Assembly: GCA_029555415.1 (NCBI GenBank)
Contig: JAKPSI010000082.1
Coordinates: 124,001-188,000 of the forward strand
Direction: 5' to 3'
From: Bacteroidota bacterium
GTDB taxonomy: Bacteria > Bacteroidota > Bacteroidia > Chitinophagales > Chitinophagaceae
DNA: 64,000 nucleotides
Part shown: piece by piece, positions 1-64,000 of the stretch
How the letters are laid out: the number at the start of each line of letters is the position of its first letter
Position numbering within the stretch: position 1 is the stretch's first letter
Made by a program: the position numbers and the translations under genes
The notes under the pieces: generated by a model
Database searches by the model: none
What the model saw: only the letters and a program-made list of their open reading frames with translations
What the model was told of the DNA's origin: nothing

Positions 1-1022
1 ATTTCTTCCTGACCATGGGAAGTTTCGCCTGCGCCTCCATGTTCTTTTTCACGAAAGGGAGGCTGGAGATCGGTATCGCATCCATGATCATCGCGTGTAT
101 CGGCTTCTGGGGCTCCCTGGTCTATTACAATTCATTCCTTCCTGAGATCGCTGCACCGGAAGACCGTGATAAGGTCAGCGCGAAGGGTTTCGCATATGGC
201 TATGTCGGCAGTGTGATCCTGCAGCTGATCTGTTTCGTTTTCGCGATGAAGCCAGAGTTATTCGGCATCGCGAAGTCCGATAATATCCAGTACCGCATCT
301 GCTTTTTACTGGTTGGTGTCTGGTGGTGGGGCTTTGGCCAGTTCTCGCTCAGCAGGCTGCCTTCTTCTGTTCCTGCAGGCACCGGAGAACAAAAGAACAT
401 CCTGACCAATGGTTACCGGGAACTGCGCAAAGTATTCGGCCAGCTCTCACATCTTCCATTGTTGAAACGATTCTTGTCCGCTTTCTTTTTCTATAATATG
501 GGTGTGCAAACGGTGATGCTGGCTGCCACATTGTACGGCAAAAGTGAATTACAGATCCCCACCGAAAATCTCATCGTGGCGATCCTGATCATTCAGCTCA
601 TCGCGATACCCGGGGCTTATGCCATTTCCAAACTTTCTTCAGTTACCGGTAATATGAAAGCGCTGATGATCTGTGTTGCTTTCTGGATCGTGGCCTGCAT
701 CGCGGGATATTATATCCCCAAGAAAGGGATCATGGAATTCTATATTCTGGCGGTGCTCGTTGGTTTTGTCATGGGCGGCATACAGTCGCTCAGCCGCTCC
801 ACCTACTCCAAACTGATGCCCGTAACCAAGGATACCGCCTCCTTCTTCAGTTTTTATGATGTTACGGAAAAGATCGCGATCGTGATCGGCATGTTCAGTT
901 TCGGATATATCAATGAACTGACTGGCTCGCAACGCAGCTCTGTGCTGGCATTGATGATCTATTTCATCATCGGACTGATCCTGTTGTTCTATACACAGAT
1001 GATCAATAAAAAAGAAGCATGA
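1..1022 (+). CDS. MFS transporter, UMF1/Atg22-like (5' end outside window)
   Basis: The reading frame is open to the left edge of the window (codons in frame from base 3), so the true start lies outside. The first visible ATG at 15 is probably internal, because UMF1-family permeases are usually over 400 residues and only about 340 are seen. The protein is very hydrophobic, with repeated membrane segments and short charged loops. The segment LVYYNSFLPEIA near the visible N-terminus and GGIQSLSRSTYSKLMP near residue 255 are typical of UMF1 transporters, whose C-terminal half carries this QxxSRS-type loop. It probably acts as an inner-membrane exporter of unknown substrate. Its stop codon overlaps the start of the next gene (ATGA), so the two are co-transcribed. 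Confidence 0.8.
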   Translation, partial: FFLTMGSFACASMFFFTKGRLEIGIASMIIACIGFWGSLVYYNSFLPEIAAPEDRDKVSAKGFAYGYVGSVILQLICFVFAMKPELFGIAKSDNIQYRICFLLVGVWWWGFGQFSLSRLPSSVPAGTGEQKNILTNGYRELRKVFGQLSHLPLLKRFLSAFFFYNMGVQTVMLAATLYGKSELQIPTENLIVAILIIQLIAIPGAYAISKLSSVTGNMKALMICVAFWIVACIAGYYIPKKGIMEFYILAVLVGFVMGGIQSLSRSTYSKLMPVTKDTASFFSFYDVTEKIAIVIGMFSFGYINELTGSQRSSVLALMIYFIIGLILLFYTQMINKKEA

Positions 1023-1879
1023 ACCTTTACAGTGTAAATACCGGTTATTTCAAACTGGACGGCGGTGCCATGTATGGCGTTGTGCCGAAGTCGATCTGGC
1101 AAAAACTCAACCCCGCGGATGACAACAACATGTGTTCCTGGGCGCTCCGTTCCTTACTGATCGAAGACGGAAAACGGCTGATCCTGATCGATAATGGTAT
1201 GGGTGATAAACAGGATGCCAAATTCTTCGGACATTATTATATGCATGGTGATGATACCCTTGAGAGATCACTGGCCAACCACGGGTTCCATGCAGATGAC
1301 ATCACGGATGTCATCCTCACCCATCTGCACTTCGATCATTGCGGAGGCAGCATTCTCCGGCAGGGTGATAAACTGATCCCCGCTTTTAAGAACGCGGTCT
1401 ACTGGAGCAATGAACGCCACTGGAACTGGGCGGTGCATCCCAATGAAAGAGAAAAAGCATCCTTCCTCAAAGAAAACATACTGCCGATACAGGAAAGCGG
1501 TCAGCTGCAATTCGTACCGGTGGCTGATAGCCATGATGGCAAATTGGGCATGAGTCCTTTAACGGAGAATGTATCCGTCCGTTTCGTACACGGACATACA
1601 GATGCGATGATGCTGCCACAGTTCAGCCACAAGGGAAGGACATTCGTATATACAGCGGACCTTTTGCCTTCCGTGGGACATATTCCATTGCCTTACGTGA
1701 TGGCCTATGATATGTTCCCGCTGACAACACTGCAGGAGAAAAGATCATTCCTCACAGAAGCTGCTGAGAACAACTATGTTCTGTTCTTTGAACATGATCC
1801 GGTGAATGAATGCTGTACGCTGAAACAAACAGAAAGAGGCATCCGTCATAATGAGCTGTTCCCGCTCTCTGCTTTTTGA
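1019..1879 (+). CDS. MBL-fold metallo-hydrolase (lactonase-like)
   Basis: This 286-residue cytoplasmic protein has the metallo-beta-lactamase metal motif HLHFDHCGG around residue 102. A further metal-binding histidine sits in VRFVHGHTDAMM, an aspartate in FVYTADLLPS, and a late histidine in LFFEHDP. The arrangement suits the AttM/AiiA lactonase-like branch that binds two zinc ions and hydrolyses lactones or esters, but the substrate cannot be read from sequence. The start ATG overlaps the upstream MFS gene by 4 bp, suggesting translational coupling and perhaps a transporter/hydrolase pair. Its 3' end overlaps the convergent membrane-protein gene by 34 bp, a tail-to-tail coding overlap. Confidence 0.8.
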   Translation: MNLYSVNTGYFKLDGGAMYGVVPKSIWQKLNPADDNNMCSWALRSLLIEDGKRLILIDNGMGDKQDAKFFGHYYMHGDDTLERSLANHGFHADDITDVILTHLHFDHCGGSILRQGDKLIPAFKNAVYWSNERHWNWAVHPNEREKASFLKENILPIQESGQLQFVPVADSHDGKLGMSPLTENVSVRFVHGHTDAMMLPQFSHKGRTFVYTADLLPSVGHIPLPYVMAYDMFPLTTLQEKRSFLTEAAENNYVLFFEHDPVNECCTLKQTERGIRHNELFPLSAF

Positions 1880-2871
1880 CCTTCTTCTTTTTCCCGCCAG
1901 ATCCTTTTCAGTAACAGAATGAGGACGCTGCCTGCGATCGCGGGTATCACCAGATTGATGAACCAGATACTGGCTGTTGCCAGGAGGATGCCGGTCAGAT
2001 TGGTACTGAAGAGACCAATGATGGTCTTGGTGATATAACCCCGCTGCGCCAACTCGGCGATCGCGAAGGTGGGGATGATCGCGAGGATGAGAAAGGAAAC
2101 ACTGACCCCCCACCAGCCATTCCAGATACTGAGCTCAACGCCGAAAAGGGAGAACAGCAACAGATACTGAACAGCGAATACCGTATAGCGCAATGCAGAA
2201 AGCAGCAGTAATTCCAGTAACAATGGCGTATCACAATCCCGGAGCGCATTCACCCATTTACTGAAAACGGCGCTGCGCGGAAACCGGTTGATCCATCGGA
2301 TGAGCCAGCTGATCCGAAAATAAAATACCAGCAGGAAGATCAGTACGCCCAGCACACCATATAATACCACCTGAAGCCAGAGGCCTGAAAATTCAGGCTG
2401 TGTCCGCATGACAGGGAATAGAATGCAAAACCCTGTGAAACCCATGATGAGTGTAATAAGCAACTGACTGAGGCTTCCCAGCATGGTGAGCGAAACCGCC
2501 TTGATCCTTTTATCTTCTTCCATATACAAAACCCTTCCCAGGTATTCCCCGATCCGGTTGGGTGTGCTGACAGAAAAAGACACGCCTGCGAGTGTCGCTT
2601 TAAAGGCATTGAGAAAGGAGATGTTCTGCAAGTGCCGGATACTTCGTTTCCACTTCAATGCTTCAATGGCCCAGTTCAGCGGCATCAGAAACAGAACGAT
2701 GAGTAATTTGAAGATCGCAGTGCTGGCCATGGACTCCCGGATGCTTGTCCATGATTGCGCCAGATGCGGCTGTGCTTTCACCTGATGCCAGATCGACCAG
2801 CTCAGCCAGATGAACAGCAGCGGGCCGAAGCAATAGTTGAGGAAGATTTTGATATTCCGGTGCAGCTTCAT
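1846..2871 (-). CDS. UPF0104 / LPG-synthase-like integral membrane protein
   Basis: The protein has about eight hydrophobic segments and no signal peptide. It resembles the flippase-like YbhN/AglD/UPF0104 group (lysylphosphatidylglycerol synthase membrane domain). The motifs NRIGEYLGRVLYMEE and the loop FAIAELAQRGYITKTIIG near residue 260 are typical of that family in Bacteroidota. I chose the start MKLHRNIKIF at 2871; the reading frame stays open to 2940, but that extension runs deep into ruvC. The gene is divergent from ruvC with overlapping 5' ends and convergent with the MBL gene. The transported or flipped lipid is unknown. Confidence 0.75.
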   Translation of the reverse strand: MKLHRNIKIFLNYCFGPLLFIWLSWSIWHQVKAQPHLAQSWTSIRESMASTAIFKLLIVLFLMPLNWAIEALKWKRSIRHLQNISFLNAFKATLAGVSFSVSTPNRIGEYLGRVLYMEEDKRIKAVSLTMLGSLSQLLITLIMGFTGFCILFPVMRTQPEFSGLWLQVVLYGVLGVLIFLLVFYFRISWLIRWINRFPRSAVFSKWVNALRDCDTPLLLELLLLSALRYTVFAVQYLLLFSLFGVELSIWNGWWGVSVSFLILAIIPTFAIAELAQRGYITKTIIGLFSTNLTGILLATASIWFINLVIPAIAGSVLILLLKRIWREKEEGQKAESGNSSL

Positions 2872-3457
2872 TAATCTTGTAAAAATACATTCCCGCCTGC
2901 AAAAGACTCCTAAAATAATACTTGGTATCGACCCCGGCACACTGGTGATGGGTTATGGCATCATTGCCGTGCAGGGATCGAAGGTCACGCTGCTGGAAAT
3001 GCATGCGCTGAAACTCTCGGGTAAGAAAGATAATTACGAAAGATTATCACTGATCCATGCGAAGGTCACTGAACTCATTCGTGAATTCAAGCCGCATGAA
3101 TTCGCCATTGAAGCACCTTTCTTCGGGAAGAACGTGCAAAGTATGCTCAAACTCGGCCGTGCCCAGGGTGTGGCGATCGCCGCAGCGATGCAGGCGGGTC
3201 TGCCTGTTTCGGAATATTCTCCTAAAAAAGTGAAACAATCCGTGACCGGTAATGGTAATGCGGACAAGGACCAGGTCTGGCGAATGCTGCAGCAGATCCT
3301 TTCCATTAAAGAAAAGCCCTCCACCTACGATGCAACGGACGCGCTGGCCGTGGCGATGTGCCATTACTTCCAGGCCAATGCCGTAACAGGCGGCCCCGGA
3401 AAAAAAGTGAAAGGCTGGGATGATTTCATCAAAAAGAATCCGGGTCGCTTACGCTAA
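2837..3457 (+). CDS. ruvC: Holliday junction endodeoxyribonuclease RuvC
   Basis: RuvC resolves Holliday junctions together with RuvAB. The four catalytic acidic positions are visible: the aspartate in GIDPGT, the glutamate in FAIEAPFFGKN, and two aspartates in YDATDALAVA. The lysine-rich YSPKKVKQSVTGNG loop is also typical. Start choice is uncertain: no ATG precedes the conserved TPKIILGIDPGT stretch. The TTG at 2837 gives 206 residues with an unusual roughly 28-residue leader that overlaps the divergent membrane-protein gene; a later non-ATG codon (ATT at 2870 or CTG at 2897) would give a more typical N-terminus. The 3' end overlaps the convergent HIT gene by 9 bp. Confidence 0.9.
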   Translation: MRKILIFRCSFINLVKIHSRLQKTPKIILGIDPGTLVMGYGIIAVQGSKVTLLEMHALKLSGKKDNYERLSLIHAKVTELIREFKPHEFAIEAPFFGKNVQSMLKLGRAQGVAIAAAMQAGLPVSEYSPKKVKQSVTGNGNADKDQVWRMLQQILSIKEKPSTYDATDALAVAMCHYFQANAVTGGPGKKVKGWDDFIKKNPGRLR

Positions 3458-3841
3458 TGCGGCAACGATCTTTTCCTGGATCGCTTTCAGTTCCGCTGCT
3501 TCCAGTTTCAGTTTGGGTTGTGCGAAGTTGAGGTCATTCGCCTCGTTGATGGGAATGAGGTGCAGGTGCGCGTGCGGTACTTCCAGTCCGATCACACTGA
3601 TACCACAACGGTTGCAGTCGAAACTTTTTTCGATGGCCTTCGCGATCGGTTTTGCGAACAGCAATAATGATGAAAGATATTCCTCACCGAGATCGAAGAA
3701 TTTATCGGTCTCTGTTTTAGGGACCACCAGCACATGACCTTCCCGCAAAGGGAAAATATCCAGGAACGCGTAGAACAGTTCATTTTCCGCGATCTTATAA
3801 GAAGGGATCTCACCTGCGATGATCTTTGAGAAGATGGTCAT
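3449..3841 (-). CDS. HIT family protein (HinT-like nucleotide hydrolase)
   Basis: This 130-residue histidine-triad protein hydrolyses nucleotide phosphoramidates or related adenylated compounds. The active-site triad HAHLHLIP is near residue 96, and the N-terminal TIFSKIIAGEIPSYKIAENE is characteristic of the HinT branch. I chose the ATG at 3841 (MTIFSKII). An upstream in-frame start at 3868 would add nine non-conserved residues. The gene follows greA on the same strand, but the greA terminator lies between them, so it probably has its own promoter. Confidence 0.88.
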   Translation of the reverse strand: MTIFSKIIAGEIPSYKIAENELFYAFLDIFPLREGHVLVVPKTETDKFFDLGEEYLSSLLLFAKPIAKAIEKSFDCNRCGISVIGLEVPHAHLHLIPINEANDLNFAQPKLKLEAAELKAIQEKIVAALA

Positions 3842-3886
3842 AACACGGGATTTAGTTGAAAGATGCAAAGCTATTGACTGGCGGGC

Positions 3887-3912
3887 AAAAAAAACCCGGC
3901 GCGGTGGCCGGG
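3887..3912 (-). terminator. Intrinsic terminator of greA
   Basis: The stem CCCGGC (3895-3900) pairs with GCCGGG (3907-3912) around a six-base loop. An eight-A run at 3887-3894 reads as a U-tract on the minus strand. It lies 21 bp beyond the greA stop. Confidence 0.8.
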
Positions 3913-3932
3913 ATAAAAAAGAAATGATCTGC

Positions 3933-4406
3933 TTATGCAGTAATGTCTTCGATCTTGAATTTGATGACTCCGGCAGGCGCGGTCACTTCAGCAGTATCGC
4001 CCACTTTCTTTCCAAGTATCCCTTTGCCAATGGGAGAAGTAACGGAGATCTTACCTGTTTTCAGGTCCGCTTCTTTTTCACTGACGATCTTGTACGTTAC
4101 CTGTTTTTTCGTGTTCAGGTTGGTGAGCGTCACTTTGGTCAGGATGGATACCTTGCTGGTATCGATATTCGCTTCGTCCAGCACACGGATATTGGACATG
4201 GAACCTTCCATGGCCGCGATCTTGGCTTCCAGTAATCCCTGTGCTTCCTTGGCCGCGTCATATTCCGCGTTCTCTTTCAGGTCACCTTTCTCACGCGCCT
4301 CAGCGATCGCGCGGCTGGCAGCCGGTCTGTCCACAGCTTTCATCCGCTGAAGCTCAGCTTTCATCAGCTCCAGGGTCTCTTTTGTTACATATTGTAATCC
4401 ACTCAT
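3933..4406 (-). CDS. greA: Transcription elongation factor GreA
   Basis: GreA rescues backtracked RNA polymerase by stimulating transcript cleavage. The 157-residue length fits the family. The N-terminal coiled coil carries the acidic tip in GDLKENAEYDAAKEAQ (about residues 41-56). The C-terminal FKBP-like half includes ITSPIGKGILGKKVGD-type sequence (here VTSPIGKGILGKKVGD). The gene stands alone with its own intrinsic terminator downstream. Confidence 0.95.
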   Translation of the reverse strand: MSGLQYVTKETLELMKAELQRMKAVDRPAASRAIAEAREKGDLKENAEYDAAKEAQGLLEAKIAAMEGSMSNIRVLDEANIDTSKVSILTKVTLTNLNTKKQVTYKIVSEKEADLKTGKISVTSPIGKGILGKKVGDTAEVTAPAGVIKFKIEDITA

Positions 4407-4428
4407 ATCACTTTCTTTGATGGTTGAG

Positions 4429-4467
4429 AAAAAAAATACAACGCCTCAGGGATAAGCTGAAGCGTTG
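4429..4467 (-). terminator. Intrinsic terminator after the hydroxyacid dehydrogenase
   Basis: An 11-bp stem (4439-4449 with 4457-4467, one mismatch) and a seven-base loop are followed on the minus strand by a U-rich tract from the A-run at 4429-4437. It closes the rsmA/dehydrogenase unit just upstream of greA. Confidence 0.8.
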
Positions 4468-4512
4468 CATGTGACTGTAAAGGTAGTAAGTTTTTCCAAA
4501 CCCTGCAACGGG

Positions 4513-5448
4513 TCAATTCGCCTGATCGAGGCCCAGTTTTTCCAGTAATACCTTAGACATCCCGTAAAAGGACTCATGGCTGTACCCCGCGATATGCGGA
4601 GTGACCAGGATCGTCGGGTTCTCCAGCAATTGCTGTAATACAGTTCTTTCGGCTTCTGAATAAGTTTCCAGCTGTTCATTCTCCAGCACATCCAGTCCTG
4701 CGGCAGAGATCACCCCCCGGTGCAATGCACGAAGCAATGCCGCGGTATCCACCACTTTACCCCGGGAGGTATTGAGCAGGACGGGTCGTCGCTGGAGCCC
4801 ATCGAAAAAACTTTCACCGGCAATATGTAATGTATCGGAGGTCAGGGGCAGGTGAATACTGATCACATCGGCATAACGGCAGAGCTGTTCCAGATTCGCC
4901 TCTTTGATATATCCCTGCGCGAATCCTGATTTGTATTTATCATAAGCCAGCACTGTAACCCCGAATGGCTGCAGCAATTTCGCGAAACTGCTTCCCGTAT
5001 TTCCATACCCGATGATGCCGACGGTTTTCCCGGACAATTCTGTCCCGGTATTTTCAGTGCGTTTCCATAGACCTCTCTTTACTTCTTCGTGGGAGGAACC
5101 GATGCGGTGCAGCAGGCTCAGCAGCATACCAAGGCAATGTTCTGCTACGGCATTCCGGTTGCCTTCCGGACTGCTGACACATTTGATATTCCGTTCTTCC
5201 GCATATACCGTATCGATCAGTTCCATGCCGCTGCCCAGTCTGCCGACCCATTTCAGATGCGTTGCGCGGGAAAGCAAAGCGCGGTCCACCCGGATGCGGG
5301 TCGTAATAACAAGTCCTTCCACTTCATGGATCAGGGCTGATGTTTCTTCATAGGTGATCGCGGGTTCATAGATCACTTCATATCCATGCTGCTGCAACCG
5401 GTGTTGCAGGTAATCATGCGCGCGTCCTGTGATCAGTACTTTTTTCAT
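4513..5448 (-). CDS. D-isomer-specific 2-hydroxyacid dehydrogenase
   Basis: The 311-residue protein has the two-domain fold of NAD-dependent D-2-hydroxyacid dehydrogenases, the group that includes phosphoglycerate dehydrogenase. The NAD-binding loop GYGNTG lies near residue 148. The catalytic arginine is in NTSRGKVVD, the glutamate in [10 protein letters not shown] and the histidine in [11 protein letters not shown]. It lacks the C-terminal ACT domain of long SerA enzymes, so it could be a short-form SerA or another 2-ketoacid reductase. The start codon overlaps the rsmA stop (ATGA), indicating an operon. Confidence 0.85.
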
Positions 5449-6197
5449 CTCATTTTAAATGTTAATGCTGCAAAATCGGCCACACTGAGCTGTTCCGCTC
5501 TTTTTGAAAAGATTTCATCTTCCAGTACCGGGGGATCGAATATTCCCCGAACGGCATTGCGCAGGGTCTTGCGGCGCTGATTGAACGCGGTCTTCACCAG
5601 CAGGAAAAGATCTTTTTCACTGCGCATGGGTACGGTCTGTTCAAGACGGGTCAGTCTGATCACCCCGCTTTTAACTTTGGGTGGCGGATTGAAACTGTTC
5701 TCCGAAACATCGAAGAGATAATCCACTTTGTAAAATGCCTGGATCAGTACGCTGATCACACCATATACTTTATTGCCTTCCTTGGCTGCAACGCGTTGTG
5801 CCATTTCCTTCTGGAACATACCCACGATATGGTCCACCTGATCCTTCCACTCAAGTACCTTGAAAAGGATCTGGGAGGAAATATTATAGGGAAAGTTACC
5901 GACTACGGTGAAGGTTCCTGTGAAAGGGGGATCCGCATCCAGGAAGCTCTGATGGATGATCTTACCGGTAATGGCCGGATAAGTGGCCAGCAGAAAATTC
6001 ACTTTTTCCTCATCCAGTTCTACGGCTTTGAAATCGATACCGGGCAATTCCAGCAGGTATTTGGTGAGCGCACCGCCGCCGGGCCCTACTTCCACGAGTT
6101 GCGTGAACGGGTGGTGTTGCAGGTCCGCAACGATCCTGCGGCAGATATTCTCATCCTTCAGGAAATGCTGGCCCAGTGATTTCTTGAGCGTATACAT
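5445..6197 (-). CDS. rsmA: 16S rRNA dimethyladenosine transferase RsmA (KsgA)
   Basis: RsmA uses S-adenosylmethionine to dimethylate two adjacent adenines near the 3' end of 16S rRNA during small-subunit maturation. Visible signatures are [12 protein letters not shown] at the N-terminus, the SAM-binding loop [10 protein letters not shown], and the catalytic motif NFPYNISS (the usual NLPY with Phe for Leu). I chose the start [12 protein letters not shown] at 6197; an upstream start at 6230 would add a non-conserved cysteine-rich extension. It overlaps the downstream dehydrogenase gene by 4 bp. Confidence 0.93.
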
Positions 6198-6228
6198 GGA
6201 ACAAAAGTAACTGATGTGGCACGAAAGC

Positions 6229-6260
6229 AAAAAAGACCTTCCCGGGGGAAGGTCTTTTTT
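6229..6260. terminator. Symmetric intrinsic terminator
   Basis: A perfect 15-bp inverted repeat with an A-run on the left and a T-run on the right (6229-6243 with 6246-6260) can work in both directions. On the minus strand it lies 19 bp beyond the stop of the large sugar-dehydrogenase gene and upstream of rsmA, so it separates the two units. Confidence 0.9.
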
Positions 6261-6279
6261 GATGACTGAAAAAGCCGTT

Positions 6280-9261
6280 TTAGAGTTTCTGAACCTTTGT
6301 ATTCACATTCAGGCCAGCACCTTCCACGCGGAGGAAGTACATGCCGGATGCGAGACCGGTCATATTGATCAGGATATTCGAAGGTGTATCTTTTTTCACT
6401 TCGGATGTATTCTTCATGATCACCTTACCGGCATTATCCAGCAGGCTCCATTCCACAACACCACTGTTGACAGCGATCACGGTCACTTTTGTATCCGTTT
6501 TCACAGGGTTCGGCATCAGGGAAACCGATCCGCTGAATCCGGGCAGTGATACCACCACGATATTGGAGTATTTGAAGGCGCCATCGATATCGACGATCTT
6601 CAGACGATAATACAGTACGGGGCTCTTCGTTTGCAGCGTAGTGCGGTCCGTAAAGTCGTAACTGGATGTTGTATTCGTATTATGCTGTGAGGCAACGGTA
6701 CCAATGCTGCTGAAGTTCATTCCGTCAACACTTCTTTCCACGACGAAGTTTGCGGTATTCACTTCATGCTGTGTTTTCCAGTTCAGCTGCGCACTCTGAT
6801 CGCGCTGTAAGGAACCGGTGAAGGTCACCATATCCAGCGGAAGGGTGATGGTAGCGATACCAAAATAGAATGAAGAGAAGCTGGTGATATTGCCTTGCAG
6901 CATGTATCCGTTGGAACCGAATGCTTCAGAGAAGGTGGGGTTAACGAGTGTGGTTGAGTTACCTACCGTTGCGCTGCAGGGATCGGAATTCTTGAGGATC
7001 TTCAGGTCTGTGATCGCGCTTACACCACTCAATGCATCAGCATCCAGTGCATCGTATTCCGCTTTGGAGAAATAAAGACGGATCTTCACAGCACTTGAAG
7101 GCTGAACTGCAGGGGTGATCGTTAGGTTTCTGTCGAGCAGATGTACGCCACTCTTGATACGGATCGCACCGGAGTTGATCCAGTAGGAAGCGGTCACGGT
7201 ACCCAGATTATTACCATTGGCGTAGATCTCTGCCAGGATATTACCATCCTGACCAGTGATCGGCACCCAAATATTATTATTGCTTGCATCGATCACAACG
7301 GAGTTCGCTGTATTACATGAGTTAGCTGTTCCTGATGTTACAGGTATCGTATTGGGAATGGAACTCTTACCTGCTACATCCGTATAACCAAGGAAATCAT
7401 ATTTGACGATACAACCACCGCATATAGCTACCTGTTCAAGCACTGCGGAGCCTCTCGGACCGTTCGTTGTTGTTGAATTATCAGATACCGTAAAGAGCTG
7501 ACGCGGATTCAGCGGGTTAATGGCCAGATCACGCATACGGTTCCTGCCACCAAAGAAAGTGGAGGTGTCAGCGCCTGCGGTCTGAAGGACCGTGGTACTG
7601 GTTGAATTCAGTTTCAGACGGAGCATACGTGCCCATTTCAAACCGGAAACAAGTAAAGAATTCTTCCAGCCTGGGATCTGAGAGTAGGGATAATAATCAA
7701 TACCCGACCATGCTTCAGATGGCCAGAGATTATTACCACCTGGTGTAGTATAGTGTGATGTAACCCATGCCGGAGTTGCATCATAGCCCGAAAAAAGAGG
7801 ATCTTTATAGTTTGCGCCCCACTCTAATGCTTTTGCTGATTCACTGACGATCGGAGGAAGTGCATTGTCTGGTGCTCCTGTCGGTGCTGCTTTACAACCG
7901 TTGTAGTTATTGTCACCTGATTTACCAATGATATAAGGATGTCCGTAATTCAAGCCACGGTTAATCACATTGATCTCATCATCACTCATCGGTCCGTGTG
8001 TAGAAGCGAAAATTACGTCATTAACTGAGTCGTATGCAAAACCCTGGTTGTTACGGATACCAATGGCCCATGCCGCACTTTGTTTACCCACAACCCCGCT
8101 GTAAGGGTTATCATTCGGGATCCATTTATCATACGTACCTGCATCGCCATCGGGCTCCAGATTGAAACGAAGAATCTTTCCTTCATAAGACATAGTATCC
8201 TGTGCGTGGTTGGTACGGTTCGTGTTTGCGAACTGGCCAGTACCCATATCACCCTGACCGTAGAACAGATAATCCGTACCACCTACTGGGGCGATGATCA
8301 AACGCTGACTGTTATGGTCACTGCTACCCGGTAACGTATCACAAACGGAAACGGGTGACTCAAGTTTACCGGTAGTTGTATTATAGGTGAACCGAACGAT
8401 CCTGTTCTGGTAGAAAATTCCATTTTTGGGGACAGACTGATCCGAGACCATCGTATGAACATAAGAGATGTATACATACTTCTTGGTACTCATGAATTGC
8501 GGATGCAGCACCAGTCCCGCAAACCCGCCCTGCGGATTATAAGTACCGATATTGAACTGCATATTGAATGCCTGGTCGGCAGGTGCGCTAAAGAATGTAC
8601 TACCCAGTGACAAGTCCACCAGCGTATCACGATGGCCGGTATTGGGGTCGATCCGGTATGCACGGTAACCTTTGGATTCAGTGACCCAGAGATAACCATC
8701 ATAACCATAAGTGATCTCCCAGGGGTTATTCAGGAATCCAGCCGTAGAAAGTATGGTCTGATTGAAGATCTCACCCATACGGCCACCTTTTGTTTGTGTG
8801 GAAGCGGCAGGTGTGATGTTGATCGTAAAGGCACCATCAGCAGCAACCCAGGATGGTTGTAAAGCGCCTGCTGAATAGACCCTGAACAAGTATACCGTAC
8901 CTACAGTAAGATTCGTGTATGACAGTTGATACTGACCGCAGGCGAGAGTGGTCAGTGAACCGCATCCTCCTGAAAAAAGCTGAAGGCGTATACCGGATTG
9001 TGCAAGTTTGGTACCTGCTCCGGTGATCAGGATATTGACATAAGGGGAAACTGCGGTGAACTTATACCAAACATCATCATCCGGATTACCTGTCGCACAA
9101 TCTACAGGAATAGAACCGGTGGCGGTTGCCGAAAACAATGTTGTGGTCAGTGGAGTGCCCGGAGTTACATTGACAGCGGCAGCACAGTTATCATTCGCTG
9201 GTGGCGCAGCAATGACATTAATGGATGCAAGGATCAACAAGCAGGATAATAGCTTTTTCAT
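6280..9261 (-). CDS. Secreted PQQ-dependent sugar dehydrogenase with T9SS sorting tail
   Basis: The 993-residue precursor has a Sec signal peptide (cleavage near the AAPP junction, residue 19). A pre-peptidase-like beta-sandwich follows, starting NDNCAAAVNVTPG and containing DDDVWYKFTA. The central glucose/sorbosone-dehydrogenase propeller includes GIRNNQGFAYD near residue 400 and HGPMSDDEINVINRG near 425, both typical of soluble quinoprotein sugar dehydrogenases. A fibronectin-like module (LNWKTQHEVNTANFVVERS) precedes the C-terminal sorting domain, which starts around SLMPNPVKTDTKVTV and ends in GMYFLRVEG and VQKL. The protein is probably exported by T9SS and displayed on or released from the surface. 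Substrate and cofactor use are not proven by sequence. Confidence 0.85.
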   Translation of the reverse strand: MKKLLSCLLILASINVIAAPPANDNCAAAVNVTPGTPLTTTLFSATATGSIPVDCATGNPDDDVWYKFTAVSPYVNILITGAGTKLAQSGIRLQLFSGGCGSLTTLACGQYQLSYTNLTVGTVYLFRVYSAGALQPSWVAADGAFTINITPAASTQTKGGRMGEIFNQTILSTAGFLNNPWEITYGYDGYLWVTESKGYRAYRIDPNTGHRDTLVDLSLGSTFFSAPADQAFNMQFNIGTYNPQGGFAGLVLHPQFMSTKKYVYISYVHTMVSDQSVPKNGIFYQNRIVRFTYNTTTGKLESPVSVCDTLPGSSDHNSQRLIIAPVGGTDYLFYGQGDMGTGQFANTNRTNHAQDTMSYEGKILRFNLEPDGDAGTYDKWIPNDNPYSGVVGKQSAAWAIGIRNNQGFAYDSVNDVIFASTHGPMSDDEINVINRGLNYGHPYIIGKSGDNNYNGCKAAPTGAPDNALPPIVSESAKALEWGANYKDPLFSGYDATPAWVTSHYTTPGGNNLWPSEAWSGIDYYPYSQIPGWKNSLLVSGLKWARMLRLKLNSTSTTVLQTAGADTSTFFGGRNRMRDLAINPLNPRQLFTVSDNSTTTNGPRGSAVLEQVAICGGCIVKYDFLGYTDVAGKSSIPNTIPVTSGTANSCNTANSVVIDASNNNIWVPITGQDGNILAEIYANGNNLGTVTASYWINSGAIRIKSGVHLLDRNLTITPAVQPSSAVKIRLYFSKAEYDALDADALSGVSAITDLKILKNSDPCSATVGNSTTLVNPTFSEAFGSNGYMLQGNITSFSSFYFGIATITLPLDMVTFTGSLQRDQSAQLNWKTQHEVNTANFVVERSVDGMNFSSIGTVASQHNTNTTSSYDFTDRTTLQTKSPVLYYRLKIVDIDGAFKYSNIVVVSLPGFSGSVSLMPNPVKTDTKVTVIAVNSGVVEWSLLDNAGKVIMKNTSEVKKDTPSNILINMTGLASGMYFLRVEGAGLNVNTKVQKL

Positions 9262-9337
9262 TTATAGTGGATTTTTCGCATGCAAATTACAATCTAAGGT
9301 CCGAATCACCATAAGTGTATTTGCTTAATTTTTCTTC

Positions 9338-9364
9338 GTAGTTCTACTACAAAACATTAGGGGG
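9338..9364 (+). promoter_or_regulatory. Bipartite promoter-region motif GTAGTT-N12-ATTAGGGG, copy 1
   Basis: GTAGTT (9338-9343), twelve bases, then ATTAGGGGG (9356-9364) lies 78 bp upstream of the T9SS gene at 9442. The same two halves with the same spacing occur at 22561-22586, 73 bp upstream of another cell-envelope gene. The left half here is also part of a small inverted repeat (GTAG..CTAC). It may be a binding site for an unidentified activator. Confidence 0.4.
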
Positions 9365-9441
9365 TTTTGCTCTTGCTCAACTTATGTGGTTCCACTTATT
9401 TTGTCAACTGTTCATTATCCGCTAAAACCATGTTCCTTGTT

Positions 9442-12273
9442 ATGAAACGCCACCCTATTCTCCAATTCAGGAGTTTACGAAAACCAATAGCAGCCACCAT
9501 TACAGGGCTTCTATTATTCTTTTCATCTTTTGCAGCACCTGGCAATGATCTATGTACAGCCCCAACTAATATTGTAATTAATGCTGCCGCGATCAATGGT
9601 ACGCTGACCGCTGCTACTACAGACAACGTCCCAACTTCCTGTGGCGCAGTCAATGCACAGGACGTATGGTACACTTTCACACCCACCACTGCCTATCCCG
9701 TCATTACCGTATCCAATCTGGGTGGTTCCTGGGGAACTTCCTTCCGCATGCAGGTGCTTTTAGGAACCTGCGGTTCTTTCACTGAAAAAGTTTGTACGAA
9801 CGCCACTACCGTTGACACAAGGGTTACACCGGGTGGAGCCGGACTGATCCCCGGTCAGCTTTATTATATCAGGATCCACAAAAACAGTAATAGTGCAGTT
9901 GGTGCCGCAACCTGGACCTTTAAGATCGCCGTCACTGAAAAAACGCCGGGAACATACGATTTCGGTAAAAGCTATGTCAACATCACCAAAGGAACTTCCG
10001 GTGGTACGATCAATCCGAATGACGTACTGGAGATCAGGGCAACCTTTGTTGTAAAGAATACAGTTGCCTATAGTGCAGCCGATAGTCTTGCTTTCTTTGA
10101 TACCCTCTATCATAATAAAGGCTTTGAATTACTTTCCGCGAATGGTACGATCTGCGCGCAAACCAATGAAGGCAAGATCTTTGGTTCAGCCACACTGACC
10201 AATGCAGCTGATGGGGATGCCGCATCCGCTACTCAGGTACCGGTCACACTGGATACTGCGATACGTCTCAACTTCGGTCCCGGTGCCAACAGTGTCAAAC
10301 GTGGCAGGCTGGCTTCCAATTCTAAACCTTCCGTATTTGGTTCCACTTGTATCATCATGCTCACTTACCGTGTCAGGGTGTATGCAACATATAATACAAC
10401 GATCAGGTGGGGTGGCGGTAAGATCAGTTACCGGGATACGATGACCGGTGTTACAAATAATTTTTATTTCAAAGGTGATAGCCTTGTAGTCTATAACTCT
10501 CCGGGCCTTTGTCCCAATGCCGTTTCCGCTTCCAATGCGATCGGCGTGGAATCGAATGGTTCATTTGGCACGCCAACCTGGACCGGTTCCGCCCTCGCAC
10601 GTAACAAAGGCACCTCCGCAAGTGTACCCGGTTATACGTATCTGACATTCGCAAGAGGTCAGGGGCCTGGTGACTATTATTATGGCATTACCAATAATAC
10701 GAGCGCAGAATTCTGGAGATCGGTAGCAGCCGACGGGCTCAGGCCTAAAGCAGACGTTGACCCTGATGCAGGTGGACCCAAAAAACAATACCGCGTATTC
10801 AACGAGTGGGATATCACGGGAGATCATACCGGCGCATCCAATCCTACCAAAGGCAATGCCCCCTGTGATACGACACTGCCGATCAGTGCGAGTAATCCCT
10901 GCGGATATATGCTGGTGGTGAACTCCGCGTATAAAACAGATACGGCCTTCCAGTATTCCGTGACCAACGTTTGTCCGAACACATATTATGAGATCTCAGC
11001 CTGGGTAAAGAATATCTGTTCCCGTTGTGCCTGTGACTCCAACGGTGTTCAGTTCACAAGCGGCTATGTCCCTACCGCACCATCGGATTCTTCCGGCGTT
11101 ACACCCAATCTGGCTTTCAGTATCGATGGATATGATTATTATTCAACAGGAAATATCAAACATGCCGGAGCAGGTGTAGGTATCACTCCTTTGGCCTCAG
11201 ACTCCATGAACATATGGTACAACCGGGGTTTTGTTTATAAAACCGGTCCTTCTCAGAATAGCTTCGTTCTCACGATCCGTAACAACGCGCCGGGTGGTGG
11301 TGGAAACGACTGGGCCATTGATGACATCTCGGTTAAAACCTGTTTACCGAACATGAATTACTCGCCTTCATTGAATCCCAATGTTTGCGACAGTAACTCA
11401 GCTGTGATCAGGGATACCGTTCGTTCCTTCTTTAATAACTATACTGAATATAAATGGCAACGCAGTACGGACGGAGGAGTGACATGGAATGATGTCGCCG
11501 GTACAACCGGTTCAGCCGTCCCGGTACTCGTCGGTAGTGTATATCAGTATGTGATCTCCTATACCATCCCGGCGAACATGGCCTATGCCGTGAACAATGG
11601 TGATAAATACCGTGTAGTAGTGGCTACCACTTCCGCCAATCTTTCCAACGTCAACTGTCAGGTCACGGACGGGGTCAGTATCATCACCCTGAATGTGATC
11701 CACTGCTCCCCGATCCTTTCCGTTGATATGCTTTCCTTCAACGGCCATCTGGAGAATACCACCGCCAAACTGGCCTGGACCATGTCAAGGGAAACCGAAA
11801 AAGTGAATTATATCGTTGAGCGTAGTTTTGACGGATTGAACTTCATTACCGCGGGGACCATCAGCGGACAGAATAATCCTTCGCTTGACATCAATTACTA
11901 TTCCTTTACCGATCCGGTTTCCGTGAACGGTAAAGCATGGTACCGTATCGTAACTGTGGATGCCCGTAATAAAAGGAAGTATTCCCGTACGATCCTGCTC
12001 AATACGGACCTCCGCAAATTCGAAGTAACGAATGTCCTGAACCCCTTCCGCAACGAACTTGATTTCGTAGTGCACAGCAACGATGCATCGCGCATCGCGG
12101 TAGAAATGGTGGACCTCAACGGAAAAACGGTCAAAAAGAACAACTTCCTTACCTATGAAGGTGTGAACAGCCTGAATATCCTGAACACAGGCGGTTTGCC
12201 TTCCGGAATTTATACGCTGAAGATCACGCACAACAACGAGATCATCAGCAGGCAGGTATTTAAAACCAACTAA
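9442..12273 (+). CDS. Large T9SS-exported surface protein
   Basis: The 943-residue precursor starts best at MKRHPILQFR (9442): a charged N-region, a hydrophobic core and cleavage near SFAAPGND give a normal signal peptide, whereas the open frame upstream to 9367 does not. The N-terminal domain (NDLCTAPTNIVIN and DVWYTFTP) matches the pre-peptidase-like domain of the divergent sugar dehydrogenase. The middle shows a carbohydrate-binding or jelly-roll look around TYYEISAWVKNICSRCAC and NDWAIDDISVKTC. A fibronectin-like module (LAWTMSRETEKVNYIVERS) precedes the T9SS C-terminal domain, which ends GIYTLKITHNNEIISRQVF. No catalytic motif is seen, so it is probably an adhesin or binding protein. Confidence 0.8.
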   Translation: MKRHPILQFRSLRKPIAATITGLLLFFSSFAAPGNDLCTAPTNIVINAAAINGTLTAATTDNVPTSCGAVNAQDVWYTFTPTTAYPVITVSNLGGSWGTSFRMQVLLGTCGSFTEKVCTNATTVDTRVTPGGAGLIPGQLYYIRIHKNSNSAVGAATWTFKIAVTEKTPGTYDFGKSYVNITKGTSGGTINPNDVLEIRATFVVKNTVAYSAADSLAFFDTLYHNKGFELLSANGTICAQTNEGKIFGSATLTNAADGDAASATQVPVTLDTAIRLNFGPGANSVKRGRLASNSKPSVFGSTCIIMLTYRVRVYATYNTTIRWGGGKISYRDTMTGVTNNFYFKGDSLVVYNSPGLCPNAVSASNAIGVESNGSFGTPTWTGSALARNKGTSASVPGYTYLTFARGQGPGDYYYGITNNTSAEFWRSVAADGLRPKADVDPDAGGPKKQYRVFNEWDITGDHTGASNPTKGNAPCDTTLPISASNPCGYMLVVNSAYKTDTAFQYSVTNVCPNTYYEISAWVKNICSRCACDSNGVQFTSGYVPTAPSDSSGVTPNLAFSIDGYDYYSTGNIKHAGAGVGITPLASDSMNIWYNRGFVYKTGPSQNSFVLTIRNNAPGGGGNDWAIDDISVKTCLPNMNYSPSLNPNVCDSNSAVIRDTVRSFFNNYTEYKWQRSTDGGVTWNDVAGTTGSAVPVLVGSVYQYVISYTIPANMAYAVNNGDKYRVVVATTSANLSNVNCQVTDGVSIITLNVIHCSPILSVDMLSFNGHLENTTAKLAWTMSRETEKVNYIVERSFDGLNFITAGTISGQNNPSLDINYYSFTDPVSVNGKAWYRIVTVDARNKRKYSRTILLNTDLRKFEVTNVLNPFRNELDFVVHSNDASRIAVEMVDLNGKTVKKNNFLTYEGVNSLNILNTGGLPSGIYTLKITHNNEIISRQVFKTN

Positions 12274-12293
12274 AACCACCTGCATCATTTTGA

Positions 12294-12320
12294 ACGGGTC
12301 CTTCGGGACCCGTTTTTTTT
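12294..12320 (+). terminator. Intrinsic terminator after the T9SS surface protein gene
   Basis: An ACGGGTCC/GGACCCGT stem with a tight TTC loop is followed by eight T residues, 20 bp after the stop codon. Confidence 0.92.
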
Positions 12321-12363
12321 GCCCCCCGCTAAGCCTGAAATTGAGTACTTTTAGGGCTATTTA

Positions 12364-13452
12364 ATGCATATGACTACTTCAAAACCAGTGATCGGTGTCA
12401 GCTGCGGTGACTTGAACGGCATCGGCATCGAACTCATCATAAAAACATTCTCTGATAACCGCATATTAGAACTATGCACACCGGTCATATTCTGTTCGGC
12501 CAAAGCCATCAGCTTTTACCGGAAAGGACTTCCTGAGATCAATTTCAGCTACCAGACCGTCAAAGAATTCAACCGTTTGAACCCCAAACAGGTCAATCTA
12601 TACAGTTGCTGGGAAGAGGATGTCAACATCACCCCTGGCGAACTCACTGAAACCGGTGGTAAGTACGCGGTCCTTTCCCTGCAGACCGCAGTGGCCGCAC
12701 TCAAACAAAAACAGATCGATGGCCTGGTGACCGCACCTATCCATAAGAAGAATATCCAGTCCGCGGATTTTCAGTATCCCGGCCATACACCATTCCTGAA
12801 AGCCATGTTCAATGCCAATGATGTGGTCATGATGCTTTGCGCAGGCGGATTCAGGGTAGCACTGGTCACTGAACATGTGCCGGTTCAGGAAGTAGCCAAA
12901 CACATCACCCGTGAAAAGATCCTGAGTAAACTGGCACTGGTACATAAAAGTCTGCAGAAGGATTTCGGGATCGATAAACCCCGCATCGCCGTATTGGGGC
13001 TGAACCCGCATGCGGGTGACGAAGGCCTGATCGGTAATGAAGAAGAAACCATCATCAAACCGGCGATCAAAGACGCCAAGAATAATAATATGTTCGTGAT
13101 CGGCCCCTATAGTGCAGATGCATTTTTCGCGCGCCGCAGTTTTGATAAATTCGACGCGGTGCTGGCCATGTACCACGATCAGGGCCTGATCCCCTTCAAA
13201 ACACTGGCTAGCGGCGAAGGTGTGAACTACACGGCCGGGCTGCCAGCCGTTCGCACTTCACCCGATCATGGTGTTGCGTTCGATATCGCGGGAAAGGATA
13301 AAGCGGATGTATCATCATTCATCACTGCAGTGTATGAGTGCATTGATATCATACGTAACCGGGAAGAATATGATATGAACCGCAGTAACCCGATGAAAAA
13401 GGTCACTCAGAATTTCCTGGCCAATGCGGTGGATGAAAGGATCGAGGAATAA
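12364..13452 (+). CDS. pdxA: 4-hydroxythreonine-4-phosphate dehydrogenase PdxA
   Basis: PdxA oxidises and decarboxylates 4-phosphohydroxy-L-threonine in the DXP-dependent route to pyridoxal phosphate. Family signatures are GDLNGIGIEL near the N-terminus, the metal histidines in PGHTPFLKAM, GLNPHAGDEG and AMYHDQGLIPFK, and ARRSFDKFDAV. At 362 residues it is slightly longer than enterobacterial PdxA, as is common in Bacteroidota. Start codons at 12364 and 12370 (MHM) are both possible. It is preceded by a terminator and convergent with the LolA-like gene, only 2 bp apart at their stops. The only obvious PLP-dependent enzyme in the window is PhnW. Confidence 0.92.
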   Translation: MHMTTSKPVIGVSCGDLNGIGIELIIKTFSDNRILELCTPVIFCSAKAISFYRKGLPEINFSYQTVKEFNRLNPKQVNLYSCWEEDVNITPGELTETGGKYAVLSLQTAVAALKQKQIDGLVTAPIHKKNIQSADFQYPGHTPFLKAMFNANDVVMMLCAGGFRVALVTEHVPVQEVAKHITREKILSKLALVHKSLQKDFGIDKPRIAVLGLNPHAGDEGLIGNEEETIIKPAIKDAKNNNMFVIGPYSADAFFARRSFDKFDAVLAMYHDQGLIPFKTLASGEGVNYTAGLPAVRTSPDHGVAFDIAGKDKADVSSFITAVYECIDIIRNREEYDMNRSNPMKKVTQNFLANAVDERIEE

Positions 13453-13454
13453 GC

Positions 13455-14147
13455 TTACCGGAAAACGGAATCAGCCACCCCTTTATTGATGATGTAACTG
13501 CTGTAAACGATCTCAACGCGGCCTTTTTTGCGGTCCGTTTTTGATTCTTCTTTTTTACTGCCGTCATCATAATCGAACGTCACTCCTTTCGGAAGTTTAT
13601 AATCCTTCGTATTGAACGTGAAGATCACTTTATCAGCCAGTCCCCATGCTGCATACTTGCCATAGGTCATTTCGAGCTCATAGGTACCATTCTCACGAGT
13701 CGTCGTTCTTGCTTTCTTTACCAATGCGGCAGATGTGTCGATATACAGGGTCGACAATACCACATCCCCGTTCTCTTCCTTCGGCAATAATTTTATGATG
13801 CGCAGCTTCGTTCCGGTTTCCATCCCGCCATCGATCATATCGAAACCAGCGGTATTGAGGAAGATATTGTTCAGGTTGATGTTAACGGATCCTTTCGGAA
13901 TGAAGGATAAGCCACTTTCATTATTGATACGGAGCTTATCCGGCTTTTTGTAATACACTTTCACGGTCGCGATCGGCGCCTTGATGAACGCCACATTGGT
14001 CTTCATCGTCCCCTTCGCTTCATAATCGTTCACCTGCGCCAGCTTTGCTTTCACACGCTGGACAAGGGCTTCAGGCGTTTGAGCCGTTGCATGGATATAC
14101 AAGACAGCAAGGGCGATGGACAGTATGGTTCTCATCTTGAATTTCAT
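13455..14147 (-). CDS. LolA-like periplasmic lipoprotein carrier
   Basis: The 230-residue protein has a Sec signal peptide (cleavage after HATAQ, residue 23). The remainder is beta-rich, with the half-barrel pattern of the LolA/outer-membrane lipoprotein-sorting family: YEAKGTMKTNV early, VYYKKPDKLRINNESG, and a C-terminal PKGVTFDYDDG strand. It begins one base after the stop of the ABC permease gene, so it is the third gene of an exporter operon. The link to the exporter suggests a periplasmic chaperone for a lipid or lipoprotein, although it is not the canonical LolCDE partner arrangement. Confidence 0.65.
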   Translation of the reverse strand: MKFKMRTILSIALAVLYIHATAQTPEALVQRVKAKLAQVNDYEAKGTMKTNVAFIKAPIATVKVYYKKPDKLRINNESGLSFIPKGSVNINLNNIFLNTAGFDMIDGGMETGTKLRIIKLLPKEENGDVVLSTLYIDTSAALVKKARTTTRENGTYELEMTYGKYAAWGLADKVIFTFNTKDYKLPKGVTFDYDDGSKKEESKTDRKKGRVEIVYSSYIINKGVADSVFR

Positions 14148-15038
14148 TTAGCTCAGAATGTCTTTTTTACGGAAGACCTGAATAGCGGCACCGGTGAAAA
14201 GAATGATATAAAGGAAAAGTATACCCAGACTTCGTAAGATCGCGGGCAGATTCTGGATCGTTCCGTCAATGGTCCGGTTCTCTCCGTCCGACTGCACATA
14301 AAAGAATCCTTTCCAGGCCACCATATGTGTGGTGAACAGGTAGGGCTTTACCGTATGATCATAGATCGGGATATTCATTTCAGATAAAATGGTCAGCACG
14401 ATCACGATACTCATGGTGGCGATGATCGGCCCGATCGAATTCTCCGCGAACACACTCAGCAGAAAAGCAAGCGACGATACAGTGGTCAGTGCCACTGCTG
14501 CATACCCGAATGCCGCCACATAACGCCAGAGCACATCATAGCTGTTCATCATCTCAATACCGCCCGACCTGAACACCACCATGGTGTTGGTACCGAACAG
14601 CAGCATGCTCCCGAATAGCGCGAGCACTGCCAGCCAGATCAGCAGTATCAGTGTATAGATCACGGAAGCGCCGAATTTCACCAGCATGTATTGTGTACGG
14701 CTGACCGGGCGCGTGAGCGATAAACGCAGCGTTCCCATATTCGCTTCACCGGCAATGGCATCACCGGATATCAATGCCACCAGCAGTGGCATTTGTATGA
14801 GCAGGATGTTAAGAATAGCGAAGCAAACGAAATATCCGTTCAGTAGTCTTGTTTTGAAGTCATCTGACATCTCGAATGAATCATCCACATTACTCAGGAT
14901 CAGGTCCAGATAGGATTTACCGTCATATTTAAGCCCCACCTGGAACAGCAATACGATCGCGGCTACCGCACCGAAAGCGATATAGGTACGCGGCCGCCGG
15001 AATATCTTGAATAATTCAATTTGCAGGAGCTTCCACAT
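14148..15038 (-). CDS. ABC-2 type transporter permease
   Basis: The 296-residue membrane protein has an N-terminal LLQIELFKIFRRPRTYI segment typical of ABC-2 permeases, followed by about six transmembrane helices. The cytoplasmic loop GDAIAGEANMGTLRLSLTRPVSRTQYMLVKF is the coupling region of the NatB/YhaP-like group. It overlaps the upstream ATPase gene by 23 bp, so the two form one exporter. The substrate is unknown. Confidence 0.85.
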   Translation of the reverse strand: MWKLLQIELFKIFRRPRTYIAFGAVAAIVLLFQVGLKYDGKSYLDLILSNVDDSFEMSDDFKTRLLNGYFVCFAILNILLIQMPLLVALISGDAIAGEANMGTLRLSLTRPVSRTQYMLVKFGASVIYTLILLIWLAVLALFGSMLLFGTNTMVVFRSGGIEMMNSYDVLWRYVAAFGYAAVALTTVSSLAFLLSVFAENSIGPIIATMSIVIVLTILSEMNIPIYDHTVKPYLFTTHMVAWKGFFYVQSDGENRTIDGTIQNLPAILRSLGILFLYIILFTGAAIQVFRKKDILS

Positions 15039-15951
15039 GTTGCGGTCCGGTTGTTAGTGATAAGAAATAATCTTCCAGTGAATGACGGGAGTGCAGCGAG
15101 ATCACGTCCACCTGATATTGCACCAGTTCTTTCAGCACTTGCGGTACCTGGTTGCGTTGCATATTCAGCAGGATACTATCCGTTGTTCGTTCCCGCAGGA
15201 AGCCGGATAACGGTGAACCTGAAAGGATCTCCCAGGCGGCTGTATCATTCGTGGTTTTAAGTTCCACGACCATTTCAGAAGGATCGAACAATTCTTTCAC
15301 GCGTCCTTCCACGAGTTTCCTGCCTTTATCGATGATCAGCATGGAATCTGCGATGAGTTCCATTTCACTCAGCAAGTGTGAGGAAACCACAAGCGTCTTG
15401 CCTTCCTCACCGCTCAACTGCAGGATGAGTTTGCGGATATCAGCGATACCCTGCGGATCAAGACCGTTCGTTGGTTCATCAAGGATGATCAGACCCGGAT
15501 CATGTACGAGCGCAACAGCAATGCCTAAGCGCTGTTTCATTCCCTGGGAATAGGTCTTCACCTTGCTATGGGCTCTTTCTGCCAGCCCTACCCTGTTGAG
15601 CTGATCCATCAGTTTTTTCTCCGGCACTTTCACACCACTCATCGCGGCAAAAATGCGGAGGTTCTCCAGTGCACTGAGGTATTTATAAAGATCAGGTCTT
15701 TCAATGATGGCGCCTACCTGTCTGAGGATGGCTTTGCGGTGTTTGCGGATATCCATGCCGAAGATCTCAATGGATCCGGAGCTCGGACTGATTAATGTAA
15801 GGAGCATCCGGATCGTGGTGGATTTACCGGCGCCGTTCTGGCCCAGAAATCCGTATACCTGGCCTTCCGGAACTGAAAAGCTGAGATCATCCACAGCGGT
15901 CAAACCGCCAAAATGCTTACTGAGATGTTGTACCCTGATTATATCGGCCAT
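15016..15951 (-). CDS. ABC transporter ATP-binding protein
   Basis: This 311-residue ATPase carries Walker A GQNGAGKST near residue 37, the signature YSQGMKQRLGIA, Walker B LIILDEPTNGLDPQG and the H-loop VVSSHLLSE. After the nucleotide-binding domain is an approximately 90-residue C-terminal extension, as in exporters of the NatA/BcrA type. It powers the overlapping downstream permease. An inverted repeat lies 7 bp upstream of the start codon and could be its operator. Confidence 0.92.
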   Translation of the reverse strand: MADIIRVQHLSKHFGGLTAVDDLSFSVPEGQVYGFLGQNGAGKSTTIRMLLTLISPSSGSIEIFGMDIRKHRKAILRQVGAIIERPDLYKYLSALENLRIFAAMSGVKVPEKKLMDQLNRVGLAERAHSKVKTYSQGMKQRLGIAVALVHDPGLIILDEPTNGLDPQGIADIRKLILQLSGEEGKTLVVSSHLLSEMELIADSMLIIDKGRKLVEGRVKELFDPSEMVVELKTTNDTAAWEILSGSPLSGFLRERTTDSILLNMQRNQVPQVLKELVQYQVDVISLHSRHSLEDYFLSLTTGPQHVEAPAN

Positions 15952-15957
15952 GTTCGC

Positions 15958-15980
15958 TTAATAACATTTAAAGTTATTAA
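15958..15980 (-). promoter_or_regulatory. Inverted repeat upstream of the ABC exporter operon
   Basis: TTAATAAC (15958-15965) and GTTATTAA (15973-15980) form a perfect 8-bp inverted repeat separated by seven bases. The spacing suits a dimeric repressor site, and the position just upstream of the start codon suits an operator. The rest of the 305-bp gap up to 16256 is AT-rich at its left end and shows no gene that I can support. Confidence 0.45.
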
Positions 15981-16256
15981 AGGTTTGCATTGTAAATGAG
16001 GGAATTAAATAAGCTTACAAAAAAATTATAAAAAAACACTTGCATTTAAAAAGGCCAGTGAGTAGGTTTGTTCAGGATTCGGAAAACCACATCTACCCGC
16101 GTAAAACTACGATAAACAGCCGTACCCGGATTTCACCCTTCCCTGCTTCCGGTTCCGGTATTTGCTGAATGATTTTACCCGGGTTCTGCCAATTCCCCGC
16201 GATCTGAAACGATTCCAATATTTCTGTGGGCCTTTTGAACAGTCAAAACCCAGGAA

Positions 16257-16682
16257 ATGATCAAGTACCTTACCATAGCCGCCATGATAGCGTTGCGCAT
16301 CAGTTATCAGCCCGGTATCAATACAATAAAAGACCAGCCTGTAACGGACCACAGCCGTCATCTGGCTACCATGCAATTCCGCATGCTGCAACCCGGCCAG
16401 CTCATCAGTTTTTCCGCGAATGTTGAAGGCAGTAAAGTGCTCCTGAAATGGGATATCAGCCGTAATGAAACCGCTGATCTTTTTGAGGTCCAGAAAAGTA
16501 CGGATGGCAGGAATTTCAGCATGGCCGCACTTGTATTCGGTACCGATGTCACTGAAACAGGCTCCTATGCGTTTTATGAAAAAGCACCGGTAAAGAAGAT
16601 CAGTTACCGCATCAAGGTCATTGGCAAGGATAAACAGGTCAATTTTTCGGACATCATTATCGTAAAACCGCTGGCTTCCTGA
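16257..16682 (+). CDS. Short orphan protein made of the T9SS-associated fibronectin-like module
   Basis: The C-terminal 95 residues (LISFSANVEGSKVLLKWD onward, then FEVQKSTDGRNFS and ISYRIKVIGKDKQVNFSD) match the module that precedes the sorting tail in the three large T9SS proteins of this window. Here the module stands alone: there is no catalytic or adhesive domain before it and no sorting tail after it. The N-terminus (MIKYLTIAAMIAL) is only weakly hydrophobic and gives no clear signal-peptidase site. It may be a decayed remnant of a larger surface protein or a small secreted protein. Confidence 0.55.
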   Translation: MIKYLTIAAMIALRISYQPGINTIKDQPVTDHSRHLATMQFRMLQPGQLISFSANVEGSKVLLKWDISRNETADLFEVQKSTDGRNFSMAALVFGTDVTETGSYAFYEKAPVKKISYRIKVIGKDKQVNFSDIIIVKPLAS

Positions 16683-16704
16683 GTCAGGTTCAAATCATCA
16701 GCAT

Positions 16705-16845
16705 ATGAGTAAGATCGGACAATCATTGAAAGAAGAATACAAGCGCCTGAAGAAGATCATGGAACGTGTCATCAGGACCCCGCAACCTGAACCACAATGG
16801 GTCTTACAGCCTGTGAGGCCTGAAAAATATAAAAGGGATCAATGA
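16705..16845 (+). CDS. 46-residue basic microprotein
   Basis: An ATG at 16705 opens a 46-codon frame ending in TGA at 16845. The N-terminal half (MSKIGQSLKEEYKRLKKIME) is a charged amphipathic helix. The C-terminal part is rich in Pro, Gln, Arg and Lys and contains RTPQPEPQWVLQPVRPEKY. The frame lies 22 bp after the preceding gene on the same strand and ends just before hairpin-forming sequence. I recognise no family. The charge pattern and position favour a real coding gene. Confidence 0.5.
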   Translation: MSKIGQSLKEEYKRLKKIMERVIRTPQPEPQWVLQPVRPEKYKRDQ

Positions 16846-16886
16846 TCCCTTAAAGATTCATACACTTAGAGTATCAACAGAGAGAG

Positions 16887-16917
16887 GCCCTTTGTCTAAA
16901 GGGCTTCCTCATTTTTT
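16887..16917 (+). terminator. Possible intrinsic terminator between convergent genes
   Basis: GCCCTTT and AAAGGGC pair around a four-base loop, and a T6 run follows seven bases later. It lies after the microprotein and overlaps the last codons of the convergent winged-helix gene. A second palindrome around 16832-16850 spans the microprotein stop codon. Confidence 0.45.
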
Positions 16918-17205
16918 ACCGGCACCCAGATAGCTCTGCAAATTATTGACATACTCCTCAAATGCTTTGAGCCCAACGGGCGTGATCTTACAAATGGTCT
17001 GCGGATAGTTATCGCGGAATTGTTTCACCACATCAATATAACCTGCATCCCGCAGTTTCTGGATCTGCACACTCAGATTGCCCGCGGTCGCATTCGTTTG
17101 ATCGCGCAGGAAAGTGAATTCAGCTTCTTTTACACCGATCAGTAATGAGATGATCGCGAGTCTGAGTTGTGAGTGTAGTATGGGATCGAGGTCTTTAAAC
17201 ATCAC
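16909..17205 (-). CDS. Winged-helix transcriptional regulator (HTH_34 type)
   Basis: This 98-residue protein is a single winged-helix DNA-binding domain. The segment LHSQLRLAIISLLIGVKEAEFTFL, the recognition helix region ATAGNLSVQIQKLRDAGYI and the wing ending KITPVGLKAFEEYV are typical of the short HTH_34/MarR-like regulators common in Bacteroidota. It overlaps the upstream membrane-protein gene by 11 bp and is the last gene of a four-gene run led by a TonB-dependent receptor. Such regulators usually control their own operon. Confidence 0.85.
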   Translation of the reverse strand: MMFKDLDPILHSQLRLAIISLLIGVKEAEFTFLRDQTNATAGNLSVQIQKLRDAGYIDVVKQFRDNYPQTICKITPVGLKAFEEYVNNLQSYLGAGKK

Positions 17206-17788
17206 CAGATACGGATTGGTTGCGGGCCCGCAGCATGTGTGCAGGAATGATATAACTCACCAGAATGGACAGCGCACCTGCCAGCATCTGGTAATCGTAT
17301 GAAAGGTAAGATGCAACGATCGCAATGCCAAATGCGAGCAGCCCTCCGATGATCAATGGGCGAAAACGAAGGATACTTCCCGATACGAAGGTTCCCAGCC
17401 CGTACAGCATGATGTAAAAAGGATAGATATCCGTCCCCCATCCTGCCTTGTTGACGATCCAGCTCAGCACAAAGAACGTGATCCCCATTCCTGTCCAGAG
17501 ATAGCGGATACTATCACCGATGTAGGTCGATACATGATGCTTTTTCCGGTCATTGGAACCCAGATAAACGGTGAGGATCACACCGGGGATCACGATGAGC
17601 CACACCAGATAATGCTTATCATACCCGAGTACGTGTTTCAGCAGGAACTGTAAACAGAACGCCATGAATGTGATCCAGCCCCACAGCAGGAAATAAACGC
17701 TTTTATCAGACATTCTTTGCTGCGCCTTCCCGATCATGGAATGGATCAGGGCCAGACTTTGCTGGGGTGAAAAATTTTCTTGTTCCAT
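17195..17788 (-). CDS. Membrane protein paired with the winged-helix regulator
   Basis: Starting at MEQENFSPQQSL (17788), the protein is 197 residues with a soluble helical N-terminus (ALIHSMIGKAQQRMSDKSVYF) and five or six transmembrane helices. I know no functional assignment. Membrane proteins of this kind beside an HTH_34 regulator are frequent in this phylum, and the 11-bp overlap argues that the pair works together, perhaps with the membrane protein modulating the regulator. The frame remains open to 17836, but that extension looks non-coding. Confidence 0.7.
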   Translation of the reverse strand: MEQENFSPQQSLALIHSMIGKAQQRMSDKSVYFLLWGWITFMAFCLQFLLKHVLGYDKHYLVWLIVIPGVILTVYLGSNDRKKHHVSTYIGDSIRYLWTGMGITFFVLSWIVNKAGWGTDIYPFYIMLYGLGTFVSGSILRFRPLIIGGLLAFGIAIVASYLSYDYQMLAGALSILVSYIIPAHMLRARNQSVSGDV

Positions 17789-17839
17789 TTGTATACGTTT
17801 AAAAGCACAGGGAAAGGCGGATACCTTCCTCTGCATGAA

Positions 17840-18484
17840 TTATTGTTGTGTCAGGAAATATTCCACCTGATGAATACCCCAGGAAGGATCGATGGAACTG
17901 GCTGGCTTGTAGGTCTTGAATTTTGCAAGCGCCAGTTCAAATAATTTCTTCGCTTCTTCCTTACTGCCACCGAACTGTTCCGGTGTGTAGTATTTGTCAA
18001 TGCCTTCGAGCAGATAAACCCTTGGGTTCTCCGGATTCATCTTTTTAGCTTCTTCCAGAGCCGCGGCAGCAGCAGGACCATAGGTCATGTAACGGTTCAT
18101 CGGATCGGCCATCATTTTTCCAGTGTTCAGCATTTTCTTCAGGCAACTGATCTCTGAGTTATCCTTACCCAGTTCCGCCGCTTTTTTCATCAGGGGCTCC
18201 GCCTTATCCATCAGCGGATCGATCTTATCGGTCTGCTGTATCGTATAATACATATTCGCCTGATTAACGTTACAGAGCGCCGCATAATAATAAGGCAGCC
18301 ACTGTGTTTTTTCCGCGTTGGCGATACGCTCGAATGAATTGGCCAGGTCGGCCAGTCCTTCAATACTGTGTGTGGTGTCCACAGCGGGCACCAGGGCCTC
18401 CATGGCTTTGGTGTACTTTTCACTTTGCGCGCCGGCACGGAAAACAAGGAGACCGGCGAACAGAACGAGTGCTATTTTTTTCAT
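17840..18484 (-). CDS. Periplasmic TPR-like protein
   Basis: The 214-residue precursor has a clear signal peptide (cleavage after RAGAQ, residue 20). The rest is alpha-helical with tetratricopeptide-like spacing: ERIANAEKTQWLPYYYAALCNVNQA and EEAKKLFELALAKFKTYKP. It follows a TonB-dependent receptor gene by 29 bp and precedes the membrane protein by about 50 bp, so it belongs to that operon. No catalytic residues are recognisable; a scaffold or binding role is likely. Confidence 0.7.
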   Translation of the reverse strand: MKKIALVLFAGLLVFRAGAQSEKYTKAMEALVPAVDTTHSIEGLADLANSFERIANAEKTQWLPYYYAALCNVNQANMYYTIQQTDKIDPLMDKAEPLMKKAAELGKDNSEISCLKKMLNTGKMMADPMNRYMTYGPAAAAALEEAKKMNPENPRVYLLEGIDKYYTPEQFGGSKEEAKKLFELALAKFKTYKPASSIDPSWGIHQVEYFLTQQ

Positions 18485-18513
18485 GTTGATGTTTTTTTAT
18501 GGTTGTTGGTTAA

Positions 18514-20769
18514 TTACAATCCGTTATTGATGATCTCATTACTGCGATCGACGCCAAAACTCAGGAAGGCACCGATGAAAATGAACATACGGGAGGGTGG
18601 CACGATCTGCTGCTTCCGTGCGCCATTGGTCGAATACTGGTAACCGTAAGTCTGTTTCAGATCGAAGATATTACTGACCGATAAGACATACACATCGTAG
18701 ACCTTCGGATTCTTCTTACCGATGAACGGCAGGTAATTCAGTGAGAAGCTCACGTTATGATAGTCCGGTATCGTACCACGGTCGTTGAAATAGAACTGAT
18801 TGTTGGTGTACTGGATATTGTAATAAGGCCTGCCACTTGAATAATTATAGGCCCAGTTCACATTCGTTTTCCATTTCTGCACGAACTTCTTCACTACCAG
18901 TGACGCGGTATGTTTCGCCGCGAAATTGGGTCTTATCGCAGAAGGAAAATTCAGGAAATCCCTTTGGGTATCCAGATAAGAATAAGAGATCCAGTAGTCC
19001 AGATCCTTGATCGTTTTCTTGTCACGCCAGAAGAACTCGATCCCGCTGGCATCCCCGTATCCATTATTGTTAAGGGCTGATTCCTGTGACACAGAGTAAC
19101 TGGTCTTGATCAGGTTATCATATTTTTTATAGAATATTTCCGCACGGAAAGACTGCTGATTGGCCACTTTCTGGAATTGTGCGATATAGTGGGTCGCTTT
19201 CATGAAATCCAGCTGACCGGAAGAGGGCAGATACTTACGTTCCGGGTTCTGATAGAAAACACCATAAGCCAGCGAAGCCTGACTTCCTTTGCCGAGCTTA
19301 TAGGCGATGGAAGCGCGCGGAGCCAGACTGGTCCTGGATAACAATGCAGAATGCTCCAGCCGGAGACCGGCTTTGGCCGCTACTGCATTGGTCAGATAAA
19401 TATCACTTTCCATGAACATTGCGCTGATATTCTCTTTGATCGTGGCCGGATAGACCACGTTCGTATAGGCGGTGTAATAGCTTCTGTCACGACTGTGATT
19501 CCATTCACCACCGAAACGGAATGCGCTGAGCCCTTTCAGTTTTTTCTCCAGTACAGCCTTCGCGTTGAAATAATTCCCTTTGAGATGTAAACCGAATTTT
19601 TTGAATTCAAGTCCTGTGAGTTGCACATCATGTCCGTTATCATCCTGTAAACTACTGCTGATCTTGTCTTCATTATTCGTCATCGAAATACCCAGCGCTA
19701 TTTTCCAGCGTTTCGGCAGGTTCTCACGCCAGGAAAGATTATGATAAAAGTTGTTGTTACTGATCCCGAAACGGTCACGGTATCCCAGTGTATCCAGACT
19801 GGGCGTGGAGAAAGCAAGTTTGTTGTTGCTGAAGTATCCATAATATTTCAGCATTCCGGTTTTAGAAGTTTTGACACGGAAGTTCGCGTCATAGGTTCCG
19901 TAGACCGGTACCCGGGAATAATCCTGCTTTTGCTTAATGACCTTGAAAGCCAGACCCAGATCCGTATAACTGGCATCAAAACCCCAGGAAGATTTCTTGT
20001 CCTTTGCAAGATGCTGCAGACCTGCGCTGCCGCTGAGCAAACTGATCCCTACATTGGCGGAGGAACGGTCCGGCAGATCGATCGATTCAAGGATCAATGC
20101 TGATGAGAGCGCCTGACCATACAAAGCGGAATATCCACCGGTACTGAAAACAGTGCCTTTGAAAATGAAAGGTGAAAACCGTCCGAACTGAGCTACATTG
20201 GGAACACTGCTGAAAAAGAAATTATTGACGACCGTGCCATCAATGAACGTGCGGGTTTCGGCAGCAGTACCACCCCGGACATACAAACCTTCACTTTCGC
20301 CTACCAGTTGTGCGCCGGGTAAAGTTTTCAGCGCCCCTGTGATATCCCCGTTACCACTTGCCGTAGTAACGATATCGATGGGATCCAGTACCGCCGCTGC
20401 GCGCTTACGGTCGCTGGCTTCAAAACTGCCTGCTGTGATCACTACCGCACGCAGTTCACTGATCTCTTCCTTCATTTGTATATCGATCACCAGTGGAGAT
20501 CCTGCGATCGTGATCTTCTGTTCAACCGGTTTATAACCTATTGAAGTGAATTCAAGGATATGCTCCCCTTTTTCCGTTGTTTTGAAAGCATAGCGCCCGA
20601 GTGAGTCGGTCGTCGCGCCATCGTAAGAATCACGAATGGCAATGCTGACACCGGCCATGGGCTTTTGTTTATTGTCCTTCACCACTCCTTTCACCTGTAC
20701 CTGCCCGTAAAGGAGGCCTGATGAAAACAGCAAAATGAATAAAAGGATAAGGTTGGCGATCTTCTTCAT
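18514..20769 (-). CDS. TonB-dependent outer-membrane receptor
   Basis: The 751-residue protein has a signal peptide (cleavage near LLYGQ, residue 22). A carboxypeptidase-like regulatory beta-sandwich follows (VQVKGVVKDNKQKPMAGVSIAIRDS). The plug includes GALKTLPGAQLVGESEGLYVRGG, and the rest is a long beta-barrel. It is shorter than SusC-type receptors and has no SusD partner, so it may import a small metal chelate or a peptide. It leads an operon with the TPR, membrane and winged-helix genes. No 11-bp RTTA repeats occur upstream, unlike the receptors of the 32-58 kb region. Confidence 0.85.
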   Translation of the reverse strand: MKKIANLILLFILLFSSGLLYGQVQVKGVVKDNKQKPMAGVSIAIRDSYDGATTDSLGRYAFKTTEKGEHILEFTSIGYKPVEQKITIAGSPLVIDIQMKEEISELRAVVITAGSFEASDRKRAAAVLDPIDIVTTASGNGDITGALKTLPGAQLVGESEGLYVRGGTAAETRTFIDGTVVNNFFFSSVPNVAQFGRFSPFIFKGTVFSTGGYSALYGQALSSALILESIDLPDRSSANVGISLLSGSAGLQHLAKDKKSSWGFDASYTDLGLAFKVIKQKQDYSRVPVYGTYDANFRVKTSKTGMLKYYGYFSNNKLAFSTPSLDTLGYRDRFGISNNNFYHNLSWRENLPKRWKIALGISMTNNEDKISSSLQDDNGHDVQLTGLEFKKFGLHLKGNYFNAKAVLEKKLKGLSAFRFGGEWNHSRDRSYYTAYTNVVYPATIKENISAMFMESDIYLTNAVAAKAGLRLEHSALLSRTSLAPRASIAYKLGKGSQASLAYGVFYQNPERKYLPSSGQLDFMKATHYIAQFQKVANQQSFRAEIFYKKYDNLIKTSYSVSQESALNNNGYGDASGIEFFWRDKKTIKDLDYWISYSYLDTQRDFLNFPSAIRPNFAAKHTASLVVKKFVQKWKTNVNWAYNYSSGRPYYNIQYTNNQFYFNDRGTIPDYHNVSFSLNYLPFIGKKNPKVYDVYVLSVSNIFDLKQTYGYQYSTNGARKQQIVPPSRMFIFIGAFLSFGVDRSNEIINNGL

Positions 20770-20823
20770 AACCGAGTTTGTAGGACAAACGTAAAGTAGT
20801 TTATATTATAAACCAAATTATTT

Positions 20824-20858
20824 AAAAAAAAAAACCGCCCTGCTGAAACAGGACGGTT
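20824..20858 (-). terminator. Intrinsic terminator of the 20882-22189 gene
   Basis: A 10-bp stem (20833-20842 with 20849-20858, one mismatch) is followed on the minus strand by an 11-base U-tract. It lies 24 bp past the stop codon of the T9SS protein gene. Confidence 0.88.
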
Positions 20859-20881
20859 GGAACCCCCATAAAAACTGAGTT

Positions 20882-22189
20882 TTAATTCTTTACAACTTTC
20901 TGCTGAACCGTTGATCCTTCGCAGGTTACACGGACAACATAGAAGCCCGGAGCCAGGTTAGTAACGTTCAGTGTTTCAGTCTGGCTGGCGTTGGAAGCAA
21001 TTGATTTGCGGGCAGACTGGCCGTTTGCATTGAACAGTTCGTAGCTCACTTGCTTGTTCTGCCAGTTCGAAGGGATCGTGATGCGCAGTTCATTCGCAAC
21101 CGGGTTGGGGTATGTAAGGATCGTAATGTTGTTTTCTGCTGCTTTGCTGATACGGATCACACGTACATCTGAATACTCACTTTTACCATCGATATCAACT
21201 GAACGCAGGCGGTAGTAAACCACGGTAGCTGTGCTGTTACCCAGGTTGTCAGCATACATGTAGTTCATATCGGAAGTTGTGTTACCAAAAGCGAACACCA
21301 TACCTGCATCAGAATAGTTACGGCCATCCAGGCTTTTCTCGATCACGAAATGGCTAACATTCTTTTCATAAGAAGTGGTCCATTTCAGGTCAACACGGTT
21401 GTTCGTGTTCAGCATCGCGCTGAAAGCGGCGAGCTTAACAGGAAGCGTGATGGGTGAAGAGAAAGCGAAAGTCTTGAACCAGCTGGAAAACATACGGGTT
21501 GTCTGTGAAGATGAACCTGTAGTAGTGGCTCCGATGCGAACTTTCATAACAGAAGCGCTGCTGTAAGTAAGTGTGGTCATGATGCTCTTAGTAGCTGTAT
21601 CCACACCCAGTACATAACTTGTAGTGGGGCCATCGAATTTCTTACCAACAGTGGTCGTATTGCCGTTTACAGTCTGTGTGAAATTGCTTGCGGTCAGGAA
21701 AGTCGGCGTTTCAAGCGTGTATGAATTGGGAGCATAATAAGCAACCCACTCATGCAGTCTGTTGTTATCGCCATCGATATCCAGGGAAGTTACTTTGTAA
21801 TTGTTAACAGCAACCGGGGTAGTATTACCTGAGTTAACGAAAGTGATCTCGAATTCCATCCACCAGGTTACAGAGCTGTTAACGCTGCCGTTATTATATT
21901 CGATCTCAGGCTGAAAAGCGTTATCATAACCACTGCTTGTCAGGTCGATCGTGGACAGTTTTACTTTGTTATCTGAACGTCCGTTGATCTTAACAATGGC
22001 ATCAACACCTGTTTTAATGGAAGGGAAACGGTACTTAGCACCGTCAGTACCTGCATTAGGACTGGAATTGTCCCAGCTGGATCCTTTGAAAACCAGTTCC
22101 TGGTTCTGACCATGTGCGACCACCACAAAAAAGGTCAGTAAGATCACCAGCGTGAACTTGGTAAAGATTGAGGGTACAATTGTTTTCAT
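20882..22189 (-). CDS. T9SS-sorted secreted protein of unknown function
   Basis: The 435-residue precursor starts best at MKTIVPSIFTKF (22189), which gives a normal signal peptide cleaved near VAHGQ. The N-terminal 230 residues are a beta-rich domain of unknown function (WDNSSPNAGTDGAKYRFPSI, DIDGDNNRLHEWVAYYAP). This is followed by the fibronectin-like module (VDLKWTTSYEKNVSHFVIEKS) and a type A sorting domain beginning ILTYPNPVANELRITIP and ending FYVVRVTCEG and VVKN. It is probably attached to the surface by T9SS. It is divergent from an outer-membrane barrel gene across a 469-bp gap. Confidence 0.8.
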   Translation of the reverse strand: MKTIVPSIFTKFTLVILLTFFVVVAHGQNQELVFKGSSWDNSSPNAGTDGAKYRFPSIKTGVDAIVKINGRSDNKVKLSTIDLTSSGYDNAFQPEIEYNNGSVNSSVTWWMEFEITFVNSGNTTPVAVNNYKVTSLDIDGDNNRLHEWVAYYAPNSYTLETPTFLTASNFTQTVNGNTTTVGKKFDGPTTSYVLGVDTATKSIMTTLTYSSASVMKVRIGATTTGSSSQTTRMFSSWFKTFAFSSPITLPVKLAAFSAMLNTNNRVDLKWTTSYEKNVSHFVIEKSLDGRNYSDAGMVFAFGNTTSDMNYMYADNLGNSTATVVYYRLRSVDIDGKSEYSDVRVIRISKAAENNITILTYPNPVANELRITIPSNWQNKQVSYELFNANGQSARKSIASNASQTETLNVTNLAPGFYVVRVTCEGSTVQQKVVKN

Positions 22190-22378
22190 CACTTTCGTTT
22201 TAGGGTTCAGATTAATTAGTACGGGGTTTGGGACCTCGAACTGCACCCTTCGATCGCAATGATTACCGACTTGAGATTTTGAAACAGGCCCGGAAGTATA
22301 TTCCCGGGAAGAGACTGGTTTGTTTCGAGGGTCGGATTCGTTGTTTTCTTAGGGATTGTTCGATTCTGAGTCAAAAGT

Positions 22379-22438
22379 AATACGGTAATTTTACGGATGC
22401 AAGTTTTTCGAGCGTTTTTTCGTAAAAAATACCGTATT
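22379..22438. promoter_or_regulatory. Long inverted repeat in a divergent promoter region
   Basis: AATACGGTAATTTTACG (22379-22395) and CGTAAAAAATACCGTATT (22421-22438) are near-perfect inverted copies separated by 25 bases that contain further TTTTTCG repeats. The element lies 190 bp upstream of the T9SS gene and 220 bp upstream of the barrel gene. It could be an operator pair or a structured leader. The remainder of 22190-22658 shows no gene apart from the bipartite motif at 22561. Confidence 0.4.
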
Positions 22439-22560
22439 TTCTGTAGTAAAAATACGATTGGCCTTGACTACCAACAGATTATAAGCCTGCCGAAGTGAAA
22501 AAAAGTTGACTGAATTTGCTGAAAAAACGCAAAACGCGCAGTTTTCCTGCATGTTAAATA

Positions 22561-22586
22561 GTAGTTACACTGACCGCTATTAGGGG
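22561..22586 (+). promoter_or_regulatory. Bipartite motif GTAGTT-N12-ATTAGGGG, copy 2
   Basis: GTAGTT (22561-22566), twelve bases and ATTAGGGG (22579-22586) lie 73 bp upstream of the outer-membrane barrel gene. They match the motif at 9338-9364 in both halves, in spacing, in strand and nearly in distance to the start codon. Confidence 0.4.
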
Positions 22587-22658
22587 ATCGACGTGCGTAT
22601 TAGGCTAGTTTTATACCTGTTTTACACCCCATTTTATTGACTTTCTAAAACTTCTAGT

Positions 22659-23393
22659 ATGAAACAAATAGAAAGTTTACTACGCACGCTGGTCATTTTA
22701 CTATTACCAGTGATCATGTACGGTCAAACCACATCTATCGGCCTCAAAGCCGGTCTCAGTCTGCCTGAGCTGCGTGGAGGCACCAACGAAGTGAGCAAAG
22801 GTTATACGTCCAGACTTGCTCCGGTGGCAGGATTGCAGATCACCTGGCAATTACAAAAGACCTTCTCGGTACAGGCAGAACTCAATTATGCCGGACAGGG
22901 CGGAAAACGCGAAGGCATGCAGCCCATCACCGATCCGCCTCCCGGACTTCCGGCTTTACCCCCGGGAACCTATTATTATGGCCGTTTCAATAATGAAGCC
23001 CGGATCAATTACCTGGAACTGCCCATCCTGATGAAATGGAATTTCTCGGATATTTACCTCGATGCCGGGCCTTACCTGGGGTTCCGGGTCAGCGCTAATA
23101 CCATCACCAGTGGCAGCAGTCATATATATATGGACAAAGGGGGAACCACGGCCATTACACCCCAGCCCGTGGATTTTGACGCGACGACGAATATCAAAAA
23201 TGATATCAATGCCTTCAATGTGGGCATTTGTGCGGGTGGAGGGCTCTCCCGAAAAGCAGGACCCGGACAGTTGTTCTTTGACGCACGCTTTAATTATGGA
23301 CTGCGAAATATTCAGAAGGATACCGACAAGAACGGCAAGAGCCATACAGGAGGAGTGTTCATCACCGCAGGATACTCTTTCAGGATAAGCTGA
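22659..23393 (+). CDS. Outer-membrane beta-barrel (porin-family) protein
   Basis: The 244-residue precursor has a signal peptide (cleavage near VIMYGQ, residue 23). An eight-strand-type barrel follows: TSIGLKAGLSLPEL, QLQKTFSVQAELNYAGQGG, EARINYLELPILMKWNF and the terminal strand GGVFITAGYSFRIS, which ends with the usual aromatic residue. This is the PorT/OmpW-like beta-barrel family widespread in Bacteroidota. A proline-rich external loop (PPPGLPALPPGTYYYGR) is unusual. Its function is unknown. Confidence 0.8.
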   Translation: MKQIESLLRTLVILLLPVIMYGQTTSIGLKAGLSLPELRGGTNEVSKGYTSRLAPVAGLQITWQLQKTFSVQAELNYAGQGGKREGMQPITDPPPGLPALPPGTYYYGRFNNEARINYLELPILMKWNFSDIYLDAGPYLGFRVSANTITSGSSHIYMDKGGTTAITPQPVDFDATTNIKNDINAFNVGICAGGGLSRKAGPGQLFFDARFNYGLRNIQKDTDKNGKSHTGGVFITAGYSFRIS

Positions 23394-23399
23394 TTTTAT

Positions 23400-23527
23400 T
23401 TAGATAACAGGTAATAGGTTAGAGGTAAAAGTTAATAGATTAAAATACTTCAGCTTTCAGGTGTTATTTCATCAAAAGGACTTTACACGTACCACCTCTT
23501 CCCTTTAACCTATAACCTTTTACCTAT
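23400..23527. repeat. Degenerate ACCTATTACC-type intergenic repeat
   Basis: The gap contains GGTAATAGGTTAGAGGTAAAAG near its left end and, in inverted form, CCCTTTAACCTATAACC and TTTTACCTATA near its right end. A similar string, CACCTATTACCTCTTTCCC, occurs in the gap at 32880-32900. No open frame is convincing. These look like drifted copies of a low-complexity intergenic repeat. Confidence 0.4.
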
Positions 23528-23563
23528 AAAAAAAGGGGCCATCTTTTTAAGACAGCCCCTTTT
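23528..23563. terminator. Intrinsic terminator after atpA
   Basis: AAAAGGGGC (23531-23539) pairs with GCCCCTTTT (23555-23563) around a 15-base loop. The A-run at 23528-23534 gives a U-tract on the minus strand, 20 bp past the atpA stop; the right flank gives a weaker T-run for the plus strand. It closes the ATP synthase operon without atpG. Confidence 0.85.
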
Positions 23564-23583
23564 ATATTCAGAAGGATCTTTAA

Positions 23584-25164
23584 TTAAGCTTTGTACTGCG
23601 GGATCAGGCCTTTCGCCAGTTCCACCATTTTATTGATACCATCTTCCGGAAGGTTTCCTTTCTTGAACTCTGCCATTACATCCGGCAGTTTGTTCTCCAT
23701 TTCCATCAGGAAGTGCTCTTCGAATTCCTTCACTCTTCTGATGGCAACCTCACGGATCAAACCATTTGTACCCAGGTAGATGATCGCCACCTGTTTTTCA
23801 ACGGCGAATGGTGAATACTGGGGCTGTTTCAGGATCTCCACGTTACGGGCACCTTTATCCAGTACGTTCTTGGTAGCGGCATCGAGGTCACCACCGAACT
23901 TGGAGAAAGCTTCCATCTCACGGTAAAGGGCCTGATCCAGTTTCAGTGTACCGGCCACCTTTTTCATGGATTTGATCTGCGCGTTACCACCCACACGGCT
24001 AACGGAGATACCTACGTTGATCGCGGGACGGATACCGGAGTTGAACAGGTTCGTCTCCAGGAAGATCTGTCCGTCTGTGATCGAGATCACGTTCGTCGGG
24101 ATGTAAGCGGATACGTCACCCGCCTGTGTTTCGATGATCGGCAGTGCGGTCAGGGATCCACCACCTTTAACGAGGTGTTTGATGCTGTCCGGAACATCGT
24201 TCATGTTACGGGCAACTTTATCATCGCTGATCACTTTCGCTGCACGTTCGAGCAGACGGCTGTGGAGATAGAATACGTCACCAGGATATGCTTCGCGGCC
24301 GGGCGGGCGGCGGAGCAGCAGGGATACCTCACGGTAAGCCACGGCTTGTTTGGAAAGATCATCATAGATGATCAGGGCCGGACGTCCGGTATCACGGAAG
24401 AACTCACCGATCGCCGCACCGGCGAAGGGAGCGTAGAACTGTAACGGAGCGGGATCAGAAGCAGAGGCTGCAACGATGGTCGTGTACGCCATCGCGCCGG
24501 CATCCTGCAGTGTTTTCATCACACCGGCAATGGTGGATGCTTTCTGGCCGATCGCTACATATATACAGTATACCGTTTTACCGGCATCAAAGAATTCTTT
24601 CTGATTGATGATGGTGTCGATACAGATCGCGGTCTTACCGGTCTGACGGTCACCGATCACGAGCTCACGCTGACCACGGCCGATGGGGATCATCGCGTCG
24701 ATCGCTTTGATACCAGTTTGCAGCGGTTCTTTTACGGGCTCACGGAAGATAACACCGGGTGCCTTTCTTTCCAGTGGCATTTCATAACGCTCACCGGTAA
24801 TGGGGCCTTTACCATCGATGGGCTCACCGAGTGTATTCACAACACGGCCAACCATGCCTTCACCTACTTTGATAGAGGCGATCTGGCCGGTACGACGCAC
24901 TTTAGCACCTTCCTGGATATCTCCGGTCTCTCCCATCAGTACCACACCCACATTGTCTTCTTCCAGGTTCAGGGCGATGGCGCGTACGCCATTTTCGAAT
25001 TCAACTAGTTCACCATAACGAACATTGCCGAGTCCGTAAACACGGGCAATACCGTCACCCACCTGCAGTACCGAACCTACTTCTTCGAGGTCGGCATTGG
25101 CGTTAAAATTGCTCAGCTGCTGGCGCAGTATCGCTGAAATCTCATCTGGTTTAATCTCTGCCAT
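23584..25164 (-). CDS. atpA: ATP synthase F1 subunit alpha
   Basis: The alpha subunit of F1 carries the non-catalytic nucleotide sites. Walker A is GDRQTGKTA near residue 171. The region [33 protein letters not shown] near 270-305 and the [12 protein letters not shown] segment are diagnostic. The length of 526 residues fits. It is the last gene of atpB-E-F-H-A, 32 bp after atpH, and is followed at once by a terminator rather than by the gamma-subunit gene. Confidence 0.97.
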
Positions 25165-25196
25165 ATATTTTGGTTATAAGTGTAAGTGTGTTTTAA

Positions 25197-25760
25197 TTAA
25201 CGGATCTTATAAATGAAATCGTTGTTCTGGAACTGACGCGCGATGTTCTTCAGATCGTAAGCGATGCTCGCGTCGATCAGTTTGTCACCGGCCTGCAGTA
25301 CAAAACCACCGATCAGGTCCTCATTAACGGATGTTTCCAGTTCGATCTGCTGCATCTCGCTCACGGAACGGATCTTCGCGATGATCTCTTCCTTGGTAGC
25401 TTCTGTAACAGGAGCCGCCGTGGTCAGTTTCACGATATAAATGTTCTTGTATTTCTTATACTGCGCGATGAATGCGTTGATGATCTCCGGGAGATTGAAC
25501 TCACGGCTCTTCTTGATCAGCAGGCGGTTGAACAGGGAAACCAGCTCACCAACATTCCCGTTGGTCACCGCTTCCAGGATCTTCACCTTCTTATCACCCT
25601 TGATCACCGGACTGCGGAGCACCGCCACGAAATCGCGGTTGGTGCCGCATACGCTGTGCAGCCATTTCATATCCGCATACACTTGTTCCAGCTGACCTTT
25701 CTCAATGGCAAGGTCCAGCAGGGATTTCGCGTACCGGTTCGCTAAACGTGGATTAGGCAT
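25197..25760 (-). CDS. atpH: ATP synthase F1 subunit delta
   Basis: The delta (OSCP-type) subunit forms the peripheral-stalk connection to F1. The N-terminus NPRLANRYAKSLLDLAIEKGQLEQV and the C-terminal DLIGGFVLQAGDKLIDASIAYDLKNIARQF are typical of the family. The 187-residue length is normal. It lies between atpF and atpA in the operon. Confidence 0.95.
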   Translation of the reverse strand: MPNPRLANRYAKSLLDLAIEKGQLEQVYADMKWLHSVCGTNRDFVAVLRSPVIKGDKKVKILEAVTNGNVGELVSLFNRLLIKKSREFNLPEIINAFIAQYKKYKNIYIVKLTTAAPVTEATKEEIIAKIRSVSEMQQIELETSVNEDLIGGFVLQAGDKLIDASIAYDLKNIARQFQNNDFIYKIR

Positions 25761-25805
25761 TGTATTCGTTTCAGGTTGCAGGTAATTGGGTTACCAGCAA
25801 CTGGT

Positions 25806-26300
25806 TTAGTTTAATTTAACTCCGTCTACCATTCCTTTGATATGCGCTTCCTGAGCTTCTTTGTTACCCAGTTCACGGCGCAGCACTTTCTCACTGACCT
25901 CGATCACCAGTTTACCGACCTGATTCTTCACTTCGGTCAGGGCAGCCATTTTCTGTGCGTTGATGGCAGCCTGCGCTTCTTCAACGATCTTACCGGCTTC
26001 AGCTTTCGCCTGTTCCTTCGCTTCGTTGATGATACGGTCTTTGGTCTCACGCGCTTCTTTCAGCAGCTGAGCTCTTTCTTCACGGGCTTTGGCCAGCAAC
26101 GCTTCATTCTCGCTTTTCATCTGGGCCATTTCCGCTTTTACTTTTTCAGCAGATGCCAGTGAATCGGCGATGCTCTGCTCACGTTCTTTGAGTCCTTTTA
26201 CAATGGCAGGCCATGCGAATTTGCCCAGTACGAAGAATACAACGGCAAAAGCGAGGAGTGTCCAGAGCAGTAACCCGAATTCGGGAGTAAGAAAATTCAT
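25806..26300 (-). CDS. atpF: ATP synthase F0 subunit b
   Basis: This 164-residue protein has one N-terminal transmembrane helix (GLLLWTLLAFAVVFFVLGKFAWPAI). A long charged helix follows (REQSIADSLASAEKVKAEMAQMKSENEALL), which dimerises as the peripheral stalk. The position between atpE and atpH supports the call. A hairpin lies between this gene and atpE. Confidence 0.95.
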   Translation of the reverse strand: MNFLTPEFGLLLWTLLAFAVVFFVLGKFAWPAIVKGLKEREQSIADSLASAEKVKAEMAQMKSENEALLAKAREERAQLLKEARETKDRIINEAKEQAKAEAGKIVEEAQAAINAQKMAALTEVKNQVGKLVIEVSEKVLRRELGNKEAQEAHIKGMVDGVKLN

Positions 26301-26335
26301 AAAAAATATATCTGATTTAAATTAAGTCATAACAA

Positions 26336-26368
26336 ACTGCATCCTCCGCCCTGTGCTTTGGATGCAGT
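26336..26368. other. Intercistronic hairpin between atpE and atpF
   Basis: ACTGCATCC (26336-26344) and GGATGCAGT (26360-26368) form a perfect 9-bp stem with a 15-base loop directly beyond the atpE stop. On the minus strand no U-tract follows, so it is less likely to be a full terminator than a structure protecting or balancing atpE mRNA. On the plus strand a T8 run follows two bases after it. Confidence 0.5.
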
Positions 26369-26376
26369 AGTTTTTT

Positions 26377-26658
<282 letters not shown>

Positions 26659-26662
26659 TCAG

Positions 26663-27847
26663 TTAATGTGCCGCGGCCACTTCGCCGTGCGCGTCATGAT
26701 CATGTCCGCCTTCACGTGCCTGACCGATGAATACCGCCGTCAGCATCGCGAAGATGAAGGCCTGGATGAACGCCACCAGTACTTCAATGAAATAAATGAA
26801 TATCGTGAACGCCACCGACACCGGTGATACACCCCAACCCACAGCAGGATTCAGCTGCGCGAAAATGAAGATCAGGGAGATCAGACAGATGATGATGATG
26901 TGACCCGCCACCATGTTCGCGAAAAGACGAATGATCAGGGCGACAGGCTTGATGAAAATACCGAGGAACTCCACCGGTACCAGGATGAACTTCACACCCA
27001 GGGGTACGCCGGGGGGATTGAAAATATGTCCCCAGAAATGCGCATTTGAACTGAACATGATCACAAAGAACGAGATCACACCCATCACCATCGTAAAGGC
27101 GATATTACCCGTTACGTTGGCAGAACCAGGGATCAGTCCGAATATGTTGTTGATAAGGATGAAGAAGAAAACGGTCAGCAGGTAAGGCAGGTACTTTTCG
27201 TAAGCGTTGCCCAGATTGGGTTTCGCCACTTCATCACGTACGAATGTGATCACCGGTTCCAGCAGGCCCTGTGCGCCGTTCGGAGCGGAGGTCACACCCT
27301 CTTTCCTTTTATAACGTGCCGCGATCTTCAGCATCATCCAAACGAAGATGAAAAGACTCAGCAGCATCTGCACCACATTACGCGTCAGGGACACATCATA
27401 CACCTTTACAGTGGCATCGATCTCACCGGCTTCATTCACCGCTACGATCTGCTGGGGGAAATATACTTTGGGATCAAGTTTGAGTTCTTCAATGCTTTCA
27501 TCGGTCAGGATCTTATATCCTTCGAAAGCCTTATGACCATGTTCAAAGCGGGATGACATGAACGTCGTGAAACCGCGCTGGGGCGAATACAGGATCACCG
27601 GAAGCGGAATGCTCACCGGATGTTTGGTACCATCTTCATGCGTGATATCGAGGAAGTGGAACTCATGCGCGTTCAGTACGTGTCCGAAGATCACTTCCTT
27701 GGCGTTGAACCCTTCTTTTTTAGGCGCAGCCTCATGACCGGCAGCCTCTTCATGTCCCTGAGCATTGGCTACCCCGGCAACTGACACGAAAAAAAAGGTG
27801 AAAACCGCTACAGCAAAGGATTTGATTAACCTTAATGTCATACCCAT
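26663..27847 (-). CDS. atpB: ATP synthase F0 subunit a
   Basis: Subunit a provides the proton half-channels. The essential arginine is in IKPVALIIRLFANMVAGH near residue 305. As in many Bacteroidota, the protein is long because of an N-terminal signal-like segment (cleavage near VANAQG) and a periplasmic domain of about 150 residues with His/Glu-rich sequence (GHEEAAGHEAAPKKEG). The start is either 27847 (MGMTLRL) or 27841; the frame is open to 27904, but the extra residues do not fit a signal peptide. The C-terminus is His/Asp-rich (GHDHDAHGEVAAAH). It is the first gene of the operon. Confidence 0.95.
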   Translation of the reverse strand: MGMTLRLIKSFAVAVFTFFFVSVAGVANAQGHEEAAGHEAAPKKEGFNAKEVIFGHVLNAHEFHFLDITHEDGTKHPVSIPLPVILYSPQRGFTTFMSSRFEHGHKAFEGYKILTDESIEELKLDPKVYFPQQIVAVNEAGEIDATVKVYDVSLTRNVVQMLLSLFIFVWMMLKIAARYKRKEGVTSAPNGAQGLLEPVITFVRDEVAKPNLGNAYEKYLPYLLTVFFFILINNIFGLIPGSANVTGNIAFTMVMGVISFFVIMFSSNAHFWGHIFNPPGVPLGVKFILVPVEFLGIFIKPVALIIRLFANMVAGHIIIICLISLIFIFAQLNPAVGWGVSPVSVAFTIFIYFIEVLVAFIQAFIFAMLTAVFIGQAREGGHDHDAHGEVAAAH

Positions 27848-27919
27848 CCTGAAATTTGGCGCAAAGATAAGCGGGAGGGGCTTAAAAACCTCAAAAAAGG
27901 CCAAAAATGGGAGGCTAAA

Positions 27920-29692
27920 TCAGGTAGTTTCTGTCCGGCCGTGCTGGCTGAACTGTAACTGGTACAATTTGTAGTAAAACCCTTGTCTTTCAATGAGTTC
28001 CTCGTGAGTTCCCATTTCCAGCAGCTCACCCTTATCCAGCACCAGGATCTTATGGGCCTTGCGGATGGTCGATAAACGGTGGGCGATCACGATCGAAGTC
28101 CGCCCTTTGATCAGTGTATCAATGGCATGCTGGATCAGTAATTCGCTTTCCGTATCCACGGAAGAGGTCGCCTCATCCAGGATCAGAACGGAAGGGTTAT
28201 ATAAAAGGGCCCTGATGAACGACAGTAACTGACGCTGCCCCAGTGAAAGGGTGGCCCCTCTTTCCATGACATTATAGTCGTATCCGCCCGGCAGACGTTC
28301 GATAAAGTCATGCATATCAATGAGTTTGGCGGCTTCTACCACGGCTTCGCGACTGATCTCCGGGTTCCGGAGGGTGATATTATCCATGACCGTTCCGGAA
28401 AACAGGAACACATCCTGCAGCACCACCCCGATATTTTTCCGGAGGGCTTCCAGTTTATAGTCCTTTACCGCTACCCCATCGATCCGGATCACCCCTTTTT
28501 GCGCCTCATACAAACGGTTGAGCAGACTGATGATGGTGGTTTTGCCACTGCCCGTATGCCCTACGATGGCGACGGTTTCGCCCGGCTCGACCGTAAAACT
28601 CAGGTCCTTCAGCACATCCTTTCCTCCGCCATAGGAAAATGAAACATGATCGAATTCGATCTTACCACTGATCTTTTCGGGACCATACGTCCCTTCTTCA
28701 TTCAGGTAATCAGGATTATCCAGCACTTTGAACACCCGCTCACTGGCGATGATCCCCATCTGCAACACATTGAATTTATCTGCGATCACACGCAGGGGGC
28801 GGAACAGCAGGTTCATACAAAGAATAAACGCTACCACGGTGCCCTGCTGACTCTCATGCAGGTGCAACGCTTCTTTGGAAGACCACCAAACGATCAGGCC
28901 GATCGATAATGCCAGTACGATCTCCACCACCGGGAAGAAAACGGAATAGGCGAAGATGGCGCGGACATTGGCATTGCGGTGCTCCTTATTAATGGAGCGG
29001 AACTTTTCAAATTCACGGTCCTCCGCCGCAAATGACTGTACCACCGACATACCGGTAAGATGTTCCTGCACGAAGGCGTTGAGACTGGCTACTGCATTCC
29101 TGACGGTATGAAAGGACCGGTTGATACTTTCTTTGAAATAATAAGTGGCGATGATGATGATCGGGAACGGGATGAGCGCGATGAGTGAAAGCCGCCAGTC
29201 CGTGATGAACATATACACCAGCACACAGATGATCGACAGCAGATCGGCGATGATCGGTACCAGTCCGTCCGAAAAGATATCATTGATCGATTCAATGTCA
29301 TTGATCGTTCTGGTCGTGAGGGTACCGATCGGTGTGGTATCGAACTGAGACAGATTGAGATTGACGATCTTTTTGTATGTGGCCACCCGCATATCGCGCA
29401 CCACGGACTGTCCGAGATAAGCTGTTGTGAAGCTGAAAAGGAAGCGCAGCGCGGATTCCAGCAGGATCAGGCCGATCTGCCAGATCGTGATCCTGACCAC
29501 CATATCCATCATGGAATTGGCGATATACTTGTTCACGGTCAGCTGGATCAGCATGGGCCTTATCGGAGTGACCAGTGCCAGGACGATAGCCAGAACTACG
29601 GACAGATAGAACCGCTTACGGTATGGAGCCGCGAACCCGAACACACGGCGCAGTAAAGCAAAATCGAAAAATGTTTTTTTGGGGGCTGTCAA
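27920..29692 (-). CDS. ABC exporter, fused permease and ATPase (MsbA-like)
   Basis: The 590-residue half-transporter has six transmembrane helices (about residues 20-320), then a nucleotide-binding domain. Walker A is GHTGSGKTT, the signature TLSLGQRQLLSF, Walker B SVLILDEATSSVD and the H-loop IVIAHRLSTI. As a homodimer it would export a lipid or drug; MsbA-like lipid A flipping is possible but not proven. The apparent start is TTG at 29692 (MTAPKKTFFDF), as no ATG precedes the conserved region in frame. It lies just upstream of the atp operon on the same strand but is probably separately transcribed. Confidence 0.88.
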   Translation of the reverse strand: MTAPKKTFFDFALLRRVFGFAAPYRKRFYLSVVLAIVLALVTPIRPMLIQLTVNKYIANSMMDMVVRITIWQIGLILLESALRFLFSFTTAYLGQSVVRDMRVATYKKIVNLNLSQFDTTPIGTLTTRTINDIESINDIFSDGLVPIIADLLSIICVLVYMFITDWRLSLIALIPFPIIIIATYYFKESINRSFHTVRNAVASLNAFVQEHLTGMSVVQSFAAEDREFEKFRSINKEHRNANVRAIFAYSVFFPVVEIVLALSIGLIVWWSSKEALHLHESQQGTVVAFILCMNLLFRPLRVIADKFNVLQMGIIASERVFKVLDNPDYLNEEGTYGPEKISGKIEFDHVSFSYGGGKDVLKDLSFTVEPGETVAIVGHTGSGKTTIISLLNRLYEAQKGVIRIDGVAVKDYKLEALRKNIGVVLQDVFLFSGTVMDNITLRNPEISREAVVEAAKLIDMHDFIERLPGGYDYNVMERGATLSLGQRQLLSFIRALLYNPSVLILDEATSSVDTESELLIQHAIDTLIKGRTSIVIAHRLSTIRKAHKILVLDKGELLEMGTHEELIERQGFYYKLYQLQFSQHGRTETT

Positions 29693-29743
29693 ACGTGAAA
29701 TGGTTGAATCAACAAATGTAACAAGAAGGAAGGGAAAGGAATT

Positions 29744-31966
29744 TTAATTGGCCTTTTCTTCCATCGCCAGCTGATAGGCTTTGATATAAAGTGCCCCCAG
29801 GTTCTTGTAGGGCGGGATGTAATCTTCAAATCCTTCCACCTGCACCATCTTCTCCAGTTCTTTCCAGAAAGGGATCCAGTCGATATTATTTCCGGTCCTC
29901 GTTTTCTCCGTCAGCAACTGGAAGAAGGGCCTGTTCACAGCTGTTTTGCCGATCTGTTTGGAAGCAATGATATGAGCCTCCGGTGCCTTGGCAAGAACAT
30001 CATGGATCAGGTGATAGCCGCCGCAGGAGCCGAGGAACACGATCTTCGAACTCGGGAACATCTGCTGTATCGTGGAATTGGCGTAATAGCTATGGCCACG
30101 GTGTATGGTAATGGTGGGGTACAGTTTATTCTTTTCCAGATACTGACATAATTCCTTCTGCGCGATCTCATCTTCTCCGGTTTCTTCCGGCAATGCACGG
30201 TTGGCGTAGATCGAAACGGGCTTCCCTTTGATGGAACTGATGCAGACCCATTTGTCGGTACCGGTGATCTTCCAGTTGGTGGGACTGAACATACCGGTGA
30301 ATCCGCGGAAAATGCCCTGCCCGTCCTTGTCACCATAAAAGAAAACCTGCATGATCACCCGGCCGCTGTCGTTCAGCAGTGCTTTATACGGCACTTCATA
30401 CACAGGCGGGATGCCGAGTTCTTTGGTGAGATCGATACCCTTGCTGGTATCAGCTGATTGGAACAATTTATTCAGGATGTTATAAATGACGGAACCGCGT
30501 TTATTGGCGTAGAGCATATTCCGCTCATAATTCGCGCGGATATTGGTCAGCATTTCATCCGCTACCGGTTTGATGGTTTCAGCGATACTGGCATAGGAAT
30601 CAGCCACGTCCACTCCATCCTCGGTTCCTTCTGTCCGCTCCAGTTTCCCGACGAATGCTTTCATCAGGATATTGGCAGGATCGGGTTCTTCGGGATCGGT
30701 GCTTTTGGGGAAAGTAGCGAGGAAGCTGCTGAGGGTATTGTAACCCGCGGCCATTTTAATGAATTTGCGGTAGCGGTCGAAACGCAGCAGTTTAAGGAGT
30801 GAGTCGCCGCGGTAATTGACGCGCCGCATCATGAGCGGGTATACTCCTTTTACAAAACTCGAGGTATAGATGATCCCATCCGTACAAACAGCGAGGTAAT
30901 ACAATTCTTCCGCGCTCAGTGACTGGATGATGCGGAAGCGGGTGATGGAATCTTCTTCATGCAGTCCGTTGATGGTGTTCACGAAAACATCACGCGCTTT
31001 GGTTTCCAGTTTGGTGACGAGTGCTGCATATTCATAAGCCGTATCCCTGTTCAGCGCGCGGGCCACATAATCCATATGGGTCCTGACGAGTAAGCGGTAA
31101 TACTGCAGGGAGTCTTCTTTCACGGAATCGATGGATTCGAAAGTCATCTTCCCGCTCACGATATTATCCAGGAAGGGAAAATACTGCTGACCACTTTTGC
31201 TGCGGGCCATCCGGACGACAGAACGAATGAAATCATCATCCACGATATTGCGGATGGTATTGCTCAGTTTATTATTCGCAGCTGCATAATCATACAACTG
31301 GCGCGGGTAGCGCCTTGCAACGATCCTCACCAGACTATCCGCAAATGGAACATCCGGATTTTCTTTCAGGATCAGGAAGGTCTGATCCGGATGCATCAGA
31401 CAAAATTTAAGGACCAGTTCATCTTTGGCTGCTTTGATGCCGGGGTTCTCATCAAACCCTCCGGAACGAACAACAGGTGTGGCGAGATCGTATGGTATCT
31501 GACGGATAAAGTCCGCAATGGACTGGCCCGTTTTATCCATCTCCATACAGCGTTCATACACCGACAGGGTCATAGGAAGATTGATGGGCTGAAAAGTATG
31601 CTGTGTCCAACCACGTTGTAACTGCTGGAATAATCCGCGCAGTCCTTTTAAATAGTAGATCCTTTTGGTATGGGTGAGCAATGTATCCTTTTCGATGCGG
31701 TATTGCAGCCAGTCGGTGCGCAGGGTGATGGTCTGGGTGACCATATAGTTGATCTCCGGATCGTCGGAAATGGTCAGCTTATTATCATTTTTCCCGTCCC
31801 AGTTCAGGATGTTCTTCTGCTCTTCATCCACATAACCATGGAAAAGCTGGCGGGTGATCGGGGGTGTGAATTTCTTTAATATGAGGGTATCGATCTGGGC
31901 ATACAGCCCCGGGCTGAGGCTGCAGTAAAATAAGAGAAGGAAAAGGTATCTGCTGTTTCTATTCAT
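29744..31966 (-). CDS. Secreted 740-residue protein of unknown function with a possible His/Cys dyad
   Basis: The protein has a signal peptide (cleavage near GLYAQ, residue 24) and no further membrane segment. Most of it is alpha-helical and unrecognised. Near the C-terminus, TITIHRGHSYY (about 618-628) and IVFLGSCGGYHL (about 642-653) resemble the His-Gly and hydrophobic-strand-then-Cys motifs of clan CD/CHAT-type cysteine peptidases, with His625 and Cys648 as candidates. The 23-residue spacing is shorter than usual. It stands between the ABC exporter and the divergent two-component genes and shows no Pho-like repeats upstream. Confidence 0.6.
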   Translation of the reverse strand: MNRNSRYLFLLLFYCSLSPGLYAQIDTLILKKFTPPITRQLFHGYVDEEQKNILNWDGKNDNKLTISDDPEINYMVTQTITLRTDWLQYRIEKDTLLTHTKRIYYLKGLRGLFQQLQRGWTQHTFQPINLPMTLSVYERCMEMDKTGQSIADFIRQIPYDLATPVVRSGGFDENPGIKAAKDELVLKFCLMHPDQTFLILKENPDVPFADSLVRIVARRYPRQLYDYAAANNKLSNTIRNIVDDDFIRSVVRMARSKSGQQYFPFLDNIVSGKMTFESIDSVKEDSLQYYRLLVRTHMDYVARALNRDTAYEYAALVTKLETKARDVFVNTINGLHEEDSITRFRIIQSLSAEELYYLAVCTDGIIYTSSFVKGVYPLMMRRVNYRGDSLLKLLRFDRYRKFIKMAAGYNTLSSFLATFPKSTDPEEPDPANILMKAFVGKLERTEGTEDGVDVADSYASIAETIKPVADEMLTNIRANYERNMLYANKRGSVIYNILNKLFQSADTSKGIDLTKELGIPPVYEVPYKALLNDSGRVIMQVFFYGDKDGQGIFRGFTGMFSPTNWKITGTDKWVCISSIKGKPVSIYANRALPEETGEDEIAQKELCQYLEKNKLYPTITIHRGHSYYANSTIQQMFPSSKIVFLGSCGGYHLIHDVLAKAPEAHIIASKQIGKTAVNRPFFQLLTEKTRTGNNIDWIPFWKELEKMVQVEGFEDYIPPYKNLGALYIKAYQLAMEEKAN

Positions 31967-32081
31967 GAGGATCAGTATACAAAGGTAATATACGCTTTGA
32001 AATTGAGCGAATTAAGCGTTCACCCCAGTACAGACGGGCGCGGCGGGCAAAAAGTGGCAGGGACGGCACGGGCGGCATGGT

Positions 32082-32114
32082 ATTAATTAATCATTAACTG
32101 TATGTAAACCGGAC
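32082..32114 (+). promoter_or_regulatory. Pho-box-like 11-bp repeats upstream of the response regulator
   Basis: Three units at 11-bp spacing start ATTAA (32082), ATTAA (32093) and GTAAA (32104), ending 57 bp before the start codon. They suggest autoregulation of the two-component operon, as known for phoBR in enterobacteria. Confidence 0.5.
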
Positions 32115-32171
32115 AGTGGATATTTCAGAAGCCCGTCAATTCGGATTAGGTTTGCGCAAAATTCCCCTGCA

Positions 32172-32855
32172 ATGGAAACCACCACCCGAAAGGTGCTGAT
32201 CGCTGACGATGAACCGGATATCCTCGAGATCCTGAAATACAACCTGGCCCATGAAGGGTATGAAGTGTTCACGGCCAAGGATGGGGATGATGCGCTTGAA
32301 AAAGCGAAACGTTTTTTACCGGATCTGATCGTACTGGACATGATGATGCCCCGCAAAACAGGTGTGGAAGTATGCCAGCTGCTGAGGGCTCAACCCGCGT
32401 TCCGTGAAACCCTGATCATATTCCTCACTGCGGTCAATGATGAGACCACCCAGATCAAAGGCCTGGAGACAGGTGCTGATGATTATCTCAATAAACCGGT
32501 CAGTCCGCGGGTATTCGTTTCCCGCGTCAATGCCCTTTTCCGGAGGCTGAATAAAAACGAAGTAAAGGCGATCAAGATCGATAATATCACGATCGATCCG
32601 GAACGATTCATGGTGCAGGTGGATGGCATCGATATCATTTTGGCCAAGAAAGAGTTTGAATTATTACACCTGCTTGCCCAAAAGCCAGGCCGCGTTTATC
32701 TCCGTAATGAGATCCTGAATCAGGTATGGGGTAATGAAGTGATCGTGGGCGACCGCACCATCGACGTACACATCCGCAAGATCCGCCAGAAACTTGGCAT
32801 TGATTGTATCACGACTGTGAAGGGCGTGGGATATAAGTTTGAACTTGGGAACTAA
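32172..32855 (+). CDS. PhoB-like response regulator (OmpR family)
   Basis: The 227-residue regulator has a receiver domain with the acidic pocket near ADDEPD, the phosphoacceptor aspartate in LIVLDMMMPRKTG (about residue 56) and the lysine in DDYLNKPVSP. The C-terminal winged helix includes KEFELLHLLAQKPGRVY and VGDRTIDVHIRKIRQKLG. The sequence alone only says OmpR/PhoB family. The PhoB assignment rests on its PhoR-like kinase partner, the adjacent phosphatase-like gene and the tandem 11-bp repeats upstream of itself and of many phosphorus genes nearby. Confidence 0.85.
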   Translation: METTTRKVLIADDEPDILEILKYNLAHEGYEVFTAKDGDDALEKAKRFLPDLIVLDMMMPRKTGVEVCQLLRAQPAFRETLIIFLTAVNDETTQIKGLETGADDYLNKPVSPRVFVSRVNALFRRLNKNEVKAIKIDNITIDPERFMVQVDGIDIILAKKEFELLHLLAQKPGRVYLRNEILNQVWGNEVIVGDRTIDVHIRKIRQKLGIDCITTVKGVGYKFELGN

Positions 32856-32941
32856 CGTATAGCTGCTAGCTATCAGCTGACACCTATTACCTCTTTCCCA
32901 TTTTCCTTTATCCATTATCAATTCTCCACTAACTTACAGAC

Positions 32942-34009
32942 ATGTTCGAAACCAAAAATCTCTCCCCGCGTCAGCTTTCCTGGCTTACGGCGCTGAGCCT
33001 GTCGGTTCCGATCAGTCTTGTAATATTTCTGATCGAAAAAAGCTGGTATTGGGCAGTTGGGTCATTTCTGGTGATCCTGCTGGGTAGTTACCTGCTGGTA
33101 TTTTTCGTACTGGAGCGTTTCATTTACCGGAAGATCAAACTCATTTATAAATTCATCTACCAGACAAAGGCGACAAAGCAGGAAGAGACCTATTATAAAT
33201 ATGTATTGCCGCGCAAGGGCATTGATGATGTACGGGAAGAAGTGGAGGCATGGGCGGAAGAAAAGAAACAGGAGATCGAGTTACTGCGGCATAATGAGCA
33301 ATTCCGGCGGGAATTCCTGCAGAATCTCTCTCATGAATTCAAGACCCCTGTGTTTTCCATACAAGGTTATATCGATACGTTACTGAGCGGCGCGATGAAT
33401 AACCCTGAAACGAATAAAAAGTTCCTGGAAAAAGCCTCGAAAAATGTTGACCGTCTAACGAATCTGCTGAACGACCTGGATGAGATATCCCGGCTTGAAA
33501 GAGGGGAATTGGTCCTGATGAGGCAGTTATTCGTCATACAGGACATCATCAAGGATGTATTCGACAGTTTATCCTCCAGAGCAGAAACCCTTCAGATCAC
33601 CTGCAGTATCAAGAAGGGATGTGAGTCACCATTGACCGCCTTCGCAGATAAGGAGAAGATCCGTCAGGTTTTACATAATCTGGTGGAGAACTCGATAAAG
33701 TATGGTAAAAAAGGTGGTTCAATAGTAGCCAGTATCTATAAAACGGATGATAAACACTTGTTGGTGGAGATCAGTGATGACGGAATGGGTATTTCTGAAA
33801 AATACCTGCCCCGCATTTTTGAAAGATTCTACAGAACTGAAGAAGGCAGGAGCATTGATATAACGGGTACCGGACTCGGACTTGCGATCTGCAAACACAT
33901 CATTGAAGCACATAATCAAACGATCCATGTGCGCAGCACAGAACATATCGGCACAACGATCGGGTTCACTTTAGACAAATCAAGAGAAACGCTTCCCCCT
34001 ACCAAATGA
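32942..34009 (+). CDS. PhoR-like sensor histidine kinase
   Basis: This 355-residue kinase has two N-terminal transmembrane helices with only a few residues between them (about 15-60), so it has no real periplasmic sensor domain, like PhoR. The H-box is NLSHEFKTPVFSIQGY, followed by N-box LVENSIKYGKKGG, G1 DDGMGISEKYLPRIFERFYR and G2 GTGLGLAICKHI. It follows the response regulator by 86 bp. A kinase with so short a loop probably reads phosphate status through a partner. The 3' end overlaps the convergent hydrolase gene by 11 bp. Confidence 0.88.
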   Translation: MFETKNLSPRQLSWLTALSLSVPISLVIFLIEKSWYWAVGSFLVILLGSYLLVFFVLERFIYRKIKLIYKFIYQTKATKQEETYYKYVLPRKGIDDVREEVEAWAEEKKQEIELLRHNEQFRREFLQNLSHEFKTPVFSIQGYIDTLLSGAMNNPETNKKFLEKASKNVDRLTNLLNDLDEISRLERGELVLMRQLFVIQDIIKDVFDSLSSRAETLQITCSIKKGCESPLTAFADKEKIRQVLHNLVENSIKYGKKGGSIVASIYKTDDKHLLVEISDDGMGISEKYLPRIFERFYRTEEGRSIDITGTGLGLAICKHIIEAHNQTIHVRSTEHIGTTIGFTLDKSRETLPPTK

Positions 34010-35093
34010 CCACTTCATCCCCTTTTAGTTTCTGATTTTCGAATTTCACTCCTACCATTTGCGTGATCAGTGACGCCAGTTGCATCTGATAATGCTGTTC
34101 TTTTTCTTTTATCTCGCCAAGCGGGTTGATCCCCGGGCCCAGAACAGCGAACCAGGACTGTGAAGATCCGTTTACAAATTCATTGTGTGAGGTCCATTTG
34201 CTTTTCTGACCCCGGCCGTGATCCGTGGTAATGATGAAGGTGGTGTTATCCTTATAACCCGGCGTACTTTGAACCCAGTGCCACAGGTCTGCGATCATCT
34301 GATCCACTTTCGTTGCCTGAGAAAGATACAGGTCATAGCGGCCCTGGTGGGCGAATTCATCAGTTTCACCGAGACCGAGGAACATCACCCTTGGCTTATT
34401 GGACTGCAGGTAAGATTTTGCGGCAACAAACGTCAGCGCATCATAACGCGTACCGCTTTTTTCAAGAAAGGGTGCATCCTGAACCTCATTGAGCATGGAT
34501 GTTTCCGGTGAAGGTCCTGCCACTTTCTCATACCCTGCATTAATGGGTATGCCACTTCTTTTTCTGTTCAGTATATATGGAAATACATCCCAGGAGGCGA
34601 AAGCAGCAACTTTATCATGGAATCCGGGTTGACCCTGAAGATACTCGAGTACTGTTTCATTAGGGTTGTCGATCTTTTCGTTGCCCTTGACCGACGGGTC
34701 CGGGTTTCCGGTGAGCAATTCATTATAACTGGGATAAGAGATCGAGAAAAGGTTGGCGGTATTGACCTTATTACTGTATGAACGATTGCCATACAACTGA
34801 CCTTTTGAAGCAATGACGTTCCAGAAGAAGGGCATCAGTCTTTTTCTCCTTTCTTCGGCAGACGAAGACCAGTACATGGATTTCATGGTTCCGGTATCCG
34901 GCGTGAAACGCTCAGCGTTGATGAGAGCGGAGTCTGCTCCGCTGAACAGCTCCTGCCAGCGGAATCCATCGGTGGTGATAATGATGATGTTCCTTGCCGG
35001 AACAGGGTCTTTCTTTAACCCGGAAAATTCCTGTGTTGGTACTTGCTGCTGCAGGAATGCAAGCAGGAAAAGTGATACCAGGGTATTTTTCAT
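33999..35093 (-). CDS. Alkaline-phosphatase-superfamily hydrolase, paralogue 1
   Basis: The 364-residue precursor has a Sec signal peptide. Superfamily motifs are TTDGFRWQELF (about 40-50), SYPSYNELLTG (119-129, where the serine may be the nucleophile, in the place of Thr in NPP-type enzymes), GETDEFAHQG and TTDHGRG. The last two supply Asp and His ligands for two zinc ions. It should hydrolyse phosphate or phosphonate esters in the periplasm or at the cell surface. It closely resembles the protein at 42006-43082. Four 11-bp Pho-like repeats lie 33-76 bp upstream, and it is convergent with the PhoR-like kinase. Confidence 0.8.
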   Translation of the reverse strand: MKNTLVSLFLLAFLQQQVPTQEFSGLKKDPVPARNIIIITTDGFRWQELFSGADSALINAERFTPDTGTMKSMYWSSSAEERRKRLMPFFWNVIASKGQLYGNRSYSNKVNTANLFSISYPSYNELLTGNPDPSVKGNEKIDNPNETVLEYLQGQPGFHDKVAAFASWDVFPYILNRKRSGIPINAGYEKVAGPSPETSMLNEVQDAPFLEKSGTRYDALTFVAAKSYLQSNKPRVMFLGLGETDEFAHQGRYDLYLSQATKVDQMIADLWHWVQSTPGYKDNTTFIITTDHGRGQKSKWTSHNEFVNGSSQSWFAVLGPGINPLGEIKEKEQHYQMQLASLITQMVGVKFENQKLKGDEVVIW

Positions 35094-35125
35094 GTGTAAC
35101 GGTTTTGCAAAGAAAGCAACCGCAT

Positions 35126-35169
35126 ATCACCGCATCATTACGCCGTTATTAAGCAATCATTATGATACG
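35126..35169 (-). promoter_or_regulatory. Four Pho-box-like 11-bp repeats upstream of hydrolase paralogue 1
   Basis: Units start ATCAC (35126), ATTAC (35137), ATTAA (35148) and ATTAT (35159), exactly 11 bp apart. On the coding (minus) strand each reads as a TAAT/TGAT head. The array ends 33 bp before the start codon, where an activator would contact RNA polymerase. Confidence 0.65.
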
Positions 35170-35172
35170 GGC

Positions 35173-35205
35173 AAAAAAAAGCCATCCCGGCTGCTACGGG
35201 ATGGC
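35173..35205 (-). terminator. Intrinsic terminator of the TonB receptor gene 35237-38530
   Basis: GCCATCCCG (35181-35189) pairs with CGGGATGGC (35197-35205) around a seven-base loop. An A8 run at 35173-35180 gives a U-tract on the minus strand. It separates the receptor from the hydrolase downstream and directly abuts the Pho-like repeats. Confidence 0.9.
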
Positions 35206-35236
35206 GGTGTAACTAATCGACTGCTTATGAGAAAAA

Positions 35237-38200
35237 TCAGTTGAACAGATAACGGATACCTAATTGACCCTGCCAGCGGGAGAAAATGCTGGTGTTATCC
35301 TGATAACTGTTCACGAAGGGTATTTGATTGGCTGCATCCTGATAAAGGAAAGAATAACGGGGTTTGCCGACATTCGGATCAGCAATATTCGTTACCAGTC
35401 CTTCATATTTCAGGAAGGAAGTTGTACTGAAGCTTTTTGCAACACCCCAGTTACGGTTCAGCATATTACCCAGGTTGATCACATCGAATGAAACACGCAA
35501 GGTGTGTTTTTCCTTGCCTGTTTTCAGGTAAAAGTCCTGGGTCACATTCAGATCAAGGTGTTTGAAATAAGGCAGTACCGCTGCGTTGCGCTGAGCGATC
35601 TCACCGCGGTGTTTGCTCAGATACGGGTCCTGATTGATGAAATTATTCAACTGGTTCCACATTATTGCAGCGGTGCGGGTATCCGTGATCGTACCGCCGC
35701 CTGTATTTACCGGAACAAGAACGATCTCACCGGTTCCGCCTGCAACATTCTTCGGAATATAGATCAGGTCATTATTTCCGCCTGTTCCATCATTATTGGC
35801 ATCACCACTATAAGTGAAAGATCCTGTCCCTGCCGGGGCTGCTTCAAAAACCAGCCCAATTGATGTGGCGTAGTGCTTACCATATTCGATCCTGTAAGAA
35901 GCCTGCGCAATGATCCTGTTAGGCTGATAGTAGTTGGAATAGCCCAGCTGCGCAGCATTGGGGTCACCGGAAACGGGGCGATCCCTCCACATGCTAGCTG
36001 CGATCGATCCGCCGTCATTCAGACTTTTTGATCTGCTGTTGGTATAAGCGATGCTGGTGTAAAGATTCTTGAATGTTTTTTGCAACTGGAGGGTGAAGAA
36101 GTAAGAGTTCCCTTTGTTGTAATTCTTCATCAGGATCGCGTTCGTGATATTCGGGTTGGTCACGGTTGCACCACCCGCACCACTGTAGATCTTAGTGGAA
36201 GAATAACGGATACGACCATCAGGGCCAACGAATGCTGCACCTGTCGAAGGCAGGTTCACATTCTCGAAATTCACAGCATTCAGATCTTTGGAAAAGCTGA
36301 ATTCCGCACTGACCACGAAATCACGGGGCAGTTTCTGATCCACCGCAATGCTGGTTTTCAGCACCTGGGGATATTTGAACCCTTTATCAGTGAACACCAG
36401 ATTATATGTAGTTGGTGTTGTGCCGGATGCCGGGCGGTAAGCGTTGATATCAGATTTGAAGACATAGGGAAGTCCAGTAGCGGGATTGATCGTATTGCTG
36501 AATGAACCGAACTGTACGCCATTGTTGCTGGCCTGGTTACTGATCCAAACAAAAGGCGGAGGACCGGAGAACGATCCGATACCACCACGCACCTGTGTTT
36601 TCTGATTGCTGAATACATCCCAGTTGAAACCCAGGCGGGGAGAGAACAATGCATTATTGCCGGGCTTAGCGCCTACATCATATTTTTTACCATCGCGGAA
36701 GGTCAGGTTGATGACATTCGGATTGGCATCGAATTTATTCTGGAATACAGGGATATCAAGACGGAAGCCATAGGTCAGGTTGAAATTATCTTTCACCCTC
36801 CATTTGTCCTGTGCGAAGAAACCATATTCCGTTGCGCCGATTTTGGCGAAGGGAAAGGAACCATCTTTGGTCAGCGAGTACTGCAACGCGTAGCTTTTAG
36901 CATTGGCGGTACCGTTGTTCACACTATTATAAAAATCCGTGAAGCTGTTGAAGATATATGCGCCTTCATAGTTAGGAGCGAATCCATTCTTGAAATCCTT
37001 TTTATAGATCTGGAATCCGCCGGTCAGTTCATGCTGACCAGTTGCATACGTGAAGATATCGCTGATCTGGAAAATGTTCGTGTTCAGTACATTATTATAC
37101 GTGAAAGGCTCATATCCAAAAGAAGTATAGGTCTGCCCCTGAGGGTTCAGGATATCTACCAGCGGGAAGTCGCCACCGGCAAGGGATGCGCGGAAGTCCC
37201 TCAGCGCCGTATATCCGATCTGGAACTTATTGGAAGCCTTGTTACTGATACGTGAGTTCAACTCGCCGATCAGGATATTGAAGTTGTTGTTGATCGTGTA
37301 GCCACTGCCACTGAAGGGAAGTCCCACATTGCTGGGTTGCCTGTTCCCATTGGGTGCACCACTGTTACTGGCTGCAATATCCCGGAAGGATTTCAGGTAA
37401 TTGTATTTTAAAGTGAATTTATTGGAAGGATTGATGTTCCAGTCAAACCTTACTGTGATCTTATCACTTTGTGTTCGGTAGTTATAACCCTGATACTGAC
37501 CCGGATTATAATTGAATTTCTGGATCAGGAAATCTTTCAGTTTATCGAGCGTATCCGCAACGGCCTGAGAGATGACCCCGGGGACAGCCGTTTGACCTGG
37601 TTTATTCGCAACCAGACTGGTTGCGGGCTGGCTGATCCTTTCCTGTTCACCACTGATGAAAAAGAAGAGTTTATTCTTAATGATCGGGCCGCCAACTGAT
37701 ACACCGCGGAGGTTATAATCGAAAACAGGTTTCGGGATCGTATTGGTGTGTACATTGTACCCCTGCAGACCGGGGCTGCGCATGTAAGTGTATACAGAAC
37801 CTTTGACCAGGTTGGTACCACTGCGGGTAACGGAGTTGATACCGGCACCGGAGAAACCGCCCTGGCGTACATCATACGGAGCGATGTTCACCTGGATCTG
37901 TTCGATCGCATCCAAACTGATCGGCTGTGAACTCGTTTGTCCGCCTAAAACACTTGAAAGACCGAAAGCGTTATTGAAATTCGCTCCATCAACGGTAACA
38001 TTATTATAGGCACCGTTCCTGCCACCAAAACTGAGACCGTTAGAAGAAGGGGCCAGTTTCGTAAAGTCCTGTAATGAACGGTTGATGGTCGGGAGACGTT
38101 CCAGTTGTGTTCTGTTGATGATCTCCTGACTGCCGGTACGACTGGAGTTGAAGATCCTGTCGCGACGCGAAGTAGTGAGCACCACATTCTCCAGTAATTT

Positions 38201-38530
38201 GGATTCAGCTGCCATCGCGAAGTCAGCAGTGAATTCCTGTCCGAGGATCAATGTAACATTTTCATAAGGGCTGGCTTTAAAACCAACGAAAGTAGCAGCG
38301 ATCGTGTATGGTCCGCCGATCTTAAGATTATTGAGTATGAATCGTCCATCTTTCCGTGATGTTGTTTTATAAACAGTTCCGGAAGGCTGATGTGTAGCTG
38401 TTACAGTTGCGCCTGCAACTACTTCTGAACCATTCGTTACTTTTCCAACGATCTGAGAGGTCGTTTCCTGAGCAAAAACGGATTGAAAACCAAAGCACAA
38501 TGCAATAAATAGTAGAAATTTCTTACCCAT
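35237..38530 (-). CDS. TonB-dependent receptor, Oar-like
   Basis: Starting at MGKKFLLFIALCF (38530), the protein is 1097 residues with a signal peptide cleaved near SVFAQE. A carboxypeptidase-like regulatory domain follows (SQIVGKVTNGSEVVAGATVTA), then a plug with NRTQLERLPTINRSLQDFTKL and a large barrel ending GQLGIRYLFN. It is of the Oar-like group without a SusD partner. The neighbouring Pho-like hydrolase and kinase, plus three 11-bp repeats 57-89 bp upstream, suggest that it imports a phosphorus compound, but the ligand is unknown. Confidence 0.85.
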   Translation of the reverse strand: MGKKFLLFIALCFGFQSVFAQETTSQIVGKVTNGSEVVAGATVTATHQPSGTVYKTTSRKDGRFILNNLKIGGPYTIAATFVGFKASPYENVTLILGQEFTADFAMAAESKLLENVVLTTSRRDRIFNSSRTGSQEIINRTQLERLPTINRSLQDFTKLAPSSNGLSFGGRNGAYNNVTVDGANFNNAFGLSSVLGGQTSSQPISLDAIEQIQVNIAPYDVRQGGFSGAGINSVTRSGTNLVKGSVYTYMRSPGLQGYNVHTNTIPKPVFDYNLRGVSVGGPIIKNKLFFFISGEQERISQPATSLVANKPGQTAVPGVISQAVADTLDKLKDFLIQKFNYNPGQYQGYNYRTQSDKITVRFDWNINPSNKFTLKYNYLKSFRDIAASNSGAPNGNRQPSNVGLPFSGSGYTINNNFNILIGELNSRISNKASNKFQIGYTALRDFRASLAGGDFPLVDILNPQGQTYTSFGYEPFTYNNVLNTNIFQISDIFTYATGQHELTGGFQIYKKDFKNGFAPNYEGAYIFNSFTDFYNSVNNGTANAKSYALQYSLTKDGSFPFAKIGATEYGFFAQDKWRVKDNFNLTYGFRLDIPVFQNKFDANPNVINLTFRDGKKYDVGAKPGNNALFSPRLGFNWDVFSNQKTQVRGGIGSFSGPPPFVWISNQASNNGVQFGSFSNTINPATGLPYVFKSDINAYRPASGTTPTTYNLVFTDKGFKYPQVLKTSIAVDQKLPRDFVVSAEFSFSKDLNAVNFENVNLPSTGAAFVGPDGRIRYSSTKIYSGAGGATVTNPNITNAILMKNYNKGNSYFFTLQLQKTFKNLYTSIAYTNSRSKSLNDGGSIAASMWRDRPVSGDPNAAQLGYSNYYQPNRIIAQASYRIEYGKHYATSIGLVFEAAPAGTGSFTYSGDANNDGTGGNNDLIYIPKNVAGGTGEIVLVPVNTGGGTITDTRTAAIMWNQLNNFINQDPYLSKHRGEIAQRNAAVLPYFKHLDLNVTQDFYLKTGKEKHTLRVSFDVINLGNMLNRNWGVAKSFSTTSFLKYEGLVTNIADPNVGKPRYSFLYQDAANQIPFVNSYQDNTSIFSRWQGQLGIRYLFN

Positions 38531-38586
38531 ATTCACAAAATTTTTGCAAATATCGGTTCGATACTTCACCGAATATTTTCGTTTAG

Positions 38587-38619
38587 GTTATCAAATCATT
38601 ACCGCATGATAAATCATGA
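38587..38619 (-). promoter_or_regulatory. Pho-box-like repeats upstream of the Oar-like receptor
   Basis: Units start GTTAT (38587), ATTAC (38598) and ATAAA (38609) at 11-bp spacing, 57-89 bp upstream of the start at 38530. The third unit is weak. Confidence 0.45.
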
Positions 38620-38673
38620 CACCGATCAACGCATTAATGTTTTTTGAATATGCAACTGAAATGATTGAAAATA

Positions 38674-38698
38674 AAAAAAGCTCCTCAGGAGCTTTTTT
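38674..38698 (-). terminator. Intrinsic terminator overlapping the end of the 79-residue gene
   Basis: AAAAAAGCTC (38674-38683) and GAGCTTTTTT (38689-38698) form a perfect 10-bp stem with a five-base loop. The loop contains the TGA stop codon of the small gene (38685-38687), so the last codons (Lys, Ser, Ser) form part of the terminator. Confidence 0.88.
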
Positions 38699-38924
38699 CG
38701 TCTTTATTCTTTTTCAGTTTCGGGGTTTTTGGTTTTGGAGGCAATGATTTGTGAACCTCTGAACCTAATAAACGTGCAGCTTCTTTGATCCTGCTGTCAA
38801 ATTTTTTTTCTCCGATGATAGTACGGTAATCTGCCAATGAAGCAGCCAGCTTTTCCTGAATGGTCTTCCGGATCTCTTTTTTGGTCCTTACCGGAACGAT
38901 CAGATCGATTGAACTTTCGGTCAT
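38685..38924 (-). CDS. Small basic protein of unknown function (79 residues)
   Basis: The N-terminal two thirds form a helical region (TKKEIRKTIQEKLAASLADYRTIIG, then FDSRIKEAARLLGSEVH). The C-terminal tail is Lys/Pro-rich (SLPPKPKTPKLKKNKDEKSS), suggesting nucleic-acid or acidic-protein binding. I recognise no family. Its reading frame runs directly into an intrinsic terminator on the same strand, supporting an expressed short gene. It lies downstream of the phosphonate operon, separated by 91 bp. Confidence 0.65.
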   Translation of the reverse strand: MTESSIDLIVPVRTKKEIRKTIQEKLAASLADYRTIIGEKKFDSRIKEAARLLGSEVHKSLPPKPKTPKLKKNKDEKSS

Positions 38925-39015
38925 ATTCCTGATTTTTTTTATTGATGAACGTGTTTCAATAAAAATAATAGAAACATAACAGCTCCAATGTTAAGTTTTG
39001 CAAAACGGTAATTCA

Positions 39016-40134
39016 TTACCATGTTCTGGCTATCAGTTTTTCACAGAGACCAAAAGACAAAGTCATCCCGGCACCTCCTAATCCATTGATTATCTGAACA
39101 CCAGGTTCGGGCTCCAGAATGACTTCCGTGCTGCCATTGGTCATTTTCGGATAGATGCCATGCCAGCTTTCAGTGACTTCCTCAACCGGGAACCGGCTGA
39201 ATTTTCTCAGATAATCGAGGATCAGAAAATTGATACTGGCCCGATCGAACGGATCCAGGTCGATGCCATATTCATGTGAATCCCCAACCGTTAAGGCTCC
39301 TTCACTGTTCTGGGATACCATCACATGGATTCCGGCTGCGATATATTCCGGTAATTCTTCCCTGAATCTTTTTTGTAATAAAGCTGAGGATGGCGCCTTT
39401 TTAAAGCTATCATAATGCAGCAAGGACAATCCTCCGCAAATGGAAGGGCCGATGCGTACCGGTTGTATTCCAAGGCGCATCATCTGCAGTTTACATTTGG
39501 TTATGGCTTGTGCGGAATACAGATCAGGATACAAGGTTTCAAAATCCGCTCCGGAACATACATAGATGAGATCGGCTTCATGTACATCATTGCCTGTGAA
39601 AACGCCCGGATATAATATATCCGTTACCGCATGCCCCCATATGAATTCAACTCCGTATTTTTTGTTCAGCCAAACGGGTATGGCAGCCATTGCCTTGCGG
39701 GGATCAATGATCAGCTCCTGCTCACTGTACAAACTACCGGCTAGTCCTTCTCTGACCACATATGCCGATCTGGACTTCGTTTCCGAAGCATCCAACAAAC
39801 GGTACCCTCTGTGCCTGTATATTTCCTGCAGCTCATTCAATACGATCCATTCATCTTTTTCATAGGCAACATGTATCGAACCGGCTTCTTCAAACCAAAT
39901 GCCCGCCTCAGTACAGATCTCTTTCCAGATGCTTCTGGATAGAAGCGCCCGCTCATATAATTCTCCGTCAGGCTGACCGATCGGCCAAACCATTCCAAAA
40001 TTCCTGACCGAGGCACCAATGGCTTTTATCGACTTGTCTATTACGGTCACCCGGCATCCTCTTACTGCTAAAGCACGTGCCGTTGCAAGCCCAACGATAC
40101 CCGCCCCAACAACGATCGCTGTTTTTTTTCTCAT
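39016..40134 (-). CDS. FAD-dependent oxidoreductase, TIGR03364-like (phosphonate-associated)
   Basis: The 372-residue DAO-fold flavoprotein begins with the dinucleotide motif VVGAGIVGLATARAL and ends with NGLGGAGMTLSFGL, the FAD-binding C-terminus. The segment ASVRNFGMVWPIGQPDGE near residue 41 is typical of the TIGR03364 group, found beside phosphonate-degradation genes. Members of that group are thought to deaminate 2-aminoethylphosphonate or its N-methyl or hydroxy derivatives to the aldehyde. It is the last gene of a six-gene run and its start overlaps the upstream transporter stop (ATGA). The exact substrate is inferred. Confidence 0.75.
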   Translation of the reverse strand: MRKKTAIVVGAGIVGLATARALAVRGCRVTVIDKSIKAIGASVRNFGMVWPIGQPDGELYERALLSRSIWKEICTEAGIWFEEAGSIHVAYEKDEWIVLNELQEIYRHRGYRLLDASETKSRSAYVVREGLAGSLYSEQELIIDPRKAMAAIPVWLNKKYGVEFIWGHAVTDILYPGVFTGNDVHEADLIYVCSGADFETLYPDLYSAQAITKCKLQMMRLGIQPVRIGPSICGGLSLLHYDSFKKAPSSALLQKRFREELPEYIAAGIHVMVSQNSEGALTVGDSHEYGIDLDPFDRASINFLILDYLRKFSRFPVEEVTESWHGIYPKMTNGSTEVILEPEPGVQIINGLGGAGMTLSFGLCEKLIARTW

Positions 40135-41426
40135 ATGAGCCCTTGTTTGGTCCGAACGAATCTTCGGTTGAAATAAACGAGTGAAATGACCGTTCCCGCA
40201 AGTCCCAGAAAAGTCAAATAAATGACCCCTTCAGAATAAAATGAAGACCAGGTGATCTTTACATTGATGAATTCTTTCATCAGCATGACCGCTACACTTC
40301 CAAGATATCCGAAAGCATCCGCGAAATACATCAGGAAGCCTGTGTTTCCACGGATCTTAAATACAGCGATCAGCCGTTCAAAGAAAATACAGTTGAACGG
40401 TATATAACTCATGTACAGTCCGGCCCCGGTACATTGCATCCACAAATAGCCATTGATATATCCGTGCCTGAAAAGAAGAGAGGACACACCAGCGATCAAT
40501 AAACCGCAAAAGATCACAAAATGAACCATCCTGAATGCGAAGATGTTCCTTCTGATAACCACCAGTGAACTCATGATCAGCAGTACGATCAGCGAGGTGA
40601 TCGTTTCAGTTTGTGTATAAACCTTCTTATCACCGGCATAACCCAGTTCCTGCCACATATTAGCCATATAATTATCCCTGATGTCCCGCATCACGGTCAG
40701 TAAGACATATACCAGTACAACGATCAATAAACCCAGACTGAATTCACGGATGAATTTTTTCCTTGCCGGCGCATTCATTGGCTCCCGGACGGATCGCTCT
40801 GCAATATCATCGGGATCAGGTTGCGGGATCTTTTCCATCATCAGCAAAAAAACAATGAAAGGGATTATGAAAAGAAGGCCAGTCATGAAAGGCATCCAGT
40901 ATTCACTGATGTGCCATTCCGACATCACCCATGCACCCGCAGAACGTGTAAAGCCGCCGGAAAAGATAAAACTAACAGCCATGACCGCCCCGATAAGATC
41001 AGTGCTTTTTCTTCCCTCTACATAGCTGAATACGATCCCCCATAAAAAACCCAGAAAATATCCGTTCAGTAACAACCAGATCATCCCGAATGGCGCTGGT
41101 GTTATGGCGAAAAAGAATAAAGCGCCCCAGGAAGCAATGACCAATGACAGTGCAGCCTTCCAGCGTCCAAATCTTTTCAATTCGGCAATAAAGCGAATGC
41201 CGGAAAATTTACTGAGCATATAACCTGCAACCTGGCTGATGATCAGCAGGGTCTGATAGGAAACGCCCCAGAACATCTTTCCTTCAAAACGGGCGACAGT
41301 AAAGGGCTTCCGAAAAGCATAAACAGAAGCGTAGGTCAAAAAAGCTGTAATGGCAGCAAAAACCGCAATGGCAGCTTTTTTCCTCATCAATGCACGGGCA
41401 TCATTTGCTTTCAGGGTAAGGCTCAT
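40131..41426 (-). CDS. MFS-like membrane transporter (DUF5690 type)
   Basis: Starting at MSLTLKANDARALM (41426), the protein is 431 residues with about twelve transmembrane helices. Typical features are KKAAIAVFAAITAFLTYASVYAFRKPFTV at the N-terminus and VEGRKSTDLIGAVMAVSFI in the middle. It resembles the DUF5690 family, related to hexose-phosphate-type MFS carriers. It starts one base after the PhnZ stop and overlaps the FAD oxidoreductase start, so it is tightly embedded in the phosphonate operon. It is therefore the best candidate for inner-membrane uptake of the aminophosphonate; this is inference. Confidence 0.7.
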   Translation of the reverse strand: MSLTLKANDARALMRKKAAIAVFAAITAFLTYASVYAFRKPFTVARFEGKMFWGVSYQTLLIISQVAGYMLSKFSGIRFIAELKRFGRWKAALSLVIASWGALFFFAITPAPFGMIWLLLNGYFLGFLWGIVFSYVEGRKSTDLIGAVMAVSFIFSGGFTRSAGAWVMSEWHISEYWMPFMTGLLFIIPFIVFLLMMEKIPQPDPDDIAERSVREPMNAPARKKFIREFSLGLLIVVLVYVLLTVMRDIRDNYMANMWQELGYAGDKKVYTQTETITSLIVLLIMSSLVVIRRNIFAFRMVHFVIFCGLLIAGVSSLLFRHGYINGYLWMQCTGAGLYMSYIPFNCIFFERLIAVFKIRGNTGFLMYFADAFGYLGSVAVMLMKEFINVKITWSSFYSEGVIYLTFLGLAGTVISLVYFNRRFVRTKQGLI

Positions 41427-41427
41427 G

Positions 41428-42000
41428 CTATTGGGAAAGCAGGTGTCTGAACGACATTTGGAAATATTTATCAAGGTTTGGCAACGGGACATCAACGATC
41501 TTGGCCTGATCGTCCCATTCGCGGATCCTTATGAAAAGCTGATACATATCATTGTTCTCAAAATCTTCAGCTTCTTTTGCATTCATAGGCCCTCCCTGCT
41601 GACGCAGTGTTTCTTTGCTGGCCAGCGATAGCGAGGCTTCATAAGCCGGGTTTTTAAAAGTGAGGTAGCGTTTGGCCTGCACATGACCTTCCACGAGTGA
41701 AGCTATTTTCTCTGAATAACCCTTATCCCTGAGAAAATTCGCTCCGATGTATTCATGATCAACAACACCGAAACCCTCCATATCACTGACTGTCATGATA
41801 TGCTCACATAAATGGCCGATATCATGAAAAAAAGCGGCAAGGATCACTTCTTCATCATACCCTTGCGTTTCAGCGAGTAATGCAGCCTGGCACATATGCT
41901 CCAGCTGTGATACGGCTTCACCTATATAATCTTCTTCACCATAGTTCCTGTAAAGCGCCATTACTTCTTCCGTAACAGCTTTTGCCTGTAGTGGTGTCAT
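41428..42000 (-). CDS. phnZ: PhnZ-like HD-domain di-iron phosphonate oxygenase
   Basis: PhnZ uses a mixed-valence di-iron site and O2 to cleave 2-amino-1-hydroxyethylphosphonate to glycine and phosphate. The 190-residue sequence follows PhnZ along its whole length: DYIGEAVSQLEH (Tyr25, Glu28, His35), AAFFHDIGH (His59, Asp60, His63), GFGVVDHEYIGA (His82), LVEGHVQAKRYL (His106), TLRQQGGPM and REWDDQAKIVDVPLP (Asp163). The substrate tyrosine and the glutamate that distinguish PhnZ from ordinary HD hydrolases are present. The usual partner, the 2-oxoglutarate-dependent hydroxylase PhnY, is absent from the window. Confidence 0.85.
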   Translation of the reverse strand: MTPLQAKAVTEEVMALYRNYGEEDYIGEAVSQLEHMCQAALLAETQGYDEEVILAAFFHDIGHLCEHIMTVSDMEGFGVVDHEYIGANFLRDKGYSEKIASLVEGHVQAKRYLTFKNPAYEASLSLASKETLRQQGGPMNAKEAEDFENNDMYQLFIRIREWDDQAKIVDVPLPNLDKYFQMSFRHLLSQ

Positions 42001-42005
42001 TGAAA

Positions 42006-43082
42006 TCAGTTTGATCTTTGAAAGATGATCGGCTCCAGCACCGGGTGCTCCGGCTTGAAAGTGAATCCGAGGATAGAAGCAATGGTAGTGGCTAACTGTC
42101 CCTGGAACAGGGTCTTACTGTTCTTTATCTCCCCAAGCGGGGCGATACCCGGGCCCATTACTGCGATCCAGATCTGGCCTGCATCCTGAATGTCAGATCC
42201 GTGGTGACGCCACTGTGATTTGATGATATCTCCCCTGCCGTGATCGCAGGTCACGATCAATGTTGTGTTATCCTTATAGCCTGGCATATTTTGTACGGTT
42301 TTCCACAGATCAGCGATCATCGCATCTTCCGCATGAGCGCTACCCAGGTACTGATCATAATCGCCTTCGTGTGCAAAATCATCCGTTTCATCAAATGCGA
42401 TATAAAGCACTTTGGGGTGATATGCTTTCAGGTATTCCCTTGCCGAAAAATAAGTCAGCAGATCCGGCCTGACACCAATGGGACGGGTCGTGAGGAATTG
42501 CATGTCATTGAGCAACTGAAGTTGCGGATCCCTGAAATGCAGCGTATCCACATCGGCATTGACGAAAACGCCGCTTCTTTTAGTGTTTAGGATATAAGGG
42601 AACACATCCCACGTGGAGAACGCGGCAACTTTGCCTTTGTACCCACGTTGCTGGTTCAGGAACTCCAGCACATTGGTATTCTTATTCCAGATCTTATCAT
42701 TGGAGTTGACACTATCATCCGGGAACCCCGTGAAGATCTCGTTGTAGCCAGGATAGGAGAACCAGTATTTATTGGCATTATTGACAAGGCTGCCTGCTTT
42801 CCTGTTACCATATAACTGCCCTTGCCGGAGAAGCGTGGACCAGAAAAACGGAAGGAGTTTCTCCCGCCTGGCTGCAGGCTCATTGCTCCAGTAAGCACTT
42901 AATAAAGCAGCCGTGTCACTTGTATAAAGTGAATCACGGGAGAGCAGCGGGTCAGCGCCACTGAACACTTCCTGCCAGCGGAATCCATCCAGCGTTACTA
43001 TGATGAGATTACCACCTTCTTTTTGCGCACGCAGTTCAAGTGCTGCGAAAAATATGAATAAGGATAAAAGGGCTTTTTTCAT
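42006..43082 (-). CDS. Alkaline-phosphatase-superfamily hydrolase, paralogue 2
   Basis: This 358-residue secreted enzyme is a close paralogue of the protein at 33999-35093. It shows a signal peptide (cleavage near LELRAQ), VTLDGFRWQEVF, SYPGYNEIFTG, FDETDDFAHEG and TCDHGRGD, the two-metal ligands of the superfamily. It sits between SusD and phnZ in the operon. A role in liberating an aminophosphonate from an ester, lipid or glycan outside the cytoplasm is therefore plausible. It lacks the SusC-type promoter repeats of its own; a hairpin separates it from SusD. Confidence 0.8.
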   Translation of the reverse strand: MKKALLSLFIFFAALELRAQKEGGNLIIVTLDGFRWQEVFSGADPLLSRDSLYTSDTAALLSAYWSNEPAARREKLLPFFWSTLLRQGQLYGNRKAGSLVNNANKYWFSYPGYNEIFTGFPDDSVNSNDKIWNKNTNVLEFLNQQRGYKGKVAAFSTWDVFPYILNTKRSGVFVNADVDTLHFRDPQLQLLNDMQFLTTRPIGVRPDLLTYFSAREYLKAYHPKVLYIAFDETDDFAHEGDYDQYLGSAHAEDAMIADLWKTVQNMPGYKDNTTLIVTCDHGRGDIIKSQWRHHGSDIQDAGQIWIAVMGPGIAPLGEIKNSKTLFQGQLATTIASILGFTFKPEHPVLEPIIFQRSN

Positions 43083-43099
43083 TTTATATTTTTTTAAAA

Positions 43100-43125
43100 G
43101 GGCGACTCCTGAAAAGGAGTCGCCG
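43100..43125 (-). terminator. Hairpin between susD and the hydrolase (attenuator or weak terminator)
   Basis: GGCGACTCCT (43101-43110) and AGGAGTCGCC (43115-43124) pair perfectly around GAAA. On the minus strand the stem is followed by CCTTTT and then A residues, so the U-tract is short. It would partly stop transcription after susD and reduce expression of the downstream catabolic genes. Confidence 0.6.
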
Positions 43126-43168
43126 GGATCATCACGTTTAGTAACTGCTTATTATGAGAAAACAATCT

Positions 43169-44746
43169 TTAATTCAGGATCCACATTTTCGCATTGATAT
43201 TGTCATTACCTGCATACTGACTTTGTAATGAACTTGTCAGGTTCTCCGTATTGGTAGAACGTTCAGAGGAAGGGTATTGAAAACGGAGCGGGATCACATT
43301 ACTGTTACCGGTTCCGGGGCCGGTAAGGAATACGGGCTGACCGGTTCTGCGCCATTGATAGTATGCTTCCAGCCCGGAGTTACGGGCAAATGACAGGTAT
43401 TTCTGAACCAGGATCTGATTCAATCCTGTGGTATTGTTGCCGGCATATTTTACACTTGCCTGATTATAGAACGTATTGAAGTTGAAATTCACGGTATAAT
43501 TCACATAATCTCCCAGCAGCGCATTGGGTTTCAGGAATGTAACGGTGTTATCACCATCAACGATACCATAGAAAGCCATACTGGCCCAAAGACCATTCTG
43601 GTACCATGTTTCAGCGTTCCCTGTTACCCAACCCCTGTTGATGGCTTCTGCGATATTGAAGCACATTTCCTGATAACTCACGATGAAGGTGTTCTCCCCG
43701 GTGAAACCATTGTAATAGCGTTTACGGTTATACAGGGAGTATTTACCCAGCTGTACTTTAGCAGCCATGTTACTGAGGTCCTCGCCGGAACTCGCACCTA
43801 TAAATGAACGGAAATCAGTATCCGCAAAGCCAAGTCCGCGTGCAGGTTCAGCAACTCTCATGGCACGGAGGTCATTCATCGATGACAGTGTATTCAGCCA
43901 GGTCGCTGCCATGTTCAGACGCAGGGCATCAAATCCGAAATTCGCTGCATTATTGGGGTACTGGTTCGTAGTAGCGTTATATGCGAACTCAAGGTTATCC
44001 GCAGCACTCGTCATCACAGGATACTTTGTGGTATTCGTAACAACATCACTGAAGAGCTGTTTCACTTTGAGATCGGGATCCGTATCCTTCTTACTCAGAT
44101 GGATCAAAACACGAAGCTTGAAAGTGTTGACTACTTTCTGCCACTTCTTGAGGGCGTTCAAGGGCGTCTCAGCGCCATTGGTGCGTTCCTGGAAGTAAAA
44201 GTCGCCTTGTAAGGATACATCCGCTTTGCTGATCAGTGTAGTGAGCATGGTGTTTGCCTCTTCCAGCAACTGCAGACTCTGGATGAAAACCTGCTTTTGA
44301 GCATCATATTTCGGTTTCTGATTCTCAAGTCCTTTTAAGGCATCGGTCATCGGAATGTCCCCGAATTTCAGGGTCATATTCACGAAAAAATAAGCACGGA
44401 GGAATTTACCCAGCGCGGCATAAGGGTTCACATCAGACCCGCTTGATTTTTTCGCTTCGGCTTCCATGGCTACAATATTGTTGAGTACGCCATAGTCCAT
44501 ATCCGCACTTCCGGACCAGTATTCATTGTTGCCGTAATAAGTATAATTCCGGCAAGTGAATTGTGACCACCTTTCAGCATCACCATCAGGGTAAACAGGC
44601 AGGCTGTTCAGTACACCTCTGAGGAGCAGTGAGGGAGGTACACTGGTAGGCTGATTCGGGTTTACGATATAGTCCTCGAATTTTTTCTTACAGCCGCCTG
44701 CAATGAGCAGGATCGCCGCAAAAACTAATATTTTAAAACTTTTCAT
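43169..44746 (-). CDS. SusD/RagB-like outer-membrane lipoprotein
   Basis: The 525-residue lipoprotein has a lipobox LLIAGGC with Cys near residue 19. It starts KKKFEDYIVNPNQPTSVPPSLLL, typical of the SusD-like_2 group. A tetratricopeptide-rich middle (AYFFVNMTLKFGDIPMTDALKG) and a C-terminus ending NDNINAKMWILN follow. It caps the TonB transporter encoded upstream and binds the ligand at the surface. Because the operon continues into phosphonate genes rather than glycosidases, the ligand is more likely a phosphonate-bearing molecule than a plain glycan. Confidence 0.9.
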   Translation of the reverse strand: MKSFKILVFAAILLIAGGCKKKFEDYIVNPNQPTSVPPSLLLRGVLNSLPVYPDGDAERWSQFTCRNYTYYGNNEYWSGSADMDYGVLNNIVAMEAEAKKSSGSDVNPYAALGKFLRAYFFVNMTLKFGDIPMTDALKGLENQKPKYDAQKQVFIQSLQLLEEANTMLTTLISKADVSLQGDFYFQERTNGAETPLNALKKWQKVVNTFKLRVLIHLSKKDTDPDLKVKQLFSDVVTNTTKYPVMTSAADNLEFAYNATTNQYPNNAANFGFDALRLNMAATWLNTLSSMNDLRAMRVAEPARGLGFADTDFRSFIGASSGEDLSNMAAKVQLGKYSLYNRKRYYNGFTGENTFIVSYQEMCFNIAEAINRGWVTGNAETWYQNGLWASMAFYGIVDGDNTVTFLKPNALLGDYVNYTVNFNFNTFYNQASVKYAGNNTTGLNQILVQKYLSFARNSGLEAYYQWRRTGQPVFLTGPGTGNSNVIPLRFQYPSSERSTNTENLTSSLQSQYAGNDNINAKMWILN

Positions 44747-44774
44747 GTTATTCGTTTTACAGTTTTCTTTTCAA

Positions 44775-47700
44775 TTAGAAACCAATGTTTACATTAAGAC
44801 CATAGCTGCGGGTTGTTGGGGTCTGCAGATTGTATTCGCGACTGTTGCCGCTGTATATGTCACGACCGGAATACTGGTCAACATCCATATCCTTGAACCT
44901 TGAAGGGAAAAAATACAGCAGGTTACGGCCCACCAGGGAAACATCCACTTTATTTATGAATGATTTGCCCAGGAATTTTGCAGGAAGTGAATAGGTGATC
45001 ACAACTTCCCTCAGTTTAGCATATGTCTTTGAAACCATTGTGTGCTCAGGATCATTGAAGAAACTACTTACGTAATCCTGGATGTACTTCACTTTGCTTG
45101 CGTTGGTGGCGAATTGAAGATCTTTCAGGTTTGTGATCGCACCGGTAACAGGATCATACTGGATCTGAACACCGTTCGAAACCTGAACACCTTCACCAAC
45201 ATAAATACCACTGTAGTTAGGGTCAGCATAATGATGGAACTCATAATCTCTGGCTTCACCAACTTTACCAACGGCTGTTTCATATGCACGGCCGCCTTCG
45301 ATCAGCTTGCGGAGCACGCGATCCTGTACTTTTCCGCCCACTTTACCATCAAACTGGAAAGAGAAACTGATGGTTTTATAAGTGAATTTGTTATTCACGC
45401 CCCATCCCCAGTTAGGATCGGCATGCCCGAGGTATTGATCTTTGGGAAGATAAACAGGATAACCAGCGGAGTTATTGATCACCTGACCATCTGCGGATCT
45501 GGCTACCATTTTACCATACAATTTGTCAACCCTGTCACCCTGGTGCAATTGATAGCTTTCAAAGTTTGAAGGCAGTTCTTTATAAATCTCTTTGAATGCA
45601 GACCAGTTTGCCAGTACTTCCCAGTTCAGACCATTCTTACTACGGATCGGTGTACCGCTGATCGAGACCTCTTCACCGGAGAGTTTGGTTTTGATCGCAT
45701 TCGTGGTATATCCTGTCAGACCAGTTGTTTGTGAGATCGGATAATTCACAATTCCGGGCCCTTTGATATTGGAATAATAAGTAGCACTGAAGGAGAGCCT
45801 GTTCTTCAGGAATTTCATATCCAGACCGAACTCAGTACTGTTCGTCTGAGAAGATTTGATATTCGGGTCGATCTTATTACCCGGAGCATAAGCACCAGTA
45901 AGGTTATTATACACGGGTGAAATGCTGTAAGAAGGATCGGACAGTGAGAATGTAGGACCTCCGTATGTTGTCACATATGGAGCGCCGTAGCCGAGGGGAT
46001 ATGCAGCAGGCCCGATATAGGAAGTAGTACTCGGGGCTTTTGCTGAAGCATAACTTGCCCTGACCTTCATGAAGCTGATGGATTTGGGCATTTTCATATA
46101 ATCAGACAGCACGGAAGAAACCGAGAAGGAGGGATAGAAATACTCATTATTCTTCACGGGAAGGGATGAATGTTTGTCATAACGGCCAGTAGCTGCTACA
46201 GACAAATAATTCTTAAAATCAATGCCCACAGAATAATAAGCACTCAACACAAGCATGTCCGCAGTAAAATTATAAGCGTGGACCGCATTGAGGGAGTTGG
46301 AGAAATTGTACAGCCCGGGTACGTTCAGATAATCCGTTGTAACAAAAGTTGAGTTATACGTGAAATTACGGGCGTTGATACCTGCCAGCCCGTCAATTGA
46401 AAAATCCTTTCCGATCTTTCCTTTATACTTCACGATACCTTCGATATTATTATCGAACATGGTCCGCTTGTCCTCACGGTAATCACCCCTGTTCTCTTCA
46501 CGACCATACGGGTGAGCGGAATAAGGTAATTTTTCGGTACGCAATACATCATACGTGCTCACGTTCGCTCTCAGCAAAGCTTCCAGATGAGAATTGAACT
46601 TATAGGTCAGGCCGACATTCCCATAAACATCGGTTTTGTAATGCCCCCGGAGCCATTCATAGCTCATAAAGTAAGGATTATGATAACGCTGGTATTCTGC
46701 GAAAATTGATTGTGTTCCTACCTTGCCCGGCTGCCAGTAATTTTTCATATCATCCACACTCCAGTCCGCACCGGTCCAAATGGTGATATTATAGATCACA
46801 CTGTTGGGGCCATACAGAACGTCCGGAATATTCGGCGTGAACTGACGGTTATAATTGAGTCCGCCATCCAGATGCAGCTTACTCGTAAGGTCATAACCAG
46901 CGTTGATATTGAAATCCGCGATATTCAGTTTCGTATTCGGGATGATACCACGCTGATAAGTATGACTGAACGACATACGGATCGAAGAGCGGTCGGTCAC
47001 ACTTGAGAAATTGATATTATTCGTGGTCAGTAACCCTGCCTGGATGAACCGCTTGAGGTTATCCTTACCACGTGCAACATAAGGTGTGCCCTGGCGGATA
47101 CCTGTTAAAGGATCGATAGGGCTGTCATACTGAGGGATCAGCTGACCTTCAAATTTAGGGCCCCAAACATCATAGTCACCATCGTTAAGTCCACCACCTT
47201 TACCATTGCCGAAAGAATACTGGGCGTATTCACCACCGCCATACAGATCCTGGGTTTTGGGGATCGCAATGAAGCCTTTATTCATCTGCGTACTTGAGTT
47301 GAACTCAACGGAAAATCCTTTGGCGTTCTTTTTACCTTTTTTGGTTGTGATCAGGATCGCTCCGTTCTGAGCACGGCTACCATAAATAGCGGTAGCGGCC
47401 AGGCCTTTCAGCACAGTATAGCTCTCCACATCATCCGGGCTGATATTCCAGGTATCTGATGTGATGGGCATACCATCCACTACATATAAAGAGATATTAC
47501 CGCCCCGAAGCGAAACTGCAGGAGCACCCAGTAATTCCGGGGAGATACCCACATCCAGTCCTGAAATCTTACCTACCAGGCTATTGATCGGATTCGGCTC
47601 TCTGGCTTTAACCAGTTCATCTCCCTTGATCTCCTGTACAGAGTAACCAAGGCGTTTCACTTCTTTTTTAACGCCCAGACCTGTCACAACGACTTCAGAC

Positions 47701-48008
47701 AGATTCTGGACCTGAGGTTTCAATACGACCAGAACAGCTTCCGATGCTTTCAGTTTTTTATCTTCAAAACCGACACTGGTGATCACCAGAATATCTGTTG
47801 AAGAAGCCTCGATCTTAAAAGACCCATCCAGACCCGTCAGGGCCATCTTGTGTGATCTTTGATTTTCAATTGTTGCACCCGAAACAGGAGCACTGTTCTC
47901 TCCGGTCACTTTTCCGGTAACGGACTGTTGAGCGAAAACTGACACGGAAAGCATCAGCATGAACAACAGCATGGCCGGAATTCTGAAATGTAGTTTTTTA
48001 CGCAGCAT
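44775..48008 (-). CDS. SusC/RagA-type TonB-linked outer-membrane transporter
   Basis: Starting at MLRKKLHFRIPAM (48008), the protein is 1077 residues. It has a signal peptide (cleavage near VFAQQ), a carboxypeptidase-like domain (SVTGKVTGENSAPVSGATIE), the SusC plug signature VVVTGLGVKKEVKRLGYSVQ and NSLVGKISGLDVG, and a barrel ending YGLNVNIGF. With the SusD gene 28 bp downstream it forms the outer-membrane import complex. It leads the operon that continues into the hydrolase, phnZ, transporter and FAD oxidoreductase genes. Four 11-bp Pho-like repeats lie 51-94 bp upstream. Confidence 0.93.
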   Translation of the reverse strand: MLRKKLHFRIPAMLLFMLMLSVSVFAQQSVTGKVTGENSAPVSGATIENQRSHKMALTGLDGSFKIEASSTDILVITSVGFEDKKLKASEAVLVVLKPQVQNLSEVVVTGLGVKKEVKRLGYSVQEIKGDELVKAREPNPINSLVGKISGLDVGISPELLGAPAVSLRGGNISLYVVDGMPITSDTWNISPDDVESYTVLKGLAATAIYGSRAQNGAILITTKKGKKNAKGFSVEFNSSTQMNKGFIAIPKTQDLYGGGEYAQYSFGNGKGGGLNDGDYDVWGPKFEGQLIPQYDSPIDPLTGIRQGTPYVARGKDNLKRFIQAGLLTTNNINFSSVTDRSSIRMSFSHTYQRGIIPNTKLNIADFNINAGYDLTSKLHLDGGLNYNRQFTPNIPDVLYGPNSVIYNITIWTGADWSVDDMKNYWQPGKVGTQSIFAEYQRYHNPYFMSYEWLRGHYKTDVYGNVGLTYKFNSHLEALLRANVSTYDVLRTEKLPYSAHPYGREENRGDYREDKRTMFDNNIEGIVKYKGKIGKDFSIDGLAGINARNFTYNSTFVTTDYLNVPGLYNFSNSLNAVHAYNFTADMLVLSAYYSVGIDFKNYLSVAATGRYDKHSSLPVKNNEYFYPSFSVSSVLSDYMKMPKSISFMKVRASYASAKAPSTTSYIGPAAYPLGYGAPYVTTYGGPTFSLSDPSYSISPVYNNLTGAYAPGNKIDPNIKSSQTNSTEFGLDMKFLKNRLSFSATYYSNIKGPGIVNYPISQTTGLTGYTTNAIKTKLSGEEVSISGTPIRSKNGLNWEVLANWSAFKEIYKELPSNFESYQLHQGDRVDKLYGKMVARSADGQVINNSAGYPVYLPKDQYLGHADPNWGWGVNNKFTYKTISFSFQFDGKVGGKVQDRVLRKLIEGGRAYETAVGKVGEARDYEFHHYADPNYSGIYVGEGVQVSNGVQIQYDPVTGAITNLKDLQFATNASKVKYIQDYVSSFFNDPEHTMVSKTYAKLREVVITYSLPAKFLGKSFINKVDVSLVGRNLLYFFPSRFKDMDVDQYSGRDIYSGNSREYNLQTPTTRSYGLNVNIGF

Positions 48009-48058
48009 AATGATTGGTTTGATAATTTGATTTGGAGGGACAAAAGTGAAGTTGAAAT

Positions 48059-48102
48059 GTGAATACAATCTTAAAACCGTGTGACGGATACATTATTGAA
48101 TT
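48059..48102 (-). promoter_or_regulatory. Pho-box-like 11-bp repeats upstream of susC
   Basis: Units start GTGAA (48059), CTTAA (48070), GTGAC (48081) and ATTAT (48092) at 11-bp spacing, 51-94 bp from the susC start. They are weaker matches than the arrays at 56967 and 58403. The element may also influence the divergent PlcP-like gene. Confidence 0.45.
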
Positions 48103-48233
48103 GTGTTGTGCGCTTAACATATACGATCTTACTTAGAGGAAACATTCCCTTCACAATCAGATCACAATGGCTTAAGTATTACGTAGCATTCAATTCATAC
48201 AGGAGATTGTACTTTGTAAAACCCCTGTACACA

Positions 48234-49091
48234 TTGAAAAAGAAAGCGATCGACGTTGCCGTCATTTCCGATCTCCATCTTGGCACTTATGGCTGTCATG
48301 CACGTGAGATCGTGAACTACCTGAGAAGCATTTCACCGCAGATCCTGATCCTGAATGGTGATATCATTGACGGATGGCAGTTCAGTAAACGATATTTCCC
48401 TGCTCAGCACCTGCAGGTCATCAAAGAAGTGCTGAACCATATCAGCAGTGGCGTTCGCGTCATCTACATTACCGGCAATCACGATGAATTATTAAGGAGA
48501 TACAGTAATCTCCAGTTGAGCAATTTCCAGTTGACGGACAAACTGGTCATGGAGATCAATGGTGAAATGACCTGGATCTTTCATGGTGATGTATTCGATC
48601 ATACCACAAAAGGAAGTGCCAGGCTCATCGCCAAGCTGGGTGGCTATGGTTACGACTGGCTCATTTTACTGAACCGGTCCATCAACTGGTTCCTCAAAAA
48701 AACAGGCAGCAATCCGGTCAGTCTTTCCAAAAAAGTAAAGAACAGTGTCAAAAAAGCCGTGAAGTGGATCGGCGATTTTGAGCAAACTGCAGCTGAACTG
48801 GCCATCGAAAAGAAATATGACACCGTCATCTGTGGCCATATTCATCAGCCCCAACAAAAGACCATTGAAACGAAGAACGGGAAAGTACAATATCTCAACA
48901 GCGGCGACTGGATCGAAAATCTGACCGCACTGGAATACGCGGATAAGAAATGGAGTATCTATAAATATGATGAGTCACAATTCCGGGATGAACCGCTCCA
49001 AACGGTCACCAGGCATTTACCGGAACTGAATGTCGTCACGGAAGAAGTAAGCCTCTTCATCAGCTCACTCCTTGTTCAAACAGGAACCTAA
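48234..49091 (+). CDS. PlcP-like metallophosphoesterase (COG2908)
   Basis: The conserved protein begins KKKAIDVAVISDLHLGTYG. The calcineurin-like metal motifs follow in order: SDLHLG, NGDIID, TGNHDE, FHGDVFD and CGHIHQ. The C-terminal SGDWIENLTALEY is typical of the LpxH-related COG2908 branch, which includes PlcP, a phospholipase C induced by phosphate starvation that converts phospholipids to diacylglycerol. The start is uncertain: TTG 48234 fits the family, while the GTG at 48081 would add 51 residues that overlap the susC promoter repeats. It is followed 11 bp later by a glycosyltransferase, as plcP is by agt in several bacteria. Confidence 0.7.
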   Translation: MKKKAIDVAVISDLHLGTYGCHAREIVNYLRSISPQILILNGDIIDGWQFSKRYFPAQHLQVIKEVLNHISSGVRVIYITGNHDELLRRYSNLQLSNFQLTDKLVMEINGEMTWIFHGDVFDHTTKGSARLIAKLGGYGYDWLILLNRSINWFLKKTGSNPVSLSKKVKNSVKKAVKWIGDFEQTAAELAIEKKYDTVICGHIHQPQQKTIETKNGKVQYLNSGDWIENLTALEYADKKWSIYKYDESQFRDEPLQTVTRHLPELNVVTEEVSLFISSLLVQTGT

Positions 49092-49102
49092 ATTCAATAA
49101 TT

Positions 49103-50140
49103 ATGAAGATCTTTTATGCAGTGCAAGCAACAGGTAATGGACATATCAGTCGTGCCATGGAACTATTGCCCTGGCTGGAAAAAAAAGGAACAGTTGACTT
49201 ATTCCTGAGCGGAGACAACAGTCAGTTGAACCTGGATGCGCCTGTTAAGTACCGCAGCAAGGGTATCAGCCTTTATTACAGCTGCAAAGGAGGACTGAGT
49301 TATTCCAAAATGATCAGGAACTTCTCTTTCAGGCGTATTCAACGGGACATCAATGACCTGCCAGTGGAGAAATACGATCTGGTCATCAACGATTTCGATT
49401 TCATCACTGCAGCCGCCTGTAAAAGAAAAAAGATCCCCAGTGTCAACTTCGGGCACCAGGCAAGTTTTCAGTCCGGAAAGGTCCCCAGACCCCAAAAAAA
49501 GAACCTGATCGGTGAACAATTATTGCGTCACTTCGCCCATGCCGATCATTATATAGGCCTCCACTTCGATCAGTATGATGATTTTATTTTCAAACCCGTC
49601 ATCAAAAAGGAAATACTCGAAGCTGAGCCACAGAACAAAGGGCATGTTACGGTATATCTGCCCTCCTATTGTATTCCGGAACTCGTATCCGTATTCGGTT
49701 CCATACCTGATATGCAGTTCGAGATCTTTTGCAGAGAGATCGGCCAGCCTGAAAAAAGAGGGAACCTGTTATTATTGCCCGTCAACAAGACCCGTTTCGA
49801 CGAAAGTTTCAGGAATTGCTATGGGATCATCACCGGAGGCGGTTTTGAAACACCGGCAGAGGCCCTGCATATGGGCAAGAAGCTGATGGCCATTCCCATC
49901 AAAGGTCAGTACGAACAGCAATGCAATGCCGCAGCCCTTGAGAGGATGGGTGTAATGTGTACGGACAGTATTGGCGCAGGCTTTCGCGACAAATTCGATG
50001 ACTGGATGAATAACGGGAAAGCTATACGAATAGATTACAGTAACAGTATTCCGCAATGCATGAACAGGCTCTTCAGTATCGCAGAAACACTGCCCCGGAT
50101 GGAACCCAGAGCAATAGAAGATCTGAGTATGAGTTTCTAG
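49103..50140 (+). CDS. MurG/MGDG-synthase-like glycosyltransferase
   Basis: The 345-residue GT-B enzyme has the N-terminal loop QATGNGHISRAMEL of GT28-like transferases. The C-terminal nucleotide-sugar site reads GIITGGGFETPAEALHMGKKLMAIP followed by QYEQQCNAAALE. It has no signal peptide or membrane helix and may bind the inner leaflet peripherally. It follows the PlcP-like gene by 11 bp. Together they could turn phospholipids into diacylglycerol and then glycolipid. Another acceptor, such as a surface glycan, cannot be excluded. Confidence 0.7.
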   Translation: MKIFYAVQATGNGHISRAMELLPWLEKKGTVDLFLSGDNSQLNLDAPVKYRSKGISLYYSCKGGLSYSKMIRNFSFRRIQRDINDLPVEKYDLVINDFDFITAAACKRKKIPSVNFGHQASFQSGKVPRPQKKNLIGEQLLRHFAHADHYIGLHFDQYDDFIFKPVIKKEILEAEPQNKGHVTVYLPSYCIPELVSVFGSIPDMQFEIFCREIGQPEKRGNLLLLPVNKTRFDESFRNCYGIITGGGFETPAEALHMGKKLMAIPIKGQYEQQCNAAALERMGVMCTDSIGAGFRDKFDDWMNNGKAIRIDYSNSIPQCMNRLFSIAETLPRMEPRAIEDLSMSF

Positions 50141-50221
50141 ATTTTATTATTGGATCGTCATGAACAAACTCCATCATGCGTATTTGAAGAAATACCGGAT
50201 CAATGATTCGCCAGTCAGGCT

Positions 50222-50254
50222 GTCATTTCAATATTACATATAGATTAATTCTAT
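50222..50254 (+). promoter_or_regulatory. Possible Pho-box-like repeats upstream of phnW
   Basis: Units start GTCAT (50222), ATTAC (50233) and ATTAA (50244) at 11-bp spacing, 56-88 bp upstream of phnW. The orientation relative to the gene is opposite to that at the minus-strand genes, which weakens the call. Confidence 0.35.
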
Positions 50255-50309
50255 CCTCCTGAATTCACCGGCCCGATAACTTCTCTATCATTGTTCAAAA
50301 TTTATAAAA

Positions 50310-51437
50310 ATGGGCAACAGGGTCGATAAATTATTATTCACGCCGGGACCGCTAACAACTTCCGGAACCGTAAAATCCGCGATGCTGCAAGATCTGGGCT
50401 CACGGGATAATGCTTTCATTGAAAAAGTTACATCGATACGCGCCAGATTGTTATCGATGGCAAATGTTTCAGCCGCGGCAGGATATACCAGCATCATCAT
50501 ACAGGGTTCAGGCACCTTTGGGATAGAGGCGGTCATTTCTTCCGCAATACCCGCTAACGGTCACCTGCTCATTCTCATCAATGGGGTATACGGTGAGCGT
50601 ATATCAAAGATTGCCTCCATTCACAAGATCCTTCAAACCAGGATGGTATTTCCGGAGAACCAGATACCAGATCCTATATTAGTACGTCAGATGCTGGAAC
50701 AGGACCCAACGATCACACATGTTGCCATCATACATTGTGAAACCACGACGGGTATCATCAATCCTATTGAAGCGATCGGTGAAATATGTTCTGAATACAG
50801 GAAAACATATATAGTTGATGCCATGAGCAGTTTTGGTGCCTACCCCGTGGATATGGAGGCATCACATATCGACTTTCTCATCTCATCCTCCAATAAGTGT
50901 ATTGAAGGAGTTCCCGGGTTTTCATTCGTTCTTGCACGCACAGAGACAATTAAGACTTGCGAAAACCAGGCCCGTACGCTCACGCTGGACCTTTTTGCCC
51001 AATGGAAAGGATTGGAATCAGATGGTCAGTTCCGATTTACTCCTCCAACACATGTTTTACTGGCATTTGCCAGGGCTATGGATGAACTGGATCAGGAAGG
51101 CGGTGTAGCAGGCCGGATGTTGCGTTACAAAGAGAACTACGAGCTTTTATCCGAAGGGATGCTGCAGATGGGATTCAAAGAATATATCGAGCCCGGAAAC
51201 AGGGGTTATATCATTACTTGTTTCCATTATCCAACGCACCCGGATTTTTCATTCCGGAATTTCTACAATTCTCTAAGTGATAAAGGCTTTGTGATCTATC
51301 CCGGCAAACTGAGTCAGGTCGATTGTTTCAGGATCGGGAACATTGGTCAGATCCGGTCCACAGATATCCACCGGCTGCTACTGGCGATCCGTACTACGCT
51401 TGGAGAATACGGGATCACTGTTCCCCTTCAACCGTGA
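50310..51437 (+). CDS. phnW: 2-aminoethylphosphonate--pyruvate transaminase PhnW
   Basis: PhnW is a PLP enzyme that transfers the amino group of 2-aminoethylphosphonate to pyruvate, giving phosphonoacetaldehyde and alanine. The 375-residue sequence carries the family signatures LLFTPGPLTTS at the N-terminus, IIQGSGTFGIEAV, HCETTTGIINPI, VDAMSSFGAYPVD and the PLP lysine in SSSNKCIEGVPGF. RFTPPTHVLLAF and VIYPGKLSQVDCFRIGNIG are also typical. Its product would be consumed by the HAD hydrolase that begins 16 bp downstream. It is preceded by 169 bp containing candidate Pho-like repeats. Confidence 0.93.
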   Translation: MGNRVDKLLFTPGPLTTSGTVKSAMLQDLGSRDNAFIEKVTSIRARLLSMANVSAAAGYTSIIIQGSGTFGIEAVISSAIPANGHLLILINGVYGERISKIASIHKILQTRMVFPENQIPDPILVRQMLEQDPTITHVAIIHCETTTGIINPIEAIGEICSEYRKTYIVDAMSSFGAYPVDMEASHIDFLISSSNKCIEGVPGFSFVLARTETIKTCENQARTLTLDLFAQWKGLESDGQFRFTPPTHVLLAFARAMDELDQEGGVAGRMLRYKENYELLSEGMLQMGFKEYIEPGNRGYIITCFHYPTHPDFSFRNFYNSLSDKGFVIYPGKLSQVDCFRIGNIGQIRSTDIHRLLLAIRTTLGEYGITVPLQP

Positions 51438-51453
51438 ATCAAAATTTCCAAGA

Positions 51454-52167
51454 ATGACAAAAAAATATAATAAAATGATGATCAATCTTGTCGTGTTCGA
51501 TATGGCCGGAACGGTTGTTGACGAACAGAATGTAGTGTACAAAACCCTTCAGAAAGCGATCAATCAGGCAGGTATTCCGGTTACACTGGAACAGGTACTG
51601 GCTGATGGTGCAGGAAAAGAAAAAAAAGCAGCGATCACTGATATCGTGGCGATCCATGCACCCGGACAAACGCCTGAAGCAATAGAAAGTATGTTCCGGT
51701 TTTTTCTGACAGAATTGGATACAGCTTATGATGAACTGGATGTTATACCGATCAAAGGCGCTGAGGAAGTATTTCAAACCTTACTGGAAAACGGGATCTA
51801 TGTAGTGCTGAACACCGGTTATAACCGGGCGACTGCAGAAAAACTGATCAAAAAGCTGGGCTGGGTGATCGGAGAGGATTTTGACGAACTCGTCACTGCA
51901 TCCGATGTATTGCATGCCCGGCCTGAGCCGGATATGATCCTGCTGGCTATGGAAAAGACAGAAATTACAGACCCTTCGGAAGTCCTGAAGATCGGTGATT
52001 CTGCGATTGACATTGAAGAAGGCAAGAACGCAGGTTGCGGCGTTACCGTGGGGATCACAACGGGTGCCCAAACACGTGAACAACTTGCTGCAGCAGCGCC
52101 TGATCATATCATCGACAGCTTACAGGAACTGATCGCACTGGTCGGTCTTGATGACATTGAAGAATAA
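51454..52167 (+). CDS. PhnX-like HAD hydrolase (TIGR03351-type phosphonatase-like)
   Basis: The 237-residue HAD protein has the phosphonatase-type first motif FDMAGTVVD in place of DxDx(T/V). An arginine replaces the usual motif-III lysine (HARPEPDMI), motif IV is IGDSAIDIEEG, and lysines in the cap (DGAGKEKKAAI) could form the Schiff base with an aldehyde. These fit a phosphonoacetaldehyde or hydroxy-phosphonoacetaldehyde hydrolase. The sequence looks closer to the PhnX-like TIGR03351 clade than to classical PhnX. Starts at 51454 and 51475 are possible. It follows phnW by 16 bp and is closed by a terminator. Confidence 0.8.
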   Translation: MTKKYNKMMINLVVFDMAGTVVDEQNVVYKTLQKAINQAGIPVTLEQVLADGAGKEKKAAITDIVAIHAPGQTPEAIESMFRFFLTELDTAYDELDVIPIKGAEEVFQTLLENGIYVVLNTGYNRATAEKLIKKLGWVIGEDFDELVTASDVLHARPEPDMILLAMEKTEITDPSEVLKIGDSAIDIEEGKNAGCGVTVGITTGAQTREQLAAAAPDHIIDSLQELIALVGLDDIEE

Positions 52168-52230
52168 CTTTCAAAATGATGCAACAACCCGTAAGGGGTT
52201 GAGTTCCCGGGCATAAAGATTTCCTATTTA

Positions 52231-52263
52231 AAAGAAAAGGTCCTTTCGGGCCTTTTCTTTTTT
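52231..52263 (+). terminator. Intrinsic terminator after the phnW/phnX-like genes
   Basis: AAAGAAAAGG (52231-52240) pairs with CCTTTTCTTT (52251-52260), extended by wobble pairs around TTTC, and ends in a T-rich tract, 64 bp beyond the stop. Confidence 0.9.
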
Positions 52264-52318
52264 ACCGGTACGCCATAAATGTCACCTGAAAAATTTCCAA
52301 TGCACCAGGCAGCTCCGG

Positions 52319-52440
52319 CAAAAAAAATCCACCCTGCCTTCTGACTTACAGGGTGGATACACTGACGATTGCTATACGCTTGCTAACCCAAAGGAAAATA
52401 AAGCGCTTATGAACAATTATGAAGTTCTGCAAGCAGGGTT
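52319..52440 (-). ncRNA. Candidate small RNA with its own terminator
   Basis: A perfect 10-bp hairpin (ATCCACCCTG 52327-52336, CAGGGTGGAT 52349-52358) is followed on the minus strand by a U8 tract (52319-52326). No coding gene precedes it: the nearest minus-strand gene ends at 52650 and has its own terminator. Upstream, 11-bp-spaced RTTA heads at 52460 and 52471 could form a promoter activator site. The 5' boundary given is a guess. A transcript of roughly 80-120 bases is inferred; no known RNA family is recognised. Confidence 0.35.
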
Positions 52441-52448
52441 ACTTCAAG

Positions 52449-52492
52449 GCTAACGGCACGTTACTAAAATATTATCGCTCCGGTTAATCCTT
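52449..52492 (-). promoter_or_regulatory. Possible Pho-box-like repeats upstream of the candidate small RNA
   Basis: Heads GCTAA (52449), GTTAC (52460) and ATTAT (52471) are 11 bp apart; a fourth, GTTAA, follows at 52483 with 12-bp spacing. The orientation matches the minus-strand arrays elsewhere. Confidence 0.3.
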
Positions 52493-52597
52493 TATAACAC
52501 TTTTGAAAATACCGCATCAGTTGTTACACAGGGCCCTATTCAATTCAATCTGGAATATACAGTTTGAATGCCTTAAGATGCAGGCTTGAGTAATGGA

Positions 52598-52627
52598 CAA
52601 AAAAAAGCCTTACAGGTGTAAGGCTTA
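52598..52627 (-). terminator. Intrinsic terminator of the lipoprotein gene
   Basis: AAGCCTTAC (52605-52613) pairs with GTAAGGCTT (52618-52626) around AGGT. An A8 run at 52599-52606 gives a U-tract on the minus strand, 23 bp past the stop at 52650. Confidence 0.9.
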
Positions 52628-52649
52628 ATTAAATATTCAGGTTTAATGC

Positions 52650-54113
52650 TTATTGATAGTTGAACTTGGTCCATCCTTTCCACCAGGAAGCATCTGAACC
52701 AGCAGGTGCAATTGCTCCACGGAAAGTGACGGTCTTATCGAAGAAAGTGTCGCCAGTGAATTTAGGATCAGTGAAACCACCACCGGTAAGCACTTTCTGA
52801 TTACCATTCGCACCTGCGAACGGCGTGGGATCAGGTGTTGCGTAATTGAAAGGCTGGATCAATTTCACATCTGAGCAATTCACCAGAACGTCATTATTAT
52901 AGAAAGCATTGGTGAACCAGCTTGTGAGTGTGGCTGCAGAAGTGATGGTTGCGCCAGCTGTACCTGCGAAGTTCAGGTTCACCGTATTACCTGCCAGCGT
53001 AACGTTACGCAGGCGAAGGGTACTGTCTTCAATATTCAGTGCGGTAGAAGATCCTGTTGTTGCATCGATATAGATACCCAGGGGCCATCCCATGATGATT
53101 GAGTTGTAAATAGAGATACCGGAGTTACGACGGATCTGCGCACCTGCACGGAACAGGCTGCTGCCTGCATTATTCAGGGTTGCACGGGGTCCGATTGCAG
53201 TGATGTTACTGAAAACAGCTGTAGTTTTCGGGGTAACGGTCGTACCACTTGCATTATTATCACTTTCAAATGCCTCGGAAGTTGAGATGTCTGCGATCAG
53301 TGAATCGCGCATGATCAGACCGAACTGTACTTTACCGCTGAAACCGTTATCGGTATCAAAATCGTCATCCTGGGTTTTATAAGCGATCAGGTATTTACAG
53401 TTCACTGTACCGCCGAACCATTCGTAAGCGTCATCTTTCGCATAGGTCACTTCCACGTGATCGATCGTTGTTCCTGCGCCTACACCTGCCATGGTAAGAC
53501 TGTTGATCTCTTTATCAGGCTGAAAGGCATAACCTGCAAATTCGATACGTACATATTGTAAAGTGCCGGAATTATCGTTGACATCAGCGGTAGGTGCTAC
53601 AGCATCGCCTGAACCCGCGAGACCGTCGCCATTCGCATTATCGATACCACCTTCAACCTGATACAGACCGGTTGTTCCGTTAAAGCTGGTGTTGATCGGA
53701 GCTTTACCGCAAAGTACGATACCACCCCAGTCACCTGACTGCGGATTAGGTGCCGCAGAAGTGAAAATGATGGGCTCTGAAGGTGTACCAACAGCTACCA
53801 GTTTGGAGCCTCGGGTGATCACCAGAGCGGCCACATCAGAACCGCTGAATGAGCCTTTCACTGTAGTGCCGGCTTCAACGGTCATGGTATGATTACCTAC
53901 CATGTACACCAGCCCTTTCAGGATGTAGGTGTTCTGCTTACGAAGGATCGTGTCTGCATTGATTCGGCCCTGCAGGGTAATGGTCTGGCCAGTAGTCGAA
54001 GAACCACCACCATTCACAACAATGACCTGTATTTCACCATCCATTTCAATTTTCCGGCAACCGCTAAAAGCAACCGCTGAGATGGCTAACAGATAAAAAA
54101 AGTACTTTTTCAT
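52650..54113 (-). CDS. Surface lipoprotein with parallel beta-helix
   Basis: The 487-residue lipoprotein has a lipobox AVAFSGC (Cys at 19) followed by a short linker. Most of the rest is a right-handed beta-helix with repeated short strands (YILKGLVYMVGNHTMTVEAGTTVKG, SGDWGGIVLCGKAPIN, YVRIEFAGYAF, IDHVEVTYAKDDAYEWFGGT). It begins 29 bp after a TonB-dependent receptor in the same operon, so it may act as the ligand-binding partner in the way SusD does for SusC. No polysaccharide-lyase active site is evident. It belongs to the phosphorus island by operon membership. Confidence 0.7.
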   Translation of the reverse strand: MKKYFFYLLAISAVAFSGCRKIEMDGEIQVIVVNGGGSSTTGQTITLQGRINADTILRKQNTYILKGLVYMVGNHTMTVEAGTTVKGSFSGSDVAALVITRGSKLVAVGTPSEPIIFTSAAPNPQSGDWGGIVLCGKAPINTSFNGTTGLYQVEGGIDNANGDGLAGSGDAVAPTADVNDNSGTLQYVRIEFAGYAFQPDKEINSLTMAGVGAGTTIDHVEVTYAKDDAYEWFGGTVNCKYLIAYKTQDDDFDTDNGFSGKVQFGLIMRDSLIADISTSEAFESDNNASGTTVTPKTTAVFSNITAIGPRATLNNAGSSLFRAGAQIRRNSGISIYNSIIMGWPLGIYIDATTGSSTALNIEDSTLRLRNVTLAGNTVNLNFAGTAGATITSAATLTSWFTNAFYNNDVLVNCSDVKLIQPFNYATPDPTPFAGANGNQKVLTGGGFTDPKFTGDTFFDKTVTFRGAIAPAGSDASWWKGWTKFNYQ

Positions 54114-54142
54114 TTCTCTATTTTTAAATTTTAATGCGCTGA

Positions 54143-56932
54143 TTATAATGAGTAGTTAAATGTGATGTTGAAATTTGTTCCTGCCTGACGCGTGAATCGA
54201 TATGCATCAACTCCTTTCTGAAGTTTTTTATTCCCATCGCTGTTCTGATAGAAGTACTGAGTGGAGTTGAGGATATCCGATATATTCAATCTGATCTCCG
54301 CTTTGTTCTTGATCAGCTTTTTGCTCATTTGGAAATCCAACAGTGTACGGGGTGCTTCATAAATGTCAGGAGAACCTGCACCTGAAGTAAGGTCACCAAC
54401 CAGATAGATACGTTCACCGATACGGTTAAAAAGGACCGTAGCGCTAAGTCCGGATTTTTCAAGATCATATAAGATACCCATGTTCACAACATAGGGTGAC
54501 TGCCCTTGCATAGGCCTGTCGATACTGAATCCCTGATCCTTTACATTACTCTTGATATAAGAAGCGTTCGCCTGGAATGTGAAATTTTTCAAATGCTCAG
54601 CAAAGTCCAGTTTTTTGCGAAGTTCAACTTCCGCACCGAAAGCAGAAGCCTCCTGGGGATTCTGGTAACTGAATGTACTCGCACCACCGGAACCTTCATT
54701 GAATAACTGTTCTATCGGGTTTTTAAAGAACTTATAGAAAACACCCGCAGTTAACACTTCACCGGCTTTGGGATAAAATTCATAGCGGAGGTCGAAATTC
54801 CTAACATTGGTCCTTTTAAGATTCGGGTTACCCTGAACAGATGCATTCAATTCAAAATCGTAGATGTTCAGGAATGAGAGTTCGCGTAACTCAGGACGGA
54901 TAACGGTCTGTGAACCTGATAAACGGATATTCGTTTTGTTATCCAGTTTAAGGGTCGCATTCAGGCCAGGCAGAATGTCTGTTGCAACTGAGTGTGTATG
55001 ACGGGGATCCCATTTCTTTACACTGCCCACCAGCTGATCATAATTCTCAACCCTCAGACCCCAAACTACCCTTAAATTCCTTGTGAACTGGTTATCCATC
55101 TGGATGAACGCGCCATTGAGGATGGTATTGGCAAGATATCTGAATGTTTTTCCTTTGATCGCATCGAAAGCCAGTTTATTACCGGATCCGTTACCGAAAT
55201 TCTCCGGTGCAAAAACCTGATCGGCAGGCAACAGCCTCAGTACCGGATTATCGATCGGAAGATAATTGGCGAATAACTGAGCATCATACAAACGGTCCTT
55301 CACTTGCAGCATATAACCACCCTTCAGCGTTTGTTTCTGTTTTAACCAGTTGAATGTATAGGTAAGGTCACCGCCGGCTGTATAAATATAGTCGCTCAGG
55401 TTCTGATAGATCCGGCTGCCGCTTTGTTGTGAAAGTGTATTGGAAATGAGCAGGCGATACGGGTTTTGTGTGCCCGCTTCAGTTGCGTATGCGATACGGC
55501 GCTGGTCAGGGATGTATCCGTCAAGGATATTGAATGAGCCATACCATTTCAGCTTGATAGGCTTTGTAATGCTGTGTTCACCATTCACCTGAACCGTAAA
55601 GAAAGTATTTTGCTTGAATGAAAGTTCTGTGGCACGGATATCATCTCCGCGGTTAAAGTCAGTACCTGTACGTTTTGTGACCGCATTCGGTGAGTTCACA
55701 TTCAGGATCGACTTGACCGAAATTTTATTGAGTGCATTGAGCTGCACGGTGAAGCTGCCAAGTACACCCACAGAAACATCCTGCAGGAAACGTTTGTCAT
55801 TATAGTCATAGTTCACACTGAACACATTTCCTGAAAGTGAATTGGAACGGTTCACAAGCTCCAGAATGCGGTTTGTTTTACTGTAACTGATGCCCAGTGT
55901 ACCCCCTACATTCTTACCGAGGAATTTTGTCGTGAAACCACCATTCACCTGAACACCAACATTCGTGGGTGCCGATACCTGAACTGGCGCCCATGAATTC
56001 CGCAATTGCTTACCAATGGCGGTCTTCTGCTCCGGAGTAAGAATGTCAAATTCTGCTTTACGGGTATATGAAGCAGGTAATGCACGGGTGCCATCATCAA
56101 AACCGAGCCAATCCGTTTTACCACCGACCTTGTCTTTATAAAAGTCCTGACCGATGGTCTGTGAATTGAAACCGGTGCCCACCTGTACATTAAAGAAGTT
56201 CTTATTGGGGATATCCTTTGTGTTCACCTGGATCAGTCCACCTGCCCATTCTCCGGGATATTCAGGAACGAAAGCTTTGTTGATGATGATATTATCGATC
56301 ATGGATGCGGGGATCAGATCGAATGAGAACGTCTTACGATCAGGCTCTGTACTGGTAAGCAGGATACCGTTCAGCATGGCCTGATTGTAACGATCTGCAA
56401 GACCACGGATGATGATGAACTTTCCTTCCTGCAAACTTGCACCGGGTGTGCGTTTCAGCACTTCACCGGTATTCTTGTCAGGTGACCTGCGGATACTCTC
56501 TGCAGAGATCACGGATGCAACAGTATTGGTGTTCTTTTGAAATGAAATGATGGAGGCCGCTGTTTCCTTCCGCGCAGAAGAACGAGTGGTCAGGACCACA
56601 TTCTCACCTGTCTTGGATTTGATATTCAGAACAATGCTCAGATCATTGGACTGACCATTGCCAACTTCAACATCGGTTAGGCTTTTGGACTCATAACCTA
56701 TCGCCGAGAATTCAAGCTCATATTTTTTACCTGCTGTAAGATTAAGTGTAAAACGACCTTCAATATTTGTAGATGTACCACCGGGTGTACCAACGATCTT
56801 TACGGAAACACCAGCAAGCGGCTCATTCTTCTCACTCAGTACTTTGCCGGAGAGTCTGATCGTTTGAGCAAAAACGGAAGTCCCAATACTCACAAGCGCC
56901 ACCACCAACATAATTCTAAACCTGCTTAACAT
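54143..56932 (-). CDS. TonB-dependent receptor of the phosphorus island
   Basis: Starting at MLSRFRIMLVVALVSIG (56932), the protein is 929 residues with a signal peptide cleaved near SVFAQT. A carboxypeptidase-like domain (IRLSGKVLSEKNEPLAGVSV) comes next. The plug contains NTGEVLKRTPGASLQEGKFI, IIRGLADRYNQAMLNG and PEYPGEWAGGLIQVNTKD, followed by a barrel ending AGTNFNITFNYSL. It is translated with the beta-helix lipoprotein. The strongest array of Pho-like repeats in the window (six units) lies 35-100 bp upstream, and a phosphate porin gene precedes it, so a phosphate or phosphate-ester ligand is likely. Confidence 0.87.
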   Translation of the reverse strand: MLSRFRIMLVVALVSIGTSVFAQTIRLSGKVLSEKNEPLAGVSVKIVGTPGGTSTNIEGRFTLNLTAGKKYELEFSAIGYESKSLTDVEVGNGQSNDLSIVLNIKSKTGENVVLTTRSSARKETAASIISFQKNTNTVASVISAESIRRSPDKNTGEVLKRTPGASLQEGKFIIIRGLADRYNQAMLNGILLTSTEPDRKTFSFDLIPASMIDNIIINKAFVPEYPGEWAGGLIQVNTKDIPNKNFFNVQVGTGFNSQTIGQDFYKDKVGGKTDWLGFDDGTRALPASYTRKAEFDILTPEQKTAIGKQLRNSWAPVQVSAPTNVGVQVNGGFTTKFLGKNVGGTLGISYSKTNRILELVNRSNSLSGNVFSVNYDYNDKRFLQDVSVGVLGSFTVQLNALNKISVKSILNVNSPNAVTKRTGTDFNRGDDIRATELSFKQNTFFTVQVNGEHSITKPIKLKWYGSFNILDGYIPDQRRIAYATEAGTQNPYRLLISNTLSQQSGSRIYQNLSDYIYTAGGDLTYTFNWLKQKQTLKGGYMLQVKDRLYDAQLFANYLPIDNPVLRLLPADQVFAPENFGNGSGNKLAFDAIKGKTFRYLANTILNGAFIQMDNQFTRNLRVVWGLRVENYDQLVGSVKKWDPRHTHSVATDILPGLNATLKLDNKTNIRLSGSQTVIRPELRELSFLNIYDFELNASVQGNPNLKRTNVRNFDLRYEFYPKAGEVLTAGVFYKFFKNPIEQLFNEGSGGASTFSYQNPQEASAFGAEVELRKKLDFAEHLKNFTFQANASYIKSNVKDQGFSIDRPMQGQSPYVVNMGILYDLEKSGLSATVLFNRIGERIYLVGDLTSGAGSPDIYEAPRTLLDFQMSKKLIKNKAEIRLNISDILNSTQYFYQNSDGNKKLQKGVDAYRFTRQAGTNFNITFNYSL

Positions 56933-56966
56933 GTTCTGTAATTTGCGGCAAAGGACGCCCGGATAG

Positions 56967-57032
56967 GTTACCCGTGTGTTACGCACGCGTTAAGCGATTA
57001 TTAACCCAATGTTACCGCAATGTTAAGCAGGC
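56967..57032 (-). promoter_or_regulatory. Six consecutive Pho-box-like 11-bp repeats
   Basis: Heads GTTAC (56967), GTTAC (56978), GTTAA (56989), ATTAA (57000), GTTAC (57011) and GTTAA (57022) are spaced exactly 11 bp. They fill the whole gap between the porin stop codon and the receptor leader. Each head is RTTA followed by A or C, usually then C or G. The periodicity matches one helical turn, as in PhoB arrays of direct repeats. Confidence 0.8.
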
Positions 57033-58361
57033 TCAGAACCTGAACTGAAGCCTGCAGGTCAGCGTGTTATCGTTCAGATCTGACCGAAGTCCCGTAAGTT
57101 GGGTGACTTCATTCCTGACCTGATCATAATATAATATGAGTTTGGTCTGTGGATTGAAAGAATAGGCATACCCTACCCCCAGGGTAGCATACCTGATATC
57201 AGTGGCATTCAGATTCGTACCCGGTTTCCCGATCCCTGAGCCGGAAACTCCCGTATTCGGATCATACCAGTCGTATTTCAGGATCAGCTGATTCCTTGAA
57301 TTGAAGATATTTTGAAGGAAATAAAAAAAAGCGCCGTTGAAATGGCGGATATAGGTTGGAAGAAAAACCCCATTACTGGCAGGAAGACTACCGGGATTCG
57401 CAGTGGAAGCTGATGTTCCAGGCTGGGTACCGAACCAGTATTCTGCCCTTATTTCAGTTTCACCATGACCATGTTTGATCTTGTATTGCATATCCGCCCC
57501 GTAATAGTGTCGTGGGCTGGATTTCCCGAGATTCGAAAGAGAAGAATCAACTACAAACACTGCATCTCCCCCCGGCAATTTTCCGGTCTTGTAAACATAT
57601 TTTGTAGCATTTTTCCATCCGCCCAGTAATAGAGACAGACCACCTCCGAATTCTGTTCTGCCCATTTTGAATGGCTTAATGGTAAAACGGCTGATGAAAT
57701 CCTTATGACTATCGAAATCCGTAGTTCCGGAAGCGCCTTGCCCGTTAAAGAAACCCGCATCAAATTTCAGATGCGCGTATTTATGTTTTTTATCCTGCGG
57801 CTCGAAACTGAACATCGCACCAAGGTCACGTTCACCGGGCATCAGGATCTGCGACATGCGTGCACGTTCAGGCGTTTCGCGGTAAGAGGAACCAAGATTG
57901 ACTTCGAAACCAAAGGGACGTGCGAAGAAACCGGTGGTCATGGAAAGCAGATTCTTCTTTGTTTCAAATAATCGAAGGAACATATCGCGGACGATCACAC
58001 CTCTTTCAGTGGCATCCAATTGGAACGTGAACTGCACTTTCGGGTATTTGCCGGGGGTACGCATGAGATAGTCCACTTTCAGTCGCGCCCTGCGCAACAT
58101 GAACCGGCTGCGGGAGAACTGGGAAAAGTTACCTCCTTCGTAGGAAGGGGCCCCATCGGACTGCGCTACCTGGAATTGCGGCTGCATGTAACCGGATATA
58201 TTGATGTTCTCAAAACGTTTGATCACGGGTCTGACCGTATCCTTAATGAAGAAAGAGGAGTCAATATCGGTCAGGTAACGTTGTGCCTGAGCGGTTTGTA
58301 TATTAGAAAAAAAGAACAGAGTGAATACAAGTGCATTGACCAGGATCAAGCTTTTTCTCAT
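57033..58361 (-). CDS. Phosphate-selective porin, OprO/OprP-like
   Basis: The 442-residue precursor has a signal peptide (cleavage near AQAQRY, residue 27). A 16-strand porin of the OprO/P family follows: INISGYMQPQFQVAQSDG, FMLRRARLKVDYLMRTPGKYPKVQFTFQLDATE, MTTGFFARPFGFEVNLGSSYRETPERARM and the terminal strand LTCRLQFRF. In Pseudomonas such porins pass phosphate or polyphosphate under starvation; in Bacteroidota the family is broader. Divergent DUF47-Pit genes and five shared 11-bp repeats support a phosphate role. Confidence 0.85.
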   Translation of the reverse strand: MRKSLILVNALVFTLFFFSNIQTAQAQRYLTDIDSSFFIKDTVRPVIKRFENINISGYMQPQFQVAQSDGAPSYEGGNFSQFSRSRFMLRRARLKVDYLMRTPGKYPKVQFTFQLDATERGVIVRDMFLRLFETKKNLLSMTTGFFARPFGFEVNLGSSYRETPERARMSQILMPGERDLGAMFSFEPQDKKHKYAHLKFDAGFFNGQGASGTTDFDSHKDFISRFTIKPFKMGRTEFGGGLSLLLGGWKNATKYVYKTGKLPGGDAVFVVDSSLSNLGKSSPRHYYGADMQYKIKHGHGETEIRAEYWFGTQPGTSASTANPGSLPASNGVFLPTYIRHFNGAFFYFLQNIFNSRNQLILKYDWYDPNTGVSGSGIGKPGTNLNATDIRYATLGVGYAYSFNPQTKLILYYDQVRNEVTQLTGLRSDLNDNTLTCRLQFRF

Positions 58362-58402
58362 TGTAAGTCGTTTTTAAAAATCGGGTGCAATATAAAATCT
58401 TT

Positions 58403-58457
58403 GTTAAGCCAAAATCACGGGATTCTTATTTCTATGTTACCAAATCATTAATTCTCC
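58403..58457. promoter_or_regulatory. Five Pho-box-like repeats between the divergent porin and DUF47-Pit genes
   Basis: Heads GTTAA (58403), ATCAC (58414), CTTAT (58425), GTTAC (58436) and ATTAA (58447) are spaced exactly 11 bp. The array lies 42-96 bp from the porin start and 62-116 bp from the DUF47 start, so it could control both. Orientation matches the arrays at the other minus-strand genes. Confidence 0.7.
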
Positions 58458-58518
58458 TTCCGGAAGGGTTGTATCTTGCTCATGCAGGTAATTTCGCAAC
58501 CAGAAAAAACAAACAATA

Positions 58519-59160
58519 ATGAACTCACTGCTGAAAATTTTTATGCCGAAGAACAGGGTCTTTTATGAACTGTTCGAAAAGGTAGCTGACAACGTAGCTA
58601 AAATGGGCAAGCTGATGAAAGACATCATCGCTGAACCCGATTTTGATAAAAGGGCCGCCCTGATCAATCAGGTAGAAGACCTTGAGCACGCCAATGATGA
58701 ACTGACGCACAGCGTGTTCACGGAACTGGGCAGGAACTTCATCACTCCTTTCGACCGTGAGGACATCCACTATCTCGCCACATCACTGGATGATATCGCA
58801 GACTATATATATGCAGCCGCGAAGAAGATCAACTTCTACCGCGTTAACCCTAATGATATGGGTCTGCAGAAATTCGCTGAACTGATCGAACAAGGTGCGC
58901 TGCAGGTGCGTATCGCCGTTGGTGAACTGCGTGACATGAAGAATATGCGCGCGATCACGGAAGCGCTTGTGAAGATCAACAGTATCGAAAATCAGGCTGA
59001 TGACGTATTCGACATGAGCATTGAACGCCTCTTCGCCACTGAACCCGATGCCAAGGAAGTGATCAAGAAAAGAGAGATCTACCAGGTAATGGAAACGGTG
59101 ACCGACAAATGTGAGGATGCCAGCAACGTGATCGAGTCCATCATCATTAAATACGCCTGA
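58519..59160 (+). CDS. DUF47 family protein (PhoU-like, Pit accessory)
   Basis: The 213-residue all-helical protein belongs to the DUF47/PhoU-like family whose genes accompany Pit permeases. Diagnostic segments are FMPKNRVFYELFEKVADNV at the N-terminus, DLEHANDELTHSVFTELGRNFITPFDREDIHYLATSLDDIADYIY in the middle and DKCEDASNVIESIIIKYA at the C-terminus. It probably modulates the permease or binds metal clusters in the cytoplasm. The pit gene begins 22 bp downstream. Confidence 0.92.
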   Translation: MNSLLKIFMPKNRVFYELFEKVADNVAKMGKLMKDIIAEPDFDKRAALINQVEDLEHANDELTHSVFTELGRNFITPFDREDIHYLATSLDDIADYIYAAAKKINFYRVNPNDMGLQKFAELIEQGALQVRIAVGELRDMKNMRAITEALVKINSIENQADDVFDMSIERLFATEPDAKEVIKKREIYQVMETVTDKCEDASNVIESIIIKYA

Positions 59161-59182
59161 TCCTTACGCCAATACAACACTT

Positions 59183-60394
59183 ATGACCACTTTTCTGATA
59201 GTGATCATCGCTCTGGCGCTGATCTTCGATTATATCAACGGGTTTCATGATGCCGCCAACTCCATCGCCACGGTGGTGTCCACGAAAGTGCTGACACCGT
59301 TCCAGGCTGTGATCTGGGCAGCTGTGTTCAATTTCGCCGCCTATTTCATTTTCAAGGATCATGGCGTGGCCAACACCATCGCTAAAACGGTGAAAACGGA
59401 ATGGATCACACTGGATGTGATCTTCTCCGGACTGGTTGCCGCCATCGGCTGGAACCTTTTTACCTGGTGGTCCGGCATCCCCTCTTCCTCATCGCATACA
59501 CTGATCGGAGGATTTGCAGGAGCGGCGATCGCACACGCAGGCGGATTCGGTGCCATCAACATGGCTTCTGACCCCAACATCCTGAAAACAGCAAGTTTCA
59601 TCCTGATCGCTCCTGTCGCGGGACTGGTCATGGCACTGATCATCTCGCTCTGGTTCATCAATTCATTCCGGAAGGGGCCCTGGCCAAAGTTATTCTCGTT
59701 GCTCATACTTGCATTGGTCGCATGGTTCCTGTATGCAAACCTGGAAACGAACCCCGACAAACTGAAATCGCATTATGACAGTTATGCGATGAAGGTGATC
59801 TTCTTCTCCAAGAATTTCAAATGGATCCTGCTGGCACTGATCGTTTCGATCATGGCCATATTCTCCATGTACCTGAGCAGCCTGAACGCGCATCGCGCGA
59901 ATTCCTGGTTCAAAAGACTCCAATTGGTTTCTTCCGCTGCCTTCAGTATCGGCCACGGTGGCAATGACGCGCAAAAGGTCATGGGTATCATCATGGTGTC
60001 ACTGATCGCGAGTAACCCTGCACGTTACAGTCTCGACCATATGGAATGGTGGATCCCGCTGGCTTGTTATTCTGCCATCGCCATCGGAACCATGAGTGGT
60101 GGCTGGAAGATCGTGAAGACCATGGGTACCCGCATCACCAAAGTGACCCCTTTCGAGGGTGTTGCCGCTGAAACCGCAGGTGCGATCACCCTGTTCCTCA
60201 CCGAATCACTGAAGATCCCGGTCAGTACCACACACACCATCACCGGTGCGATCATGGGTGTAGGTGCAACAAAAAGACTTTCCGCGGTACGCTGGGGCGT
60301 TACCTTCAATCTTATATGGGCATGGATCCTTACGATCCCCGTCAGCGGCCTGTTGGCAGCCGGCGTTTATTACCTCGTAAGGCTTTTCCATTAA
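59183..60394 (+). CDS. Low-affinity inorganic phosphate permease (Pit family)
   Basis: The 403-residue membrane protein has the duplicated PiT signature: DYINGFHDAANSIATVVSTKVLTPFQAV at the N-terminus and SIGHGGNDAQKVMGIIMVSL near residue 258. It also has SGIPSSSSHTLIGGFAGAAIA and a second VSTTHTITGAIMGVGATKRLSAVRWG. It imports phosphate or metal-phosphate with protons. It is co-transcribed with DUF47 and ends at a strong terminator. It completes the predicted route porin/receptor, periplasmic release and inner-membrane uptake. Confidence 0.95.
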   Translation: MTTFLIVIIALALIFDYINGFHDAANSIATVVSTKVLTPFQAVIWAAVFNFAAYFIFKDHGVANTIAKTVKTEWITLDVIFSGLVAAIGWNLFTWWSGIPSSSSHTLIGGFAGAAIAHAGGFGAINMASDPNILKTASFILIAPVAGLVMALIISLWFINSFRKGPWPKLFSLLILALVAWFLYANLETNPDKLKSHYDSYAMKVIFFSKNFKWILLALIVSIMAIFSMYLSSLNAHRANSWFKRLQLVSSAAFSIGHGGNDAQKVMGIIMVSLIASNPARYSLDHMEWWIPLACYSAIAIGTMSGGWKIVKTMGTRITKVTPFEGVAAETAGAITLFLTESLKIPVSTTHTITGAIMGVGATKRLSAVRWGVTFNLIWAWILTIPVSGLLAAGVYYLVRLFH

Positions 60395-60416
60395 GCTGCC
60401 TATTTGCATTCCCGAT

Positions 60417-60446
60417 AAAAAATCCAGACCTTTGTCTGGATTTTTT
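60417..60446 (+). terminator. Intrinsic terminator between pit and galE
   Basis: A 13-bp stem (60417-60429 with 60434-60446) has a four-base loop and a T-run that ends only 2 bp before the galE start codon. It ends the DUF47-pit operon; galE must be read by read-through or from a promoter overlapping this structure. Confidence 0.88.
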
Positions 60447-60450
60447 TTAT

Positions 60451-61506
60451 ATGAGTAAAATTCTTGTAACAGGCGGCTGTGGCTTCATTGGATCACATAC
60501 ATTGGTCGACCTGATCGAAAACGGTTATGAGGTCATCTCAGCCGATAATAATTCCCGTTCCAATGCAGCGATCCTTGATGGCGTTGAAATGATCACAGGC
60601 AAAAAGATCAAGAATTACAAGATCGACCTGTGCAATTTCGACGACACCTATGCTGTGTTCCAGGAGAATGATGACATCAGTGGCATCATCCACTTCGCGG
60701 CCTATAAAGCAGTGGGTGAATCCGTCGAAAATCCCCTGCTTTATTTTCAGAATAACCTTGAATCCCTGGTCAACGTCCTGAAATGTGTTCAGGAATTCAA
60801 AATACCTTATTTCGTATTCTCCTCTTCCTGCACGGTCTACGGAAGTCCTGACCAGATACCGGTTACAGAGCAAACACCCATGAAGCCCGCTGAATCTGCT
60901 TATGGCTTCACAAAACAAATGGGAGAACAGATCATCAACGAATTCGCACGCACAGCCGATACCAAGTGTATCCTGCTCCGTTATTTCAATCCTGCCGGCA
61001 GCCACCCTTCCGCGATCATCGGAGAAATGCCGCTGGGCAAACCGCAGAACCTTGTTCCGGCCATCACACAAACCGCGATCGGCCGTATACCCAAAATGCA
61101 TGTACATGGCACGGACTATCCCACCCGCGATGGTTCCTGTGTTCGTGATTATATCCATATCTGCGACCTCGCTCACGCACACACACTTTCCATCAAATTC
61201 CTGGAAGAAGGCAAGAGTCAGTCCAAAGTTGAGGTCTTCAACCTCGGCACCGGAGATGGTGTAACCGTTCTGGAAGCGATCGAAGCTTTTGAAAAAGTGA
61301 GCGGTGTCAAACTCAACTACGAAAAAGGCCCCCGCCGCCCGGGTGATGTGGTGGCCATTTATGCCAATTGCGACATGGCAAAGGACAGACTGGGCTGGGT
61401 ACCGAAATTCAGCCTGGAAGACATGATGCTGACCGCCTGGAAATGGGAACAGCGCCTGAAACACGATGTAACGGTTTTTGGCAGCCAGCCTCCATCCCTG
61501 AATTAG
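60451..61506 (+). CDS. galE: UDP-glucose 4-epimerase (GalE-like)
   Basis: The start MSKILVTGGCGFIGSH at 60451 fits the family; an upstream open frame to 60316 would run through the terminator and the pit gene. The Rossmann motif GGCGFIGS is followed by the DNNSRSN loop, the catalytic Ser/Tyr-x3-Lys region (FSSSCTVYG, SAYGFTKQ) and RYFNPAGSHPSAIIGE. The enzyme interconverts UDP-glucose and UDP-galactose and may supply sugar for surface glycans or for the glycosyltransferase at 49103; that last link is speculative. The length of 351 residues is normal. Confidence 0.9.
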   Translation: MSKILVTGGCGFIGSHTLVDLIENGYEVISADNNSRSNAAILDGVEMITGKKIKNYKIDLCNFDDTYAVFQENDDISGIIHFAAYKAVGESVENPLLYFQNNLESLVNVLKCVQEFKIPYFVFSSSCTVYGSPDQIPVTEQTPMKPAESAYGFTKQMGEQIINEFARTADTKCILLRYFNPAGSHPSAIIGEMPLGKPQNLVPAITQTAIGRIPKMHVHGTDYPTRDGSCVRDYIHICDLAHAHTLSIKFLEEGKSQSKVEVFNLGTGDGVTVLEAIEAFEKVSGVKLNYEKGPRRPGDVVAIYANCDMAKDRLGWVPKFSLEDMMLTAWKWEQRLKHDVTVFGSQPPSLN

Positions 61507-61592
61507 TCTTCAGGAAGTAAGTATTTTCCCTGTTTTTTACCAATTGACAATTGCCCTTCGGGGCTTACTTTTGCCCAACCTAATTCATTCCA

Positions 61593-62552
61593 ATGTTAAA
61601 AGATATTCAGTCGACCGGCAGTAAAGACACCCGCAGTGGTTTTGGAGACGGGATCGTTGAAGCGGCCCGCAAGAACAACAATGTAGTGGCACTGACCGCC
61701 GATCTGGCCGGTTCACTCAAGCTGAACCAGTTCATGAAAGAATTCCCTGAGCGTTTCATTCAGTGTGGTATCGCCGAAGCAAATATGATCGGTGTGGCTG
61801 CAGGATTGACCATCGGTGGAAAGGTCCCTTTCACAACGACTTTTGCCAACTTCTCAACCGGTCGTGTGTATGACCAGATCCGTCAATCCGTAGCCTATAG
61901 CGGAAAGAACGTGAAGATCTGTGCATCTCACGCAGGGCTTACATTGGGTGAAGACGGTGCCACGCACCAGATCCTGGAAGATATCGGTCTGATGAAAATG
62001 CTGCCCGGTATGACCGTGATCGTTCCCTGTGATTACGCGCAAACCAAAGCTGCAACGATCGCCATCGCTGAATTTGAAGGCCCGGTATATCTGCGTTTCG
62101 GACGCCCCTCCTGGCCCATCTTTACCAAAGAATCCGATTTCGTGATCGGCAAGGCACAGATTTTCTCAGAAGGTACGGACGTCAGCATCTTCGCATGCGG
62201 ACACCTGGTATGGAACGCGATCCAGGCCGGCGCTATATTACAGGAGAAAGGTATCAGTGTGGAAGTGATCAACATCCACACCATCAAACCGCTGGATGAA
62301 GCCGCTGTCATCGCTTCTATCCGTAAAACCGGTTGCGTTGTGACCGCTGAAGAACACAATGTGATCGGCGGACTCGGTGATGCGATCGCACAATGCGCGG
62401 CCAAACATCATCCCGTTCCTATTGAATATGTCGGTACACAGGATACATTCGGTGAAAGCGGAACGCCCGCTCAATTGCTCAAGAAATATGGTCTGGATGT
62501 TCCGGATATCGTTGCTGCCGCTGAAAAAGCGATGGCCCGGAAAAAAGGCTGA
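61593..62552 (+). CDS. Transketolase, C-terminal half (split enzyme)
   Basis: The 319-residue protein corresponds to the pyrimidine-binding and C-terminal domains of transketolase. It shows ALTADLAGSLKLNQF, FIQCGIAEANMIGVAAGLTIGG (with the catalytic glutamate), TFANFSTGRVYDQIRQSVAY and SHAGLTLGEDGATHQ. The N-terminal diphosphate-binding half is not in the window: the preceding gene is galE. Split transketolases are common in Bacteroidota, but the two halves are often adjacent. Together they act in the non-oxidative pentose phosphate pathway. Confidence 0.9.
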   Translation: MLKDIQSTGSKDTRSGFGDGIVEAARKNNNVVALTADLAGSLKLNQFMKEFPERFIQCGIAEANMIGVAAGLTIGGKVPFTTTFANFSTGRVYDQIRQSVAYSGKNVKICASHAGLTLGEDGATHQILEDIGLMKMLPGMTVIVPCDYAQTKAATIAIAEFEGPVYLRFGRPSWPIFTKESDFVIGKAQIFSEGTDVSIFACGHLVWNAIQAGAILQEKGISVEVINIHTIKPLDEAAVIASIRKTGCVVTAEEHNVIGGLGDAIAQCAAKHHPVPIEYVGTQDTFGESGTPAQLLKKYGLDVPDIVAAAEKAMARKKG

Positions 62553-62575
62553 TAAAAATATATTCAAAATAAACG

Positions 62576-62608
62576 AGCAGGTTCTTTCAATAACGGACCT
62601 GCTTTTTT
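62576..62608 (+). terminator. Intrinsic terminator after the transketolase half
   Basis: AGCAGGT (62576-62582) pairs with ACCTGCT (62597-62603) around a 14-base loop and runs into T6, about 25 bp beyond the stop. Confidence 0.7.
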
Positions 62609-62674
62609 ATTTTTAAGGTGTCCCGTTAAACATTCAACCGATCCTGTATTCTAAATGAGCGAAACCCTGACCAA

Positions 62675-63229
62675 ATGTCCCTGACCATTACAAGTGATAC
62701 TGAATTGCTGGTTCAGTTTCGTGACCCCGTTACGAAAGAGAGAGCCTATACGCAGCTGATCCGGAAATACCAGGAGAAGCTGTACTGGCACGTACGCAGG
62801 ATGGTGGTAGAACATGAGGACGCCAATGACGTTTTACAGAACGTATTCATCCGGGTCTGGAACGGACTGGAGAATTTCAGGGAAGACAGTCAGCTGTACA
62901 CCTGGTTGTACCGCATCGCCACCAATGAATGCCTGACCTACCTGGAACAACAGAAAAAAAGGTCGTCCGTCAGCCTCAGTGATGTGGAGAGCGGACTGGA
63001 GAATAAGATCAAAGCCGACCAGCATTTCGACGCGAACAAGATCGAGTGGAAATTACAATTGGCTATCCAACAACTACCTGAAAAACAAAAGATTGTGTTC
63101 AACCTCCGGTATTATGATGAGATGCCTTACGAGGAAATGAGCCGGGTATTGGAGACCAGCGAAGGAGCCCTGAAAGCGAGCTACCACCATGCGGTCAAGA
63201 AAATAGAGGATTTTATGCTGAATCATTAA
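62675..63229 (+). CDS. ECF-type RNA polymerase sigma factor
   Basis: This 184-residue sigma factor has region 2 (YTQLIRKYQEKLYWHVRRMVVEHEDANDVLQNVFIRVW and YTWLYRIATNECL) and region 4 (IQQLPEKQKIVFNLRYYDEMPYEEMSRVLETSEGALKASYHHAVKKI), with no region 1 or 3. It is of the ECF group widespread in Bacteroidota. The gene 37 bp downstream encodes a membrane protein that is probably its anti-sigma factor. Confidence 0.92.
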   Translation: MSLTITSDTELLVQFRDPVTKERAYTQLIRKYQEKLYWHVRRMVVEHEDANDVLQNVFIRVWNGLENFREDSQLYTWLYRIATNECLTYLEQQKKRSSVSLSDVESGLENKIKADQHFDANKIEWKLQLAIQQLPEKQKIVFNLRYYDEMPYEEMSRVLETSEGALKASYHHAVKKIEDFMLNH

Positions 63230-63266
63230 ACTTTGAATGGCATTATCCTTCTGATTATATGTAGAA

Positions 63267-64000
63267 ATGGTACAGAACAACAACATATTACAGGAACTGA
63301 ATGAGCTCAACAGCTCCCTGGGCAGCCAGGCGATCGCTCATCCCTACCAGGTACCCGGCGGGTATTTTGAGGGATTCGCGGAAGCTATGCTGGTCAGGAT
63401 CAAGGCTTTAGAAGCCGGTTCAGTTACTGAGGAGTTGTCCATTCTGGCACCCGGAATGACCGGTTTGCCGAAGACCATGCCCTATACGGTTCCTGCCGGC
63501 TATTTTGAACACCTGGAAGGCGCCCTGCTGGCAATGGTCCGTGCTGAAGCTTCACCCGCTGAAGAACTGGCTGGCCTTTCTCCCTTACTGAGTGGTCTGA
63601 AAAAACAGAACCCCTTCTCGGTCCCTGCCGGTTATTTCGACCAGGCACCTGCTATTCCTCAGGTGAAAAAGGAAGCGGTTGTGGTATCTTTCACAAAGAG
63701 CAGCTGGTTCCGCTACGCGGCGGCAGCGGTGGTAACCGGTATCATACTGCTTGCAGGCATGCTTTATTTCAACAGGACTAAACCTGCAACAGCCGATCAG
63801 GTCATAGCTAAGACGACCAAAGAACTGAAGAAAATGGATGAGCAGCAACAGGAGAATGTGTTCGAACTGCTCAGTACAGGTGTTACCGGTAAAGAAACAG
63901 CACAGATCAACACCTCTAAAAAGAATGAAGTAAAGGAACTGCTGAAGGATATTTCAGATGATGAATTAAATGACTTTCAGCAACAATCAGAAGATATTGA
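63267..64000 (+). CDS. Probable anti-sigma factor (3' end outside window)
   Basis: An ATG at 63267 opens a frame that stays open to the right edge (244 codons). The cytoplasmic part contains three repeats of a VP(A/G)GYF(E/D) motif (YQVPGGYFEGF, YTVPAGYFEHL, FSVPAGYFDQ), each followed by a short helix. One transmembrane helix follows (WFRYAAAAVVTGIILLAGMLYF). The last visible part is charged and helical (ELKKMDEQQQENVFELL). Position directly behind an ECF sigma gene and a single membrane span suit an anti-sigma factor, though the classical zinc motif is not visible. Confidence 0.7.
   Translation, partial: MVQNNNILQELNELNSSLGSQAIAHPYQVPGGYFEGFAEAMLVRIKALEAGSVTEELSILAPGMTGLPKTMPYTVPAGYFEHLEGALLAMVRAEASPAEELAGLSPLLSGLKKQNPFSVPAGYFDQAPAIPQVKKEAVVVSFTKSSWFRYAAAAVVTGIILLAGMLYFNRTKPATADQVIAKTTKELKKMDEQQQENVFELLSTGVTGKETAQINTSKKNEVKELLKDISDDELNDFQQQSEDI

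Follow-up and report, generated by a model that had tools for sequence, protein, structure and literature searches.

The genome of the present organism showed no match to the usual phosphonate import families or to C-P lyase, which raises the question of how Bacteroidota of this kind gain access to phosphonates. No matches were found in this genome to PF06007 (PhnJ), PF12974 (Phosphonate-bd) or PF13343, the family of AepX. The window, i.e. the whole analysed stretch of 64,000 nucleotides, contained a locus offering a candidate for every step from the outer membrane to C-P bond cleavage. It was considered rather probable that the locus serves, under phosphate starvation, to scavenge aminophosphonates that reach the cell as parts of larger molecules. 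We infer a route that covers the SusCD cargo, its hydrolysis with release of the phosphonate from a larger molecule, the substrate of the DUF5690 protein and, in this organism, those of the FAD enzyme and the PhnX-like hydrolase. SusD and SusC would bind a phosphonate- or phosphate-bearing ester, for example a lipid head group or a glycoconjugate fragment, and import it through the outer membrane. An enzyme of the alkaline phosphatase (ALP) superfamily would hydrolyse the ester in the periplasm to free 2-aminoethylphosphonate (AEP) and its natural variants, which DUF5690 would carry into the cytoplasm. PhnW would convert AEP, and the FAD enzyme N-methyl-AEP, to phosphonoacetaldehyde, which the PhnX-like enzyme would split into acetaldehyde and phosphate. 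Ready-made (R)-1-hydroxy-AEP (HAEP) would be cleaved to glycine and phosphate by PhnZ.

Gene content of the locus

The minus strand carried a run of six genes between 39016 and 48008, encoding SusC, SusD, the ALP-superfamily enzyme, PhnZ, DUF5690 and the TIGR03364 FAD enzyme. The genes for PhnW and the PhnX-like hydrolase faced this run on the opposite strand. All eight genes, which an earlier note on this DNA had named, were present at the positions in Table 1. The note had omitted two genes of lipid-remodelling type between SusC and PhnW, for a metallophosphoesterase and a glycosyltransferase, as well as the phosphate-starvation neighbourhood.

Table 1. Features of the locus and its surroundings in the window.
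Feature	Position	Strand	Profile or closest match
PhoB-like response regulator and PhoR-like histidine kinase	32172..34009	+	TIGR02154; HisKA/HATPase
FAD amine oxidoreductase	39016..40134	-	TIGR03364
DUF5690 major-facilitator-type inner-membrane protein	40131..41426	-	PF18943
PhnZ, di-iron HD oxygenase	41428..42000	-	closest PDB sequence 4mlm (PhnZ)
ALP-superfamily phosphoesterase	42006..43082	-	PF01663
SusD-like surface lipoprotein	43169..44746	-	PF12771, PF12741
SusC-like TonB-dependent outer-membrane transporter	44775..48008	-	TIGR04056
Calcineurin-like metallophosphoesterase, start uncertain	48081..49091	+	PF00149
Direct repeat TCACAAT-N4-TCACAAT, 11-base period, Pho-box-like, between divergent genes	48151..48168		
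Glycosyltransferase, partner of metallophosphoesterase	49103..50140	+	PF13528, 102 bits
PhnW, AEP:pyruvate transaminase	50310..51437	+	TIGR02326, 1m32
PhnX-like phosphonoacetaldehyde hydrolase candidate	51478..52167	+	TIGR03351

SusC scored 445 bits with TIGR04056 (cut-off 368), and SusD 183 bits with PF12771 and 119 bits with PF12741, both above cut-off. The SusC start was placed at ATG 48008, with TTG 48068 also open, and a lipobox-like IAGGC was seen by eye in SusD. The metallophosphoesterase is a PlcP-like lipid-remodelling candidate and was treated as a neighbour outside the catabolic set; it adjoined SusC in several relatives. The glycosyltransferase reached 139 bits with TIGR00661, below the cut-off of 196. 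About 10 kb on either side contained the PhoB/PhoR-like genes, a DUF47-like/Pit pair and two TonB-receptor-like genes, one of them with a second ALP-superfamily gene beside it. The TonB and PhoB models scored below their cut-offs on these flanking genes (TIGR02154 227 bits, cut-off 296).

Conservation in related genomes

SusC and SusD usually import glycans, which would suit an ordinary polysaccharide utilisation locus with the phosphonate genes as chance neighbours. The genome held 12 SusC genes above cut-off in 3.97 Mb, so that a random gene has a chance of about 2-3% of lying 8-9 kb or less from a SusC on its own strand; the expectation is a few per cent higher in SusC-richer relatives. Against these few per cent, PhnZ had a SusD no more than 9 kb away on its own strand in 60 of 67 same-family relatives (in 45 of the 48 whose flanks were complete), spanning 35 of their 40 genera. 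The synteny that the earlier note had proposed to search for was thus present, and chance neighbourhood was rejected on these counts. None of the ten proteins scanned between 39016 and 52167 was a glycan-degrading enzyme (CAZyme), and the catalytic partners were aminophosphonate enzymes, as the note had held. The related loci were surveyed through 131 neighbour proteins, namely those with 180-420 residues among 265 unlabelled ORFs within 7 kb. No glycoside hydrolase was present among their 25 most frequent families, the smallest of which have four members. An ordinary polysaccharide utilisation locus is therefore hardly credible.

SusC, SusD, a phosphoesterase, DUF5690 and the FAD enzyme occurred together in 44 of the 67 same-family loci (38 of 48 with full flanks). 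Mucilaginibacter kept the gene set in a different order: SusC came directly after PhnZ in 18 of its 19 loci. Of 13 inspected Cytophagales-type loci, eight had SusC-SusD converging on PhnZ. In the named set, no more than 45 of 68 loci (29 of the 39 whose flanks were complete) had both SusC and SusD, and the pair was missing from several loci of Algoriphagus and Cyclobacterium. Three same-family PhnZ genes stood alone (L118, L124 and L126), and one locus (L113) held the rest of the set without SusCD. Ginsengibacter hankyongi, Sediminibacterium soli and several Mucilaginibacter are named strains with the locus, which makes the route testable.

In a quick tree with long outgroup branches, the window SusC shared one starred clade with 63 SusC taken from other phosphonate loci, and the 11 other SusC of the genome fell outside. 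SusC of phosphonate loci formed mainly two sister clades. The pair is replaceable, since locus L097 combined an unrelated SusC with a PF07980-type SusD.

Proposed ester hydrolysis and the cargo of SusCD

The ALP-superfamily enzyme (PF01663 40 bits, cut-off 23) is probably periplasmic, judged by eye from a signal-peptide-like N terminus. Residues D32, S109, D234, H238, D280, H281 and H294 were invariant in an alignment of 32 sequences. The two-metal site and nucleophile of the superfamily follow the pattern D-S/T-D-H-D-H-H, and alignment and model fold both fitted it. The model (pLDDT 93.3) matched PafA best in VIA-align (Z 29.6, rmsd 3.0, 295 aligned), with SPAP, NPP and others also listed, whereas Foldseek placed YejM, sulfatases and LtaS on top. 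A PDB search with the profile gave a best E of 0.011, and one with the single sequence gave no match. PafA is a monoesterase; as PafA, NPP and phosphonate monoester hydrolases all matched the model, the predicted fold accommodates monoesterase, diesterase and phosphonate-ester roles alike.

Phosphoesterases of unrelated families (ALP, PF04185, GDPD and PF03372) occurred within 9 kb of PhnZ in 59 of the 67 same-family loci. A joint swap of SusC, SusD and ALP types was not upheld, because Mucilaginibacter pairs a high-identity SusC with an ALP of about 48%. Low-identity SusC and SusD (about 32% and 29%) of the same family were mostly accompanied by an ALP of about 47% and a 441-residue gene without Pfam match.

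This variety of esterases bears on whether SusCD alone imports free or small soluble aminophosphonates, with the ALP enzyme acting on other phosphate esters and nothing being released from a larger molecule. Three loci with SusCD and PhnZ (L093, L099 and L102) had no recognised phosphoesterase within 9 kb, and a genome without PhnD-type, AepX-type or PhnJ matches needs another uptake route. The esterases of several unrelated families in 59 of 67 loci speak against such direct import, and AEP, with a mass of about 125 Da, should pass porins. It was judged improbable.

The cargo was further addressed by a reverse search with SusD. Twenty loci were hand-picked, thus non-randomly, among SusD matches that lay either at a distance from PhnZ or in genomes devoid of it. 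Their identities reached down to about 40%, and inspection covered the fetched stretch. Nine of these PhnZ-free loci carried another phosphonate enzyme. In eight, the fetched stretch was free of phosphonate genes, which contradicts a SusCD restricted to phosphonates; five of the eight paired SusCD with a phosphoesterase, namely ALP only (L311-L313), GDPD (L321) or a phosphocholine-specific phospholipase C (L324). The earlier claim that the pair captures a phosphonate-bearing molecule is altered in this respect. As this SusCD lineage also occurs without phosphonate genes, the cargo is better termed an organophosphorus ester, and the import step may serve ordinary phosphate esters.

Generic phosphate utilisation is accordingly a possible, if doubtful, alternative. 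SusCD and the ALP enzyme would handle ordinary phosphodiesters such as phospholipid head groups or teichoic and nucleic acid fragments, the phosphonate enzymes would be mere passengers of a Pho island that share its regulation, and AEP in free form would enter by diffusion through porins and via DUF5690. The phosphate-starvation neighbourhood and the relatives with ALP only, GDPD or phospholipase C are in line with this, as are Flavobacterium PusCD passages that pair it with ordinary phosphatases (PMC8115612). Passengers are less easily reconciled with the position of PhnZ, whose directly 5' labelled gene was a phosphoesterase in 47 and SusD in nine of 67 same-family loci (56 in total) and which directly preceded SusC in the Mucilaginibacter loci counted above. 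Co-location also survived rearrangement and enzyme swaps, and it extended to the nine PhnZ-free loci with another phosphonate enzyme. Scavenging of bound aminophosphonates was therefore retained as the preferred reading.

Predicted inner-membrane transport

The earlier label of an MFS-like transporter agreed with the fold of the model (pLDDT 93.5); the family is DUF5690 (PF18943 515 bits, cut-off 25). In VIA, the glucose-6-phosphate transporter SLC37A4 ranked first (Z 32.1, rmsd 3.4, 362 aligned), nearly tied with URAT1 and DgoT (both Z 31.0). A profile search of the PDB found no match, and the single sequence gave two weak hits (E 0.24 and 0.57). DUF5690 is a candidate aminophosphonate importer, a function predicted by the locus; eight of 25 further DUF5690 contexts were without a labelled phosphonate gene. 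No literature on DUF5690 was found in a search covering few subscription journals and preprints. The GlpT-related AEP permease AepP is likewise a major facilitator beside phosphonate genes, and passages on it report co-location with PhnWX or PhnWAY, including one Bacteroidetes genome (Murphy et al. 2021, PMC8316502). The likeness is one of fold class and gene context, rather than of compared sequences.

Predicted aminophosphonate catabolism

PhnZ scored 212.9 bits with TIGR03276, just below the cut-off of 214.6, and its closest PDB sequence was PhnZ itself (4mlm, E 8.5e-45), followed by TmpB (E 2.7e-28). Residues Y24, E27, H34, H58, D59, H62, H81, H105, K109, R110 and D162 were invariant in an alignment of 39; we take them to be the iron ligands and substrate residues. 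The enzyme is thus predicted to be of the type cleaving (R)-1-hydroxy-2-aminoethylphosphonate. This compound is made from AEP by PhnY*, a PhyH-family 2-oxoglutarate oxygenase. No PF05721 (PhyH) match was found in the genome, which is 98% complete, and a PhnY*/PhnZ route starting from AEP was rejected for it. The oxidative C-P cleavage claimed earlier consequently stands as to PhnZ, but a start from AEP is hardly possible. As the genome has no PhyH match, PhnZ probably uses ready-made HAEP that was made elsewhere. The same lack of any PhyH was seen in six other PhnZ genomes (7 of 68 altogether, by list comparison). PhyH proteins occurred in 180 of 244 same-family genomes, so that PhnY* may exist in most other PhnZ genomes, although these counts do not distinguish PhnY* from other PhyH proteins. 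PhyH was not among the 25 most frequent families of the 131 neighbour proteins, beyond which lay 177 further families. One PhnZ-free locus carried the HAEP ammonia-lyase PbfA (696 bits, cut-off 525); both known HAEP enzymes thus occur in this setting.

PhnW scored 475 bits with TIGR02326 (cut-off 401) and matched 1m32 (E 3.5e-111). The PhnX-like protein scored 245 bits with TIGR03351 (cut-off 219) and 109 bits with the classical phosphonatase TIGR01422, below its cut-off of 220. Its GAGK Lys occupied the alignment position at which 2iof has Lys and 2ioh has Arg; ATG 51478 was preferred as start over TTG 51343. The FAD enzyme (TIGR03364 396 bits, cut-off 285) is a member of the family of PbfD1, which carries the same annotation and oxidises N-methyl-AEP (PMC10590968), making this a putative activity. 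In related loci, the C-P enzymes were exchanged for PhnA with phosphonoacetaldehyde dehydrogenase, or for HpnZ; such exchanges in the catabolic part keep to one kind of chemistry.

Comparison with known systems

As in polysaccharide utilisation loci, the genes after the SusC/SusD pair include one for a hydrolase and one for an inner-membrane transporter; unlike there, the operon has no glycan-active enzyme and the catabolic enzymes cleave C-P bonds. The earlier idea of a phosphonate analogue of such loci is partly supported by the SusCD-phosphonate synteny; the phosphorus version of the concept had been published (Lidbury 2020, PMC8115612). In passages of that work, PusCD of Flavobacterium johnsoniae and relatives pairs a SusCD-like pair with phosphatase/diesterase genes, and both a SusC/SusD-like pair and a co-located candidate phosphoesterase, the predicted ALP-superfamily gene, were found here. 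One sentence there concerns phosphonate enzymes. In the present loci, by comparison, the phosphonate module is a conserved core in Chitinophagaceae, Mucilaginibacter and Cytophagales, and the main-text PusCD passages contain neither the architecture gene by gene nor DUF5690, the enzyme swaps or a PhnZ that lacks PhnY*. In a search covering few subscription journals and preprints, no paper was found that joins SusD with phosphonate and aminoethylphosphonate, and none joining PhnZ, Bacteroidetes, phosphonate and TonB-dependent. Among the titles listed, none other than Lidbury 2020 dealt with SusCD and phosphonates. Parts of three further papers (PMC9426549, PMC8812569 and PMC9671461) did not tie SusCD to phosphonates.

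PhnZ is also associated with phnWX/phnWAY clusters (Zangelmi et al. 2021, PMC8154272). Passages there treat PhnZ and PbfA as alternative side entries for natural HAEP, never together in the table, and, unlike the window, contain no SusCD, phosphoesterase or outer-membrane step. PbfD belongs to the same curated family as the FAD enzyme predicted in the window; according to passages of PMC10590968, the characterised enzymes are from Acinetobacter and Mariniblastus, oxidise N-methyl-AEP to phosphonoacetaldehyde, act in the same way on AEP with lower or similar efficiency, and have FCB-group homologues.

If the scavenging reading is true, phosphonates would join glycans and phosphate esters in the SusCD model, and natural HAEP would emerge as an overlooked phosphorus source. 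More tentatively, the locus may serve selfish feeding on surface molecules that other organisms decorate with phosphonates, taking up fragments that bear AEP and HAEP together, with periplasmic ester cleavage and mineralisation by one enzyme per head group. Cargo could resemble the phosphonoglycan of the soil amoeba Acanthamoeba, with both AEP and HAEP (Korn 1973, cited in PMC8154272), or the hydroxy-AEP-containing lipids of predatory bacteria mentioned in the same source. On this view, a PhnZ that lacks PhnY* and can give way to PbfA would indicate that these bacteria commonly feed on hydroxy-AEP, and DUF5690 would represent a novel family of aminophosphonate transporters.

Regulation

For a possible induction by low phosphate there were two proxies, the nearby PhoB/PhoR-like genes and 11-base repeats. 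Such direct repeats were present upstream of SusC in 45 of 73 related loci versus 19.1 in shuffles (z 8.5); control upstreams gave 38 of 135 versus 29.2. The loci behind the 73 upstreams were centred on PhnZ or, in a few cases, on DUF5690, and a script guessed the starts of SusC. The repeats did not separate loci with and without an HTH-cupin regulator (24/38, 6/9, 15/26). The window's own repeat was one exact pair; an exact 7/7 repeat at offset 11 arose in 81 of 5000 shuffles of 48009-48230. A window scan for TTAAC-type arrays with at least four units returned a single one, at 56967-57025.

Gene organisation of the locus

The gene set named in the earlier note, six genes on the minus strand and a PhnW/PhnX-like pair on the plus strand, was borne out by curated-model scores and coordinates. 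With ATG 48008 taken as the SusC start and ATG 41426 as that of DUF5690, the intergenic gaps from SusC to the FAD enzyme were 28, 86, 5 and 1 bases, followed by a 4-base overlap. Because the gaps are small, the run reads as a single operon. A metallophosphoesterase and a glycosyltransferase gene, absent from the earlier note, sit between the operon and PhnW. The pair adjoined SusC in several relatives, too. It may be a lipid-remodelling unit by likeness to a described pair, since PlcP with an adjacent glycosyltransferase substitutes phospholipids during phosphate starvation, according to the available text of PMC4796936. With PhoB/PhoR-like genes, a second alkaline-phosphatase-superfamily (ALP) gene, TonB-receptor-like genes and DUF47-like/Pit, the window looks like a phosphate-starvation island. 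The second ALP gene was 50% identical to that of the operon and its TonB-receptor-like neighbour had no SusD. A third copy, 49% identical to the operon's, was located elsewhere on the same contig.

Features of the locus and its neighbourhood (window coordinates)
Feature	Position	Strand	Remark
739-residue protein	29744-31966		beside PhoB-like gene; no Pfam or NCBIfam match
PhoB-like and PhoR-like genes	32172-34009		
Second ALP-superfamily gene and TonB-receptor-like gene	33999-38569		adjoining; receptor Oar-type by eye, weak model match
SusC, SusD, ALP-superfamily enzyme, PhnZ, DUF5690, TIGR03364 FAD enzyme	39016-48008	minus	six-gene run
Metallophosphoesterase and glycosyltransferase	48081-50140		
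PhnW	50310 (start)	plus	PhnX-like hydrolase next in tandem
PhnX-like hydrolase	51478 (ATG)	plus	directly after PhnW
TonB-receptor-like gene and lipoprotein	52650-56986		lipoprotein by eye
TTAAC-like array	56967-57025		six consecutive units, 11-base period
441-residue protein	57033-58358		between TonB-receptor-like gene and DUF47/Pit pair; no Pfam or NCBIfam match
DUF47-like/Pit pair	58519-60394		

Conservation among relatives

PhnZ was present in 68 of 244 Chitinophagaceae genomes and 41 of 101 genera. The surroundings of the other 67 PhnZ loci (40 genera, the window's own left out) were fetched. Neighbours were labelled by best BLAST hits (E 1e-8) to proteins of the window plus a small number from relatives, so that divergent SusD types are under-represented. 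SusD lay on the same strand within 9 kb of PhnZ in 60 of 67 loci and 35 of 40 genera, so the expected synteny among Bacteroidota relatives was found. With at least 9 kb on each side, the count was 45/48. In three of the seven misses the contig extended less than 1.4 kb upstream from PhnZ; the other four were loci L113, L118, L124 (6.6 kb upstream) and L126. Around PhnZ, a phosphoesterase was found in 59 of 67 loci, DUF5690 in 61, the FAD enzyme in 61, the PhnX-like hydrolase in 51 and PhnW in 5. SusC, SusD, phosphoesterase, DUF5690 and FAD enzyme occurred jointly in 44/67 loci (38/48 with full flanks). The labelled gene immediately 5' of PhnZ was a phosphoesterase in 47 loci, SusD in nine, a TonB receptor in six, PhnW in one and none in four.

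A pattern scan of named genomes yielded at least 476 PhnZ relatives. Among the best 80 of these, less 12 duplicates of the first set, SusC and SusD were found in 45 of 68 loci (29/39 with full flanks) and the five-gene set in 36 (24/39). In Mucilaginibacter the same genes were split into two divergent units, with PhnZ followed directly by SusC in 18 of 19 loci. SusC-SusD converged on PhnZ in eight of 13 Cytophagales-type loci examined and was not seen in the other five, two of them near contig ends. As the set persists despite reordering, it is likely to be functional as a set.

The locus is real and conserved well beyond chance, and is a phosphonate-centred variant of a system kind already published. 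Low-phosphate-induced SusCD pairs were named PusCD by Lidbury et al. (2020; PMC8115612), the available text of which places them alongside phosphatases, diesterases and enzymes of phosphonate degradation and already covers the SusCD-phosphorus concept, in Flavobacterium. In the literature searched, with most subscription journals and preprints outside, neither a report of this architecture, its spread and enzyme swaps nor a role for DUF5690 was found.

Range of the SusCD lineage

At an E value of 1e-60 or lower, SusD was matched in 77 of 244 family genomes. In the reverse direction, 20 hand-picked SusD loci without adjacent PhnZ were inspected over the fetched stretch. Nine held another phosphonate enzyme, one DUF5690 only and two lay at a contig edge; the remaining eight had no phosphonate gene in that stretch. 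Among these eight, SusCD adjoined ALP in three and GDPD in one, the latter next to PhoB/PhoR. In a further one a phosphocholine-specific phospholipase C (775 bits against a cut-off of 580) came after SusCD, another was flanked by Pit and by PhoB/PhoR genes, and the last two lacked informative neighbours. A phosphonate-only SusCD is opposed by these eight loci. They speak for the rival of a generic role, in which SusCD and ALP would serve ordinary phosphate esters with the phosphonate enzymes as co-regulated passengers. Because PhnZ-free relatives adjoin ALP, GDPD and phospholipase C, the SusCD lineage seems to handle organophosphorus esters generally, phosphonates included. L324 (5853-9815), where the phospholipase C follows SusC-SusD and the stretch fetched contains no phosphonate gene, may be a phospholipid utilisation locus.

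A quick tree of 103 SusC, with thin outgroup sampling, placed the window's SusC and 63 from phosphonate loci in one starred clade. Its sister (support 84) comprised 24 SusC, also from phosphonate loci, two being second copies. The own genome's other 11 SusC fell outside both. Four further locus SusC grouped with these 11; three were extra SusC genes and the fourth, in L097, adjoined PhnZ and was paired with a PF07980-type SusD. On this placement, the SusC-SusD pair was evidently replaced at least once.

Enzymes and candidate transporter

The phosphoesterase near SusD and PhnZ varied among relatives between ALP-superfamily, PF04185 phosphoesterase, GDPD and Exo_endo_phos, at times with extra TonB receptors. 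L112 carried PhnA, phosphonoacetaldehyde dehydrogenase and a different FAD enzyme; the first two were found in 4/67 loci by BLAST. HpnZ was found in L075. L320, lacking PhnZ, showed SusC-SusD-DUF5690 followed by PbfA (696 bits, cut-off 525). The available text of PMC8154272 names PbfA and PhnZ as the known (R)-hydroxy-AEP enzymes, and no cluster in its table has both. A 441-residue protein without Pfam match stood between SusD and ALP in low-identity-SusCD-type loci (L062, 11518-12840).

PhnZ residues Y24, E27, H34, H58, D59, H62, H81, H105, K109, R110 and D162 were invariant (n=39) and agreed with PhnZ of known structure. The PhnX-like protein kept a lysine opposite that of 2iof, where 2ioh has arginine. 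The ALP enzyme retained D32, S109, D234, H238, D280, H281 and H294. Its model (pLDDT 93.3) was closest to PafA (Z 29.6), followed by SPAP and NPP-type enzymes (Z 26-28) and phosphonate monoester hydrolase (Z 25.0). The FAD enzyme family is treated in PMC10590968, and a major-facilitator AEP permease is described in PMC8316502, as far as the accessible parts of both go. The DUF5690 model (pLDDT 93.5) had a major-facilitator fold, with the glucose-6-phosphate transporter SLC37A4 as top match and other facilitators almost tied. DUF5690 was present in 30/296 genomes of the phylum. Of 26 previously unseen contexts fetched, 25 had labels, with at least one phosphonate-enzyme label in 17 and none in eight.

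The genome that carries the window (98% complete, 3.97 Mb) had one PhnZ copy and no match to PhyH (PhnY* family), PhnJ, Phosphonate-bd or PF13343 (AepX family). The proposed oxidative C-P cleavage is therefore unlikely to begin from AEP in this genome, as that start needs a PhnY*-family protein. Given this absence, hydroxy-AEP would most simply be a nutrient in its own right. PhnZ is a side entry for hydroxy-AEP in the available text of PMC8154272.

Regulation

A 7-base direct repeat (at least 6/7) at an 11-base period occurred in 45 of 73 non-redundant SusC upstreams vs 19.1 in shuffles (z 8.5). Offset 22 gave z 4.9 and all other offsets from 8 to 24 at most 1.9. As controls, stretches upstream of unlabelled genes from these loci had the repeat in 38/135 vs 29.2 (z 2.1). 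Pho boxes have an 11-base period. In the window, TCACAAT stood at 48151 and 48162, 11 bases apart, which was equalled in 81 of 5000 shuffles. In 38/73 loci an HTH-cupin regulator lay no more than 1.5 kb from the start of SusC, unlinked to the repeats; none was seen in the window's operon. This regulator, found upstream of SusC for instance in L120 (2436-3005), may sense substrate; HTH_3 and Cupin_2 each occurred in 16 of 131 neighbour proteins. The TTAAC-like array, immediately 5' of the TonB-receptor-like gene at 54143-56986, was the sole TTAAC-type array of at least four units in the window and looks like a strong Pho-box array.
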